From Siphonodentalium dalli (taxonomy: Eukaryota > Mollusca > Scaphopoda > Gadilida > Siphonodentaliidae): a DNA stretch of 64,000 bases. This document shows, one piece after another, positions 1-64,000 of the stretch (the first letter of the stretch is position 1; each line of letters opens with the position of its first letter). Below the pieces are notes generated by a model that worked only from the letters and a program-made list of their open reading frames with translations, searched no databases and was not told the origin of the DNA. The DNA lies in the NCBI GenBank assembly GCA_032622095.1, contig CP136067.1:99128707-99192706 (forward strand), read 5' to 3'. The position numbers and the translations under genes are program-made.

Positions 1-440
1 TCGCAATAACTCGACTGGATACCACATGAATTTATATGGGCACAATGGATACATTTTTCTGTTGTGTCAGCTTGTGAGGGTAAAATCAGAAGTTTCAGGT
101 CGGGGTATTTTGGTGACCTAAATTGTCTGATGTTATACATTAGAATCGGCCAATGTGATTTTGCTATGGTTGCAGCTCCATTATAACATATATTAAATAC
201 GACTTTTGTTGATGGTGAAATCATTCATTTGGATTGTCGCAAATAAGTAACGTTCGTGCAACAACTAATTTTTCCCTCCACGCGACCAACCGCACGGTAA
301 TTATTCTGCCAATATACCAAACATTAAAGTGTAATTAAATGCGAATTGATTCCCCAGGCGCTGTATAAATTCTCGAATTGGTGACTGTATTTGGGAGTAG
401 CCTTGCGAATTATAAGGGTCCTATGAATTAAATTAAAAAA
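1..440. other. No recognisable feature
   Basis: AT-rich sequence with no credible ORF, RNA gene or clear repeat. Confidence 0.5.
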
Positions 441-446
441 GAAGGG

Positions 447-999
447 TATGGTGTCCTGTTTCCTCCACATACTGTTTTCGCATCCGTCTTTTGATTTTTT
501 CGCTTGCGTCGGTTCCTTCGCGGCGTAGTAAGCGAAATAAACAAAACGAAGCAAGCGAAAAAAATCATTGTTTCTGGGCTTGCTTCGTTTTGTTTTGTCC
601 TTCGTGCGACATTTTGTTGTTTTTTCGCTTTGGCGGTTCCTTCGCTTGCTTCGCGAAGTATCCGAAGCAAGTGAAGGAACCGCCGAAACCAAACAACAAC
701 CAAGAAAAAGGTTTTTCTTGTTGGGTTTCGACGGTTCCTTCGCTTGCTTCGGATACTTCGCGAAGCATGCGAAGGAACCGCCGAAAGCGAAAAAAAAAAA
801 AACGAAGCAATGATGTTTTTTCGCTTTCGTCGTTTGCTTTATTCGCTTGCTTCGTTTGATTTTTTCGCTTCCTTCGTGGCGGAGGAACCGAAATAATTGT
901 CAATTTTTCACTTGCTTCACCGCGAAGCAACTGAAGCAAGCGAGAAAAAAACTAAATGAAGAAAGCGAAAAAAGTATGTGGCTGAAACAGGACACCATA
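447..999. mobile_element. Fold-back element with 6-8 bp target duplication
   Basis: The ends are inverted copies of TATGGTGTCCTGTTT (447-461 and 985-999), followed inside by a second matching block around CCACATACT. The direct repeat GAAGGG flanks both sides (441-446 and 1000-1005). Read as AGAAGGGT against AGAAGGGC it would be an 8-bp hAT-like duplication with one mismatch. The interior is made of many short mutually complementary blocks such as GAAGCAAGCGAA and TTCGCTTGCTTC, so the whole unit can fold repeatedly on itself. ORFs here are lysine/arginine/phenylalanine-rich artefacts of these blocks. It is non-coding and therefore a non-autonomous element; the superfamily is uncertain. Confidence 0.7.
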
Positions 1000-1183
1000 G
1001 AAGGGCGAATACTGAGTGCCAGTTAACAGAGGGGTGAATTCTGATAACCAGTTAAGAACATATGTGATAAAGGACATGGATTTAATTCACACTTCAATAC
1101 CATCTATTTCCATCACTTTTCCCAAACTGTAACACAGAGCAAGTTCTGATAGCTACGTATGACTAGTATGTCTAGTACTCTAT

Positions 1184-1207
1184 TTCGGCACTATCATCAT
1201 AATCGTC

Positions 1208-1238
<31 letters not shown>

Positions 1239-1276
1239 CTATCATCATCACCATCATCATCACCATCATCATCACC

Positions 1277-1338
<62 letters not shown>

Positions 1339-1502
1339 CATCACCAACAGCATCATCATCATCATCTTCAACACTGGCTCATCGTCGTCGTCGTCATCAT
1401 CATCATCATCATCATCATTACTAACATCAGCATCATCAGTATCATCATCATCATCAGCATCATCAGCATCATCAGCATCATCATCATCATCATCATCATT
1501 GC
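1184..1502. repeat. (CAT/CAC)n trinucleotide microsatellite
   Basis: About 320 bp of CAT and CAC triplets, broken by an imperfect stretch near 1376-1400. The polyhistidine, polymethionine and polyisoleucine ORFs on both strands are products of the triplet repeat. Confidence 0.95.
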
Positions 1503-1509
1503 GCCTCGA

Positions 1510-2365
1510 CCATCTAGTTTACGAATGTACAGTAGTTCGTCCATTTTCCCTGACTTATCCCTCACAATGAATAATATACCATTCCAACGTATACTTCGAT
1601 AAATGAGTGGGAAAATCCATTTAGTATAGAAAGGGATGTTTGATTTATTGCAGGAGAGCCATGCAGAGACAGCTTACAGTGCTACAGCATGTGCTGCCGA
1701 GCAAAAACCCGCCACAGGATGGGTGTCGTCCACGTCTGCGACAAGGCCATGGGACCGTACGCATGCGTAACCGACGCCACACCAGCAGAAGAGCCGACGA
1801 ACGACCTCAAACACTTCTGAGTTAAAGGGCCGTAACTCAGAAATGGAGTCGTCATCTGCAGGGAGTAATTTCACTAATTAGTGTTTAGGAATCATCACAG
1901 AGACAGAGACATATCAAAACTGGAAGAAAGCGGACTCAGTCGTGCGTTACTGTTTATGGTTTACTTGTTGGAGCTGAAGGACTGAGGAGTTAAACTGCCA
2001 CATGTATATAGCTATATCTGAAATAAAACCAACACAAAAAAACAACAACACCTCCAACAATAATAACAACAACAACAACATATGTTGTGAATTTGTAATA
2101 AAATCTGATAAAATGCCAAAAACAATACACAAACATTTAAGAAATATATGGCATCAAATTTGTCCGACTTGAAACGATTAAAAAGAAAGATTTTTCACCG
2201 AAACACCAACATGGTTTACTGACATGCAGTGTGGTGTTCTACAAAACTAACACTTAATGTTGACCCAACATCTTTATGTGTACTAACGATTGAAATAAAA
2301 ATGTATTTCTAGTGACAGAATCTGCTGTTGATTAGCTTGCGGAGTCAAAATTATTATTTCACAGC
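1510..2365. other. Gene-free stretch with a short (AAC)n microsatellite
   Basis: No supported gene. A short AAC/AAT microsatellite lies at about 2036-2082. Short ORFs at 1640-1825 and on the opposite strand show no recognisable domain. Confidence 0.5.
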
Positions 2366-2460
2366 CTGAAAAGGGGCGAAAGAGCCCCCATCTTTAAGGC
2401 GAAAGAGCCCCACCTTTAAGACGAAAGAGCCGCCATCTTTAAGGCGAAAGGGCCCCCATT
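2366..2460. repeat. Minisatellite, about 23-bp unit, four copies
   Basis: Four tandem copies of a unit of the form GCGAAAGAGCCCCCATCTTTAA with small variations. Too short for functional inference. Confidence 0.8.
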
Positions 2461-2481
2461 TTTTAAATGCAATTAATTGTA

Positions 2482-3133
2482 TTAACCCTTTACCCAACAG
2501 AACGGCCATGTGCCAATGCATTCTCTTATATATGCGAGTCGACCATAGGTCGCCTCGCATATATAAGAGAATGCATTGGCTTAACACATATTAATTTTTT
2601 TTAGGCCAATGCATTCTCTTATATATGCGAGGCGACCTATGGTCGACTCGCATATATAAGAGAATGCTTTGGCACAGGGCATAACTGTAACTATCACAAT
2701 GTGGTCAATGAACCGGTTCCAATGATATCCATATTTGTAGATAGATTAGATAGATTTTATTTGTACAATAAACATAGCATATTACAGTTAAACTAAAGAT
2801 ACAAAATTAATGATATTGTACAGGGACTGCATGGCCAATACTGACCGTCTTCCTGCAGTCCCTTAAATAAATAACAAATTATCCACTACCTGGCGGTAAT
2901 TGTCAAATAAAAAGTATATATATATATAATATATATAATATAATATGATATAATATAAAATAATATCCGCAGACCAGATTCAATTGTACATGTAGGCATC
3001 GAATGTTGACTATATAGATTGAATGTAAATAAATAAATATGGTGTATGGTGTTATTGAGACAGACCGAAGATATTTTAGGCTGTTGAAGCTTTATTTTGG
3101 CGTTTTTGGCCGGTTTGTTGGGTAAAGGGTTAA
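2482..3133. mobile_element. piggyBac-like TTAA element with paired hairpins (copy A)
   Basis: Bounded by TTAA duplications (2482-2485, 3130-3133) and inverted ends CCCTTTACCCAACA. Two 70-80 bp hairpins (about 2508-2586 and 2602-2680) contain GCATTCTCTTATATATGCGAG and its complement. The remainder is homologous, in reverse orientation, to copy C at 12695-13095. It is longer than copy C because another sequence of about 305 bp is nested at 2740-3044. There is no coding capacity. TTAA targets and CCCT-starting ends are typical of the piggyBac superfamily. Confidence 0.8.
2740..3044 (-). mobile_element. Probable retroposon 3' end nested in copy A
   Basis: Comparison with copy C shows an extra segment between CATATTTGTA and TGGTGTTATTGAG. 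On the minus strand it ends in a run like AATAAAATCTATCTAATCTATC, resembling a LINE/SINE 3' tail with a short tandem repeat. It also contains an AT dinucleotide-like tract at 2919-2965. The family is not identified and no reverse transcriptase is visible. Confidence 0.45.
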
Positions 3134-3699
3134 TAGACATAAGTGGAATTTTACCATGTTTTGTCATGTCATTGAGATCACACCGGTACGTCAGTAATAC
3201 CACGAATGAGTCCCAATATTTAAGATGAATTCAGAGTTCCAGTCCTTCAGCTACAGTTAAAAGACATTCTGATATAACACCATTTTCTGCTTCATTCTGT
3301 TGAAAATCAAAAATGATATAAACTATACGTAAAATTACCACAAATTTTTTTTTTTGCTTCTATTATCAAATTGAGGCCAAAGTGAGGGTTATTTAGATAA
3401 GTTGAATATCAAAAAAGGAAACATGAAATAAGTTTATAAAAAAAATTCTAAATTTATATTGAAGAAAAGTTTATTTTGGGACTGTTTTTTCTCGAGAAGA
3501 TGGTAAATGGAAACAAGCAACTGCACATCAGATAGTATTTAGTTACGAAAGGGTTAATCCATCTTATTCTGATAACCCTTAACAATGTGTGGAATTGAAC
3601 ATAGATTTAAAGCTGTATATAAACGTCATGCCAAAAATTAAACCCAGTGATTGGCACAGGGCCGGGGAAACTATACGTCACAGTTTGCTTGACAATTGG
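3134..3699. other. No gene; small hairpin-module fragment nearby
   Basis: No credible ORF. The string GATTGGCACAGGG near 3652 matches the outer end of the hairpin module seen in the TTAA elements and may be a solo fragment. Confidence 0.4.
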
Positions 3700-3992
3700 C
3701 GGCAAGATGTCAAACATCTAAGTGAGTTCTCATTGTTTTCTTCACCTACATAACAAATTGAAATCAATAAAACATAGCGAATGAGCTATGTATCAATGTG
3801 TGCTAGCTCACTATGAATCCCGTCCACATATATATAATAGATGATCATTGAGAATAAATATAAATGTTCACGTGACTTCGGTCACCATTTTTCGAGGTTC
3901 CGAAATGTGAATGCCAAAATCACCTTAAAACAAATTTGTTCGATATTCGGTGTTAGCACTATCCGAGATGAGATGTTGGGATAGGTCATTTA

Positions 3993-4138
3993 GGAGATAA
4001 ACGTACCCTGTTGAGTTGTACATTCTGGGATTCGAGCATGAAAACAGTTTGTGAATGAGTCGGCTTGCCGGCGAGTTCACAAACTGTTTTCATGCTCGAA
4101 TCCCAGAATGTACAACTCAACAGGGTACGTTTATCTCC
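3993..4138. repeat. Near-perfect 146-bp hairpin
   Basis: Arms of about 63 bp start GGAGATAAACGTACCCTG and are repeated as an almost exact reverse complement, with a loop of about 20 bp. It lies in the left arm of the larger inverted-repeat element and has no counterpart in the right arm, so it is a later insertion or a local fold-back duplication. Confidence 0.85.
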
Positions 4139-5005
4139 ATTGTAATTCAATCTAGCAAGGAATTTGCCCAAAAAACTGTATAAAAAGTATAATTTAGTCA
4201 TTTTCATGACACGAATCGAAACTTTCATTTTGCCGTTGTCATCGTGCACAAATCGTTGGGTTTGTTCATTGCGTTACTCTGAACACTGCTCCGTAACAAT
4301 TTCCTGTGGGGCGGGTTGGCTCGTTTCGCTACTCCGTTCTGTGCCGATGAAATTTGACCGTGCTACATTCAGATTTTATGCACGCTGAAGCGGCCGATGA
4401 ACGGTATTATGGTTTAATAGCTTGCTGATATATTTTGAAAATATAGAAAAAACTAATGTTGAAATTGCTAGGCGTGATATTTTGCCGCCTTTTTCTATAT
4501 ATATAGGTTCCCGGCCATGTTTCAGTAACCAAACTTGGTTTATTTAAGAAATAACTTGAATATCGATTTGGGTCATTGGATTTTGACCGGCAGAATGGAG
4601 TCAAAATCAATTACCCCAATTGATCTGCAAGTCATTTGTTATAATCATATATCAGTATTATTGAACAACCTTTCAAAACATAACATATATTGTTCAAATT
4701 CCAACCCAGTCTCACAATAACAACACGCAGTGAGCGCGTGCACATGATCAGCTTGGAGTGACGTAGATGGTTCATCGCTTTTTGTGAAGTGGACACCATG
4801 CAGCGAGCGCGTGCACACGATCGGCTTGAAGTGAAGTCGGTGTTCATCGATTGTTATGAAGTGTCGACTTCAGTTATTGGTTTATGAACATCGGTAACGT
4901 TCATATAAACCGTGTTTAAACAGCATGTGAAAAATAGATTTAACCATAGAGTCAGAAAATGTTTGGTCTGGCACCACATAAATTAAATTTATCTAGCAAT
5001 AGCAT

Positions 5006-5272
5006 GTAACCCTTTCATGACGGGAGCTGTGCTTGTGCAGCATTAAAGACCCTGTTCCAGTACATTATCTTATATATGCGAGTCTCTCATCGGGAGCCTT
5101 GCATATATACGAGAATGCACTGGCTTGCAAAGTCAAGGTAAATAGTGTTAGGCCAATGCATTATCTTATATATGCGAGGCGCCCTATGGGCGACTCGCAT
5201 ATATAAGAGAATGCATTGATTGGCACAGGGTTTTCGCAAAATTTCCGGAAGCACCAGTCATGAAAGGGTTAA
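5006..5272. mobile_element. TTAA element with paired hairpins (copy B)
   Basis: The right end has TTAA (5269-5272); the left is GTAA (5006-5009). Inverted ends are CCCTTTCATGACGGG against CAGTCATGAAAGGG, a family distinct from copy A. Inside are two hairpins (about 5065-5133 and 5151-5229) homologous to those of the other copies. Non-coding. Confidence 0.75.
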
Positions 5273-6130
5273 CATTATTTACACCATCTTTAGCTGTCTT
5301 AAATTAGAATTGTTTATTTTGGTGTATCTTAAATTAACATCGTGTGAAATTTAAAATAGATGAAATCAATCTAATTGGAGCCCAAAATACTTGGTTTTAT
5401 AATATAGTTATATTCCTAAATAGAATGATTAATACTGTCTGCTATTCTCTCCACCGTCTGCGTATTAAGTCTCCTATGATCGTGTGTTTCTGCATGGATG
5501 GTTGGCTATTATTATGTAACATGATGACATTGACATACGAGGGACCGCATAATACGTGACTTGGGGAGGAATCCTAGGAAACAATCCATCATTGAACTTG
5601 TGAGCTCAAACGGCACAGCTCGCTCATCAATATGCGTTATGCAGGCTCCATATATAGAAACTAGATAGCGGGATGCTGCAGATTCGGAGCCGGGAACCTA
5701 TACGTCATAATTTCATGACTTCAACATTCGTGTTTTCCCCAAAGATATCAGCAAGCTATTAGACTGATGAGCTAGCCCATCATCTCATCTCCGATAAAAA
5801 CTGCAAAAACTGATTTGTTTTAAGGAGATTTTGGCATTTAAATTTTACAAACTCGAAAAATGGTGACCGATGTCACTTGGATACCTTTTTATCTTCTCAA
5901 TGGTCATTTCACACAAAGATGATCTATAGTGTAGAAAAATGTAGCTCTTTGCGTGCGCGCCAAAATTGTATGTGTTTCGATCTACCATTATCAGTAAACT
6001 GTAGCCCAAATCCTAGTCAAATCGAAATTGGTTGTGTTGTGTTTATATGGGGACGGGATTCGTAGTGAGCCAACAAAAATTACATAGCTCAGTTGATATA
6101 ATTTGTGTTGAGTTCTTTATATTGCTGAAG

Positions 6131-8039
6131 AAAACGATAAATAACCACTTCGATGTAAGACATCTTGGGGCCAGTTTCGAGCAATTTACGATATTGGTTC
6201 CCTTTCTGTACTAAATACTCATTGACGAGTAATTCCCTTTGCAAACGATAAGATAATAAGTTCATAACCGTTTGTTGAACTTATAATCTGAACAGAAGGA
6301 GTTCTATTCATTTATGAGAGATGTTCACATAACACAAGTTCAGCAAACGGCATATATGTGACAGTTATTACGTATTATCTTAGCATTTCCTAAGGAAATA
6401 CATGTACTCATTCATGAGAACTTATTAAAAAAAAAAAAAGGTCATAAATATCCCTTAACCCTTAATTTCTGAATGAATACTTCTACTCAGATACAATTGT
6501 ATACATAGAAATGGACTAGTCTTCATTTGCTATGTTGTGGTCAGAATAAAAGCATACGACGGGAAGAGAAACAGCATTGGGAATCCAATTTATTTATTTG
6601 TAGGGATGTACAATAAGAATAGCTACATTGGTATACACAGGACGTATTATACATATACAGGACAAGGGCAGTCAAGACTTCATGATCTCTTTTGATATAT
6701 TTTGAGGTGTTATTCATTATTTGCCAATTGATTATTATGCAATGCTTATATAGTGTCATATATAGAAAATCACTCATTAAAGTCTTTAAATATTTGTTAG
6801 TTTGTTTTTTTTTCTCCAAAAATATGTATCAGGTTAAGATTCCCCATAAATTGGGCAAGGTGAGAATTTTACCCATAGAACATCTTACCGTTGTGCGGCG
6901 TGCAAGCGCGGCTAGAGTTACAGTTCTTGGCTCAGCGGTGAGAAGTCTGATTCTCGATGCCTGATCAACTGGGAGGATATGGATTCATGCTTGTGATTTC
7001 GTGGTGTTATTGACTCAGACGTCCTTTGGTGTGCATGATCATATATTTAAACATTATTCCTATCTGTCATAAGCAGAAGAATATTTTAATAGGCAATGTA
7101 TCGCCCCTGACACTATCTGTAAGCAACGCCAATAGTACTGAAACGATTTCGGCTCCAAATATTTGTTACTGGCGTATCGCCATTAAAGGCGGGAATAGAG
7201 TTGCTTCTATTTACATCGATCCACATGCAGTGCTGTAATTTTTCAATCTAAATTACTTTTTCATCATTTTATTCATCACCTAATAATCTGGACAATTCGT
7301 GAGCTGACAATGACTAAAACACACCATGGCCACCAAAAATTCCTTGAATAGCTACAGTGAGAGAATTCCAATATATTGGGCCACCACGAATCACGGAAAC
7401 CTCGTTTAACTCATTATGACGCCCCTGCATCCCCACCTTAAGATCCCGTGCACCATTTCCACAGCACATATGGTACTGTCGTATTAAAATTCGGCATGTT
7501 AGTCTAGGCAAATATGGACATAGGTGTCGCCTCGAGAGGGAAATTATGAGACCTACATTTTTGGTTTGCAGAAACTCATAACATTCGGGATCCGTATGTT
7601 GGATTTGTCAGATAGGCGGACTTTTTTCTCACCGCGTGGTTTTATTGAATCATCTGATGACAAAATCGGTCATTTTTTTAATAAAGCTGACATATTTGAC
7701 AGAGTATATTCACACATTTCGAGAAGAGATATTCGTCCAATTTTGACTGATAATGGGGCGACAAGCAGAGTAAGGTAATACATGTAACCAGTGAATCTCG
7801 GAATGACAGTCATGACGTTATGTGACGTCAAATAATTTTTAGGATGAGAAGAATGTGACGATTCACGCAAAGCGTTGTCTTTCGTTTCTTATAATACCAA
7901 AAGTACGACGGCTATGCCCATTATTTTATACCATGGGAAACTTCCGCCAATTAGCTGCGTTCTAATATATCATTTTATTTTTATCAAAGGCAGAAAAATC
8001 AACCATCCCCCAACAGCTAAGAGGTGTAATACTGTGGTA
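6131..8039. other. Gene-free stretch
   Basis: No supported gene. ORFs of 60-92 codons (6541-6819, 6692-6964, 7026-7238, 7524-7778) overlap on both strands and show no domain. A block near 6265-6300 containing CGTTTGTTGAACTTAT has a relative near 60885, so some of this is dispersed repeat. TTGGCTCAGCGGTGAGA near 6926 resembles a tRNA-type A box, but no convincing B box follows. Confidence 0.4.
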
Positions 8040-9010
8040 TAAGGCACACACAGAAAGCACGATTATGTGAGTAACAATTTGCTACCTTTTCGGAAATTGC
8101 AGAGAAAAATGTTCGGGATATATGTAAAAACAATCTACTTTTTACCAAATATGAGTACCATTTTGGAAGCCATCTTGAGCAATATAGACCGTAGTGTGAC
8201 ACATTTAAGATAGACTAAAACAATAAACACCTCTCATACCATAGATAGTTGCATTTTACTTGAAAAAAATGGTCCAAACCTGAAAAGTGAATATTTGCCG
8301 ATATTTATGTCAAGTTTTAGAGAGCAATTCCAATATTTCTGGTGATATCGGTGGTGACAATAGTAAAAAATTAACCATGGTGCATCAAACATGTTAGTAT
8401 TCAATGAACAGAAGGCAGAATAGCCAATTTTACACATCAACCACAACTTGTAAGCGATTGCAGGACACGCTGGGGCAATATCTACCATTTTCCATATTTT
8501 GGCGGCCATTTTGGCAGCCATTTTGAGCCAAAGTAACAATTTTGGTTCCAATGAGTTGGAATATTCATAGGTAATGATATGCCTCACTTACATTACAAAG
8601 TTCTATTCATTTCTTGTTGAAATACGACCTGAATCCCAATTGTGATTTTTTTTTTTTGGGAAATTTTATACCGCGTTCTGTAAAATTGAATTGTTGAGGG
8701 ATCGGAAGGGGCTAGGACCCCAATAATTGCATATTTCATTGCTCCAAAATAAAGTCACATTTCTCTACAGGTTCAAACAGCATAAACTGATCAAGAAGAT
8801 ATTAGTAAAAAAACGTCATATTTTCAACTTCCGGCGGTCATTTTGGCGGCCATCTTGGATCTGGAGTTTCAATTTTGCCCTATAAAAGTGGCATTATGTC
8901 TTGGTATACATTTTACTAGCTTTTCCTGCTATAATTTGCATCAAACTGACTTAGGGACCAGTCTGAAAAACGGCGGCCATGATGGACGCCATCTTATTGG
9001 TTATTTCGCG
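8040..9010. repeat. Arm copy of the minisatellite fold-back family
   Basis: Homologous, in the same orientation, to the right arm of the element at 18214-22158. Shared blocks include GTTCCATTTTACTTG-like and ATGGTCCAAAC sequences, then paired GGCGGCCATTTTGG-type motifs. Similarity is lost near 9000. Confidence 0.7.
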
Positions 9011-9114
9011 CGCCGTGTGCATACTAATGTACAAATTATTCTTTCGCCTGGGTGCTGCCATAAGGCATGGGGGTTCTATTTATATAATGTTAATTGTTGG
9101 GACACATTAAAAGT

Positions 9115-9165
9115 TGTAGTGCGACCCCGAGTCCGAGCTGTAGTGCGACCCCGAGCCCGGTAAAA
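9115..9165. repeat. Short tandem duplication
   Basis: Two copies of about 24 bp containing GTAGTGCGACCCCGAG. Confidence 0.7.
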
Positions 9166-9359
9166 GGTGTAGTTGAGAATTTCAATTTCGTTTATTGGCG
9201 TTTACATTATGTCAATAATGTTGATTTTTGGTTTGTGATAAGCTATGCCATTTACAAATAACAGAAATGAAAAAAATTATATAATTACAATCATGGGTAT
9301 ATAATATATGATCTTGGGCGCGTTACCATTTCTGACTATGGTTTTCTTGTATTGCCATG

Positions 9360-9935
9360 TGTGTGACCTATATGCACACATGGAGTGATTGGATGCAATG
9401 GTGAGGTGAATTGTTAAACAAGGAGTGACTGTATGACCACGAATTTGCTGAATTGTCTTGAGTGAGGAGTATATTCAAGCCTGGGGTGCGTGAATGGCCA
9501 CTGTGTGGAGCCATTGGGCAGAAGTATATGCATACACGGAGTTACTCTACGGTTATAGTTGCAGTGTATATGTATATCTTGAGTGGATATATGGCATAAA
9601 TGTGGCAAATAGATATAGAGAGAAAGTGTATGGCCAATGGTGAGGCGAATAGGTATACAAGAAGTGACTATACGACCACGAATGTGGTGAACATGTATAC
9701 AGTAAGAGTAATATGTTCATGGGTGAAGTGTAGGAGAATACATGGTGTACCTGAATGGTGACTCGTGGCTGTGTAGTCACGTGTGAGGTTTACGGGTAAA
9801 CACAATTGTGGTTGTATGGTCATTGGTGAGGTGTATGTCTATAAAGGGAATGGCTACATGGTCATTTGTGTGGTGTTCATGTATAAATAACACGATTCCT
9901 TTGCCATGGGTGAGTAGTACAGTTGGACCTTTGGT
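9360..9935. repeat. Minisatellite array 1 (GTGACTGTATGG type)
   Basis: Degenerate tandem units of roughly 40-50 bp built from GGTGAGGTGTATATGTATAC and GAGTGACTGTATGG. Homologous to the larger array at 19165-20760, and followed by the same unique segment with ATATGTTAATCGATTGGG. Confidence 0.8.
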
Positions 9936-11120
9936 GGCTATCACTTTCCATAATAACTAAAGTATATGTTAATCGATTGGGAGGTAATGTTAGAGAGTTA
10001 TTCATCATGGCCTTTTATATGCACAATGGAGGAAACGGTGTTCACGACATGAGTCAATCAATCTTGATGTCAATGGCCGAGAATTTGATGTTATTAAGCA
10101 GTTTTTCGCTCATCTCCTTGTTTGACTTTCTAAAACGCATACAGAAGAGCAGAGAATAGTGTCCGGCATATATTTGAAAATATCAAAATTTTCTACCAAA
10201 TTTTGTGGACATTTTGCAAGTCAGCTTGAGTAAGTTTTTTCTAAAAACACATCAAAGTGAGGCATATAAGACGGATCAAAACAACAAACAACATAGATAG
10301 TTCTCATTGTGACGCATTTAAGACGGATAAAAACAAACACGAAACACCAAAGATAGTTCCATTTTACTTTTTTTTAAACAAACCTGAAAAATGATTTTTT
10401 GCCGATTTTGAAAAAACATTCAAAAAATTTTGGTAATGTAATAGTAACACTTGTCCAAAATTCATAGTATTCATGTTAGAATTCAATCTGTATATGACAG
10501 AACAGCCAATTTTATTCATCATCCAAGATGGCATGGCACTCTGGGACAATATTTACCACTTTCCATATTTTGGCCGCAATTTTGACAGCAATTTTGAGCA
10601 AAAGTGATAATTTTGGCTCCTTTGAGTTGAAATATTCATGAGCAATGGTATGCCCCAATTTCTTTGCAAAGTTCTGCTCATTTATTGTCGAAATTTGACT
10701 AGAATCCAAATGGTGATTGTTGGTGAAATTTCATACAGTGTTCTGTAAAATCGAATGATTGAGGGATCGGAAGGGGCTGGGATCTCATGAATGGCATATT
10801 TCATTGCTCCAATGATCAGTTAACATGAATAATACAAAATAAAGTCACATTTCAGAACCAGTTCCATACAGAAGCAACTGGTCTAGAAGTTATTAGTAAA
10901 AAAAAACGTCAAATTTTCCACTTACGGCTGCCATTTTGACAGCCATGATAGAGCGAATGTCAGTGTATAAGCTTCTTCCACATGATAGAGCTATGTATGT
11001 TACAGCTGAGAAATATTTGAAATAGAAAAAAGTTTTGGCCGCAATTTCAAAAACAATATCCTGCAAAGTGCAGATGACAGAATTCAGCGGCGAGGAATCA
11101 GCTATTTTCCTACAACAAAA
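9936..11120. repeat. Loop-flank segment and second arm copy
   Basis: 9936-10090 matches 20757-20916 of the large element. From about 10110 the sequence again matches its right arm, in the same orientation as 8040-9010. This locus therefore carries two arms in direct rather than inverted orientation around a minisatellite, implying rearrangement. Confidence 0.65.
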
Positions 11121-11340
11121 CACACAGCGTTGGCCTCCACTTTCGTCATTCTACGTATCCAAACTTTTCACTTTTTTGTGAACTTTCCCAGTTTTGTAAA
11201 ATTATTAAATCTTAATACCATTAATGTCACATTTAACACAGGCTGCACTGGTTGTTATACCCCCAAATACTTATTATTTGTATGGTGTATTGCTTCCTTA
11301 AATTGCCATACGTTGAATAATCTTTATGTATAAAAGAGTA

Positions 11341-11460
11341 TGATCTGTCTGTCCGTCCGTCTGTCTATCTGTGCGAATTTTATGCTTGTCCGATTTCAAC
11401 CAAATTTGGTGTGGTGACTCGGGATACCATGGCGGAGGTTATAACGGCGTTACTTTTTCA
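11341..11460 (+). repeat. TCTG/TCCG microsatellite plus Helitron-like 5' motif
   Basis: GTCTGTCCGTCCGTCTGTC is followed by GATTTCAACCAAATTTGG. The same architecture (TGTTT/TGTC repeat, then GATTTCGATGAAATTTGG) occurs near the 5' ends of the Helitron-like units at 28256-36251. It may be a fragment of a distant relative. Confidence 0.35.
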
Positions 11461-11639
11461 AACTTTTTATTTAAATACATTTAATTAAATAAATAAAAGA
11501 ACACACAAATTAAAACAAGCTTACTATGGGCCTATTTCAGATTCAAATACATGTGAATATTTAGGTTCAATATGAACCTATTTGCAGAACAGGTGTACGC
11601 TCTTTATATAGTCTGGGAGCAATTGGTTGGGGTGTAGTA

Positions 11640-11890
11640 AAAATTCTAGGCGGTTGTGGAATTCTTACCCTTGACATTTCCTTTAATCAAAGATGGCGTC
11701 CAACATAGTAGTATAGAACATGAACAAAGTCAGTTTAATCTGTTTTGTTGGAAACTATATCTCATGAAATGTACTAAAATTTATATATTATTTGGATGCT
11801 ATTACATTATACTAATGTTTGTAGGAAAAATTGGCACTCCATTAGAAAGAAGGCTGCCAAAATGGCGACCGCAATGTGAAAAATGTGACC
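11640..11890. repeat. Fragment of fold-back arm
   Basis: AAGATGGCGTCCAA, then about 170 bp later CCAAAATGGCGACCG, in the order and spacing of the left arm at 18295-18475. A poly-C tract follows at about 11889. Confidence 0.5.
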
Positions 11891-12694
11891 CCCCCCCCCC
11901 CACACATATCTCCTATATCCGTTCCTATTGTCCTAGCCACTTCCAATCCCTAACGAAATATTCCCGAAAACTCAATATTGGTTCCTGGCCATGTTTAAAT
12001 GTGAAATGTAATATATGTGTTTCAACTGTGGCCCGCGCCATCCAACAGAATAACGGGCATAAGTGACTCCACCAGAATCCAATATGAACCAATGAATCCC
12101 ACACAGGGGCCGCATGCCCTTAACGCACAAAGGGGCCGCTGGTCCCTCCGACGCTGAATAAAGCCTCTCTTCTAGAACCTGTTTCAGCTAGTAATATATA
12201 TTTACAAGAACATATTTATGACAGTTGCATGGAAAGTGTGAGGTACCAGTTGGGAATTTCAAATTCGGGGCGGTTTCCAATGATAATAATGCGGGAAACA
12301 TTGTTTTCTCAATGGGGGTGGGACCCCGTTGTTGCAGCTGGAAATACACAGGTGGATACCCTTAAGAAATACCGCCAACTACCAATCCTGCGAGATAGAG
12401 TTTCTCCCCTTGGTACGGTATTAAGATCGAAAGATCAGCCCATCGTTTAGTTTATCAGTGTTTGCCTGCGCGTTGAAGCATGGTATATGAAGGTACATAA
12501 TGTAAAACTGTTTGCAAACATTAAATGTAATATGCGACGTGTATGTTGTGCAAATGCAATAGAAAATCATATAATACAGCATCACAATATTTTAAAGATC
12601 GTATATTTAAAATTAGACTCCGTGGACAACAAAACTGACACTCATAATAAAGAGCGTTTTTGCTCCATGGTATGGGAACGTAGCAAGAAGCAGT
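11891..12694. other. Gene-free stretch
   Basis: Two ORFs (12229-12450 and 12487-12816) have no recognisable domain, and the second runs into transposon copy C. AATAAAGAGCGTTTTT occurs at about 12648, a motif also found in the ATPase element. Confidence 0.4.
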
Positions 12695-13095
12695 TTAACC
12701 CTTTACCCAACAAACCGGCCAAAACCGGCCAAATAAAGCTTCAACAGCCTAAAATATATTCGGTCTGTCTCAATAGAACCATACAAATATGGATATCATT
12801 GGAACCGGCTCCTTGACCACATTGTGATGGTTACAGTTATGCCCTGTGCCAATGCATTCTCTTATATATGCGAGTCGACCATAGGTCGCCTCGCATATAT
12901 AAGAGAATGCATTGGCCTAAAAAAAAGTCTTTTTTTAACACTTTTTACCATTTTTTCTTACATTCTTTAACAATTTTATAATTTTTAATGTGTTAAGCCA
13001 ATGCATTCTCTTATATATGCGAGGCGACCTATGGTCGACTCGCATATATAAGAGAATGCATTGGCACAGGGCCCTTCTGTTGGGTAAAGGGTTAA
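12695..13095. mobile_element. piggyBac-like TTAA element with paired hairpins (copy C)
   Basis: Complete 401-bp element with TTAA at 12695-12698 and 13092-13095 and inverted ends CCCTTTACCCAACA/TGTTGGGTAAAGGG. It has two hairpins (about 12843-12917 and 12997-13071), reverse complements of each other, around an AT-rich spacer. Almost identical to copy F at 60445-60844. Non-coding, so it would need a transposase from elsewhere. Confidence 0.85.
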
Positions 13096-13289
13096 TGAGA
13101 CAATAAATTATAATCTGCTTTGTGTTGATCTATTAAATTCACACTGATCGGTGTTACAAATTTAAGAATATCTACTAGGGGACTATATATAGCGTAAGTG
13201 AACGTCCTACTTGTCATAAAAATTCTAAAAACTAAGTATGAATATAGTTATACAATAAACCAAATTTAATCATTGGCTAGTTTACATAG

Positions 13290-13790
13290 AATTTTGTCCA
13301 GCCTTGAACGCCCTTTATTGTAGCAATCAGTTGTTTAGTTTACATTGCACACATATACATGTATATATGCCCCACTGATTTTCAAACGCTCTTTATTTTG
13401 GGTAGGGCCTATCACTATAAATAAATAAAAGGGCTGGTGGTATCATATATAATTATTTCAGTTTGAGAATGAACGCGCATTATTCACTGCGTACTAGTTG
13501 ATTAATTAATTACTTTTAAATAAATTATTAATTAAAAGCTAAATATATCGGCATAAAATAACCGAAAAGGTTTATGATTCACAAAGAAAATATACAATAG
13601 TAAACGCTCTTTACTGTAGAAATCAGTGTTGATGATGTCATATACATGTAGACTAGTTAGTACTGGGACTTTCTTTACGGAAATATGACAACGAGATTCA
13701 CCAAAAAATAGCACGAAATAGGTATATATTCCACAAAGAAAATTGATGGTGAGATATTTCGCTCTTTATCGTGCAAAAACAAATATGCCA
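13290..13790 (-). repeat. Degenerate repeats around an AATAAAGAGCG motif
   Basis: Read on the minus strand, four related blocks contain TAAAGAGCG or TAAAGGGCG (near 13305, 13390, 13605 and 13758). At least two continue with ATTTTCTTTGTG. The same motif starts short ORF modules in the ATPase element (40886, 41806, 42081). The unit could be a decayed repeat or a remnant of those modules. Confidence 0.35.
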
Positions 13791-15235
13791 ACTGCAATAT
13801 TTATTTGAAATTATTTCAATAATTAATATCAAGTTAACTCAATACTTAATTATGTAGCCTAACTGTTAGATTCGGATAACAACCGTTGAATATTATTGAT
13901 CGTAAAACATATGAATGCTGAGTATTATTATTTCAACTGACGTTGTTGCTATCGCCGTTTGTGTAACCTGTCGTACCGTATGAGCGCAGTTTGCAGAGTA
14001 ATATAGAACGAAATATGTGTCAGCAATGCCCAAGTGAGAGCAGAAGGTGAAGGTTGACCCTCTATATCAAGGCCACGGTCGTTGGCACAGTAGTAGGGTA
14101 ATATCAGACTTATATAACCAGGACTGACCTGACACCAAGCATACTAGGAACAAGACAGCTGTCAATCAAGACTAAGACTTACGTATGTAGTGCTTTCCTG
14201 AACCGGAATTTACGCTATTCTGATTGACCGAGACGTTTGCTGTTTTGATTGGCTGAGAAATCGCCGCACTCGACACCATCTGATCTCACCACCGGATGTA
14301 ATTTAGACGATGTGAATTTCCTTCCTAAGACTAACTTACATATTGCATGACAGTGCGTTGATCATTGTATTGCTTATATCAGAGATACAGAATATCAAGT
14401 GAGTCAGAGTGATTGCACGATTTGTTTCTGTCAGATATTTGATGGCTGATTTTAACAAATTTCATTTCACTATACCCAAACGGCTGTGCGCATGCAATTT
14501 AACAATTTATCTACGAAATGGATTCTCACACCAAGTCATAAATTTAGTTTAGATTGGGAATGGCCTATTATTTATATAGAGGGGTGTTCGGGATACATTA
14601 GCAGCGAAAATATAATAAAAGTGTTTAAGGTTTGCTAGACCAAAATGGAATATACATTGAATGTACGTCCAACTTTCCCCACCGCTGGCAACGGAGGGTT
14701 TTATTCAAGTCCGGAAAGGACGAATATGACACAAGACACAACCAAACCGCGATTTTCTCCGGATAACACATATTCTAATACGTCACCTTGCCATACGATT
14801 TACCTTCCTTTTCCAAAAAAGAGAAATTTATCGAGGATTTTTCTCGATCAGTCAAACGACTCGCGAAGCATTGTGACCATTTTCCCGGTATGTTCGAATG
14901 AGCACCGAGCATATTTTCCCCTCGATATTGCGCGGTATATGCCAGGAACTCAAATTGAACAGACCCGAAACATGGCCGACTTGCTTCACGGGTCGTTCGC
15001 CTGATCGAGAAAAAAGCTCGTTAAATGTCTCTTTTTGGGGGAAAAGAAGAACGTTGAACATCAATGACGTTTTAACTCCCTCCAATGCAATGGATTACCC
15101 CATTCAATTATAAAAGTATACATAAGAATGGTATATTATTCATTTGAAGGGGTGTACAGGAGAAATGAGCAGACGACAGACATACGAAAAGATAATACAA
15201 GCGCCGAAGGAGTCATATAATAAAGTGGGGAAAAT
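13791..15235. other. Gene-free stretch with one unrecognised ORF
   Basis: Mostly AT-rich. The plus-strand ORF at 14645-15004 (119 codons) has no recognisable domain, hydrophobic segment or homologous neighbour, and overlaps ORFs of similar size in other frames. I do not call it a gene. Confidence 0.4.
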
Positions 15236-15645
15236 CGCATGCAGGTGGAGAAAAGTGATTGCCCGCAGACGCTACGGTGCTGCGATGTATGCAGCTACGA
15301 TTTTATCCACGTGATCGATCACATGATAGCAAAATGTTATATCACATTCTCCGCATTGTGCAATTATATACCTATGTATACATGGCATCAATGTGGCCTC
15401 GTTTTTGTAAGTCCAAGAAGTTTGTGAACTTTGCGCCATTTTTGAATTTTCTCTTTTTGTGGTATTTACAACATGACCAGTGCGACCATGGGCATGTGAC
15501 AGCTACGATCACGCGCGTTGTCAAGGTCACGCCACGATTTTCCTGGTAAAAATCAAACATTGCTTGATCGCTACGATTTGGCCACGACATTGGATGCTCC
15601 ACCTGCGATTTTCCACCTGCGATTTTAATCGCAGCGTCTGCGGTG
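15236..15645. repeat. Weak inverted-repeat element
   Basis: The left side contains GCAGGTGGAGAAAA and CGCAGACGCTACGG. The right side holds complementary blocks (CCACCTGCGATTTT, GCAGCGTCTGCGG). Possibly a decayed MITE; ends not resolved. Confidence 0.4.
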
Positions 15646-16085
15646 GCACTTACTGATGGAAATGTTTTGAAAATAAGATCAACAAACGACCATTATCATC
15701 TGAACATTTCCCACGGGAACAGGGAAGAATCCAGAGATAATTTGGGGACACCTGTTTCCAGCAGATGATACATATATTCCCATATAACTTAATAAGGCTT
15801 CTATACGCCCCGAACCAACACAGATACATGCACATATATTTTTTCTGATTTCAAAATTAAACATGCAACTAAAGGCTCTATTGCAACTACAGATTTTTTA
15901 TTTAAATAGCATCTTGTTGAGTTCCCTTGGAAAATTCAGGTTGACTCAATACTGTCCACTAGGAATTTGGGGACATTTGGGATTCTCGAGTTTGGGCACC
16001 ATACCTGTAACAGGTATCAAAATAGCCCTGGAAATTTCCCTGCACGGGAACTACTCACCAGTGAGTATTTAGTACATAAATGGTT

Positions 16086-16548
16086 AAAGGTACTCAATCC
16101 GATTCGATGGTCCCCATATAACCAAATTTCAACAACAACAACAACATTTTAGAAATGCCGCTTCAGTTATCAGAATCGATTAATTGCCCAAAAATAATGC
16201 TAACCACAGTCATCTATAGTATTTATATAAACTTGCACAAAACGTGTTATTTATAAAAAACATTTTGTTCAAAGAAATTATGCCGGTTTGCCAAATATCT
16301 GACACAAAAAGCCACTTGATTTTAGAGTTATCCATCTTCATCCGCAATTTGGTCCGAGACCGTTTTCTCGTCAACTTTTTACTGGGCCACTAAAGATAAT
16401 CGGTGGTGAAAAATAATAGATTTAAAAAATCGGTATCTTATCACTCTAAGCTTTGATGGGTGGGTTCCTCGACTCGAATCATATATTTGTTACCCCCGAA
16501 GCCAAGGAAATAGTAATTTGCGAGCGTTAATTCGGATTATGCTTCTTT
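16086..16548 (-). mobile_element. MITE, diverged inverted copy of 61636-62106
   Basis: Starts AAAGGTACTCAATCCGAT and contains CCATCTTCATCCGCAATTTGG and GGGTGGGTTCCTCGACTCGAA, all present in reverse complement at 61636-62106. The right end is degraded. A short AAC repeat lies at about 16130. Confidence 0.7.
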
Positions 16549-16576
16549 AATGATCGTATATCTCTTCCTGAAATGA

Positions 16577-17051
16577 CATATGTGACCCGCCATATCAAAT
16601 TCAGTCGTAAGTCGGGATTTTTTTTACCCTGTGCCAATGCATTCTCTTATATATGCGAGTCGACCATAGGTCGCCTCGCATATATAAGAGAATGCATTGG
16701 CCTAACAATTTTTTATCATTTTTTTTAAATAAATGTTTCTTACAATTTTTAGGACATAAAATAAAAAACATCCATTACCCTGCAGGGAGCCCCACATATA
16801 TATAGAAGCATATAGAAGAGTGTCGTCTGCTCATGTTTGTCTGGGGCTCTGTATGGGTGAAATTATAAAATTGTTAAAGAATACAAGAACAAATTATTAA
16901 AATTGTAAAAAATTGTTAGGCCAATGCATTCTCTTATACATTGTATATGCGAGGCGACCTATGGTCGGCTCGCATATATAAGATAATGAATTGGCACAGG
17001 GTAAAACAAATCCCGACTTACGACCGGATTCGATATGGCGGGTCACATATG
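16577..17051. mobile_element. Inverted-repeat element carrying the paired-hairpin module (copy D)
   Basis: Ends are CATATGTGACCCGCCATATC and its complement, extending inwards to GTAAGTCGGGAT. This is unrelated to the TTAA families. Inside, the module CCCTGTGCCAATGCATT...TTGGCACAGGG has TA on both sides and two hairpins (about 16629-16702 and 16918-16999). A further short inverted pair (GGGAGCCCCA/TGGGGCTCT) lies in the spacer near 16785-16850. Confidence 0.7.
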
Positions 17052-18213
17052 TAGTTTCCGGGGTATTTAAAACAATAAATATCGATGGAAGACATGCACC
17101 TATCCGGAAAGGCTTCTATCAATTAATACTCATTGTATTTCGATTGTTTGTGGTATTTAATACATACAACATTTTGCGACAATTTTACGGGCTTTGTTTT
17201 AGAACAGACAATAAGGCGAATTCGGGTAGTAGCAAGCGGGAGAACTCTATCTTGTAAGCACTCTCCATCAAGGCAAACTCCATTTCGCTTCAGATATTTT
17301 GTAGGAATAAACCACTTCATTATGAATTTATATACAAATAATATATCAAATCTTCAGTTTTATATTTTTAATAAAAATTGTTGGATTTAATTAAGAAAAT
17401 ACATGCCGACAGCGTTCAGACATAGCGTAGCGAGTGGACTGAACTCTGTTTTGCAGCTTGGACCGTAAGCCCGCGAGTTCCATACGCATCCGGTTGACGT
17501 CACAGGACGTAAATGGCGTTCGCTTCTATATACCACGACAATCTCTACCAGAGCGCACCAGTCATACTTCCTTTCTGACTCTGTCACCTGCTGTATGGGT
17601 ACTAGTCTGTGTTTCTATATTTTGCTTGGTGTTTTCCAGCAAAAATGGCGAAACCCTATCGCTCCAAAGTCAAATTTTCTATGTGCTTTGAGAACAATTC
17701 CCGCACTAAAACATAATGCCAGAATGGAAAATCAGAGCGGTAGGTTTGTTGACGATTTTCGCAAGCTACTCGTCAAAATTGCAGCAAATTAGAACTCTTG
17801 TGTTTGACTTGCCGTGCGAGTTGTGACAATGTCGTACACGTGCGTTCGACTTTTGTGCTGATAAAAATAATTGGAGAACCGAATCACACCGTTTCGAAAT
17901 ATAGTTCTTCGGTTTTAGTGGGCTTTTCAAACTTAAGGTTCAAAATTTATAAAAAAAAAATCGATATTGTGTGTGCTTAACAAGGGTAGCATGTTGCTGT
18001 GTTCGCTTACTATGTATCTTAATATAGCGGATGTCCACCAAATGTGGGTGAAATGTCGCCGTATAGCAACGGTCGTATCGAGTCATGAAGGGAGGTAAAC
18101 CCTGCATGGAGTTTGATACCATGATATCGGAACTATAAAATAAAAGCATACTCACACATGACAAAACAAGTAGTCTGGTCGATAAAAGATTTGACATAGA
18201 ACAAATTTGCACT
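17052..18213. other. Gene-free stretch
   Basis: Overlapping short ORFs on both strands (17123-17390, 17387-17691, 17940-18212) with no domain. Confidence 0.4.
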
Positions 18214-21200
18214 AACTTGGTTTGTATACCATTTTGAAGAGGAAGCTCTCCTTCATAACATATCCAAAATCCGCTTTGAGCATTTTTTGTAATTCAAGAT
18301 GGCGTCCAAGATGGCTGCCATTTTCCTATAAGTCAGCTTGATGCAATTATAGTGAGAACCTCTTGTCATATGTATACACATGTAAACAATTTAATGAAGC
18401 TAAGACATCACGCCACCTGTATGTGCCAAATTGGAACTCCCCATCCAAGATGGCCGTCAAAATGGCGACCGGAAGTGGAGTTTTTACGTTTTTTTATTAA
18501 TATCTTTAAGATAAGTTTCTGTGGTTTGGAACTGGTTGAGAATTGTGACTTTATTTTGTATTTAGCATGTTAACTGACCATTGGAGCAATGAAATAAGCT
18601 GTTCGTGTGGTCCACACCCCTTCCGATCACTCAAAAATTCGATTTTACAAAACGCGGTATAACATTTCACAAAAGATCCCCAAGATTCTAATCATATTTC
18701 ACCAAGAAGTGGGAAGAACTGTGCAATGTAAGTGATTCATTCTATATCTTATTGATATTCGAACTCAGTGGTACCAAAATTGTCACTTTGGCTCAAAATG
18801 GCTGCCTAAATGGCCACCAAAATATGGAAAATGGTAATTATTATCCCAGCGTGCCATGCAACCGCTTACAAGTTGTGATGATGCACACAATTGACTATTT
18901 TGTCTCATATATCTTGAGTACTAACATTTCTGATGCACCTTATGTATTTGTTACTATTTTAACCACCGAAATTACCAGAATTATTCGAATTTTTCTGTCA
19001 CAAACCTGATATCAAAATCGGCAAAAAATCGCAATCAAAGCAATATGGATTTTGCCAAAAGCGTCCTTATTTTTGAACGGAAATGGGCAGAACGTTGAAA
19101 CGGAACTGAGAGGGATCATATTATGTGGCTATTCTGGCCCATTAGCATCAACATTGATCAACTTAATACAGTGTGTATGTCTGTTGACTGGATGGTCATA
19201 TGCGAGGTGAGTAGGTATACATGGAGTTATTGTATTCATGAATGATGTGATTAGTTATACAATGTGTGACTATATGGTCATGGATGGGATGTCCATAGTG
19301 AGATGTATAGGTACATAATGAGTAGATGTATGGTGATGTGTGATGTGAACATGTTTACAGTGAGTGGCTGTCTGGTCATTGAAGTGGTGTATGGTCATAA
19401 CGAGAGCAGCTACACTGTCCTGTATGTATATATGGAGTGACTGTGTGGTCAGGGGTGCGCTGTATATATGTGCATTGGATGGCTGTATTGCAATGGGTGA
19501 GTGTATATGTATACATATGTTGGATGTATGGCAATGAATGGGTGTATGTATACACAGGGTGTTGTTGTATGGTTATGGACAATGTGTATATGTACATGAA
19601 ATGACTGCACGGTCATTGTTGAAGTGTATATGCATACCTAGAGTACACTTTGATGGCCATTGGCGCCTAGCGTATATAGAGAGTGACCTCACGGTGATGG
19701 GCGAGATGTATATGTTTATATGTAGGGTCTATTGTATTGTCATTGGTGGTGTGTACAGGCATACAGTGAATATCTGAATTCTCATGGAGAGGGTGTATAT
19801 CTATACAGCGAGTGGCTGAATTGTCACGATGGAGCTGTATTGTCTGTATTGTTTGAATTGTACGAATGGCTGTGTGTGCGGGTATTGGTATATCTAGAAG
19901 GGCTGTATGGCCATTGACGAGGTGTATATATACACATGGAGTGACGCTGTGGTAATGGGTGGGGTGTATATGTATATCACGAGTGACTGCATGGCATGGC
20001 AAAATTAATGGTGGGGTGAATTGATATACAAGAAGTGACTATGATCACGAATGTGGTTTATGCGTATACATAGAGAGGCTGAATTGTCATGGGTCAGGTC
20101 TATATGCAAGTCTGGAGTGTATGAATGGCCGTATGCGCGGTACGAGACATTGATATATCTAGAGGTGCTGTCAGGCCACTTTTGTGAGCTCTATTTGTGT
20201 ATACCTGGAGGACACTGTAGTTTTGGGTTGGGTATGTATGTATATCTTGGGTGGCTATATGGCCACGGGTGTCACACATATGTATATATACAGGGAGTGA
20301 GACTGTATGACCACTGGTGAGGCAAATAGGTATACAAGAAGTGATGTATGATCATGGACGCAGCGAACATGTATGGAGTGACTGTATGGTCATCGGTGAG
20401 GTGTATATGTATATCTTTAGTGGTTGTATATCTATGCATGTGGCAAATAAATATACATTGAGTGACTGTATGGCATATGGTTAGGCAAATAGGTATACAA
20501 GAGGTTACTTTGTGTTCATATATGTAGTGAATATGTATACAGGTCATGTGAGGTGTATGAGTATTCCTGATGTGTCTGCATGGTTATTCATGGCTATATG
20601 GCCACGCGTTGGTGTATGGGTAAACCCAATTGTGGCTGTGTGGTAATGGGTGGGTGTATGTCTATACAGCGAGTGGCACATGTCCATTTACGTGGTATTC
20701 ATGTATATATGGAGTGACTGCATGGTCATGTGTGATATGTACAGGTGCACCTTTGTGTGACTATCGCTTTCCACAATAACTCAAGGATATGTTAATCGAT
20801 AGGGGTAATATCAGAGTGTTCTCCACATTAAATGAGTTTTATATGCAATGTGAAGAAAACGGTTTTCCTGACAATAGTTTATAAGTTAATCAATTTTGAT
20901 GCTAATAGGCCAGAGTAGCCACATAATATGATACCTTTCAGTTCAGTTTCAACGCCATGTCCGTTTCCGTTAAAAACGTGGACAGAATCCCAAAAGAGGT
21001 GTTCGGCAAAATCCATACTGCATCCCTTAAAATGAATTTGTCGTAGCTCATAAGGTTTTCTGGGACAACCATAATATACGATTAAGTTGTCAGTTGATTA
21101 AGTAGCATGTTTAGTAACCAAGTGAGTCACAATTTGCTACCATTTCGGAACAGCAGAGAACAGTGTTCGGAATATAAACTTTTTACAAAATTTGGTTGCC

Positions 21201-22158
21201 ATTTTGCAAGTCATCTTGAGTAATATTGTCTAAAGCACCACACTATGCCATATTTAAGGCATATCAAAATAAAAAGAACCTTTGATACTAAAGATAGTTC
21301 CATTTTACTTGACAAAAATGGTCCAAACATGAAAAGTTATTTTTTTTTGCCGAGTTTGATGTTGTTTGTGATAGAAAAATCGCATAATTCTGGTAATTAC
21401 AGAATATTAAATAGTAAACATTAATCAAGGTGCATGATAAATGTTGGTATTCATTGTATATAAGACTGAATAGTCATTTGTGTACATCATCACAACTTGT
21501 AATCGGTTGCTTGGCACGCTGGAATAATAATTACCATTTTCCATATTTTGGCGGCCATTTAGGCAGCCATTTTGAGCCAAAGTGACAATTTTGGTACCAT
21601 TGAGTTCGAATATCAATAAGACATAGAATGCATCACTTACATTGCAAAGTTCTTCCCACTTCTTGGTTAAATATGACCAGAATCCCAAAGGGGATCTTTT
21701 GTGAAATGTTATACCGCGTTTTGTAAACTCGAATTTTTGTATGATCGGAAAGGGTGTGGACCCCACGAACAGCATATTTCATTGCTGCAATGGTCAGTTA
21801 ATATGCTATATACAAAATAAAGTCACAATTCTCAACCAGTTCCAAATCACAGAAACTTATCTTAAGAGTATTAGTAAAATATTCCACTTCCGGTCGCCAT
21901 TTTGGCGGCCATCTTGGACGGGGGTTCCAATTTTGTCAAGTAAAGATGGCGTTATATCATAGCTTCACAAAAATGTATACATGTGTATACATGTGACAAG
22001 ATGTTATCACTATAATTGCATCAAGCTGACTTATAGGAAAATGGCAGCCATCTTGGACGCCATCTTGAATTACAAAAAATTCTCAAAGCAGATTTTAGCG
22101 GATTTTGGATATGTTATAGAGGAGAGCTTCCTCTTCAAAATGGTATAAAAACCAACTT
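18214..22158. mobile_element. 3.9-kb fold-back element with minisatellite loop
   Basis: The left arm (18214 to about 19165) is the inverted counterpart of the right arm (about 20885-22158). Outer ends read AACTTGGTTTGTATACC and its diverged complement. Internal landmarks are GAGGAAGCTCTCC, AAGATGGCGTCCAAGATGG, GACCGGAAGTGG, ATGGCTGCC and TATGGATTTTGCC. The right arm has about 250 bp (near 21040-21290) missing from the left. The space between the arms is almost entirely a minisatellite. No transposase ORF exists; ORFs in the arms are mirrored non-conserved readings. Confidence 0.75.
19165..20760. repeat. Minisatellite array 2 in the fold-back loop
   Basis: About 1.6 kb of degenerate 40-50 bp units with cores such as GAGTGACTGTATGGTCAT and GAGGTGTATATGTATAC. 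Related to the array at 9360-9935. The many YTYTL/IHIH ORFs are minisatellite readings. Confidence 0.85.
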
Positions 22159-22230
22159 TAAAAGTCTGTTTGTTTGAATTCACGGATTCTTGGACGGATT
22201 GCGCGTGAAATAAACACAGAACGACATGTG

Positions 22231-22766
22231 TTAACCCTTTCAGTGCCAGGTCAGATTTTTGTATCAACCCATATACCCTGTGCCGATGCATTCTCTTATA
22301 TATGCGAGTCGACCATAGCTCGTCTCGCATATATAAGAGAATGCATTGGCCTAACATTTTTTCATCATTTGTTATTATTTTTTACAATTTTTTACAATTT
22401 TAATAATTTTTTCTTATATTCTTTAACAGACTTATTTTGTAGGTTTAGTGCCAGGGAATCTTACGTTTTTCATGGGCATCAAAATTATTACTATGAATTC
22501 TTGGTGATAGTTTTGAGTTATAACATGCCCCTAAGGTTTTAACCAATTTGTTTTTTTAATTCGCTATAGCATGCATGCTTAAGCATACCCAAAAAAATGA
22601 GAGAGAATACATTGGCCTAACAATATTAACTTTGACGTTGTAAGCCAGTGCATTAATTCTCTTATATATGCGAGGTTCCCTATTATTGGACACTCACATA
22701 TATAAGAGAATGCACCTGCACATGATATTTAATGCTGCACCAACGCAGCGCCCGTCAAGAAAGGAC
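22231..22766. mobile_element. TTAA element with paired hairpins (copy E), decayed right end
   Basis: Begins TTAACCCTTTCAGTGCCAGG. Hairpins are at about 22276-22353 and 22629-22720, the second diverged. The right end (GCGCCCGTCAAGAAAGG) is homologous to the left end of copy B but lacks a clear TTAA. Confidence 0.65.
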
Positions 22767-23318
22767 AAAAGACAGCTACCGTGGCGAAGAAGTAACGGAT
22801 TCTGAAAAACATTGGGTGGTAGATCTACTCGACATAATGTTCAACAAAATGAAGTTGGCGAAGTATCCTATAGATATATGATGTATATATAGATTGATAA
22901 TGTCCAAAGTAAATGTTCCGCTTACCATGCTGCATTATTGAAGGCAACAGAAAATTATTCGTAGCACACAGGCATAGCGGAAATCACTGACACGTCGAAA
23001 TTTTTGCTTCATATATATACGTTTACTTCAGATATGTTCATGGAAATCCCCATCCAGTCATATATGGCTTCCCTCTTGAGTGAATCAGCTCAAAAATTCA
23101 CAACCAATCAGAATAGGCGAATATGTTACACAAGGATGTGCGCCACATGCACCACTAAGTGGATCAGGACTTACGTCAATTGAGAAATGTATAAGTATGA
23201 AACTGCTGAGAAATATGTACGGTATACAGCGGGCCAATTGCAACCCAAAAGTTTATGTTACGACGAAGTGGAGTTATAGAAAGCAATACACAGGAAACGA
23301 AATCATCAGTTCTATACA
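22767..23318. other. Upstream region of the Toll-like receptor gene
   Basis: No gene or clear repeat. A TATATATA run near 23012 lies about 300 bp upstream of the receptor ATG and could hold the promoter, but nothing fixes the start of transcription. Confidence 0.35.
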
Positions 23319-24158
23319 ATGAATCATTATACAACATTCGTTGTTGTCACTCTATTCGCTGTCGTTGCGTGTGTTACCACAGAGACGCGTGTGAACACGG
23401 CGATCATAGAAACACACAATGCGCAAAACATGACTATACCGGAGCGTCTGCGGGGAAAATGTTCTTTTGGTGGAGGACTCATTAATCTTAAAGGGCTCTC
23501 GTTAAAAGAAAATCAAATCATACAGGTCACGTGCGAACCAGGAGACGATATTCTATCAATCGGTGAAATTTCTGCGTGGATCGAACATGACTTAGAGTTA
23601 TCTAACTTGGTTATTGTTGTGAGCATAACGTGCCGCAACATGACGGGAGGCGTGACGTCATTTTTCAACCTGAGGCGTATCACACATCTACGAGTGGAAG
23701 GGTGTGAAATTCACAAAAGAAGTGATTGGTGGAAGAATTATAACATGGATTATTTAGAGATACTAGAATTAGTTGATTCAAAAATTGTCGCTGGGAGTTT
23801 GGCGGTATATGATTTGATACCGGCTCTGCTGAACGGGTTTTCGTTATGCGGACCTGCAAATTTATCGAGAATATCATGGGTGAATACTACTGTCGAAGTC
23901 AAGGAAAAGGGGATTATGGCTGTTCTCAAGTTTCTGAAAAAATTTCCTGCGTTTTGTAAATATAATAAACTCACAGAGATTCGCTATTGCTTCAATGAAA
24001 AATCGTCCCGAATTTTGCAAGATCTGGTAGCGCTTGGAACTTTTCCAGTGTTAGAGACACTTGATGCGTCAAGCTGCTCACTTAATAAATTCCCGTCAGT
24101 CGTGAATAAGATGGCATATACCTTAACTGGCTGTCCTTTCCGTCATTGCGTTATATAA
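23319..24158 (+). CDS. Toll-like receptor, 5' part (signal peptide and leucine-rich ectodomain)
   Basis: A 279-codon ORF. Residues 1-20 form a hydrophobic signal peptide. The rest is a cysteine-containing extracellular region with diverged leucine-rich repeats (for example LRRITHLRVEGC and MDYLEILELVDS) and several N-glycosylation sequons (NMT, NLS, NTT). The last approximately 15 codons do not look like an LRR. Reading frame +2 across the same bases gives a good LRR continuation that runs into the ORF starting at 24146. I read this as one intronless gene broken by a single-base frameshift near 24100-24130, either a true pseudogene mutation or a sequence error. No splice sites are placed to explain it. 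The ligand is unknown. Confidence 0.75.
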   Translation: MNHYTTFVVVTLFAVVACVTTETRVNTAIIETHNAQNMTIPERLRGKCSFGGGLINLKGLSLKENQIIQVTCEPGDDILSIGEISAWIEHDLELSNLVIVVSITCRNMTGGVTSFFNLRRITHLRVEGCEIHKRSDWWKNYNMDYLEILELVDSKIVAGSLAVYDLIPALLNGFSLCGPANLSRISWVNTTVEVKEKGIMAVLKFLKKFPAFCKYNKLTEIRYCFNEKSSRILQDLVALGTFPVLETLDASSCSLNKFPSVVNKMAYTLTGCPFRHCVI

Positions 24159-25198
24159 ATCTGTCGGGAAATCATTTATCAGATTTCACGATCGACGACA
24201 ATAGACTCCAAGGAAATACTATCCTAGATTTATCTCGCAACAACATCACGAGACTTTCTAAACGAGAAGCTGAATCGCTGGGAGCACTCAAGACTGTTTC
24301 AGTGGACCTTCGAGAAAACCCCTTCGTGTGTGATTGTGACATTTTGGAAACAATTGACATACTTCGCAACCAATCTAGTAATTCCAGTAGGGTCATTCCT
24401 CACCTCACATGCGTGTGGCCGATGCGTTTGCGCGGATTTTCCATCCCGGCGTTAAACAGGACTGACGTCTGCCCAGAACCAGCAGACGATAACCCACTTA
24501 CGAGTCACAATACGAGTGAGGTGCACCAATTCCCATGGGCATCAATCGTGGGACCCACAGTAGCATGCCTGGTGTTTTTACTGGCCTTCTTTGTCATACG
24601 AAGATATAGGCGTGAAATTGAAGCTATATTTTGGGCGAAGTTCGGATTTGTTCCCACGTGTCCTTTGTTTAGACGTCAAAAAAGCGAAACTGAGGCTGAT
24701 GAAACGTTTGCCTACGACTCTATTATATTTTACGAACAGAACGACGTCAGATGGGTTCAAGATTCCTTCTTGGAGCCAATGGAGGCATTCGATCGCGAAC
24801 TAGACCGTGAGCCATTCACTTTCTGCCTTCACCACAGGGATTTTTTACCTGGCCCAGGAATCGCCGATAATATAGTGCAACACGTTGACAAGAGTCGTCA
24901 CGCAATTCTAGTGGTCAGTAGGAAATTTCTTAAAAGTAACTGGTGTATGTTTGAATTCGAAACTGTATTCGGGAAAAGTATTTCTTGGAGGAATCGCCGT
25001 CTTATTATTATTATTATGCTTGAAGAAATTCCACCAGAAGAAATGAGCCCCAGTTTTAAGGTGTGTCTGAAACGGTATACCTACATCAAAGCAGACGACA
25101 ACCGTCTTATCGAAAAGATAGGAGTTGTTTTGTCCAAGTGTGGGGAACGGAAACACAAACAGACCTGTATTGAAAATGATCGTGCACTTCTTATATGA
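24146..25198 (+). CDS. Toll-like receptor, 3' part (LRR end, membrane span, TIR domain)
   Basis: A 350-codon ORF whose coding sense starts upstream of its first ATG (frameshift, see previous entry). Residues 1-45 are two leucine-rich repeats (INLSGNHLSDF, ILDLSRNNI). Residues 58-110 form an LRR C-terminal cap with CDC and two later cysteines. Residues about 131-151 are a membrane span followed by RRYRR. Residues about 188-330 are a TIR domain: box 1 YDSIIFYEQND, box 2 FCLHHRDFLPGPG and an SNWCMFEFE motif. TIR domains recruit MyD88-type adaptors in innate immune signalling. The two parts total about 620 residues, short for the family, suggesting a short-ectodomain invertebrate TLR. The TGA stop lies at the edge of the adjoining fold-back element. 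Confidence 0.9.
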   Translation: MRYINLSGNHLSDFTIDDNRLQGNTILDLSRNNITRLSKREAESLGALKTVSVDLRENPFVCDCDILETIDILRNQSSNSSRVIPHLTCVWPMRLRGFSIPALNRTDVCPEPADDNPLTSHNTSEVHQFPWASIVGPTVACLVFLLAFFVIRRYRREIEAIFWAKFGFVPTCPLFRRQKSETEADETFAYDSIIFYEQNDVRWVQDSFLEPMEAFDRELDREPFTFCLHHRDFLPGPGIADNIVQHVDKSRHAILVVSRKFLKSNWCMFEFETVFGKSISWRNRRLIIIIMLEEIPPEEMSPSFKVCLKRYTYIKADDNRLIEKIGVVLSKCGERKHKQTCIENDRALLI

Positions 25199-26945
25199 CC
25201 AGGGACGTGGTGACAGGGGGTTTGGTGTGTCTCACCCCACCCCATCCCCACACACACGTTGGTCAATATTTTCAACAGTTGGAAATTCCATGCTTGACCC
25301 AACATTATTTAGAAATTCAACACCACAATCTGGGACGTGGCGACTGGGGTGGGGGTGTCTCACCACTAAAAATGTTCAACAGTTGGACATTTCATACCTG
25401 ACACAACTGTAGTTGGAAATTTCACACCAACAATAGGTTGAAAGTGTTCTCTTATATAGTTTGATTTTCCAACGAATAATTAGTCGGGAATTGGTTGTGC
25501 CAGTCTCGATTCGGATTTCAAAATGTTCTTCCACTGGGCTGAGATGTCCTGATCCCTCCCCGTTGGCCAGTCAGAAAGTGCTAATTAATTTGAAAATTCG
25601 AAGCCTGAATATGCCTGCAGGAGTTAGAACTTTAGATGCAAGAATTGTGCAGTTTTCAAATTCAGATTTAAAAATGTTCTCCCACTGAGCTGATTTGTCT
25701 CCCCCCCCCCCCCCCCGGTGACCAGTAAAACCCTGCTAATCAAATACAAATAATCGTCGCATGATCGAATTTGCCTGGAGTTAGACGTCTATACAGATGC
25801 TAGGATTTTGCCGTTTTTAGGTTCAGTTTTCAATTTTTTCTCCCATTGTGACCCAGGGGTCCTGGTCCCTCCCCGGTGGCTAGAAAACTGCTATTCTATT
25901 CAAATTAATCAAGGCCTGTATTTTCCTGAGGGAGCTTGACTTCTAGGTACAAGGATTTTGCAGTTTTCAGGTTCAGATTAAATGTTTTCTCACACAGGGC
26001 AGAACCATGGTTGGTTCGATGGGTTTTCTTCTCTCTCCGGTAGTCAGTCAACAGCAGGGACGTGGGTATAGAGTCTCCGTAATTGTGGATGTCCACTTTG
26101 GGGAATTCCAACTGCACCCCCACCCCCATTGAATCCGACCAAACACAAGTTTTGCATAATTCCATTTGCACCCCCCCCCCCCCCCCCCCCGTTGCACTTC
26201 AGTCTAATATCCAGGTCTAATATCCAGATATTTTGAGCCTGAAAATTGCATAAATCCTAACATCCAGTGGTCCAACTCCAGACAAATGCACACGGCTACG
26301 GACAAGAGACCTGAACCATGGTTGTTCGGCCCGGTGTGAGAAAATTTGGAAAACTTAACAAGAAAATCGCAAAATCCTAACATCTAGACTGGCCTCAAGC
26401 TTTCCTTGTGTTGGAAATTTTTAATCCTCATACTCCCCCTTAGGTTGGAAAATTCTCCAACAGATGACTTTTTCAGTCCACAATTTTGACCAAATGTAGT
26501 AAAATTTTGTTTTCTTAAACTAATTAGCAGTTTTTTATTGGCCACAGGGAAGGGACCATGACAAAAGGACCATGGTTCGGCCCGGTGTGTGAAACTTTTG
26601 AAATCTGAACAAGAAAATCGCAAAATCATAGCATCTAGACTAGCATCAAGCCTTCCTAGAGTTGGAAAATTCAAACCTGACACCCCCTTAAGGTTGGAAA
26701 ATTTCCAACTGATGACCATTTTCAGTCAAAAAATTTGACAAAAAGTAGGAAAATATGCAAATATTGGTCCAAAAACAATAAATTCTCCCAAATAAATTGT
26801 TTGAAAATCAAACTACAAGAACATTTTCAACCTATTGTGGGGTCAGGTATGAAATTTTCAACTATTGAAAATATTGACCAAATTTGGGGGTGTGACACCC
26901 CCCCCCCCAAACCCCTCCCCCTTTTCTGTCGGCATGTCCCTGGTC
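25196..26945. mobile_element. 1.75-kb fold-back element abutting the Toll-like receptor
   Basis: Ends are TGACCAGGGAC (25196) and its complement GTCCCTGGTCA (ending about 26945). Arms share GTTGGTCAATATTTTCAA and GGGTGT-type blocks in inverted orientation. Poly-C tracts occur at about 25697, 26169 and 26899. The middle contains degenerate repeats of about 155 bp in direct order (25495-26015), then in inverted order (26215-26720). Non-coding. It begins within the stop codon of the receptor ORF. Confidence 0.65.
25495..26015. repeat. Degenerate tandem repeat, about 155-bp period
   Basis: Four units aligned on AGATTTAAAAATGTTCTCCC-like cores at about 25508, 25660, 25818 and 25967. Each is followed by CTGATCCCTCCCCGGTGGC-like sequence. 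Inverted relatives lie at 26215-26720. Confidence 0.6.
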
Positions 26946-27528
26946 AACAATCATTCAAATAATCATTTTAAAAAACTAAAATCAGTGATGTGAGATGTCA
27001 GTTCGGAAATTTAAAGCCAAGGTGGTGTGAAGTTGGTATTATACGCGAACTTGGGACTTTAGCCATACATGGTTCAAGGGGGCGGATGTGCAGTGGGAAA
27101 TTCCAAGGTGGACACCCCCTCCCTCAAACGAAGACCCTCTGCATTGCAGTTCAATTCATTCAAGCATGGGACAATCAACAGGAAATAGATATAGACAGTA
27201 TTAGATATACCTGGTCAGCTGAGGATTTGAATTTGGACATATGACCTAAAATCATCTCAGCCCTAAGTGTTATTGATCAGCCGCATGATATGAAAATTAT
27301 CAAATATAGAAAATTCTTTATGGGTGGGTGTCTTTCTAAATGAAAATAATAATGAAATTTCCTAAATGAAGAAAAATTATGTTTCCTCTCATGAACTTTA
27401 GATATGATATCACGGACATATGAACTGCACTTTTGAAAAAAGTTACATCTCACAGAAGCTCTTGGTGCCGGACTGGGATGGGTCCATTATATTGCAATGC
27501 AATCAATTATCATAACTTGACATTTTTA
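26946..27528. other. Gene-free stretch
   Basis: No credible gene. The ORF at 26990-27244 (84 codons) has no recognisable domain. Confidence 0.4.
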
Positions 27529-27795
27529 GCATTACCATTACCATTACTTCCAAAATGAAATGTAATGATTACCATTACCGTTACTTCCAAAATGAAATGT
27601 AATGCATTACCATTACCATTACTTCCAAATGAAATGTAATGCATTACCATTACCATTACTTCCAAAATGAAATGTAAGGCATTACCATTACCGTTACTTC
27701 AAAAATGAAATGTAATGCATTACCATTACCGTTACTTCCAAAATGAAATGTAATGCATTACCATTACCCTTACTTTAAACAGTAATGCATCACAT
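27529..27795. repeat. 38-bp minisatellite, about 6.5 copies
   Basis: Units of the form GCATTACCATTACCGTTACT followed by TCCAAAATGAAATGTAAT, with CCATTACCATTA/CCATTACCGTTA variants and single-base length changes. Confidence 0.9.
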
Positions 27796-27841
27796 TTCCA
27801 TTTAGATCATGCCATGAATCTCTACTATGGCTAACGCTCAT

Positions 27842-28255
27842 AGAGATCATATTCCACCAATACAACACCTTGGAATTTTTTGAAGTTTTGACAGGGAACC
27901 TTATAAAGTCGAAAAAATAACCCGGGGAATATATTTCTTAGTTATTATGACTGTGTTTCTTAAAAATGTACTTCACTGTTGGTGAACTCGAACTTTTACG
28001 ATTTAAGTAAATTTCTGAGCGATTTTGCTTTGCGTCGCTTACAATTATGGCTAATTAGTTCATTGTTTATTGCGATATCGGCTCACAAATACCACGGAAA
28101 AGCATGCAATTTTGAATTGGAACATTCACCTACAGTGACGCACGTTATTTAAGAACAGATAATAACTAAGAAATATATTCCCCGAGTTATTTTTTCGACT
28201 TTATAAGGTTCCCTGTCAAAACTTCAAAAAGTTCCCAGGTTTTGTACTGGTGTAA
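27842..28255. mobile_element. Fold-back MITE next to the Helitron array
   Basis: Terminal inverted repeats of about 105 bp: GAGATCATATTCCACCAAT at the left and a related complement at the right. Inside, GTTTTGACAGGGAACC and CTTATAAAGTCGAAAAAATA are shared almost exactly. The centre is unique and non-coding. The right end directly abuts the first Helitron-like unit. Confidence 0.75.
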
Positions 28256-28808
28256 TCTCATATATATTTTGAAGACCTCTGTTTGTTTGTTTGTTTGTTT
28301 GTCTGTCTGTCATTTATACAAATCTACGATTCTCGACCGATCGGGACGAAACTTGGTACGTGTGTGTAGTTTGACCAGGCGGTGAACGTTGTCGTATTGG
28401 CGAGCCCGTGCGGCGCCCGCTTCGCGCATGCGCAGACGAGATCTCGGAAACGGGTGGAGCTATCGACTTGAAATTTGCTATGTGAATGTATCTTGCCCCG
28501 GATACGAATTTTATCGGGTCGCCGAGGCCGTGCGACACCAGCTTCGCGCATGCGCAGACGAGATCTCGGAAACGGGTGGAGCTATCGACTTGAAATTTGC
28601 TATGTGAATGTATCTTGCCCCGGATACGAATTTTATCGGGTCGCCGAGCCCGTGCGACGCCAGCTTCGCGCATGCGCAGACCAGATCTCGGAAACGGGTA
28701 GAGCTATCGACTTGGAATTTGGTTTTTGAATAGCCCGGACAAGGTCGGGCTCATCGACTTGAAATTTAGTTTTTGAATAGCCCGGACAACGTCGGGCTCA
28801 TCGGCTAG
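28256..28808 (+). mobile_element. Helitron-like unit 0 (divergent first unit)
   Basis: Begins TCTCATATATATTTTGAAGA, then a TGTT/TGTC microsatellite and a 122-bp-type subrepeat (around AGATCTCGGAAACGGGTGGA) in more than one copy. Ends ATCGGCTAG. 553 bp. Confidence 0.7.
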
Positions 28809-31324
28809 TCTATTATATATTTTGAAAGATCTGTGTATGTGTTTGTGTGTGTGTTTGTTTGTGTGTGTGTTTGAAATCGATGGACTCGAAAACGACTAAG
28901 CCAATTTCGATGAAATTTGGTATTTGGATGTGTTTTCGGCCGGAGACGAACATAGGCATATTTATTTGTCCGTGCGAGGTCAACTTTTCACGTGCGGAGG
29001 TCAAATCTATTTTTACGCCGTTTTTGCGCTAATATATTTCAGTTCGGTGCTCACAAATCGATTCGATATAGCGCGAATAATAAATTGCCAGTCATATAAT
29101 TTGCACGGTTAGAATCTGTGTGGCTTCATCTTTCCAACGATATATAATATGTATGTATCCGTTTTAGTTATCTGCCTCAATTATTAGGTACAAGTGGTAC
29201 GATGCTTTTATCGGGATAAAATCAATGCGTAATTTCTATGACGTCGTCAGAGGTCATAAAGTTAGATTACGTTAACTCTCACCCTGCCGATGCATTTGAC
29301 TGTGTCGCGTTAACTCATCACCGGCCGAGGTATCCGCAAATGACATTGGGCTATATATCTCGGAAACGGGTGTAGCTATCGACTTGAAATTTGGTATGTG
29401 AATGTATCTTGCCCCGGATACGAATTTTATCGGGTCGCCGAGCACGCGCGACACCAGCTTCGCGCATGCTCAGACCAGATCTAGGAAACGGGTGGAGCAA
29501 TCGACTTGAAATTTGGTTTTTGAATAGCCCGGACGAAGTCGGGTCACCTTCTAGTCTATTATATATTTTGAAAGATCTGTGTATGTGTAAGTTTATGTGT
29601 AAGTTTGTGTGTGTGTTTGAAATCGATGGACTCGAAAACGACTAAGCCAATTTCGATGAAATTTGGTATTTGGATGTGTTTTCGGCCGGAGACGAACATA
29701 GGCATATTTATTTGTCCGTGCGAGGTCAACTTTTCACGTGCGGAGGTCAAATCTATTTTTACGCCGTTTTTGCGCTAATATATTTCAGTTCGGTGCTCAC
29801 AAATCGATTCGATATAGCGCGAATAATAAATTGCCAGTCATATAATTTGCACGGTTAGAATCTGTGTGGCTTCATCTTTCCAACGATATATAATATGTAT
29901 GTATCCGTTTTAGTTATCTGCCTCAATTATTAGGTACAAGTGGTACGGGGATCTTTTATCAGGATAAAATCACTGCGTAACATCTATGACGTCGTCAGAG
30001 GTCATAAAGTTAGATTACGTTAACTCTCACCCTGCCGATGCATTTGACTGTGTCGCGTTAACTCATCACCGGCCGAGGTATCCGCAAATGACATTGGGCT
30101 ATATATCTCGGAAACGGGTGTAGCTATCGACTTGAAATTTGGTATGTGAATGTATCTTGCCCCGGATACGAATTTTATCGGGTCGCCGAGCACGTGCGAC
30201 GCCAGCTTCGCGCATGCGCAGACGAGATCTCGTAAACGGGTTGAGATATTGACTTTAAATTTGGTATGTGAATGTATCTTGCCCCGGATACGAATTTTAT
30301 CGGGTCGCCGAGCACGTGCGACACCAGCTTCGCGCATGCGCAGACCAGATCTAGGAAACGGGTGGAGCAATCGACTTGAAATTTGGTTTTTTAATAGCCC
30401 GGACGAAGTCGGGTCACCTTCTAGTCTATTATATATTTTGAAAGATCTGTGTATGTGTTTGTTTGTGTGTTTGAAATCGATGGACTCCAAAACGACTAAG
30501 CCAATTTCGATGAAATTTGGTATTTGGATGTGTTTTCGGCCGGAGACGAACATAGGCATATTTATTTGTCCGTGCGAGGTCAACTTTTCACGTGCGGAGG
30601 TCAAATCTATTTTTACGCCGTTTTTGCGCTAATATATTTCAGTTCGGTGCTCACAAATCGATTCGATATAGCGCGAATAATAAATTGCCAGTCATATAAT
30701 TTGCACGGTTAGAATCTGTGTGGCTTCATCTTTCCAACGATATATAATATGTATGTATCCGTTTTAGTTATCTGCCTCAATTATTAGGTACAAGTGGTAC
30801 GATGCTTTTATCGGGATAAAATCACTGCGTAACTTCTATGACGTCGTCAGATGTCATAAAGTTAGATTACGTTAACTCTCACCCTGCCGATGCATTTGAC
30901 TGTGTCGCGTTAACTCATCACCGGCCGAGGTATCCGCAAATGACATTGGGCTATATATCTCGGAAACGGGTGTAGCTATCGACTTGAAATTTGGTATGTG
31001 AATGTATCTTGCCCCGGATACGAATTTTATCGGGTCGCCGAGGCCGTGCGACGCCAGCTTCGCGCATGCGCAGACCAGATCTCGGAAACGGGTGGAGCTA
31101 TCGACTTGAAATTTGCTATGTGAATGTATCTTGCCCCGGATACGAATTTTATCGGGTTGCCGAGCCCGTGCGACGCCAGCTTCGCGCATGCGCAGACCAG
31201 ATCTCGGAAACGGGTAGAGCTATCGACTTGGAATTTGGTTTTTGAATAGCCCGGACAAGGTCGGGCTCATCGACTTGAAATTTAGTTTTTGAATAGCCCG
31301 GACAACGTCGGGCTCATCGGCTAG
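28809..31324 (+). repeat. Higher-order repeat 1 of the Helitron-like array (746 + 870 + 900 bp)
   Basis: Three distinguishable units: 28809-29554, 29555-30424 and 30425-31324. They share a 5' body (GATGGACTCGAAAACGACTA onward) and differ in the TGTTTG/TAAGTTT microsatellite after the start, in the number of 122-bp subrepeats near the 3' end, and in which hairpin variant they end with. Confidence 0.85.
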
Positions 31325-33842
31325 TCTATTATATATTTTGAAAGATCTGTGTATGTGTTTGTGTGTGTGTTTGTTTGTGTGTGTGTTTGAAATCGATGGA
31401 CTCGAAAACGACTAAGCCAATTTCGATGAAATTTGGTATTTGGATGTGTTTTCGGCCGGAGACGAACATAGGCATATTTATTTGTCCGTGCGAGGTCAAC
31501 TTTTCACGTGCGGAGGTCAAATCTATTTTTACGCCGTTTTTGCGCTAATATATTTCAGTTCGGTGCTCACAAATCGATTCGATATAGCGCGAATAATAAA
31601 TTGCCAGTCATATAATTTGCACGGTTAGAATCTGTGTGGCTTCATCTTTCCAACGATATATAATATGTATGTATCCGTTTTAGTTATCTGCCTCAATTAT
31701 TAGGTACAAGTGGTACGATGCTTTTATCGGGATAAAATCAATGCGTAATTTCTATGACGTCGTCAGAGGTCATAAAGTTAGATTACGTTAACTCTCACCC
31801 TGCCGATGCATTTGACTGTGTCGCGTTAACTCATCACCGGCCGAGGTATCCGCAAATGACATTGGGCTATATATCTCGGAAACGGGTGTAGCTATCGACT
31901 TGAAATTTGGTATGTGAATGTATCTTGCCCCGGATACGAATTTTATCGGGTCGCCGAGCACGCGCGACACCAGCTTCGCGCATGCTCAGACCAGATCTAG
32001 GAAACGGGTGGAGCAATCGACTTGAAATTTGGTTTTTGAATAGCCCGGACGAAGTCGGGTCACCTTCTAGTCTATTATATATTTTGAAAGATCTGTGTAT
32101 GTGTAAGTTTATGTGTAAGTTTGTGTGTGTGTTTGAAATCGATGGACTCGAAAACGACTAAGCCAATTTCGATGAAATTTGGTATTTGGATGTGTTTTCG
32201 GCCGGAGACGAACATAGGCATATTTATTTGTCCGTGCGAGGTCAACTTTTCACGTGCGGAGGTCAAATCTATTTTTACGCCGTTTTTGCGCTAATATATT
32301 TCAGTTCGGTGCTCACAAATCGATTCGATATAGCGCGAATAATAAATTGCCAGTCATATAATTTGCACGGTTAGAATCTGTGTGGCTTCATCTTTCCAAC
32401 GATATATAATATGTATGTATCCGTTTTAGTTATCTGCCTCAATTATTAGGTACAAGTGGTACGGGGATCTTTTATCAGGATAAAATCACTGCGTAACATC
32501 TATGACGTCGTCAGAGGTCATAAAGTTAGATTACGTTAACTCTCACCCTGCCGATGCATTTGACTGTGTCGCGTTAACTCATCACCGGCCGAGGTATCCG
32601 CAAATGACATTGGGCTATATATCTCGGAAACGGGTGTAGCTATCGACTTGAAATTTGGTATGTGAATGTATCTTGCCCCGGATACGAATTTTATCGGGTC
32701 GCCGAGCACGTGCGACGCCAGCTTCGCGCATGCGCAGACGAGATCTCGTAAACGGGTTGAGATATTGACTTTAAATTTGGTATGTGAATGTATCTTGCCC
32801 CGGATACGAATTTTATCGGGTCGCCGAGCACGTGCGACACCAGCTTCGCGCATGCGCAGACCAGATCTAGGAAACGGGTGGAGCAATCGACTTGAAATTT
32901 GGTTTTTTAATAGCCCGGACGAAGTCGGGTCACCTTCTAGTCTATTATATATTTTGAAAGATCTGTGTATGTGTTTGTTTGTGTGTTTGAAATCGATGGA
33001 CTCCAAAACGACTAAGCCAATTTCGATGAAATTTGGTATTTGGATGTGTTTTCGGCCGGAGACGAACATAGGCATATTTATTTGTCCGTGCGAGGTCAAC
33101 TTTTCACGTGCGGAGGTCAAATCTATTTTTACGCCGTTTTTGCGCTAATATATTTCAGTTCGGTGCTCACAAATCGATTCGATATAGCGCGAATAATAAA
33201 TTGCCAGTCATATAATTTGCACGGTTAGAATCTGTGTGGCTTCATCTTTCCAACGATATATAATATGTATGTATCCGTTTTAGTTATCTGCCTCAATTAT
33301 TAGGTACAAGTGGTACGGGGATCTTTTATCGGGATAAAATCACTGCGTAACTTCTATGACGTCGTCAGATGTCATAAAGTTAGATTACGTTAACTCTCAC
33401 CCTGCCGATGCATTTGACTGTGTCGCGTTAACTCATCACCGGCCGAGGTATCCGCAAATGACATTGGGCTATATATCTCGGAAACGGGTGTAGCTATCGA
33501 CTTGAAATTTGGTATGTGAATGTATCTTGCCCCGGATACGAATTTTATCGGGTCGCCGAGGCCGTGCGACACCAGCTTCGCGCATGCGCAGACGAGATCT
33601 CGGAAACGGGTGGAGCTATCGACTTGAAATTTGCTATGTGAATGTATCTTGCCCCGGATACGAATTTTATCGGGTCGCCGAGCCCGTGCGACGCCAGCTT
33701 CGCGCATGCGCAGACCAGATCTCGGAAACGGGTAGAGCTATCGACTTGGAATTTGGTTTTTGAATAGCCCGGACAAGGTCGGGCTCATCGACTTGAAATT
33801 TAGTTTTTGAATAGCCCGGACAACGTCGGGCTCATCGGCTAG
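31325..33842 (+). repeat. Higher-order repeat 2 of the array (746 + 870 + 902 bp)
   Basis: 31325-32070, 32071-32940 and 32941-33842 repeat the order and lengths of higher-order repeat 1, with only a few base differences visible, including a 2-base length change in the third unit. Confidence 0.85.
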
Positions 33843-36251
33843 TCTATTATATATTTTGAAAGATCTGTGTATGTGTTTGTGTGTGTGTTTGTTTGTGTGT
33901 GTGTTTGAAATCGATGGACTCGAAAACGACTAAGCCAATTTCGATGAAATTTGGTATTTGGATGTGTTTTCGGCCGGAGACGAACATAGGCATATTTATT
34001 TGTCCGTGCGAGGTCAACTTTTCACGTGCGGAGGTCAAATCTATTTTTACGCCGTTTTTGCGCTAATATATTTCAGTTCGGTGCTCACAAATCGATTCGA
34101 TATAGCGCGAATAATAAATTGCCAGTCATATAATTTGCACGGTTAGAATCTGTGTGGCTTCATCTTTCCAACGATATATAATATGTATGTATCCGTTTTA
34201 GTTATCTGCCTCAATTATTAGGTACAAGTGGTACGATGCTTTTATCGGGATAAAATCAATGCGTAATTTCTATGACGTCGTCAGAGGTCATAAAGTTAGA
34301 TTACGTTAACTCTCACCCTGCCGATGCATTTGACTGTGTCGCGTTAACTTATCACCGGCCGAGGTATCCGCAAATGACATTGGGCTATATATCTCGGAAA
34401 CGGGTGTAGCTATCGACTTGAAATTTGGTATGTGAATGTATCTTGCCCCGGATACGAATTTTATCGGGTCGCCGAGCACGCGCGACACCAGCTTCGCGCA
34501 TGCTCAGACCAGATCTAGGAAACGGGTGGAGCAATCGACTTGAAATTTGGTTTTTGAATAGCCCGGACGAAGTCGGGTCACCTTCTAGTCTATTATATAT
34601 TTTGAAAGATCTGTGTATGTGTAAGTTTATGTGTAAGTTTGTGTGTGTGTTTGAAATCGATGGACTCGAAAACGACTAAGCCAATTTCGATGAAATTTGG
34701 TATTTGGATGTGTTTTCGGCCGGAGACGAACATAGGCATATTTATTTGTCCGTGCGAGGTCAACTTTTCACGTGCGGAGGTCAAATCTATTTTTACGCCG
34801 TTTTTGCGCTAATATATTTCAGTTCGGTGCTCACAAATCGATTCGATATAGCGCGAATAATAAATTGCCAGTCATATAATTTGCACGGTTAGAATCTGTG
34901 TGGCTTCATCTTTCCAACGATATATAATATGTATGTATCCGTTTTAGTTATCTGCCTCAATTATTAGGTACAAGTGGTACGGGGATCTTTTATCAGGATA
35001 AAATCACTGCGTAACATCTATGACGTCGTCAGAGGTCATAAAGTTAGATTACGTTAACTCTCACCCTGCCGATGCATTTGACTGTGTCGCGTTAACTCAT
35101 CACCGGCCGAGGTATCCGCAAATGACATTGGGCTATATATCTCGGAAACGGGTGTAGCTATCGACTTGAAATTTGGTATGTGAATGTATCTTGCCCCGGA
35201 TACGAATTTTATCGGGTCGCCGAGCACGTGCGACACCAGCTTCGCGCATGCGCAGACCAGATCTAGGAAACGGGTGGAGCAATCGACTTGAAATTTGGTT
35301 TTTTAATAGCCCGGACGAAGTCGGGTCACCTTCTAGTCTATTATATATTTTGAAAGATCTGTGTGTGTGTTTGTTTGTGTGTGTGTTTGAAATCGATGGA
35401 CTCGAAAACGACTAAGCCAATTTCGATGAAATTTGGTATTTTAGGGTATTTTCGGCCGGAGACGAACATAGGCATATTTATTTGTCCGTGCGAGGTCAAC
35501 TTTTCACGTGCGGAGGTCAAATCTATTTTTACGCCGTTTTGCGCTAATATATTTCAGTTCGGTGCTCACAAATCGATTCGATATAGCGCGAATAATAAAT
35601 TGCCAGTCATATAATTTGCACGGTTAGAATCTGTGTGGCTTCATCTTTCCAACGATATATAATATGTATGTATCCGTTTTAGTTATCTGCCTCAATTAAT
35701 AGGGAGAAGTGGTACGATCTTTTATCAGGATAAAATCAATGCGTAACTTCTATGACGTCGTTAGAGGTCATACAGTTAGATCACGTTAACTCTCACCCGG
35801 CCGATGCATTTGACTGTTTCAGACGTCTTGGCGATATCTCGGGCACCGATGGTAATTTAGCTTTACGTTGAAACTTGATAATTAATGAGTGTGTGTATAT
35901 GAGGCGCGTTTATATACTTCAGTGGAAATCAAATCTGGCGGATTTTTACGGACGAAATTAATTTGATGCATAGGGTATCTCGGTATCCGCTGGGCCGATT
36001 TCCCGGTATCCGCTGGGCCGATTTCCACCATTTTTGGGGTGTTGGTGTTTGACCCCACCTGACCTTGACCTTCAAAATGGTCAATTCAAGGTCAAATCGG
36101 GTAAAACCGGATGGATTTCGACGGGTACTTTTGTCGGGTACTTTTGTTCGGGCAGTGTTTTGGACGGGTCAAATCGTGACCCCACTTGACCTTGGCCTTC
36201 AAAATAGACAATTCAAGGTCAAACCCCGGACGAAGTCGGGTCACCTTCTAG
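33843..36251 (+). repeat. Higher-order repeat 3, incomplete and divergent (746 + 748 + 915 bp)
   Basis: 33843-34588 is type 1. 34589-35336 is type 2 lacking one 122-bp subrepeat. 35337-36251 shares the 5' body but has a different 3' half (GGTATCCGCTGGGCCGATTT twice, then ACCTTGACCTTCAAAATGG), yet ends in the same hairpin and CTAG. Confidence 0.8.
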
Positions 36252-37248
36252 TATCATATATACGGGCGTTAGCCAGAGTAGAGATTCATGGCATGTTCTA
36301 ATTTCCATTATACTTCTAGTTGGGTTGGATACATTATGACAATCTGAACAGTTATGTGAACTTTATTAAACTCACTTGGCCGTTTCCGCTCCACAATATA
36401 TCTAAATAATATTTGCTATTGAATTTTTCCCGGTATTGAAATTCGTCGATAAATACTTTAGTTACCTTTCTACGGTCATTATATGTCCCGCAAGAGAATT
36501 GAAGTAATAAAAATTACAAATTTGAACACGATATTTCGGAAATTGGGACCCAAACAAAAAACAGCCGTACGCACGGCACGGAGTGTTCAGAGAAAAGCGT
36601 CCAGTACAGTCTATTCCTGATATGGTATACCATATATATAGAAGCAAAGAGCGTTTGCATTACATAATTTTTTTTTTTTTATATTACATTACATAACTGA
36701 GTCAAATAAAATTTATTATTTTATTCGTGTGATTATATTAGTTTCTGTTAAATTCAAGCCATGCCCTTCCAGAATTCCAGAAAACAAAATGAGAAATTCA
36801 CACACAAAATGCGATATTATTACCTGAAATTGGCGTTTGAAATTCCTGACAGTGAAAGGCCTTAATTGTATGTCCAAAATCAATTTCTTTCAAGGTGAGC
36901 ATAATTATAATCATTGAACTTATATACCTGTCTCATATTTCAGACTTTCTGTTCATCTGTTATTCTACTCAATTTATAACTTATGTTGAATAAAGAACTG
37001 AATTGAATTGAATTGAAACATGCCAGTACGGACCCGCCCCGCCGAAAAACTGGCAACGCCAATGACAGTCTATATGCACCACAGGTGGTGGGATTCACCC
37101 CAATTACCGAATTTATGGGACCATATTTTTCTCGAGGCCGATCTTCCTATATAATATGATAATCCAGCTGCGGCCGATATCTAACAGGAACAAAAATAAA
37201 ATGATTATGACTTTAACGATGTTACCCACACCCAATTTCGGCAATTTC
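36252..37248. other. Gene-free flank of the array
   Basis: Unremarkable AT-rich DNA, duplicated at 47497-48493. CAAAGAGCGTTTGC occurs near 36640 and a (GAATT)n-like run near 37000. Confidence 0.4.
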
Positions 37249-37461
37249 TAATAAGCGATATCACTGAGTCGCTACCATATTGGATCCAGGCAGCCTTCAT
37301 TCCGCGGTTTAAGTGCTACATATCTGGATTTCATGAATATTTAAAACTCCATATATATGGAATGCTACTCCAGAACTTTGACCTGTAGCGCTGATATGAA
37401 TGCGTGGAACGGGGATGGGTGGATCCAATATGGTTTAGCGACTCAGTGGTCTCGTTTATTA
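37249..37461. mobile_element. Palindromic MITE, type 1
   Basis: Inverted ends AATAAGCGATATCACTGAGTC and a near-complement, continuing to CATATTGGATCCA. Non-coding. Same terminal pattern as the neighbour at 37477. Confidence 0.75.
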
Positions 37462-37476
37462 AACTACATCATTTCT

Positions 37477-37718
37477 AATACGCCATGTCACTAACTCGCG
37501 GCCATATTCGATCCACCAGGTTCGATTCTGTGGTTTTACTTAGTTTTCCATATATGGAAGTCATGAATAATTCAAAAGCTCCATATTTGGAAATGCTATA
37601 CTCCAAAACTTTGACATGTAGCACTAAAACCACGGAACCGGGGCTGGATGAATCTTTGAAACCACGGAACCGGACCTGGTGGATCCAATATGGCCGCGAG
37701 TTAGTGACAGTGCGTATT
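37477..37718. mobile_element. Palindromic MITE, type 2
   Basis: Inverted ends AATACGCCATGTCACTAACTC against a near-complement, with GGCCATATTCGATCCACCAGG matched inside. Contains CCACGGAACCGG twice. Separated from the previous MITE by 15 bp. Confidence 0.75.
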
Positions 37719-37827
37719 GAACGTGAATAGTGTGCCCTTATCGGGAGGAACTTATGTTTGAAGGTGACATGCTTGGATGTATAGGCTTAATTTAATCGAC
37801 ATTCAATATAATACATGCTATATATAG

Positions 37828-38908
37828 TAGTGATGCGGACCGGACCGGACCACCTTGTGCACTGCCAAGGCGGTCCAGTCCCGTCCGGTCCAGGCCACTC
37901 CGGTCCGGTACACATGTATGGACCGGTCCAAAACGGTCCGGTCCACCTATAATAGGCTATATGTTAATGAATTCTGAAGTTTTTACTCTGTATAGTACAA
38001 ACTATAAGGTTACTGAGTTCAGTGCATTGCAATGAGTCCATATATCTTAAAACTTACATTGTTTGCCGGTTGTATGCATCATTGTCTGTCTCTGGTGGGA
38101 TATACTGGGAACGATGCACGATAATAGTATTTCTAGTAATGCGAAAATGCACTAATTAAATGTATTGGACAGATATATAGCTAGGGCCAGAATGTGTTAT
38201 AACCAATCTAACATGGCACTCAACTGATCGTATGCATGATTCGTATCATACTTATTTTCATTAAATTGACATTTAAACGAAATAACTATACTGATGACAA
38301 TTATACAAATGTGTACTAATATGACTACTACATTACTATTGGAGTCTTGGATATTGTGATGGCAGATTGTATAGTCCTGACAATTTACAGTTATATACCT
38401 AAGTACAACTACTATTGAATTAATGTGACTGTCTTGTGTATGTACTATGTAATGTGATTTGCATGTTTCTTCGATAATTATAACTGTGAAAAACAATAGA
38501 ATACTCGATTCATTATCCATCCAAATTGATTAGTTGATGCCATGTTACACTGTTTATGACAAATAGTTCCATACTCATGCAGTTGCATGTTTGTCGCATT
38601 GATAGGATGCTACATAGTGTTGGCCAGTGTTACTCTATATACTAATACATTTTAAGGAAAGTGACATGTACAAAGTACATCTATACATTGTTTTCGTGGC
38701 ATCAAATGTTTTATAGATATTAACCACTTGAATGCGTCAATACATCGTTGCTAATATGCAATAATATTCGCGATAGTTTATTATAACTGAAGTAAAATAG
38801 TGGACCGGACCGGAGAGTACCGGACCGGCGGCAAAAAGCGGTCCGGTCCGGTCCAGTGACACCCGGTCCGGACCGGACCGGTCCAAAGCGGTCCGGTCCG
38901 CATCACTA
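37828..38908. mobile_element. hAT-like non-autonomous element with GGTCCGGACC ends
   Basis: 1,081 bp with inverted ends TAGTGATGCGGACCGGACC. Flanking 8-mers ATATATAG (left) and CTATATAG (right) fit an 8-bp target duplication with one mismatch. Subterminal regions (37840-37950 and 38800-38900) are packed with CGGTCCGGTCC blocks in both orientations, possible transposase-binding sites. The interior is AT-rich with no transposase ORF. Confidence 0.7.
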
Positions 38909-39590
38909 CTATATAGGCCTTTATTATCAAAGTCCAATGTACATTATATTAGTGGGGTATAGATTAATAACAAAATTGTTCACTTTATGACTAAAGCATG
39001 AAATTGTGCATGCAGGTACAAATTCACATACTTATTGATTTTAGATTTGGATCCACACTGAAGGGGTTTTCAGAATTTAAAGTGCATTTAGTAATTATAT
39101 AAAATATTAAATGTCACAATTAATCGTACCATGGAATGTGCTATTTGAAAGTATGCCTCTGTGACATATTTTTCAGAATTATATTGTCATCAGACAAGGT
39201 CTGCTGGGTACAGTTACGATCAAAATATTTAACATTGAAACCAATGGAGATATTCACGGTTTGTCCAAATACTCGTTGTGACATCACTTATTGGTAAGCA
39301 TATTTCTATACTCTATTGCGAAAACGGCTCTGATGTGTAACCGGTTGTAACTATAGGAGTGATTTCATAAAGGCAAAAAACAATATAGTTATGCCACCAG
39401 ATACAGTAATAAACAATATTATGGGACAAATGGCTCAGTAATATTGTCCAATATAAAGTATAATGATCAATGCTTACCGAGACTGAAGTTTTATGATACG
39501 GTTATAAAGTTGATGATATTTGTTAACAATTGATAACATTGTTAACCATCTCTATACTAAATATTTGGTGAGTATTATACAGTTATCGCC
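38909..39590. other. Gene-free stretch
   Basis: AT-rich, no supported gene; duplicated 11,245 bp downstream. Confidence 0.45.
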
Positions 39591-39599
39591 CGCGATTGA

Positions 39600-39709
39600 G
39601 TGAGACACGGGGATTTGTCGCCCGCTCGAGACCTGGAATGCACCCGAGGGCCGCCAGGCCCGAGGGTGACATTCCAGGTCGAGAGCGGCGACAAATCCCC
39701 GTGTCTCAC
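39600..39709. repeat. 110-bp near-perfect hairpin
   Basis: Arms begin GTGAGACACGGGGATTTGTC and are repeated as a complement with one- or two-base slips; the loop is about GCCA. Weaker inverted similarity extends outward (GTTATCGCCC against GGGTGACAAC). Copied at 50845-50954. Confidence 0.85.
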
Positions 39710-40439
39710 GAAAACAAGGGTGACAACTGTTTTGTTCTCTGACAAAGGAGTACACACGAAGCTTCTCAATGGCATGCCTATAAGTACGCGTGTATATTCA
39801 TTAATCCAGCTCAATTTAAAGAGTTAATTTTATGTTGGAATCCTCGCTTTTAGAAAATAAAACGTTCATATTTTGGATCAATTGATGAACCCGTCATTTG
39901 CGGAGCTATTGTCCGGTTAGTTTGCTGGTCACATGGTGAGAATCGGTTCACGGAAGGAGGAGTAAAGCAATTTCGAAGTAGATTAGCCATGCGGCGAAAG
40001 GTTCAGTGTCGTTTTAAATGAACGTAATGACGCAGGTAGACGTGTTAATTTCGAGAACGCTAAAATGTGAAACTTGGTGCCAAAATAAATTGACAACATA
40101 ATGGTATTCCTGTGAAGTCGGAGGAATGTATAACCGAAGACAATTATCGATTGATAAATAGTGAAGAGTGGCTATTTGATATTTAGAGCTTAGTACAGAA
40201 ACGTATTTGTGACGAATGAACATCGTGTGTGCAATTCAAATTAGCAAACACCACAGTGGGGTTTATAAAATGCGTGTTTTCGGAAATTGTTAGAGAGCTG
40301 TGATGTAATCTCTGTGCGTTGAGTTCTTCGTAGTTCTATGTTTACTGGCAACATCTGAGCGGTCCATAACTGCCAGAAGAATAGGAGGCTCGTTGGATCC
40401 ACTTCTAAAAATAGAATCTTTGGGTCTAAAATTGGTTGT

Positions 40440-40625
40440 ACTAAAATATTCCCAAAACTTCCAAAATATCAAAACCCAAAAAAAAAATTCAAAACTTCCA
40501 AAAATTATTTTTTCCAAAAAATTTCAAAATCCCAAAACTTCCACAAAATTTCAAAATCCCCAAATTTCAAAAAAAGAAAAAATTTCAAAAACCCCCAAAA
40601 TTATTTCTCTAAAAAAAAAGTTTAA
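40440..40625. repeat. Low-complexity CAAAACTTCCAAAATTTC repeats
   Basis: Degenerate tandem 10-20 bp units (CCCAAAACTTCC, ATTTCAAAATCCC) close to the element terminus. Copied at about 51685-51870 and, inverted, at 60065-60250. Could be a subterminal repeat of the element. Confidence 0.7.
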
Positions 40626-40801
40626 ATAAAAAATTTATAACGAGTTTTCGGTTTCTGATAATCTCGATATTAAAATGTCGAATGTTAAATTATTTGCGTG
40701 TAATATCTTTCGTTATTTTTTTTTGTTCAACCAATGTTTCAATGTATTTATTAATCGATGTTTAGAAATAGCTTTATTGGACATTGTGACCATCGGTATG
40801 A

Positions 40802-41062
40802 ATGCATACATTCCAGTGTTTATCGGACGCAGTTCATACATATATAATTGTCATACCTGAAAATAGACACCATTACTCTTACATAAATAATAAAGAGCGT
40901 TTATTCTTTACACTCTCTATCCCAGATGAAGTTATTGAGTATATGACAGACATGTATTACCGTGAATTATTGGAAGTATTGAGATGTACTATCTTGAATC
41001 ACGAGCGGACAACCCCCCAGAATGAATTGTCATATTCGATGGAACATATTATGTACACGTAA
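40802..41062 (+). CDS. Small conserved ORF of the ATPase element, copy 1
   Basis: An 86-codon ORF with no recognised domain, kept open in all four copies in the window (also 44913-45173, 52046-52306, 59626-59886). It contains the stretch YINNKERLFFTLSIPDEV, acidic and hydrophobic residues and no cysteine motif. Openness in near-identical copies is weak evidence of selection. Upstream DNA (TTACTCTTAC...AAGAGCGTT) resembles that before the duplicated ORFs at 41806 and 42081. Confidence 0.35.
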   Translation: MHTFQCLSDAVHTYIIVIPENRHHYSYINNKERLFFTLSIPDEVIEYMTDMYYRELLEVLRCTILNHERTTPQNELSYSMEHIMYT

Positions 41063-41684
41063 TCACACACGACATTGTGGGTAACAATGTGTCTTTCACA
41101 CCTTGCTTTACCAAATGAATTCTATTATATTCCCGTTCACAAGTATATGCCATTCAGAAAACATATCGATTTAATGTCTGAGCAGAATTAGTTGTTTAAC
41201 GGGTTAGTATCAATTAAGGTTGATAAACTGTGTCATTGTTAGCATTAACACGATAATTAGTTATCCAAAACATGCATACATAATACGTCCAGGTCACTCA
41301 ATGATAGAAATTGCATCGGTGTCATTGTTATAACAACATTACGTAATAACCACTTATCATTCCATTCACACTTACGTTCATTTTGTATACCAAAAACTCC
41401 AGTTAGCACCGATGAGGTAACATTATATCACTGCTATTGTATCAGTTGATAGGTTCAGACAAGTTCGATGTTTAGAAATAGATAATAACAATTGTTAAAT
41501 GTGCAGATAACTGTATGTAGGCCTACCAGTGGATGAATAGTCTGCCGGAGAAGTACTGTGTAGACAGGTCTTGTCGGCAAGAGAGTCAGACGAGAAGTGA
41601 AGGCTCGGCTATTAAAACATAGTAATGCGATAGCGAACATCAAACGAGTCTGCGCACGCATATCTGTCAAAGGATACAATGGCA

Positions 41685-41767
41685 GTCATTGGTCAATTTA
41701 TCCCCGGTGTCAGCTCAGTACAATAACAGTCATTGGTCAATTTATCCCCGGTGTCAGCTCAGTACAC
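41685..41767. repeat. Tandem duplication, about 41 bp, two copies
   Basis: GTCATTGGTCAATTTATCCC followed by CGGTGTCAGCTCAGTACA occurs twice in direct orientation; also in the other arms. Confidence 0.85.
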
Positions 41768-41801
41768 AATCGGCACGAAGCCGGAGGTCATAATTACTCT
41801 T

Positions 41802-42361
41802 ACGAATGAAGAGCGTTGAACATATACGAAATTATTACACGAATGAACTGAAATTTATATTTCACATCTTACCAACAACAGATACAGACATAGTCATAGT
41901 GTTATACTATCTTACATGTACCCATGCTATGACATCATTCGAAGGGGCAATACACTCAAGGAGTTAAAGTGACACGAAACAAGGGACGTGATGTAATATT
42001 GGTGTTTGAATCTTAAAGGAACACAAGACACTCTAAAGGGACACTCATTATGAATGAATGTTAACAATACAAGCGCACGAATGAAGAGCGTTGAACATAT
42101 ACGAAATTACTACACGAATGAACTGAAATTTATATTTCACATCTTACCAACAACAGATACAGACATAGGCATAGTGTTATACTATCTTACATGTACCCAT
42201 GCTATGACATACTCAAAGGGGGATAATGCACGCACGGTGTGGAATGTTAAAATGACACGAAACAAGGGACGTGATGCAATATTGGTGTTTGAATATTAAA
42301 AGGAACACAAGACACTCTAAAGGGACACTCATTATGAATGAATGTTAACAATACAAGCGCA
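41802..42361 (+). repeat. Tandem duplication of a 275-bp ORF module
   Basis: Two units offset by 275 bp, both starting ACGAATGAAGAGCG and ending near AATACAAGCGCA. Each contains an ORF beginning MKSVEHIRNYYTNELKF. In unit 1 (41806-41967) it is cut at 53 codons after a divergent stretch; in unit 2 (42081-42299) it runs to 72 codons. Confidence 0.8.
42081..42299 (+). CDS. Small ORF of the ATPase element (second module), copy 1
   Basis: A 72-codon ORF without a known domain. The first 42 codons are almost unchanged from the upstream duplicate. Counterparts are 53325-53543 and 58389-58607 (minus). Convergent with the ATPase gene. Function unknown; coding status uncertain. Confidence 0.3.
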   Translation: MKSVEHIRNYYTNELKFIFHILPTTDTDIGIVLYYLTCTHAMTYSKGDNARTVWNVKMTRNKGRDAILVFEY

Positions 42362-42544
42362 GTGGTTGAAAGTTAAAATGACAGATCAATATTTAAGGGT
42401 CAAATTTTCGGGCACTTAATGCACCTTTTATCATTACGTATCGTTTCTCACTCTACAATTCCCAATAATCCACACACTCTCTCCCCCCAGCTTATAGATA
42501 TATAACGAAAACGAGAATATCATGTTGATGAAGTTTATTGAAAT

Positions 42545-44335
42545 TTAATCGTCCGAATTGTCATCACTTTCGTCAGAAGTGTCATATGTTACGTCCATGA
42601 ATTTTTCTAGCATCGGTTTGTACTTTAATATTAACATTTTCACTGCATCACATTCTCCATAACCATTATTCAAATATTTGTCGACTTTATCCATGACTCT
42701 GTTGTGCAGAGTCCCATTGCGCAGCTGCAGATACGATACTATTGTCCAAGCATAATCATTCATAAAGTGTATCATATCTTTACTTTTAAGGTCCTTGTCA
42801 GCTTGTTCTTTTGCTTCTGCGTCTTTCGAGCCATTTTCCTTATACGTGTCCACTTTATCACTCCATTCCTCACGTGTTTTATCTCTACTTTCATCACACA
42901 AACTTTTGAAGTATTCATCTTCATTCAATTTAATTTCCTTATTCTGACTATCATCCGGGTCCTCAGTTAATTTTCGTTTTAACTTATTTTCTTGACACCA
43001 GTTTTTTACGTGTCTCTGAACATCATAATGATCTGCGAACAAAAGCCCACAGTCATTACAAGGGTACGACATGTCTTCTCGAATGTCTATGTTTTGACGG
43101 CTCTTCTTATTAATTTCATCGAGCTCACCCGGTGGCCGTATGTCGTTAGTATAGTCATTATGTTGACCCTGGGGCACAATATAATTATATGTTATGCCCT
43201 TCTGTTGACCAGGGAGTTCTCTGTCATCATATTTCATCGCATTCTGTTGACCCTGGGTCTCAGTGTCTTTTGTATGTTTTTTCATCCCATTCTGTTCATC
43301 TGGGTGTTCTCTGTCTTTTTGGAGATTGTATTTCATGCCATTCCATTCACCCCTATGTTGGTTCGTGTCCTCTTTTAGTACATTCTGTCGCAGACGTAAT
43401 GTGTCCGGGGTTGCGGCTTTTAAATCCACCAGTAGGTAACCGTACGGTTCACTCGTCGCTTCCGAAAACTCTCGAACCATACGCTGAGGACATTCAGGAT
43501 ACATCTGTCTTGATAATGTTGAAATTAATCCCTTGTCGATTGGGTTATTGAACAATACCAAATATTGACAATTTCGTCGTTGCGTTGGATCTTTGTTGTA
43601 GTAGAAATTCTGGTTCAAACTTATCAAAGATAAGTTCAAATGGTGACTTCCTTCGGAATGCAAATCATTAACTCTCTGGTCTTTTGATGAAGTTTGCATC
43701 AAGTCATCGAGTATAACTAGATTTTTATACCGGGGGTTGATAAGAGAATCCAAGTTTGCTGGTATTCCTCGTATAAAGTTGACCTGAGGGGTGACGGTAT
43801 ACTTTAATTCGTCATATAGGGGCTGCCAATATTTATAAAACCATATTATTCTGTCAGGTGCGGGTGATATTTTTGAGGCAGACTTTTGTAGTAAGGTTTT
43901 CACGAAGTATGTCTTACCACAAGATGTCGGTCCACTTACACGTGGCGTGAATGGATGCTTGAAAATAAAATCTTCATGGACATTGGCCATTGGATCATCA
44001 AAGTAGGATGTTATGTCGCTTGGTGGCTGTTGTTGTGGTTGTTGTTGTTGTTGTTGTTGGTGGTGTTGTTGTTGTTGTTGTTGTTGTTGTTGGTGTTGTT
44101 GTTGTTGTTGTTGTTGTGGCTGATGATAATGTTGTTGTTGTTGTTGTTGTTGTGGCTGATGTGGCTGATGATACTGTTGTTGTTGTTGTTGTTGTTGGTG
44201 TTGGTGTTGCGGCTGATGATACTGTTGTTGTTGTTGTTGTTGTTGTTCTGAAGGTGTGTGTTTAACTTTGATATGACGCTTCAAACTATCTTGCCAAGCA
44301 TAGGCACTTAAGCACTCTTCACATTGATACTTCAT
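42545..44335 (-). CDS. Zinc finger-polyglutamine-A32/FtsK-like packaging ATPase, copy 1
   Basis: A 596-codon intronless gene. Residues 5-26 are a C2H2 finger (C-x2-C-x12-H-x4-H). About 31-104 is polyglutamine broken by YHQP, encoded almost only by CAA. About 125-320 is a P-loop ATPase with Walker A GPTSCGKT and Walker B LVILDD, followed by SLNQN and LVLFNNP strands as in A32-like (FtsK-HerA) packaging ATPases of Polintons and large DNA viruses. About 327-395 is a degenerate repeat (EQNGMK, QQNAMK, QQKGI). About 426-447 is a C2HC finger. The C-terminus is charged, ending SDESDDNSDD. A TATA-like sequence lies at 44380-44389 and a polyadenylation signal at 42534-42539, just after the stop. Differs from copies 2 and 3 at several residues (CLSAYAW, SYFDD, PRVSG). 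Family placement is by motif recognition. Confidence 0.8.
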   Translation of the reverse strand: MKYQCEECLSAYAWQDSLKRHIKVKHTPSEQQQQQQQQYHQPQHQHQQQQQQQQYHQPHQPQQQQQQQHYHQPQQQQQQQHQQQQQQQQQHHQQQQQQQPQQQPPSDITSYFDDPMANVHEDFIFKHPFTPRVSGPTSCGKTYFVKTLLQKSASKISPAPDRIIWFYKYWQPLYDELKYTVTPQVNFIRGIPANLDSLINPRYKNLVILDDLMQTSSKDQRVNDLHSEGSHHLNLSLISLNQNFYYNKDPTQRRNCQYLVLFNNPIDKGLISTLSRQMYPECPQRMVREFSEATSEPYGYLLVDLKAATPDTLRLRQNVLKEDTNQHRGEWNGMKYNLQKDREHPDEQNGMKKHTKDTETQGQQNAMKYDDRELPGQQKGITYNYIVPQGQHNDYTNDIRPPGELDEINKKSRQNIDIREDMSYPCNDCGLLFADHYDVQRHVKNWCQENKLKRKLTEDPDDSQNKEIKLNEDEYFKSLCDESRDKTREEWSDKVDTYKENGSKDAEAKEQADKDLKSKDMIHFMNDYAWTIVSYLQLRNGTLHNRVMDKVDKYLNNGYGECDAVKMLILKYKPMLEKFMDVTYDTSDESDDNSDD

Positions 44336-44379
44336 TTTCCTATATAATCAGTGAAATCGAGCGTTCTTCTATGCACCTA

Positions 44380-44389
44380 TATTTATATA
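44380..44389 (-). promoter_or_regulatory. TATA-like box of ATPase copy 1
   Basis: On the minus strand TATATAAATA lies about 45-55 bp before the ATG, followed by GAACGCTCG. The same arrangement precedes the other copies. Confidence 0.5.
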
Positions 44390-44543
44390 GAACAGAAACA
44401 AGGGAAACGTGGTGGACTAGTTAACTAGTGCAGGCTGTCGTTCACAACGTCTCTTAGTGTTGTTTGTACTGGATACAAATTTATCACATTAGCTACAATA
44501 CAACCTACCTATCCAAATGTCAATGCAATTATGAGTGATTTCA

Positions 44544-44903
44544 ATATGAACACTCTATTATATAGATATGTGTAACCTGGTGACTGACATGATGATACAG
44601 TTATGCACTAAATAATGGACTGCTTAACCACAGCAGAATTATAGGTAACTTTTCAGGAGTTAGTCGGAAATATGGCTTGTTGCCATTCATCGGAAAGCTC
44701 TCGACCCCGACGGCGGCGGCGGCACCACCGCCGCAGGCGCCGTCGAGAGCTTTCCGATGAATGGCAACAAGCCATATTTCCGACTAACTCCTGAAAAGTT
44801 ACCTATAATTCTGCTGTGGTTAAGCAGTCCATTATTTAGTGCATAACTGTATCATCATGTCAGTCACCAGGTTACACATATCTATATAATAGAGTGTTCA
44901 TAT
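44544..44903. repeat. 360-bp central palindrome with GC-rich core, copy 1
   Basis: Left and right halves are almost exact complements around 44724. The core is GC-rich (GACGGCGGCGGCGGCACCACC) and the outer arms AT-rich. In this copy the palindrome stops abruptly at 44903, where the right arm is deleted. Confidence 0.95.
44598..44849. mobile_element. mariner-type MITE-like core of the palindrome, copy 1
   Basis: Begins CAGTTATGCACTAAATAATG, ends with its complement, and is flanked by TA on both sides. The sequence from TTAACCACAGCAG through CATCGGAAA is closely similar to the solo MITE at 63123-63273, which ends in the same way with TA duplications. The GC-rich centre is extra relative to the solo MITE. 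Confidence 0.7.
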
Positions 44904-44912
44904 CGTGTGTGA

Positions 44913-45173
44913 TTACGTGTACATAATATGTTCCATCGAATATGACAATTCATTCTGGGGGGTTGTCCGCTCGTGATTCAAGATAGCACATCTCAATACT
45001 TCCAATAATTCACGGTAATACATGTCTGTCATATACTCAATAACTTCATCTGGGATAGAGAGTGTAAAGAATAAACGCTCTTTATTATTTATGTAAGAGT
45101 AATGGTGTCTATTTTCAGGTATGACAATTATATATGTATGAACTGCGTCCGATAAACACTGGAATGTATGCAT
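44913..45173 (-). CDS. Small ORF in right-arm remnant
   Basis: Copy of the 86-codon ORF, inverted. It has Ala where the forward copies have Thr (LRCAIL against LRCTIL), matching the right arm at 59626-59886. Confidence 0.3.
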   Translation of the reverse strand: MHTFQCLSDAVHTYIIVIPENRHHYSYINNKERLFFTLSIPDEVIEYMTDMYYRELLEVLRCAILNHERTTPQNELSYSMEHIMYT

Positions 45174-45224
45174 TCATACCGATGGTCACAATGTCCAATA
45201 AAGCTATTTCTAAACATCGATTAA

Positions 45225-47496
45225 TAAATCGATTCGATATAGCGCGAATAATAAATTGCCAGTCATATAATTTGCACGGTTAGAATCTGTGTGGCTTCAT
45301 CTTTCCAACGATATATAATATGTATGTATCCGTTTTAGTTATCTGCCTCAATTATTAGGTACAAGTGGTACGGGGATCTTTTATCAGGATAAAATCACTG
45401 CGTAACATCTATGACGTCGTCAGAGGTCATAAAGTTAGATTACGTTAACTCTCACCCTGCCGATGCATTTGACTGTGTCGCGTTAACTCATCACCGGCCG
45501 AGGTATCCGCAAATGACATTGGGCTATATATCTCGGAAACGGGTGTAGCTATCGACTTGAAATTTGGTATGTGAATGTATCTTGCCCCGGATACGAATTT
45601 TATCGGGTCGCCGAGCACGTGCGACGCCAGCTTCGCGCATGCGCAGACGAGATCTCGTAAACGGGTTGAGATATTGACTTTAAATTTGGTATGTGAATGT
45701 ATCTTGCCCCGGATACGAATTTTATCGGGTCGCCGAGCACGTGCGACACCAGCTTCGCGCATGCGCAGAACAGATCTAGGAAACGGGTGGAGCAATCGAC
45801 TTGAAATTTGGTTTTTTAATAGCCCGGACGAAGTCGGGTCACCTTCTAGTCTATTATATATTTTGAAAGATCTGTGTATGTGTTTGTTTGTGTGTTTGAA
45901 ATCGATGGACTCCAAAACGACTAAGCCAATTTCGATGAAATTTGGTATTTGGATGTGTTTTCGGCCGGAGACGAACATAGGCATATTTATTTGTCCGTGC
46001 GAGGTCAACGTTTCACGTGCGGAGGTCAAATCTATTTTTACGCCGTTTTTGCGCTAATATATTTCAGTTCGGTGCTCACAAATCGATTCGATATAGCGCG
46101 AATAATAAATTGCCAGTCATATAATTTGCACGGTTAGAATCTGTGTGGCTTCATCTTTCCAACGATATATAATATGTATGTATCCGTTTTAGTTATCTGC
46201 CTCAATTATTAGGTACAAGTGGTACGGGGATCTTTTATCAGGATAAAATCACTGCGTAACTTCTATGACGTCGTCAGATGTCATAAAGTTAGATTACGTT
46301 AACTCTCACCCTGCCGATGCATTTGACTGTGTCGCGTTAACTCATCACCGGCCGAGGTATCCGCAAATGACATTGGGCTATATATCTCGTAAACGGGTGT
46401 AGCTATCGACTTGAAATTTGGTATGTGAATGTATCTTGCCCCGGATACGAATTTTATCGGGTCGCCGAGCACGTGCGACACCAGCTTCGCGCATGCGCAG
46501 ACCAGATCTAGGAAACGGGTGGAGCAATCGACTTGAAATTTGGTTTTTTAATAGCCCGGACGAAGTCGGGTCACCTTCTAGTCTATTATATATTTTGAAA
46601 GATCTGTGTGTGTGTTTGTTTGTGTGTGTGTTTGAAATCGATGGACTCGAAAACGACTAAGCCAATTTCGATGAAATTTGGTATTTTAGGGTATTTTCGG
46701 CCGGAGACGAACATAGGCATATTTATTTGTCCGTGCGAGGTCAACTTTTCACGTGCGGAGGTCAAATCTATTTTTACGCCGTTTTGCGCTAATATATTTC
46801 AGTTCGGTGCTCACAAATCGATTCGATATAGCGCGAATAATAAATTGCCAGTCATATAATTTGCACGGTTAGAATCTGTGTGGCTTCATCTTTCCAACGA
46901 TATATAATATGTATGTATCCGTTTTAGTTATCTGCCTCAATTAATAGGGAGAAGTGGTACGATCTTTTATCAGGATAAAATCAATGCGTAACTTCTATGA
47001 CGTCGTTAGAGGTCATACAGTTAGATCACGTTAACTCTCACCCGGCCGATGCATTTGACTGTTTCAGACGTCTTGGCGATATCTCGGGCACCGATGGTAA
47101 TTTAGCTTTACGTTGAAACTTGATAATTAATGAGTGTGTGTATATGAGGCGCGTTTATATACTTCAGTGGAAATCAAATCTGGCGGATTTTTACGGACGA
47201 AATTAATTTGATGCATAGGGTATCTCGGTATCCGCTGGGCCGATTTCCCGGTATCCGCTGGGCCGATTTCCACCATTTTTGGGGTGTTGGTGTTTGACCC
47301 CACCTGACCTTGACCTTCAAAATGGTCAATTCAAGGTCAAATCGGGTAAAACCGGATGGATTTCGACGGGTACTTTTGTCGGGTACTTTTGTTCGGGCAG
47401 TGTTTTGGACGGGTCAAATCGTGACCCCACTTGACCTTGGCCTTCAAAATAGACAATTCAAGGTCAAACCCCGGACGAAGTCGGGTCACCTTCTAG
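45225..47496 (+). mobile_element. Second Helitron-like array (partial unit plus two units)
   Basis: Starts inside a unit (its CTAG at 45846-45849), then a 732-bp unit (45850-46581), then a 915-bp terminal unit (46582-47496) identical in type to 35337-36251. The 732-bp unit has a type-3 5' part and a single-subrepeat type-2 3' part, so it is a recombinant not found in the first array. Confidence 0.8.
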
Positions 47497-48493
47497 TATC
47501 ATATATACGGGCGTTAGCCAGAGTAGAGATTCATGGCATGTTCTAATTTCCATTATACTTCTAGTTGGGTTGGATACATTATGACAATCTGAACAGTTAT
47601 GTGAACTTTATTAAACTCACTTGGCCGTTTCCGCTCCACAATATATCTAAATAATATTTGCTATTGAATTTTTCCCGGTATTGAAATTCGTCGATAAATA
47701 CTTTAGTTACCTTTCTACGGTCATTATATGTCCCGCAAGAGAATTGAAGTAATAAAAATTACAAATTTGAACACGATATTTCGGAAATTGGGACCCAAAC
47801 AAAAAACAGCCGTACGCACGGCACGGAGTGTTCAGAGAAAAGCGTCCAGTACAGTCTATTCCTGATATGGTATACCATATATATAGAAGCAAAGAGCGTT
47901 TGCATTACATAATTTTTTTTTTTTTATATTACATTACATAACTGAGTCAAATAAAATTTATTATTTTATTCGTGTGATTATATTAGTTTCTGTTAAATTC
48001 AAGCCATGCCCTTCCAGAATTCCAGAAAACAAAATGAGAAATTCACACACAAAATGCGATATTATTACCTGAAATTGGCGTTTGAAATTCCTGACAGTGA
48101 AAGGCCTTAATTGTATGTCCAAAATCAATTTCTTTCAAGGTGAGCATAATTATAATCATTGAACTTATATACCTGTCTCATATTTCAGACTTTCTGTTCA
48201 TCTGTTATTCTACTCAATTTATAACTTATGTTGAATAAAGAACTGAATTGAATTGAATTGAAACATGCCAGTACGGACCCGCCCCGCCGAAAAACTGGCA
48301 ACGCCAATGACAGTCTATATGCACCACAGGTGGTGGGATTCACCCCAATTACCGAATTTATGGGACCATATTTTTCTCGAGGCCGATCTTCCGATATAAT
48401 ATGATAATCCAGCTGCGGCCGATATCTAACAGGAACAAAAATAAAATGATTATGACTTTAACGATGTTACCCACACCCAATTTCGGCAATTTC
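47497..48493. other. Gene-free flank, second copy
   Basis: Duplicate of 36252-37248; no gene. Confidence 0.45.
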
Positions 48494-48706
48494 TAATAAG
48501 CGATATCACTGAGTCGCTACCATATTGGATCCAGGCAGCCCTCATTCCGCGGTTTAAGTGCTACATATCTGGATTTCATGAATATTTAAAACTCCATATA
48601 TATGGAATGCTACTCCAGAACTTTGACCTGTAGCGCTGATATGAATGCGTGGAACGGGGATGGGTGGATCCAATATGGTTTAGCGACTCAGTGGTCTCGT
48701 TTATTA
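48494..48706. mobile_element. Palindromic MITE type 1, second copy
   Basis: Duplicate of 37249-37461 with isolated base changes. Confidence 0.75.
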
Positions 48707-48721
48707 AACTACATCATTTCT

Positions 48722-48963
48722 AATACGCCATGTCACTAACTCGCGGCCATATTCGATCCACCAGGTTCGATTCTGTGGTTTTACTTAGTTTTCCATATAT
48801 GGAAGTCATGAATAATTCAAAAGCTCCATATTTGGAAATGCTATACTCCAAAACTTTGACATGTAGCACTAAAACCACGGAACCGGGGCTGGATGAATCT
48901 TTGAAACCACGGAACCGGACCTGGTGGATCCAATATGGCCGCGAGTTAGTGACAGTGCGTATT
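48722..48963. mobile_element. Palindromic MITE type 2, second copy
   Basis: Duplicate of 37477-37718. Confidence 0.75.
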
Positions 48964-49072
48964 GAACGTGAATAGTGTGCCCTTATCGGGAGGAACTTAT
49001 GTTTGAAGGTGACATGCTTGGATGTATAGGCTTAATTTAATCGACATTCAATATAATACATGCTATATATAG

Positions 49073-50153
49073 TAGTGATGCGGACCGGACCGGACCACCT
49101 TGTGCACTGCCAAGGCGGTCCAGTCCCGTCCGGTCCAGGCCACTCCGGTCCGGTACACATGTATGGACCGGTCCAAAACGGTCCGGTCCACCTATAATAG
49201 GCTATATGTTAATGAATTCTGAAGTTTTTACTCTGTATAGTACAAACTATAAGGTTACTGAGTTCAGTGCATTGCAATGAGTCCATATATCTTAAAACTT
49301 ACATTGTTTGCCGGTTGTATGCATCATTGTCTGTCTCTGGTGGGATATACTGGGAACGATGCACGATAATAGTATTTCTAGTAATGCGAAAATGCACTAA
49401 TTAAATGTATTGGACAGATATATAGCTAGGGCCAGAATGTGTTATAACCAATCTAACATGGCACTCAACTGATCGTATGCATGATTCGTATCATACTTAT
49501 TTTCATTAAATTGACATTTAAACGAAATAACTATACTGATGACAATTATACAAATGTGTACTAATATGACTACTACATTACTATTGGAGTCTTGGATATT
49601 GTGATGGCAGATTGTATAGTCCTGACAATTTACAGTTATATACCTAAGTACAACTACTATTGAATTAATGTGACTGTCTTGTGTATGTACTATGTAATGT
49701 GATTTGCATGTTTCTTCGATAATTATAACTGTGAAAAACAATAGAATACTCGATTCATTATCCATCCAAATTGATTAGTTGATGCCATGTTACACTGTTT
49801 ATGACAAATAGTTCCATACTCATGCAGTTGCATGTTTGTCGCATTGATAGGATGCTACATAGTGTTGGCCAGTGTTACTCTATATACTAATACATTTTAA
49901 GGAAAGTGACATGTACAAAGTACATCTATACATTGTTTTCGTGGCATCAAATGTTTTATAGATATTAACCACTTGAATGCGTCAATACATCGTTGCTAAT
50001 ATGCAATAATATTCGCGATAGTTTATTATAACTGAAGTAAAATAGTGGACCGGACCGGAGAGTACCGGACCGGCGGCAAAAAGCGGTCCGGTCCGGTCCA
50101 GTGACACCCGGTCCGGACCGGACCGGTCCAAAGCGGTCCGGTCCGCATCACTA
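49073..50153. mobile_element. hAT-like element, second copy
   Basis: Duplicate of 37828-38908, including the flanking 8-mers. Confidence 0.7.
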
Positions 50154-50844
50154 CTATATAGGCCTTTATTATCAAAGTCCAATGTACATTATATTAGTGG
50201 GGTATAGATTAATAACAAAATTGTTCACTTTATGACTAAAGCATGAAATTGTGCATGCAGGTACAAATTCACATACTTATTGATTTTAGATTTGGATCCA
50301 CACTGAAGGGGTTTTCAGAATTTAAAGTGCATTTAGTAATTATATAAAATATTAAATGTCACAATTAATCGTACCATGGAATGTGCTATTTGAAAGTATG
50401 CCTCTGTGACATATTTTTCAGAATTATATTGTCATCAGACAAGGTCTGCTGGGTACAGTTACGATCAAAATATTTAACATTGAAACCAATGGAGATATTC
50501 ACGGTTTGTCCAAATACTCGTTGTGACATCACTTATTGGTAAGCATATTTCTATACTCTATTGCGAAAACGGCTCTGATGTGTAACCGGTTGTAACTATA
50601 GGAGTGATTTCATAAAGGCAAAAAACAATATAGTTATGCCACCAGATACAGTAATAAACAATATTATGGGACAAATGGCTCAGTAATATTGTCCAATATA
50701 AAGTATAATGATCAATGCTTACCGAGACTGAAGTTTTATGATACGGTTATAAAGTTGATGATATTTGTTAACAATTGATAACATTGTTAACCATCTCTAT
50801 ACTAAATATTTGGTGAGTATTATACAGTTATCGCCCGCGATTGA
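50154..50844. other. Gene-free stretch, second copy
   Basis: Duplicate of 38909-39599; no gene. Confidence 0.45.
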
Positions 50845-50954
50845 GTGAGACACGGGGATTTGTCGCCCGCTCGAGACCTGGAATGCACCCGAGGGCCGCC
50901 AGGCCCGAGGGTGACATTCCAGGTCGAGAGCGGCGACAAATCCCCGTGTCTCAC
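50845..50954. repeat. 110-bp hairpin, second copy
   Basis: Duplicate of 39600-39709. Confidence 0.85.
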
Positions 50955-52045
50955 GAAAACAAGGGTGACAACTGTTTTGTTCTCTGACAAAGGAGTACAC
51001 ACGAAGCTTCTCAATGGCATGCCTATAAGTACGCGTGTATATTCATTAATCCAGCTCAATTTAAAGAGTTAATTTTATGTTGGAATCCTCGCTTTTAGAA
51101 AATAAAACGTTCATATTTTGGATCAATTGATGAACCCGTCATTTGCGGAGCTATTGTCCGGTTAGTTTGCTGGTCACATGGTGAGAATCGGTTCACGGAA
51201 GGAGGAGTAAAGCAATTTCGAAGTAGATTAGCCATGCGGCGAAAGGTTCAGTGTCGTTTTAAATGAACGTAATGACGCAGGTAGACGTGTTAATTTCGAG
51301 AACGCTAAAATGTGAAACTTGGTGCCAAAATAAATTGACAACATAATGGTATTCCTGTGAAGTCGGAGGAATGTATAACCGAAGACAATTATCGATTGAT
51401 AAATAGTGAAGAGTGGCTATTTGATATTTAGAGCTTAGTACAGAAACGTATTTGTGACGAATGAACATCGTGTGTGCAATTCAAATTAGCAAACACCACA
51501 GTGGGGTTTATAAAATGCGTGTTTTCGGAAATTGTTAGAGAGCTGTGATGTAATCTCTGTGCGTTGAGTTCTTCGTAGTTCTATGTTTACTGGCAACATC
51601 TGAGCGGTCCATAACTGCCAGAAGAATAGGAGGCTCGTTGGATCCACTTCTAAAAATAGAATCTTTGGGTCTAAAATTGGTTGTACTAAAATATTCCCAA
51701 AACTTCCAAAATATCAAAACCCAAAAAAAAATTTCAAAACTTCCAAAAATTATTTTTTCCAAAAAATTTCAAAATCCCAAAACTTCCACAAAATTTCAAA
51801 ATCCCCAAATTTCAAAAAAAGAAAAAATTTCAAAAACCCCCAAAATTATTTCTCTAAAAAAAAAGTTTAAATAAAAAATTTATAACGAGTTTTCGGTTTC
51901 TGATAATCTCGATATTAAAATGTCGAATGTTAAATTATTTGCGTGTAATATCTTTCGTTATTTTTTTTGTTCAACCAATGTTTCAATGTATTTATTAATC
52001 GATGTTTAGAAATAGCTTTATTGGACATTGTGACCATCGGTATGA

Positions 52046-52306
52046 ATGCATACATTCCAGTGTTTATCGGACGCAGTTCATACATATATAATTGTCATAC
52101 CTGAAAATAGACACCATTACTCTTACATAAATAATAAAGAGCGTTTATTCTTTACACTCTCTATCCCAGATGAAGTTATTGAGTATATGACAGACATGTA
52201 TTACCGTGAATTATTGGAAGTATTGAGATGTACTATCTTGAATCACGAGCGGACAACCCCCCAGAATGAATTGTCATATTCGATGGAACATATTATGTAC
52301 ACGTAA
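52046..52306 (+). CDS. Small conserved ORF of the ATPase element, left arm
   Basis: 86 codons, same as 40802-41062 (Thr variant). Confidence 0.35.
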   Translation: MHTFQCLSDAVHTYIIVIPENRHHYSYINNKERLFFTLSIPDEVIEYMTDMYYRELLEVLRCTILNHERTTPQNELSYSMEHIMYT

Positions 52307-53324
52307 TCACACACGACATTGTGGGTAACAATGTGTCTTTCACACCTTGCTTTACCAAATGAATTCTATTATATTCCCGTTCACAAGTATATGCCATTCA
52401 GAAAACATATCGATTTAATGTCTGAGCAGAATTAGTTGTTTAACGGGTTAGTATCAATTAAGGTTGATAAACTGTGTCATTGTTAGCATTAACACGATAA
52501 TTAGTTATCCAAAACATGCATACATAATACGTCCAGGTCACTCAATGATAGAAATTGCATCGGTGTCATTGTTATAACAACATTACGTAATAACCACTTA
52601 TCATTCCATTCACACTTACGTTCATTTTGTATACCAAAAACTCCAGTTAGCACCGATGAGGTAACATTATATCACTGCTATTGTATCAGTTGATAGGTTC
52701 AGACAAGTTCGATGTTTAGAAATAGATAATAACAATTGTTAAATGTGCAGATAACTGTATGTAGGCCTACCAGTGGATGAATAGTCTGCCGGAGAAGTAC
52801 TGTGTAGACAGGTCTTGTCGGTAAGAGAGTCAGACGAGAAGTGAAGGCTCGGCTATTAAAACATAGTAATGCGATAGCGAACATCAAACGAGTCTGCGCA
52901 CGCATATCTGTCAAAGGATACAATGGCAGTCATTGGTCAATTTATCCCCGGTGTCAGCTCAGTACAATAACAGTCATTGGTCAATTTATCCCCGGTGTCA
53001 GCTCAGTACACAATCGGCACGAAGCCGGAGGTCATAATTACTCTTACGAATGAAGAGCGTTGAACATATACGAAATTATTACACGAATGAACTGAAATTT
53101 ATATTTCACATCTTACCAACAACAGATACAGACATAGTCATAGTGTTATACTATCTTACATGTACCCATGCTATGACATCATTCGAAGGGGCAATACACT
53201 CAAGGAGTTAAAGTGACACGAAACAAGGGACGTGATGTAATATTGGTGTTTGAATCTTAAAGGAACACAAGACACTCTAAAGGGACACTCATTATGAATG
53301 AATGTTAACAATACAAGCGCACGA

Positions 53325-53543
53325 ATGAAGAGCGTTGAACATATACGAAATTACTACACGAATGAACTGAAATTTATATTTCACATCTTACCAACAACAG
53401 ATACAGACATAGGCATAGTGTTATACTATCTTACATGTACCCATGCTATGACATACTTAAAGGGGGATAATGCACGCACGGTGTGGAATGTTAAAATGAC
53501 ACGAAACAAGGGACGTGATGCAATATTGGTGTTTGAATATTAA
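53325..53543 (+). CDS. Small ORF, second module, left arm
   Basis: Copy of 42081-42299 with one visible residue change (Ser to Leu). The shortened tandem duplicate lies at 53050-53211. Confidence 0.3.
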   Translation: MKSVEHIRNYYTNELKFIFHILPTTDTDIGIVLYYLTCTHAMTYLKGDNARTVWNVKMTRNKGRDAILVFEY

Positions 53544-53788
53544 AAGGAACACAAGACACTCTAAAGGGACACTCATTATGAATGAATGTTAACAATACAA
53601 GCGCAGTGGTTGAAAGTTAAAATGACAGATCAATATTTAAGGGTCAAATTTTCGGGCACTTAATGCACCTTTTATCATTACGTATCGTTTCTCACTCTAC
53701 AATTCCCAATAATCCACACACTCTCTCCCCCCAGCTTATAGATATATAACGAAAACGAGAATATCATGTTGATGAAGTTTATTGAAAT

Positions 53789-55576
53789 TTAATCGTCCGA
53801 ATTGTCATCACTTTCGTCAGAAGTGTCATATGTTACGTCCATGAATTTTTCTAGCATCGGTTTGTACTTTAATATTAACATTTTCACTGCATCACATTCT
53901 CCATAACCATTATTCAAATATTTGTCGACTTTATCCATGACTCTGTTGTGCAGAGTCCCATTGCGCAGCTGCAGATACGATACTATTGTCCAAGCATAAT
54001 CATTCATAAAGTGTATCATATCTTTACTTTTAAGGTCCTTGTCAGCTTGTTCTTTTGCTTCTGCGTCTTTCGAGCCATTTTCCTTATACGTGTCCACTTT
54101 ATCACTCCATTCCTCACGTGTTTTATCTCTACTTTCATCACACAAACTTTTGAAGTATTCATCTTCATTCAATTTAATTTCCTTATTCTGACTATCATCC
54201 GGGTCCTCAGTTAATTTTCGTTTTAACTTATTTTCTTGACACCAGTTTTTTACGTGTCTCTGAACATCATAATGATCTGCGAACAAAAGCCCACAGTCAT
54301 TACAAGGGTACGACATGTCTTCTCGAATGTCTATGTTTTGACGGCTCTTCTTATTAATTTCATCGAGCTCACCAGGTGGCCGTATGTCGTTAGTATAGTC
54401 ATTATGTTGACCCTGGGGCACAATATAATTATATGTTATGCCCTTCTGTTGACCAGGGAGTTCTCTGTCATCATATTTCATCGCATTCTGTTGACCCTGG
54501 GTCTCAGTGTCTTTTGTATGTTTTTTCATCCCATTCTGTTCATCTGGGTGTTCTCTGTCTTTTTGGAGATTGTATTTCATGCCATTCCATTCACCCCTAT
54601 GTTGGTTCGTGTCCTCTTTTAGTACATTCTGTCGCAGACGTAATGTGTCCGGGGTTGCGGCTTTTAAATCCACCAGTAGGTAACCGTACGGTTCACTCGT
54701 CGCTTCCGAAAACTCTCGAACCATACGCTGAGGACATTCAGGATACATCTGTCTTGATAATGTTGATATTAATCCCTTGTCGATTGGGTTATTGAACAAT
54801 ACCAAATATTGACAATTTCGTCGTTGCGTTGGATCTTTGTTGTAGTAGAAATTCTGGTTCAAACTTATCAAAGATAAGTTCAAATGGTGACTTCCTTCGG
54901 AATGCAAATCATTAACTCTCTGGTCTTTTGATGAAGTTTGCATCAAGTCATCGAGTATAACTCGATTTTTATACCGGGGGTTGATAAGAGAATCCAAGTT
55001 TGCTGGTATTCCTCGTATAAAGTTGACCTGAGGGGTGACGGTATACTTTAATTCGTCATATAGGGGCTGCCAATATTTATAAAACCATATTATTCTGTCA
55101 GGTGCGGGTGATATTTTTGAGGCAGACTTTTGTAGTAAGGTTTTCACGAAGTATGTCTTACCACAAGATGTCGGTCCACTTACACATGGCGTGAATGGAT
55201 GCTTGAAAATAAAATCTTCATGGACATTGGCCATTGGATCATCAAAGCAGGATGTTATGTCGCTTGGTGGCTGTTGTTGTGGTTGTTGTTGTTGTTGTTG
55301 TTGGTGGTGTTGTTGTTGTTGTTGTTGTTGTTGTTGGTGTTGTTGTTGTTGTTGTTGTTGTGGCTGATGATAATGTTGTTGTTGTTGTTGTTGTTGTTGT
55401 GGCTGATGTGGCTGATGATACTGTTGTTGTTGTTGTTGTTGTTGGTGTTGGTGTTGCGGCTGATGATACTGTTGTTGTTGTTGTTGTTCTGAAGGTGTGT
55501 GTTTAACTTTGATATGACGCTTCAAACTATCTTGCCAAGCATAGACTCTTAAGCACTCTTCACATTGATACTTCAT
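53789..55576 (-). CDS. Zinc finger-polyglutamine-A32/FtsK-like ATPase, copy 2 (left arm)
   Basis: A 595-codon gene with the same architecture as copy 1. The glutamine tract differs by CAA-unit gains and losses. It shares CLRVYAW, SCFDD and PCVSG with copy 3 rather than with copy 1, although copy 1 is its counterpart in the segmental duplication. Its Walker B strand reads NRVILDD where the others have NLVILDD; an arginine in this buried hydrophobic strand could harm ATPase function. TATA-like and polyadenylation signals are placed as in the other copies. Confidence 0.8.
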   Translation of the reverse strand: MKYQCEECLRVYAWQDSLKRHIKVKHTPSEQQQQQQYHQPQHQHQQQQQQQQYHQPHQPQQQQQQQQHYHQPQQQQQQQHQQQQQQQQQHHQQQQQQQPQQQPPSDITSCFDDPMANVHEDFIFKHPFTPCVSGPTSCGKTYFVKTLLQKSASKISPAPDRIIWFYKYWQPLYDELKYTVTPQVNFIRGIPANLDSLINPRYKNRVILDDLMQTSSKDQRVNDLHSEGSHHLNLSLISLNQNFYYNKDPTQRRNCQYLVLFNNPIDKGLISTLSRQMYPECPQRMVREFSEATSEPYGYLLVDLKAATPDTLRLRQNVLKEDTNQHRGEWNGMKYNLQKDREHPDEQNGMKKHTKDTETQGQQNAMKYDDRELPGQQKGITYNYIVPQGQHNDYTNDIRPPGELDEINKKSRQNIDIREDMSYPCNDCGLLFADHYDVQRHVKNWCQENKLKRKLTEDPDDSQNKEIKLNEDEYFKSLCDESRDKTREEWSDKVDTYKENGSKDAEAKEQADKDLKSKDMIHFMNDYAWTIVSYLQLRNGTLHNRVMDKVDKYLNNGYGECDAVKMLILKYKPMLEKFMDVTYDTSDESDDNSDD

Positions 55577-55784
55577 TTTCCTATATAATCAGTGAAATCG
55601 AGCGTTCTTCTATGCACCTATATTTATATAGAACAGAAACAAGGGAAACGTGGTGGACTAGTTAACTAGTGCAGGCTGTCGTTCACAACGTCTCTTAGTG
55701 TTGTTTGTACTGGATACAAATTTATCACATTAGCTACAATACAACCTACCTATCCAAATGTCAATGCAATTATGAGTGATTTCA

Positions 55785-56144
55785 ATATGAACACTCTATT
55801 ATATAGATATGTGTAACCTGGTGACTGACATGATGATACAGTTATGCACTAAATAATGGACTGCTTAACCACAGCAGAATTATAGGTAACTTTTCAGGAG
55901 TTAGTCGGAAATATGGCTTGTTGCCATTTATCGGAAAGCTCTCGACCCCGACGGCGGCGGCGGCACCACCGCCGCAGGTGCCGTCGAGAGCTTTCCGATG
56001 AATGGCAACAAGCCATATTTCCGACTAACTCCTGAAAAGTTACCTATAATTCTGCTGTGGTTAAGCAGTCCATTATTTAGTGCATAACTGTATCATCATG
56101 TCAGTCACCAGGTTACACATATCTATATAATAGAGTGTTCATAT
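55785..56144. repeat. Central palindrome of the complete dimer
   Basis: Same as 44544-44903. Here the inverted symmetry continues outward through both arms to the element ends. The embedded mariner-type core is at 55839-56090. Confidence 0.95.
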
Positions 56145-56298
56145 TGAAATCACTCATAATTGCATTGACATTTGGATAGGTAGGTTGTATTGTAGCTAAT
56201 GTGATAAATTTGTATCCAGTACAAACAACACTAAGAGACGTTGTGAACGACAGCCTGCACTAGTTAACTAGTCCACCACGTTTCCCTTGTTTCTGTTC

Positions 56299-56308
56299 TA
56301 TATAAATA
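56299..56308 (+). promoter_or_regulatory. TATA-like box of ATPase copy 3
   Basis: TATATAAATA lies 45-54 bp upstream of the ATG at 56353, followed by GAACGCTCGATTTCACTG. A short 5' leader would be expected. Confidence 0.5.
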
Positions 56309-56352
56309 TAGGTGCATAGAAGAACGCTCGATTTCACTGATTATATAGGAAA

Positions 56353-56534
56353 ATGAAGTATCAATGTGAAGAGTGCTTAAGAGTCTATGCTTGGCAAGAT
56401 AGTTTGAAGCGTCATATCAAAGTTAAACACACACCTTCAGAACAACAACAACAACAACAACAACAGTATCATCAGCCGCAACACCAACACCAACAACAAC
56501 AACAACAACAACAGTATCATCAGCCACATCAGCC

Positions 56535-56570
<36 letters not shown>

Positions 56571-58143
56571 TTATCATCAGCCACAACAACAACAACAACA
56601 ACACCAACAACAACAACAACAACAACAACACCACCACCAACAACAACAACCACAACAACAGCCACCAAGCGACATAACATCCTGCTTTGATGATCCAATG
56701 GCCAATGTCCATGAAGATTTTATTTTCAAGCATCCATTCACGCCATGTGTAAGTGGACCGACATCTTGTGGTAAGACATACTTCGTGAAAACCTTACTAC
56801 AAAAGTCTGCCTCAAAAATATCACCCGCACCTGACAGAATAATATGGTTTTATAAATATTGGCAGCCCCTATATGACGAATTAAAGTATACCGTCACCCC
56901 TCAGGTCAACTTTATACGAGGAATACCAGCAAACTTGGATTCTCTTATCAACCCCCGGTATAAAAATCTAGTTATACTCGATGACTTGATGCAAACTTCA
57001 TCAAAAGACCAGAGAGTTAATGATTTGCATTCCGAAGGAAGTCACCATTTGAACTTATCTTTGATAAGTTTGAACCAGAATTTCTACTACAACAAAGATC
57101 CAACGCAACGACGAAATTGTCAATATTTGGTATTGTTCAATAACCCAATCGACAAGGGATTAATTTCAACATTATCAAGACAGATGTATCCTGAATGTCC
57201 TCAGCGTATGGTTCGAGAGTTTTCGGAAGCGACGAGTGAACCGTACGGTTACCTACTGGTGGATTTAAAAGCCGCAACCCCGGACACATTACGTCTGCGA
57301 CAGAATGTACTAAAAGAGGACACGAACCAACATAGGGGTGAATGGAATGGCATGAAATACAATCTCCAAAAAGACAGAGAACACCCAGATGAACAGAATG
57401 GGATGAAAAAACATACAAAAGACACTGAGACCCAGGGTCAACAGAATGCGATGAAATATGATGACAGAGAACTCCCTGGTCAACAGAAGGGCATAACATA
57501 TAATTATATTGTGCCCCAGGGTCAACATAATGACTATACTAACGACATACGGCCACCTGGTGAGCTCGATGAAATTAATAAGAAGAGCCGTCAAAACATA
57601 GACATTCGAGAAGACATGTCGTACCCTTGTAATGACTGTGGGCTTTTGTTCGCAGATCATTATGATGTTCAGAGACACGTAAAAAACTGGTGTCAAGAAA
57701 ATAAGTTAAAACGAAAATTAACTGAGGACCCGGATGATAGTCAGAATAAGGAAATTAAATTGAATGAAGATGAATACTTCAAAAGTTTGTGTGATGAAAG
57801 TAGAGATAAAACACGTGAGGAATGGAGTGATAAAGTGGACACGTATAAGGAAAATGGCTCGAAAGACGCAGAAGCAAAAGAACAAGCTGACAAGGACCTT
57901 AAAAGTAAAGATATGATACACTTTATGAATGATTATGCTTGGACAATAGTATCGTATCTGCAGCTGCGCAATGGGACTCTGCACAACAGAGTCATGGATA
58001 AAGTCGACAAATATTTGAATAATGGTTATGGAGAATGTGATGCAGTGAAAATGTTAATATTAAAGTACAAACCGATGCTAGAAAAATTCATGGACGTAAC
58101 ATATGACACTTCTGACGAAAGTGATGACAATTCGGACGATTAA
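56353..58143 (+). CDS. Zinc finger-polyglutamine-A32/FtsK-like ATPase, copy 3 (right arm)
   Basis: A 596-codon intronless gene. C2H2 finger C5, C8, H21, H26; polyglutamine with YHQP breaks about 31-104; P-loop ATPase about 125-320 with Walker A at 135-142 and Walker B LVILDD at 206-211; linker repeat of about 17 residues at 327-395; C2HC finger C426, C429, H442, C447; acidic tail. In A32-like proteins this fold drives packaging of DNA into virions. The flanking fingers suggest binding to the element DNA, but that is inference. Both key ATPase motifs are intact, so this copy looks the most functional. The ATG context is GGAAAATGA. An alternative is a domesticated host DNA-translocating protein. 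Confidence 0.85.
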
Positions 58144-58148
58144 ATTTC

Positions 58149-58154
58149 AATAAA
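58149..58154 (+). promoter_or_regulatory. Polyadenylation signal of ATPase copy 3
   Basis: AATAAA begins six bases after the stop codon, giving an extremely short 3' end typical of compact mobile or viral genes. Confidence 0.55.
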
Positions 58155-58388
58155 CTTCATCAACATGATATTCTCGTTTTCGTTATATATCTATAAGCTG
58201 GGGGGAGAGAGTGTGTGGATTATTGGGAATTGTAGAGTGAGAAACGATACGTAATGATAAAAGGTGCATTAAGTGCCCGAAAATTTGACCCTTAAATATT
58301 GATCTGTCATTTTAACTTTCAACCACTGCGCTTGTATTGTTAACATTCATTCATAATGAGTGTCCCTTTAGAGTGTCTTGTGTTCCTT

Positions 58389-58607
58389 TTAATATTCAAA
58401 CACCAATATTGCATCACGTCCCTTGTTTCGTGACATTTTAACATTCCACACCGTGCGTGCATTATCCCCCTTTAAGTATGTCATAGCATGGGTACATGTA
58501 AGATAGTATAACACTATGCCTATGTCTGTATCTGTTGTTGGTAAGATGTGAAATATAAATTTCAGTTCATTCGTGTAGTAATTTCGTATATGTTCAACGC
58601 TCTTCAT
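58389..58607 (-). CDS. Small ORF, second module, right arm
   Basis: Inverted copy of 53325-53543 with one visible change (Thr to Ser). The shortened duplicate is at 58721-58882. Confidence 0.3.
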   Translation of the reverse strand: MKSVEHIRNYYTNELKFIFHILPTTDTDIGIVLYYLTCTHAMTYLKGDNARTVWNVKMSRNKGRDAILVFEY

Positions 58608-59625
58608 TCGTGCGCTTGTATTGTTAACATTCATTCATAATGAGTGTCCCTTTAGAGTGTCTTGTGTTCCTTTAAGATTCAAACACCAATATTACATCAC
58701 GTCCCTTGTTTCGTGTCACTTTAACTCCTTGAGTGTATTGCCCCTTCGAATGATGTCATAGCATGGGTACATGTAAGATAGTATAACACTATGACTATGT
58801 CTGTATCTGTTGTTGGTAAGATGTGAAATATAAATTTCAGTTCATTCGTGTAATAATTTCGTATATGTTCAACGCTCTTCATTCGTAAGAGTAATTATGA
58901 CCTCCGGCTTCGTGCCGATTGTGTACTGAGCTGACACCGGGGATAAATTGACCAATGACTGTTATTGTACTGAGCTGACACCGGGGATAAATTGACCAAT
59001 GACTGCCATTGTATCCTTTGACAGATATGCGTGCGCAGACTCGTTTGATGTTCGCTATCGCATTACTATGTTTTAATAGCCGAGCCTTCACTTCTCGTCT
59101 GACTCTCTTACCGACAAGACCTGTCTACACAGTACTTCTCCGGCAGACTATTCATCCACTGGTAGGCCTACATACAGTTATCTGCACATTTAACAATTGT
59201 TATTATCTATTTCTAAACATCGAACTTGTCTGAACCTATCAACTGATACAATAGCAGTGATATAATGTTACATCATCGGTGCTAACTGGAGTTTTTGGTA
59301 TACAAAATGAACGTAAGTGTGAATGGAATGATAAGTGGTTATTACGTAATGTTGTTATAACAATGACACCGATGCAATTTCTATCATTGAGTGACCTGGA
59401 CGTATTATGTATGCATGTTTTGGATAACTAATTATCGTGTTAATGCTAACAATGACACAGTTTATCAACCTTAATTGATACTAACCCGTTAAACAACTAA
59501 TTCTGCTCAGACATTAAATCGATATGTTTTCTGAATGGCATATAATTGTGAACGGGAATATAATAGAATTCATTTGGTAAAGCAAGGTGTGAAAGACACA
59601 TTGTTACCCACAATGTCGTGTGTGA

Positions 59626-59886
59626 TTACGTGTACATAATATGTTCCATCGAATATGACAATTCATTCTGGGGGGTTGTCCGCTCGTGATTCAAGATAGC
59701 ACATCTCAATACTTCCAATAATTCACGGTAATACATGTCTGTCATATACTCAATAACTTCATCTGGGATAGAGAGTGTAAAGAATAAACGCTCTTTATTA
59801 TTTATGTAAGAGTAATGGTGTCTATTTTCAGGTATGACAATTATATATGTATGAACTGCGTCCGATAAACACTGGAATGTATGCAT
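59626..59886 (-). CDS. Small conserved ORF of the ATPase element, right arm
   Basis: 86 codons, Ala variant shared with the remnant at 44913-45173. Confidence 0.35.
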   Translation of the reverse strand: MHTFQCLSDAVHTYIIVIPENRHHYSYINNKERLFFTLSIPDEVIEYMTDMYYRELLEVLRCAILNHERTTPQNELSYSMEHIMYT

Positions 59887-60444
59887 TCATACCGATGGTC
59901 ACAATGTCCAATAAAGCTATTTCTAAACATCGATTAATAAATACATTGAAACATTGGTTGAACAAAAAAAATAACGAAAGATATTACACGCAAATAATTT
60001 AACATTCGACATTTTAATATCGAGATTATCAGAAACCGAAAACTCGTTATAAATTTTGTATTTAAACTTTTTTTTTAGAGAAATAATTTTGGGGGTTTTT
60101 GAAATTTTTTCTTTTTTTGAAATTTGGGGATTTTGAAATTTTTTGGAAGTTTTGGGATTTTGAAATTTTTTGGAAAAAATAATTTTTGGAAGTTTTGAAA
60201 TTTTTTTTTGGGTTTTGATATTTTGGAAGTTTTGGGAATATTTTAGTACAACCAATTTTAGACCCAAAGATTCTATTTTTAGAAGTGGATCCAACGAGCC
60301 TCCTATTCTTCTACTGCCGAAATGTTTCCCTCGAGGGTAACAAGTGATTTGCGGTCCGCAATGTGACGCAACCTCAGCCAATCAGAAGAGAGGAAAATGG
60401 GATGAAGATAACAATATTACTTAGGACATGTTCAGATACTCAGT

Positions 60445-60844
60445 TTAACCCTTTACCCACCAAACCGGCCAAAACCGGCCAAATAAAGCTTCAACAGCCT
60501 AAAATATCTTCGGTCTGTCTCAATAGAACCATACAAATATGGATATCATTGGAACCGGCTCCTTGACCACATTGTGATAGTTACAGTTATGCCCTGTGCC
60601 AATGCATTCTCTTATATATGCGAGTCGACCATAGGTCGCCTCGCATATATAAGAGAATGCATTGGCCTAAAAAAAATATGTTTTTAACACTTTTTACCAT
60701 TTTTTCTTACATTCTTTAACAATTTTATAATTTGTAATGTGTTAAGCCAATGCATGCTCTTATATATGCGAGGCGACCTATGGTCGACTCGCATATATAA
60801 GAGAATGCATTGGCACAGGGCCGTTCTGTTGGGTAAAGGTTTAA
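60445..60844. mobile_element. piggyBac-like TTAA element with paired hairpins (copy F)
   Basis: TTAA at 60445-60448 and 60841-60844; ends CCCTTTACCCACCA and TGTTGGGTAAAGG. Nearly base-for-base like copy C (hairpins at about 60594-60668 and 60747-60820), so both are recent. It lies 126 bp beyond the right target duplication of the dimer element. Confidence 0.85.
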
Positions 60845-61635
60845 CAAACGACCATATGTAGGTCATTCACATATCGTTTGTTGTACTTATTATCTGAATA
60901 TTAATTTCCCTGCAATAAATATAACTCCTTCTCAGTGTCATGCAGTAATCGTATCTGGTCACAGATACAATTTCGGAGGAAGTCCATTTTGCTGTTCCAA
61001 TATAATGGCAGATAAGATAAGATACGTTTTAATGATCTTCTAAATACACATTAGTGTAGGACAACCTACAAGTAAAGATAAAATAGACAAAGGAAATACA
61101 TGGTATATACGTGATATAACACGTACCAGATTAACAGAAATTAGTAAGAAGTAGAATATCAAATTATTAAATTATTACTGGACATAGGTCACCTGCGGAA
61201 GGATGCGATGTACCATATGGTACACTGCCACTTCCCAAGTCGACCAATACTCAGCATCAGTATGGCGTTTAATCAGGGTATAAGACCGTAAAGGAGTTGT
61301 CCGGCACTAGCAGGTGACATCGGGGATAGCATATAACAGTCCTACGACCATTTATTTCCATTGTGGTCCCCAGATCGGTTCTGTGTCAATATTCGAACCC
61401 ATGTTCAGACTGATACGCTTCCCAACTCTCGATGAAAGGGCTTCCTTTTAATGAAGTTCCCGTAGCCGATGTGGTTGGGTCGTGGATAAGGTCGACACAG
61501 TCTAGGCTAGACGATATGGGCGAAATTCGGTACCGATTTTCAAGCTTGATCTGAGGTACCTCTCAATGTGTCATTCTGATCGATACATACATGCATGGCC
61601 ATCTCGATAAGAAATGAGAATTTGTCCAGTGAATC
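60845..61635. other. No gene; possible retroposon tail
   Basis: 61012-61110 on the minus strand ends in AAAACGTATCTTATCTTATC, a LINE/SINE-like 3' tail. GGGTTCGAATATTGAC (minus strand, near 61395) resembles a tRNA-type B box, but no matching A box was found. No credible ORF. Confidence 0.35.
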
Positions 61636-62106
61636 AAAGGTACTCAATCCGATCAGACGCTCCTAAATTACTATTTCTTTGGCTTCGGGGGGGGGGGGGG
61701 TAAAAATTATTTGATTCGAGTCGAGGAACCCACCCATCAAAGCTCAAGAGTGATCAGATATCGATTTTTGAAGTTTGTTATTTCTCGAGATGTGTAATAA
61801 TGTGGCCCAGAAACACGTGGTCAAACGGGAGGGTCTCGGACCCAATTGCGGATGAAGATGGATAACTCTATAATCAAGTGGTAATACGGTTAAATTTCGT
61901 GATACTTTTTTTGATAATAATGCCATATTTTGTTGAACAAAAATGTTGATAAATAACTAGTTTTGGGAAATTTGATACCATAGTTGACAGTGGTTAGCAT
62001 TATTTTGTTGCAATAAATCGATTCTGATAACTAAAGCGTATTTTGTCGAAATGTTGTTGTTGTATCTTGATGGTATGGGGACCGTCTGATCGGATTGAGT
62101 ACCTTT
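61636..62106 (+). mobile_element. 471-bp MITE with GGTACTCAATCCGATCAGACG ends
   Basis: Left AAAGGTACTCAATCCGATC and right complementary GATCGGATTGAGTACCTTT, followed inside by GCTCC/GGACC. Contains a G13-type homopolymer near 61690. A diverged inverted copy is at 16086-16548. Non-coding; superfamily not assigned. Confidence 0.8.
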
Positions 62107-63120
62107 AAGCACATATGAAGCAATGGACACACATAGTGAGTCCCAGCCTGGAGTAAACTACATAATACCCACATATAAACTGGTGTCTGAGTGCACATAT
62201 TTACAAAGACTGAGTCCGTGCCTACATAACTCTGATATATTATCTGCTGTTGCTTATTTTTCCCAAAAATCCCTCCAGGTGAATATTGACCATTCTAATG
62301 TATACTTTTATAAATGTGTCGGATAAATAATTTAGTATAAAAACTGTAAATGTCATTTTCGTGTAATAAGTAGTGGTGTTGTCACACCATTATACGTCAC
62401 ATGCCATGCGTCGACTAGGGGGGTCTGGACAAAATTGGCAGACACGAGACTCAAAAAAATAATTTCCGACCTCAAGGTACCCACATGCACCCCTCTACTT
62501 GCAAAAAAATATTGTTTTCCTCGGCAAAATTTGGGACCCCCCCCCCCCCCTATCCCATATTTGACACTTTTAAATGCCGTCCTACCATACCATTTAGTCT
62601 TCACCATTATCATTGACTATTGATAAAAATAAATGGCGTGAAACAATTCTATCCCAATCTGCTTCAATGATATTAATATATGTAAGGTACTGTATTCTCA
62701 GAAACAAACGATGCATAACCCTGCCTAAACACCAAATCTAACCCCATTCAACATAATTTTGAGCATGATATTGTTGTAAAATCAGTGTTAAAACCAGGTA
62801 ACTTCTAGGTCCATGCGTATATTGTGTAGCAATGTGGTGACTGGTCGGGGGTCCACAGCCAGTCAGTACGCTAGAAACTATGGTTTGATGTATGGAATGA
62901 TGGGATATCACTACAAATGTTACTGTTTGTGTAGTACGCATGTCGCTCACACAGGGCTAATTGTTCTACGTCAATCTACGAGGCTAAAGCAATATTATAC
63001 CAATGTCATTCCATGACAACTGAGTCTCAGGCATATGCCTTTATTATTAATTTAAAAACAAAATTATATCGTAACTTAAAAATATAAAAGAAAACGTTAG
63101 GAAACATTATGAGACATATC
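62107..63120. other. Gene-free stretch
   Basis: Only short ORFs on both strands, one created by a poly-C tract near 62529. No repeat family recognised. Confidence 0.4.
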
Positions 63121-63122
63121 TA

Positions 63123-63273
63123 CAGTAATGCCCAAAATAATTGACCCCTTAACCACAGCAGTATTATGGTGTAATTTTCAGGATTTAGTCGGAAATATGG
63201 CTTGTTGCTATTCATCGGAAAAAATACCCATAATTCTGCTGTGGTTAGTGGTCAATTGCTTTGGGCATTACTG
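63123..63273. mobile_element. Solo mariner-type MITE related to the dimer palindrome core
   Basis: 151 bp, CAGTAATGCCCAAA...TTTGGGCATTACTG, flanked by TA on both sides (63121-63122, 63274-63275). The half from TTAACCACAGCAG to CATCGGAAA matches each half of the palindrome at 44544 and 55785. Confidence 0.85.
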
Positions 63274-64000
63274 TATTATACAGGTATCACTTCGAATCAT
63301 GCATCTTTCGCAGTTAAATATAACTTACTCAATAAAACCTTTTAGTCGGGGAGCCAATAAGGTCCACCTGCACCCCCCCGATGATTACAAATAACCTTAT
63401 TTTTATTGTTCCCTATGGTATCCAGATAAAGAATCCGGAATTCTCCGAAAAATAAAGGTGGCCCTACTAGGTGCTAGAGCCATTTGAATCCAAGATGGCC
63501 ACCATTTCCTCTAATTCCGACCAGCTGTATTTAATCGTTGTAATAGATCGGTTGTTAGCAAAAGACACAGACAAAATATATGCCATTTGTTGGTATGATG
63601 TCCTTCTTCAAAATGACGGCAAAAAATTTCGAAAAAAATTCAAAATGGCCGCCGAAAAATGACGTCATCTGCACGAAAATAGGAAATTTAATTAATATTT
63701 CACCATATCTTCCATTTTTCTTCACATTAATCATTAGTAAATGGCAATGTTTTTGAGACAGTCATCAAGCGTGATATTATAGCGTCATTTTAAGACATTT
63801 GCCATTGACGAGGGTTCCGTAATAGATACAGAAAGAGGATTTGAAAAAGAGGGGTAAATTTTTCGATTTTTTGCAAGACGATTTTGATAGTCATTTTATC
63901 GACAAACCACACAGGCTGTTAATAGAATGTCAACAACTATGTGCTTTATTTTATTGGACGGATGTTTTACTTCAATGGGAATGAAATTGGTGTAGAAAAT
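63274..64000. other. No gene; fragment with AAGATGGCC motifs
   Basis: CCAAGATGGCCACCATTTCC (near 63490) and AAAATGGCCGCC (near 63643) recall the fold-back arm family, but no longer alignment was found. Confidence 0.35.

Follow-up and report, generated by a model that had tools for sequence, protein, structure and literature searches.

Polintons (Mavericks) have inverted AG...CT ends and 6-bp duplications, and encode an A32-like ATPase. Protein-primed strand displacement is the mode of replication expected of a Polinton-type PolB; to our knowledge, replication of Mavericks as free linear DNA has so far been inferred from their genes. From a yeast killer plasmid, Kikuchi et al. in 1985 reportedly described a hairpin plasmid, a palindromic or hairpin form that a protein-primed linear replicon had given rise to by deletion, with one end duplicated. 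That plasmid is said to be cytoplasmic, whereas the locus studied here is chromosomal.

In the available text of PMC8097293, intact vertebrate Mavericks are 12.7–24.6 kb long with terminal repeats of 46–1447 bp; (AG)3 and (AGT)2 are the common end motifs, (AC)3A is a third type, and Maverick particles have not been observed. Snap-back defective genomes of AAV, as set out in the accessible part of PMC8235507, resemble the present locus in that one end is kept, the rest is lost, and the molecule folds back into a head-to-head dimer. AAV is a parvovirus with rolling-hairpin replication and its snap-back genomes were found in particles, whereas the present sequence is an inserted element; that part of PMC8235507 describes no MITE at the turn, whereas a MITE lies at the dyad here. 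The foldback-type element Galileo also has long inverted repeats that make up much of the element, but the portion of PMC3573991 at hand classes it with the P element and describes internally repetitive ends, whereas the arm here carries a virus-type ATPase.

In this study, a palindrome at 51620–60312 of the window (the whole stretch of 64,000 nucleotides that was analysed, which appears to come from a mollusc) was compared with these systems. It shares with Polintons/Mavericks an A32/FtsK-type packaging ATPase, inverted AG...CT ends and a 6-bp flanking duplication, and some relatives of its ATPase lie beside an integrase, an adenovirus-type protease or a PolB-like piece. Unlike Polintons/Mavericks, it has no detected PolB or integrase, is only 8.7 kb long, and has arms of 4.3 kb, longer than the terminal repeats of intact vertebrate Mavericks. 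We give roughly even chances to what we regard as the best explanation, namely that a bivalve Polinton (Maverick) gave rise to a defective palindrome of one of its ends, which inserted here once.

The palindrome and its central hairpin

The palindrome is real. The left arm (51620–55947, forward strand) starts AGAAGAATAG, and the right arm (55984–60312, reverse strand) ends ATTCTTCT. Between them lies a 36-bp spacer at the dyad (55948–55983), which is 86% GC and imperfectly complementary. Alignment of 51620–55965 with the reverse complement of 55967–60312 gave 4315 identities, 16 mismatches and 5 gaps. Eight mismatches were in the arm bodies, one in the polyglutamine tract, one in a MITE arm, and six in the 15 bp nearest the dyad; four gaps (9, 3, 9 and 6 bp) were in the polyglutamine tract and one (3 bp) at the dyad. 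The arms therefore differ by eight substitutions in their bodies and by changes in polyglutamine length. The first-pass annotation had described them as complements about 55966; the symmetry is there, but the arms are near-identical, not exact. Each arm also contains a direct duplication of 276 and 285 bp, 91.6% alike, at 53046–53605 on the forward strand and mirrored at 58327–58886.

The terminal sequence is AG...CT, inverted. Directly outside both ends stands a perfect 6-bp repeat, ACTGCC (51614–51619 and 60313–60318), a putative target site duplication at this one locus. These ends and repeats had been noted before and are present. The symmetry runs exactly to the repeats, which bears out the claim that the insertion is palindromic over its whole length. 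The probability of a random 6-bp match was recomputed as 3.3e-4 with the base composition of the window, close to the earlier value of about 1/4096. Beyond the repeat, the host flanks are unlike each other. An inverted duplication of host DNA after insertion of a half-element was rejected, since the flank would then be mirrored too, but it differs. In structure it matches a snap-back molecule, in which one genome end is mirrored about a loop at the dyad.

The dyad lies inside a 252-bp hairpin (55839–56090) that begins with CAGT, ends with ACTG and is flanked by TA at either end; we take it to be the remnant of a Tc1/mariner-type MITE. It is a short TA-flanked hairpin with no long ORF and has a relative in the window, a 151-bp sister MITE at 63123–63273 on the forward strand, also with TA on both sides, which served as the reference for reading the dyad. 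Unlike in a MITE of this type, both halves of the dyad hairpin match one half of the sister; the two halves score alike because they are near-identical to each other. The hairpin could also belong to a long-hairpin MITE subfamily that was symmetric before the palindrome formed. A later MITE insertion at the exact dyad was rejected, since the MITE would have had to pick out a single TA from about 8.4 kb. The earlier account of the locus had overlooked this MITE, as well as a partial second copy at 40375–45229.

The packaging ATPase and the search for other Polinton genes

Judged by sequence, each arm carries a gene predicted to encode a C2H2-finger/A32-type packaging ATPase from a Polinton family of bivalves. 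The left copy (53789–55576, reverse strand) encodes 595 aa, with an L-to-R change beside the ILDD motif, which is presumably Walker B-like. The right copy (56353–58143, forward strand) encodes 596 aa. Both are transcribed outward from the centre of the palindrome. The two divergent packaging-ATPase genes reported earlier are of A32 type and run in opposite directions, but they are two copies of one gene. Their assignment to the A32-type ATPase of Polintons was upheld by the Pox_A32 score of the right copy (24.5 bits, above the Pfam cut-off of 22.8) and by relatives that adjoin Polinton-type genes. The frames are open in 3/3 arms holding the gene. Their substitutions, six nonsynonymous and two synonymous with an expected nonsynonymous share of 0.80, look neutral, a test that reflects only the time since insertion; because of these six against two changes, the palindrome is considered to be decaying now.

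The structure model of the ATPase had pLDDT below 50 at 200/596 residues. Foldseek with the whole model found no match at E <= 0.001 in the PDB or the viral library, and its best PDB match by E was Rho (E 0.084). With the same model, VIA-align ranked a packaging NTPase first at Z 7.8, which is middling by the tool's own scale. The only solved-structure match by sequence was a zinc finger (E 0.09).

Homologues were searched by protein with ATPase residues 112–350 only. Gene models fuse some relatives to a retroviral-type integrase, a chromodomain or an adenovirus-type protease, the last being carried by relative P0045. One relative, at locus L001, stands head-to-head with a PolB-like piece. This piece comes from a broken gene; it scored 22.1 bits, below the Pfam cut-off of 25.8, and had no solved-structure match at E <= 1 by sequence. 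Among prokaryote contigs, 36 stretches yielded one confirmed locus. It is catalogued as a mussel symbiont MAG, and we infer it to be mussel DNA. The viral contig collection, in which host loci would not be expected, gave five stretches that fitted a pattern by protein and six by alignment, with none confirmed in either case, and the 18-bp end gave none.

The arms were searched for further Polinton genes. By tblastn with five L001 PolB-region pieces, the best of the 20 best matches had E 0.99 (zinc finger) in the palindrome and E 0.28 in the window. By tblastn with seven relatives, all their matches in the palindrome, among those listed (<=12 each), fell inside the ATPase gene, and no integrase was detected in the 2.2 kb from the ATPase to the palindrome end. 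Since the integrase follows the ATPase in some relatives, either the gene order differs here or more was lost. Pfam scans of six small ORFs of the element reached no cut-off, protease and capsid included, and searches with two of them (86 and 81 aa) found no homologue; for these reasons the small ORFs are not counted as genes. Of the claimed absence of polymerase, integrase and capsid genes, the part on PolB and integrase is supported, as none was detected in the arm; capsid genes (and a protease gene) may be absent too, judged by the Pfam scans of those small ORFs. Observations that run against a defective Polinton derivative include the sub-cut-off L001 PolB match, the first bases of the palindrome, AGAAGA, which are neither (AG)3 nor (AGT)2, and the integrase-free 2.2 kb.

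The second copy and the origin of the palindrome

The only other copy in the window, copy 1 (40375–45229), is part of a local segmental duplication: 34391–44903 matches 45652–56144 at 99.48%, left flank included. It holds the left arm and dyad (40375–44725, forward strand) and an ATPase ORF of 596 aa (42545–44335, reverse strand; ATG at 44333–44335). These are followed by the first 178 bp of the right arm (44726–44903, reverse strand), up to a junction with a 1-bp overlap read by eye. An outer right-arm fragment (44904–45229, reverse strand; arm positions about 697–371) comes next and is joined to satellite with a 4-bp overlap, AAAT. Only one site in this fragment is informative (arm position 613), and there it has the right-arm base. 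The local duplication came after the arms had diverged. A second, independent insertion was ruled out by the common left flank and satellite.

We infer the following steps, and their order, from a MITE-bearing Polinton to insertion in trans. In the starting Polinton, the spacer upstream of the packaging ATPase would have harboured a Tc1/mariner-type hairpin MITE. Replication of the ATPase half may then have turned back at the MITE or GC-rich hairpin, the nascent strand being copied onto itself, so that everything beyond the turn, PolB included, would be lost. The mirror-image molecule seems to have arisen in the manner of defective viral genomes, and it looks as though it went in as a single unit. 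Since both its ends would be the same Polinton end, a Polinton integrase supplied in trans could have inserted it, giving the 6-bp duplication. After insertion it decayed, and a microhomology-joined rearrangement duplicated flank, left arm and dyad next door.

The main rival, which we consider possible yet rather unlikely, is formation in place. A normal full-length Polinton flanked by ACTGCC would later have suffered a break in its right half. Repair would have used the left half as template, with copying that began at the right terminal repeat while it was paired to its left counterpart and that stopped in the MITE; the right half would thereby mirror the left, and ACTGCC would be kept. This route arrives at the structure now seen, 6-bp repeat and dyad MITE included. 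The homology is provided by terminal inverted repeats together with the hairpin MITE, and neighbouring copy 1 shows break-and-copy events at the locus. However, it requires one-sided conversion across 4.3 kb, and no trace of the original right half was seen. A lower probability goes to a non-autonomous, foldback-type Polinton family, whose terminal inverted repeats grew to fill the element and which helper Polintons mobilized many times. Very long inverted repeats are known from foldback elements (in the available text of PMC3573991), and the intact ends, the 6-bp repeat and the ATPase frames open in three arms agree with such a family. Against it, copy 1 arose by segmental duplication and shares the flank, and the ATPase changes look neutral.

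An assembly artefact, from a palindromic chimeric read or haplotype collapse, is the least probable of these accounts and very unlikely. Palindromes and satellites are difficult to assemble, and divergence between the two copies is higher in their left arms, with 11 differences in about 4330, than in the unique flanks, with 2 in about 5225 (p = 0.005 with these approximate denominators). Read-through, however, would also mirror the host flank, and the flanks differ outside the 6-bp repeat. Moreover, left-arm bases recur in both left arms at six sites, and the right-arm base recurs in copy 1 at one site.

Implications for Polinton replication

Under the preferred reading of a defective Polinton derivative, a chromosomal insertion that is a one-end palindrome throughout, with a 6-bp duplication of Polinton type at its borders, would represent the fossil of a free linear molecule. 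A wider proposal, offered only tentatively, is that Polintons have palindromic defective-interfering satellites with two identical ends and the packaging ATPase only, which depend on full Polintons for copying and insertion in trans; host read-through would give a kilobase hairpin RNA against the parent. If this were true, the insertion would capture a replication intermediate and would show that Polintons replicate extrachromosomally as linear molecules with terminal-repeat ends.

The first-pass annotation knew of no description of such a putative mobile unit, reduced to the ATPase and small ORFs and putatively packaged as an inverted dimer. Literature searches naming Polintons or Mavericks found no such palindromic form for a Polinton; structures of the same kind are described for AAV in the accessible part of PMC8235507, so the form has a precedent elsewhere. 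The defective-derivative reading would group Polintons with parvoviruses and linear plasmids as makers of snap-back defective genomes, and it makes a clear prediction, which long-read bivalve genomes already available would allow to be tested.

Structure of the palindrome

Aligned arm against arm, the palindrome at 51620–60312 had 4315 identical positions, with 16 mismatches and 5 gaps. Of the mismatches, 8 lay in the arm bodies, 1 in a polyQ tract, 1 in the MITE, and 6 at the dyad. ACTGCC adjoined both outer ends, and the flanks beyond were unrelated. The first-pass annotation had described complementary arms with ACTGCC on either side; the palindrome and the repeat were confirmed, with arms that are near-identical rather than exact complements. 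The place of the 6-bp repeat was set beforehand by where symmetry ends, and the chance of a match there at the base composition of the window was 3.3 × 10⁻⁴, in line with the earlier estimate of about 1 in 4,096. These results concern one locus, one independent insertion, in assembled sequence.

The packaging ATPase and other genes

Each arm carries one ATPase gene (53789–55576, minus strand; 56353–58143, plus strand). ATPase residues 112–350 were used as the protein query with a cut-off of E ≤ 0.001. A total of 177 proteins (from 466 candidates) matched, of which 120 were listed. An organism was named for 22 of the matches listed, 21 bivalve and one a bacterial MAG. Among the 120 listed, six relatives had precomputed domains typical of Polinton neighbours. 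The integrase core of P0083, the chromodomain of P0057, and the adenovirus endoprotease of P0045 were confirmed by domain rescan; the chromodomains of P0063, P0068, and P0112 came from precomputed annotation. A fourth fused gene model, P0081, had an HTH_psq domain and was left out of this count. The fusions suggest that these genes are genomic neighbours. Judged from these neighbours, the ATPase belongs to a Polinton family, which backs the earlier assignment to the Polinton A32-like type.

That annotation had also considered polymerase, integrase, and capsid genes absent. With seven ATPase relatives as queries, including integrase-bearing ones, the matches listed in the palindrome (at most 12 per query) fell only in the ATPase gene, and none lay in the 2.2-kb stretch between the ATPase and the element end. 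Five pieces of the PolB region of L001, a contig bearing an ATPase relative, gave nothing in the palindrome better than E 0.99, at a zinc finger (best 20 matches). The absence of integrase and PolB matches agreed with the claim. Capsid and protease genes were sought by a Pfam scan of six small ORFs, none of which reached the cut-off, and by homologue searches with two of them, which found none.

Comparison of three ATPase frames showed 6 nonsynonymous and 2 synonymous changes (nonsynonymous share expected without selection 0.80; p = 0.66). Since this fits no selection, the frames look like passengers since insertion. The left copy had a leucine-to-arginine change beside the ILDD motif.

The dyad and the origin of the palindrome

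The palindrome centre was a 252-bp hairpin (55839–56090) with CAGT...ACTG ends, TA on either side, and a 36-bp spacer of 86% GC. A sister MITE of 151 bp (63123–63273) had the same layout; its halves differ from each other, and its 44-bp interior is not mirrored. Against the sister's left half plus interior, the two dyad halves scored 87 and 88 identical positions over 101 columns, compared with 70 over 104 against its right half; for the outer 60 bp alone, each scored 88 and 73, respectively. Closer resemblance of both halves to the left half is what a mirror formed inside the MITE would leave; alternatively, the MITE subfamily may have been symmetric already. The dyad halves are near-identical and therefore bound to score alike; the right-hand TA adds no evidence because mirroring produces it anyway.

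L001 (1–5687), a 5.7-kb contig filed under a Bathymodiolus (mussel) symbiont MAG, is probably animal DNA inside a bacterial assembly. It held a broken Polinton-like stretch with the ATPase relative (48% identity, reading rightward) head-to-head with a PolB-like piece. At 1580–1825 on the opposite strand, positions 375–433 of 468 of the DNA_pol_B_2 profile matched at E 8 × 10⁻⁵, a score that falls short of the Pfam cut-off. The genes were placed head-to-head because the C-terminal part of PolB lay far from the ATPase. The pieces between were presumably PolB-like; Pfam named no family for them.

The palindrome most likely arose when a Polinton folded back at the MITE during replication and was then inserted as a two-ended molecule. 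All genes past the MITE would be lost on folding back, and the integrase of an intact Polinton would insert the product. Such a history explains the presence of a 6-bp repeat and the precise point at which symmetry stops, and also why the dyad sits immediately upstream of the ATPase, given the place of PolB in L001. The chief rival is a full-length Polinton repaired in place from its own left half, which would yield an identical structure; a single locus does not discriminate between the two. Dimer packaging, as put forward in the first-pass annotation, is hypothetical.

Intact vertebrate Mavericks have repeats of 46–1447 bp and sizes of 12,723–24,620 bp (PMC8097293). Snap-back defective genomes are known in adeno-associated virus (PMC8235507). 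No palindromic Polinton derivative appeared among the titles and abstract openings listed by literature searches on Polintons or Mavericks, with most subscription journals outside coverage.

Local duplication and surroundings

A segmental duplication (34391–44903 against 45652–56144; 99.48% over 10.5 kb) took in satellite, unique flank, left arm, and dyad. The right arm of the broken copy (40375–45229) ran for 178 bp, then jumped with a 1-bp overlap to an outer right-arm fragment that joined satellite at 45226 with a 4-bp overlap, AAAT; about 3.5 kb was lost internally, and the last 370 bp was also lost. At six arm-body sites (arm positions 170, 255, 613, 768, 1041, and 1880), one polyQ-tract site, and six dyad sites, the two left arms agreed with each other and differed from the right arm. 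The outer fragment had the right-arm base at its single informative site, position 613. Hence, the bases point to palindrome formation, then arm divergence, then local duplication in which one right arm was mostly lost.

Over about 5.2 kb of unique flank there were 2 differences. The left arms (40375–44725 and 51620–55966) had 11 over about 4.3 kb, of which 8 occurred only in the broken copy and 3 only in the complete one. This was about 6 times more per base (p = 0.005, with approximate denominators), perhaps because additional copies took part in gene conversion or because bases within the palindrome were miscalled.

A Toll-receptor-type TIR-domain gene (24110–25198), satellites, and MITEs give the window the look of animal DNA. 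The Toll-receptor-like gene occupied two overlapping frames (23280–25198), apparently frameshifted. No family was found for the first; the second had a TIR domain (PF01582, E 5 × 10⁻¹⁴) and LRR matches below their cut-offs. Tandem satellite (28289–35869 and 45226–47062) with nested periods of 122 bp, about 746–916 bp, and 2516 bp was interrupted by the unique flank and the broken copy. A hairpin repeat family (GCCAATGCATTCTCTTATATATGCGAG...) occurred, often paired, at 2504, 2597, 5048, 5144, 12840, 12989, 16625, 22274, 60590, and 60738; stretches 12691–13095 and 60441–60844 were 97.5% alike. An inverted repeat of about 0.8 kb (18217–19028 and 21343–22155; 87% alike), to which 8067–8747 is related, is possibly another terminal-inverted-repeat element.
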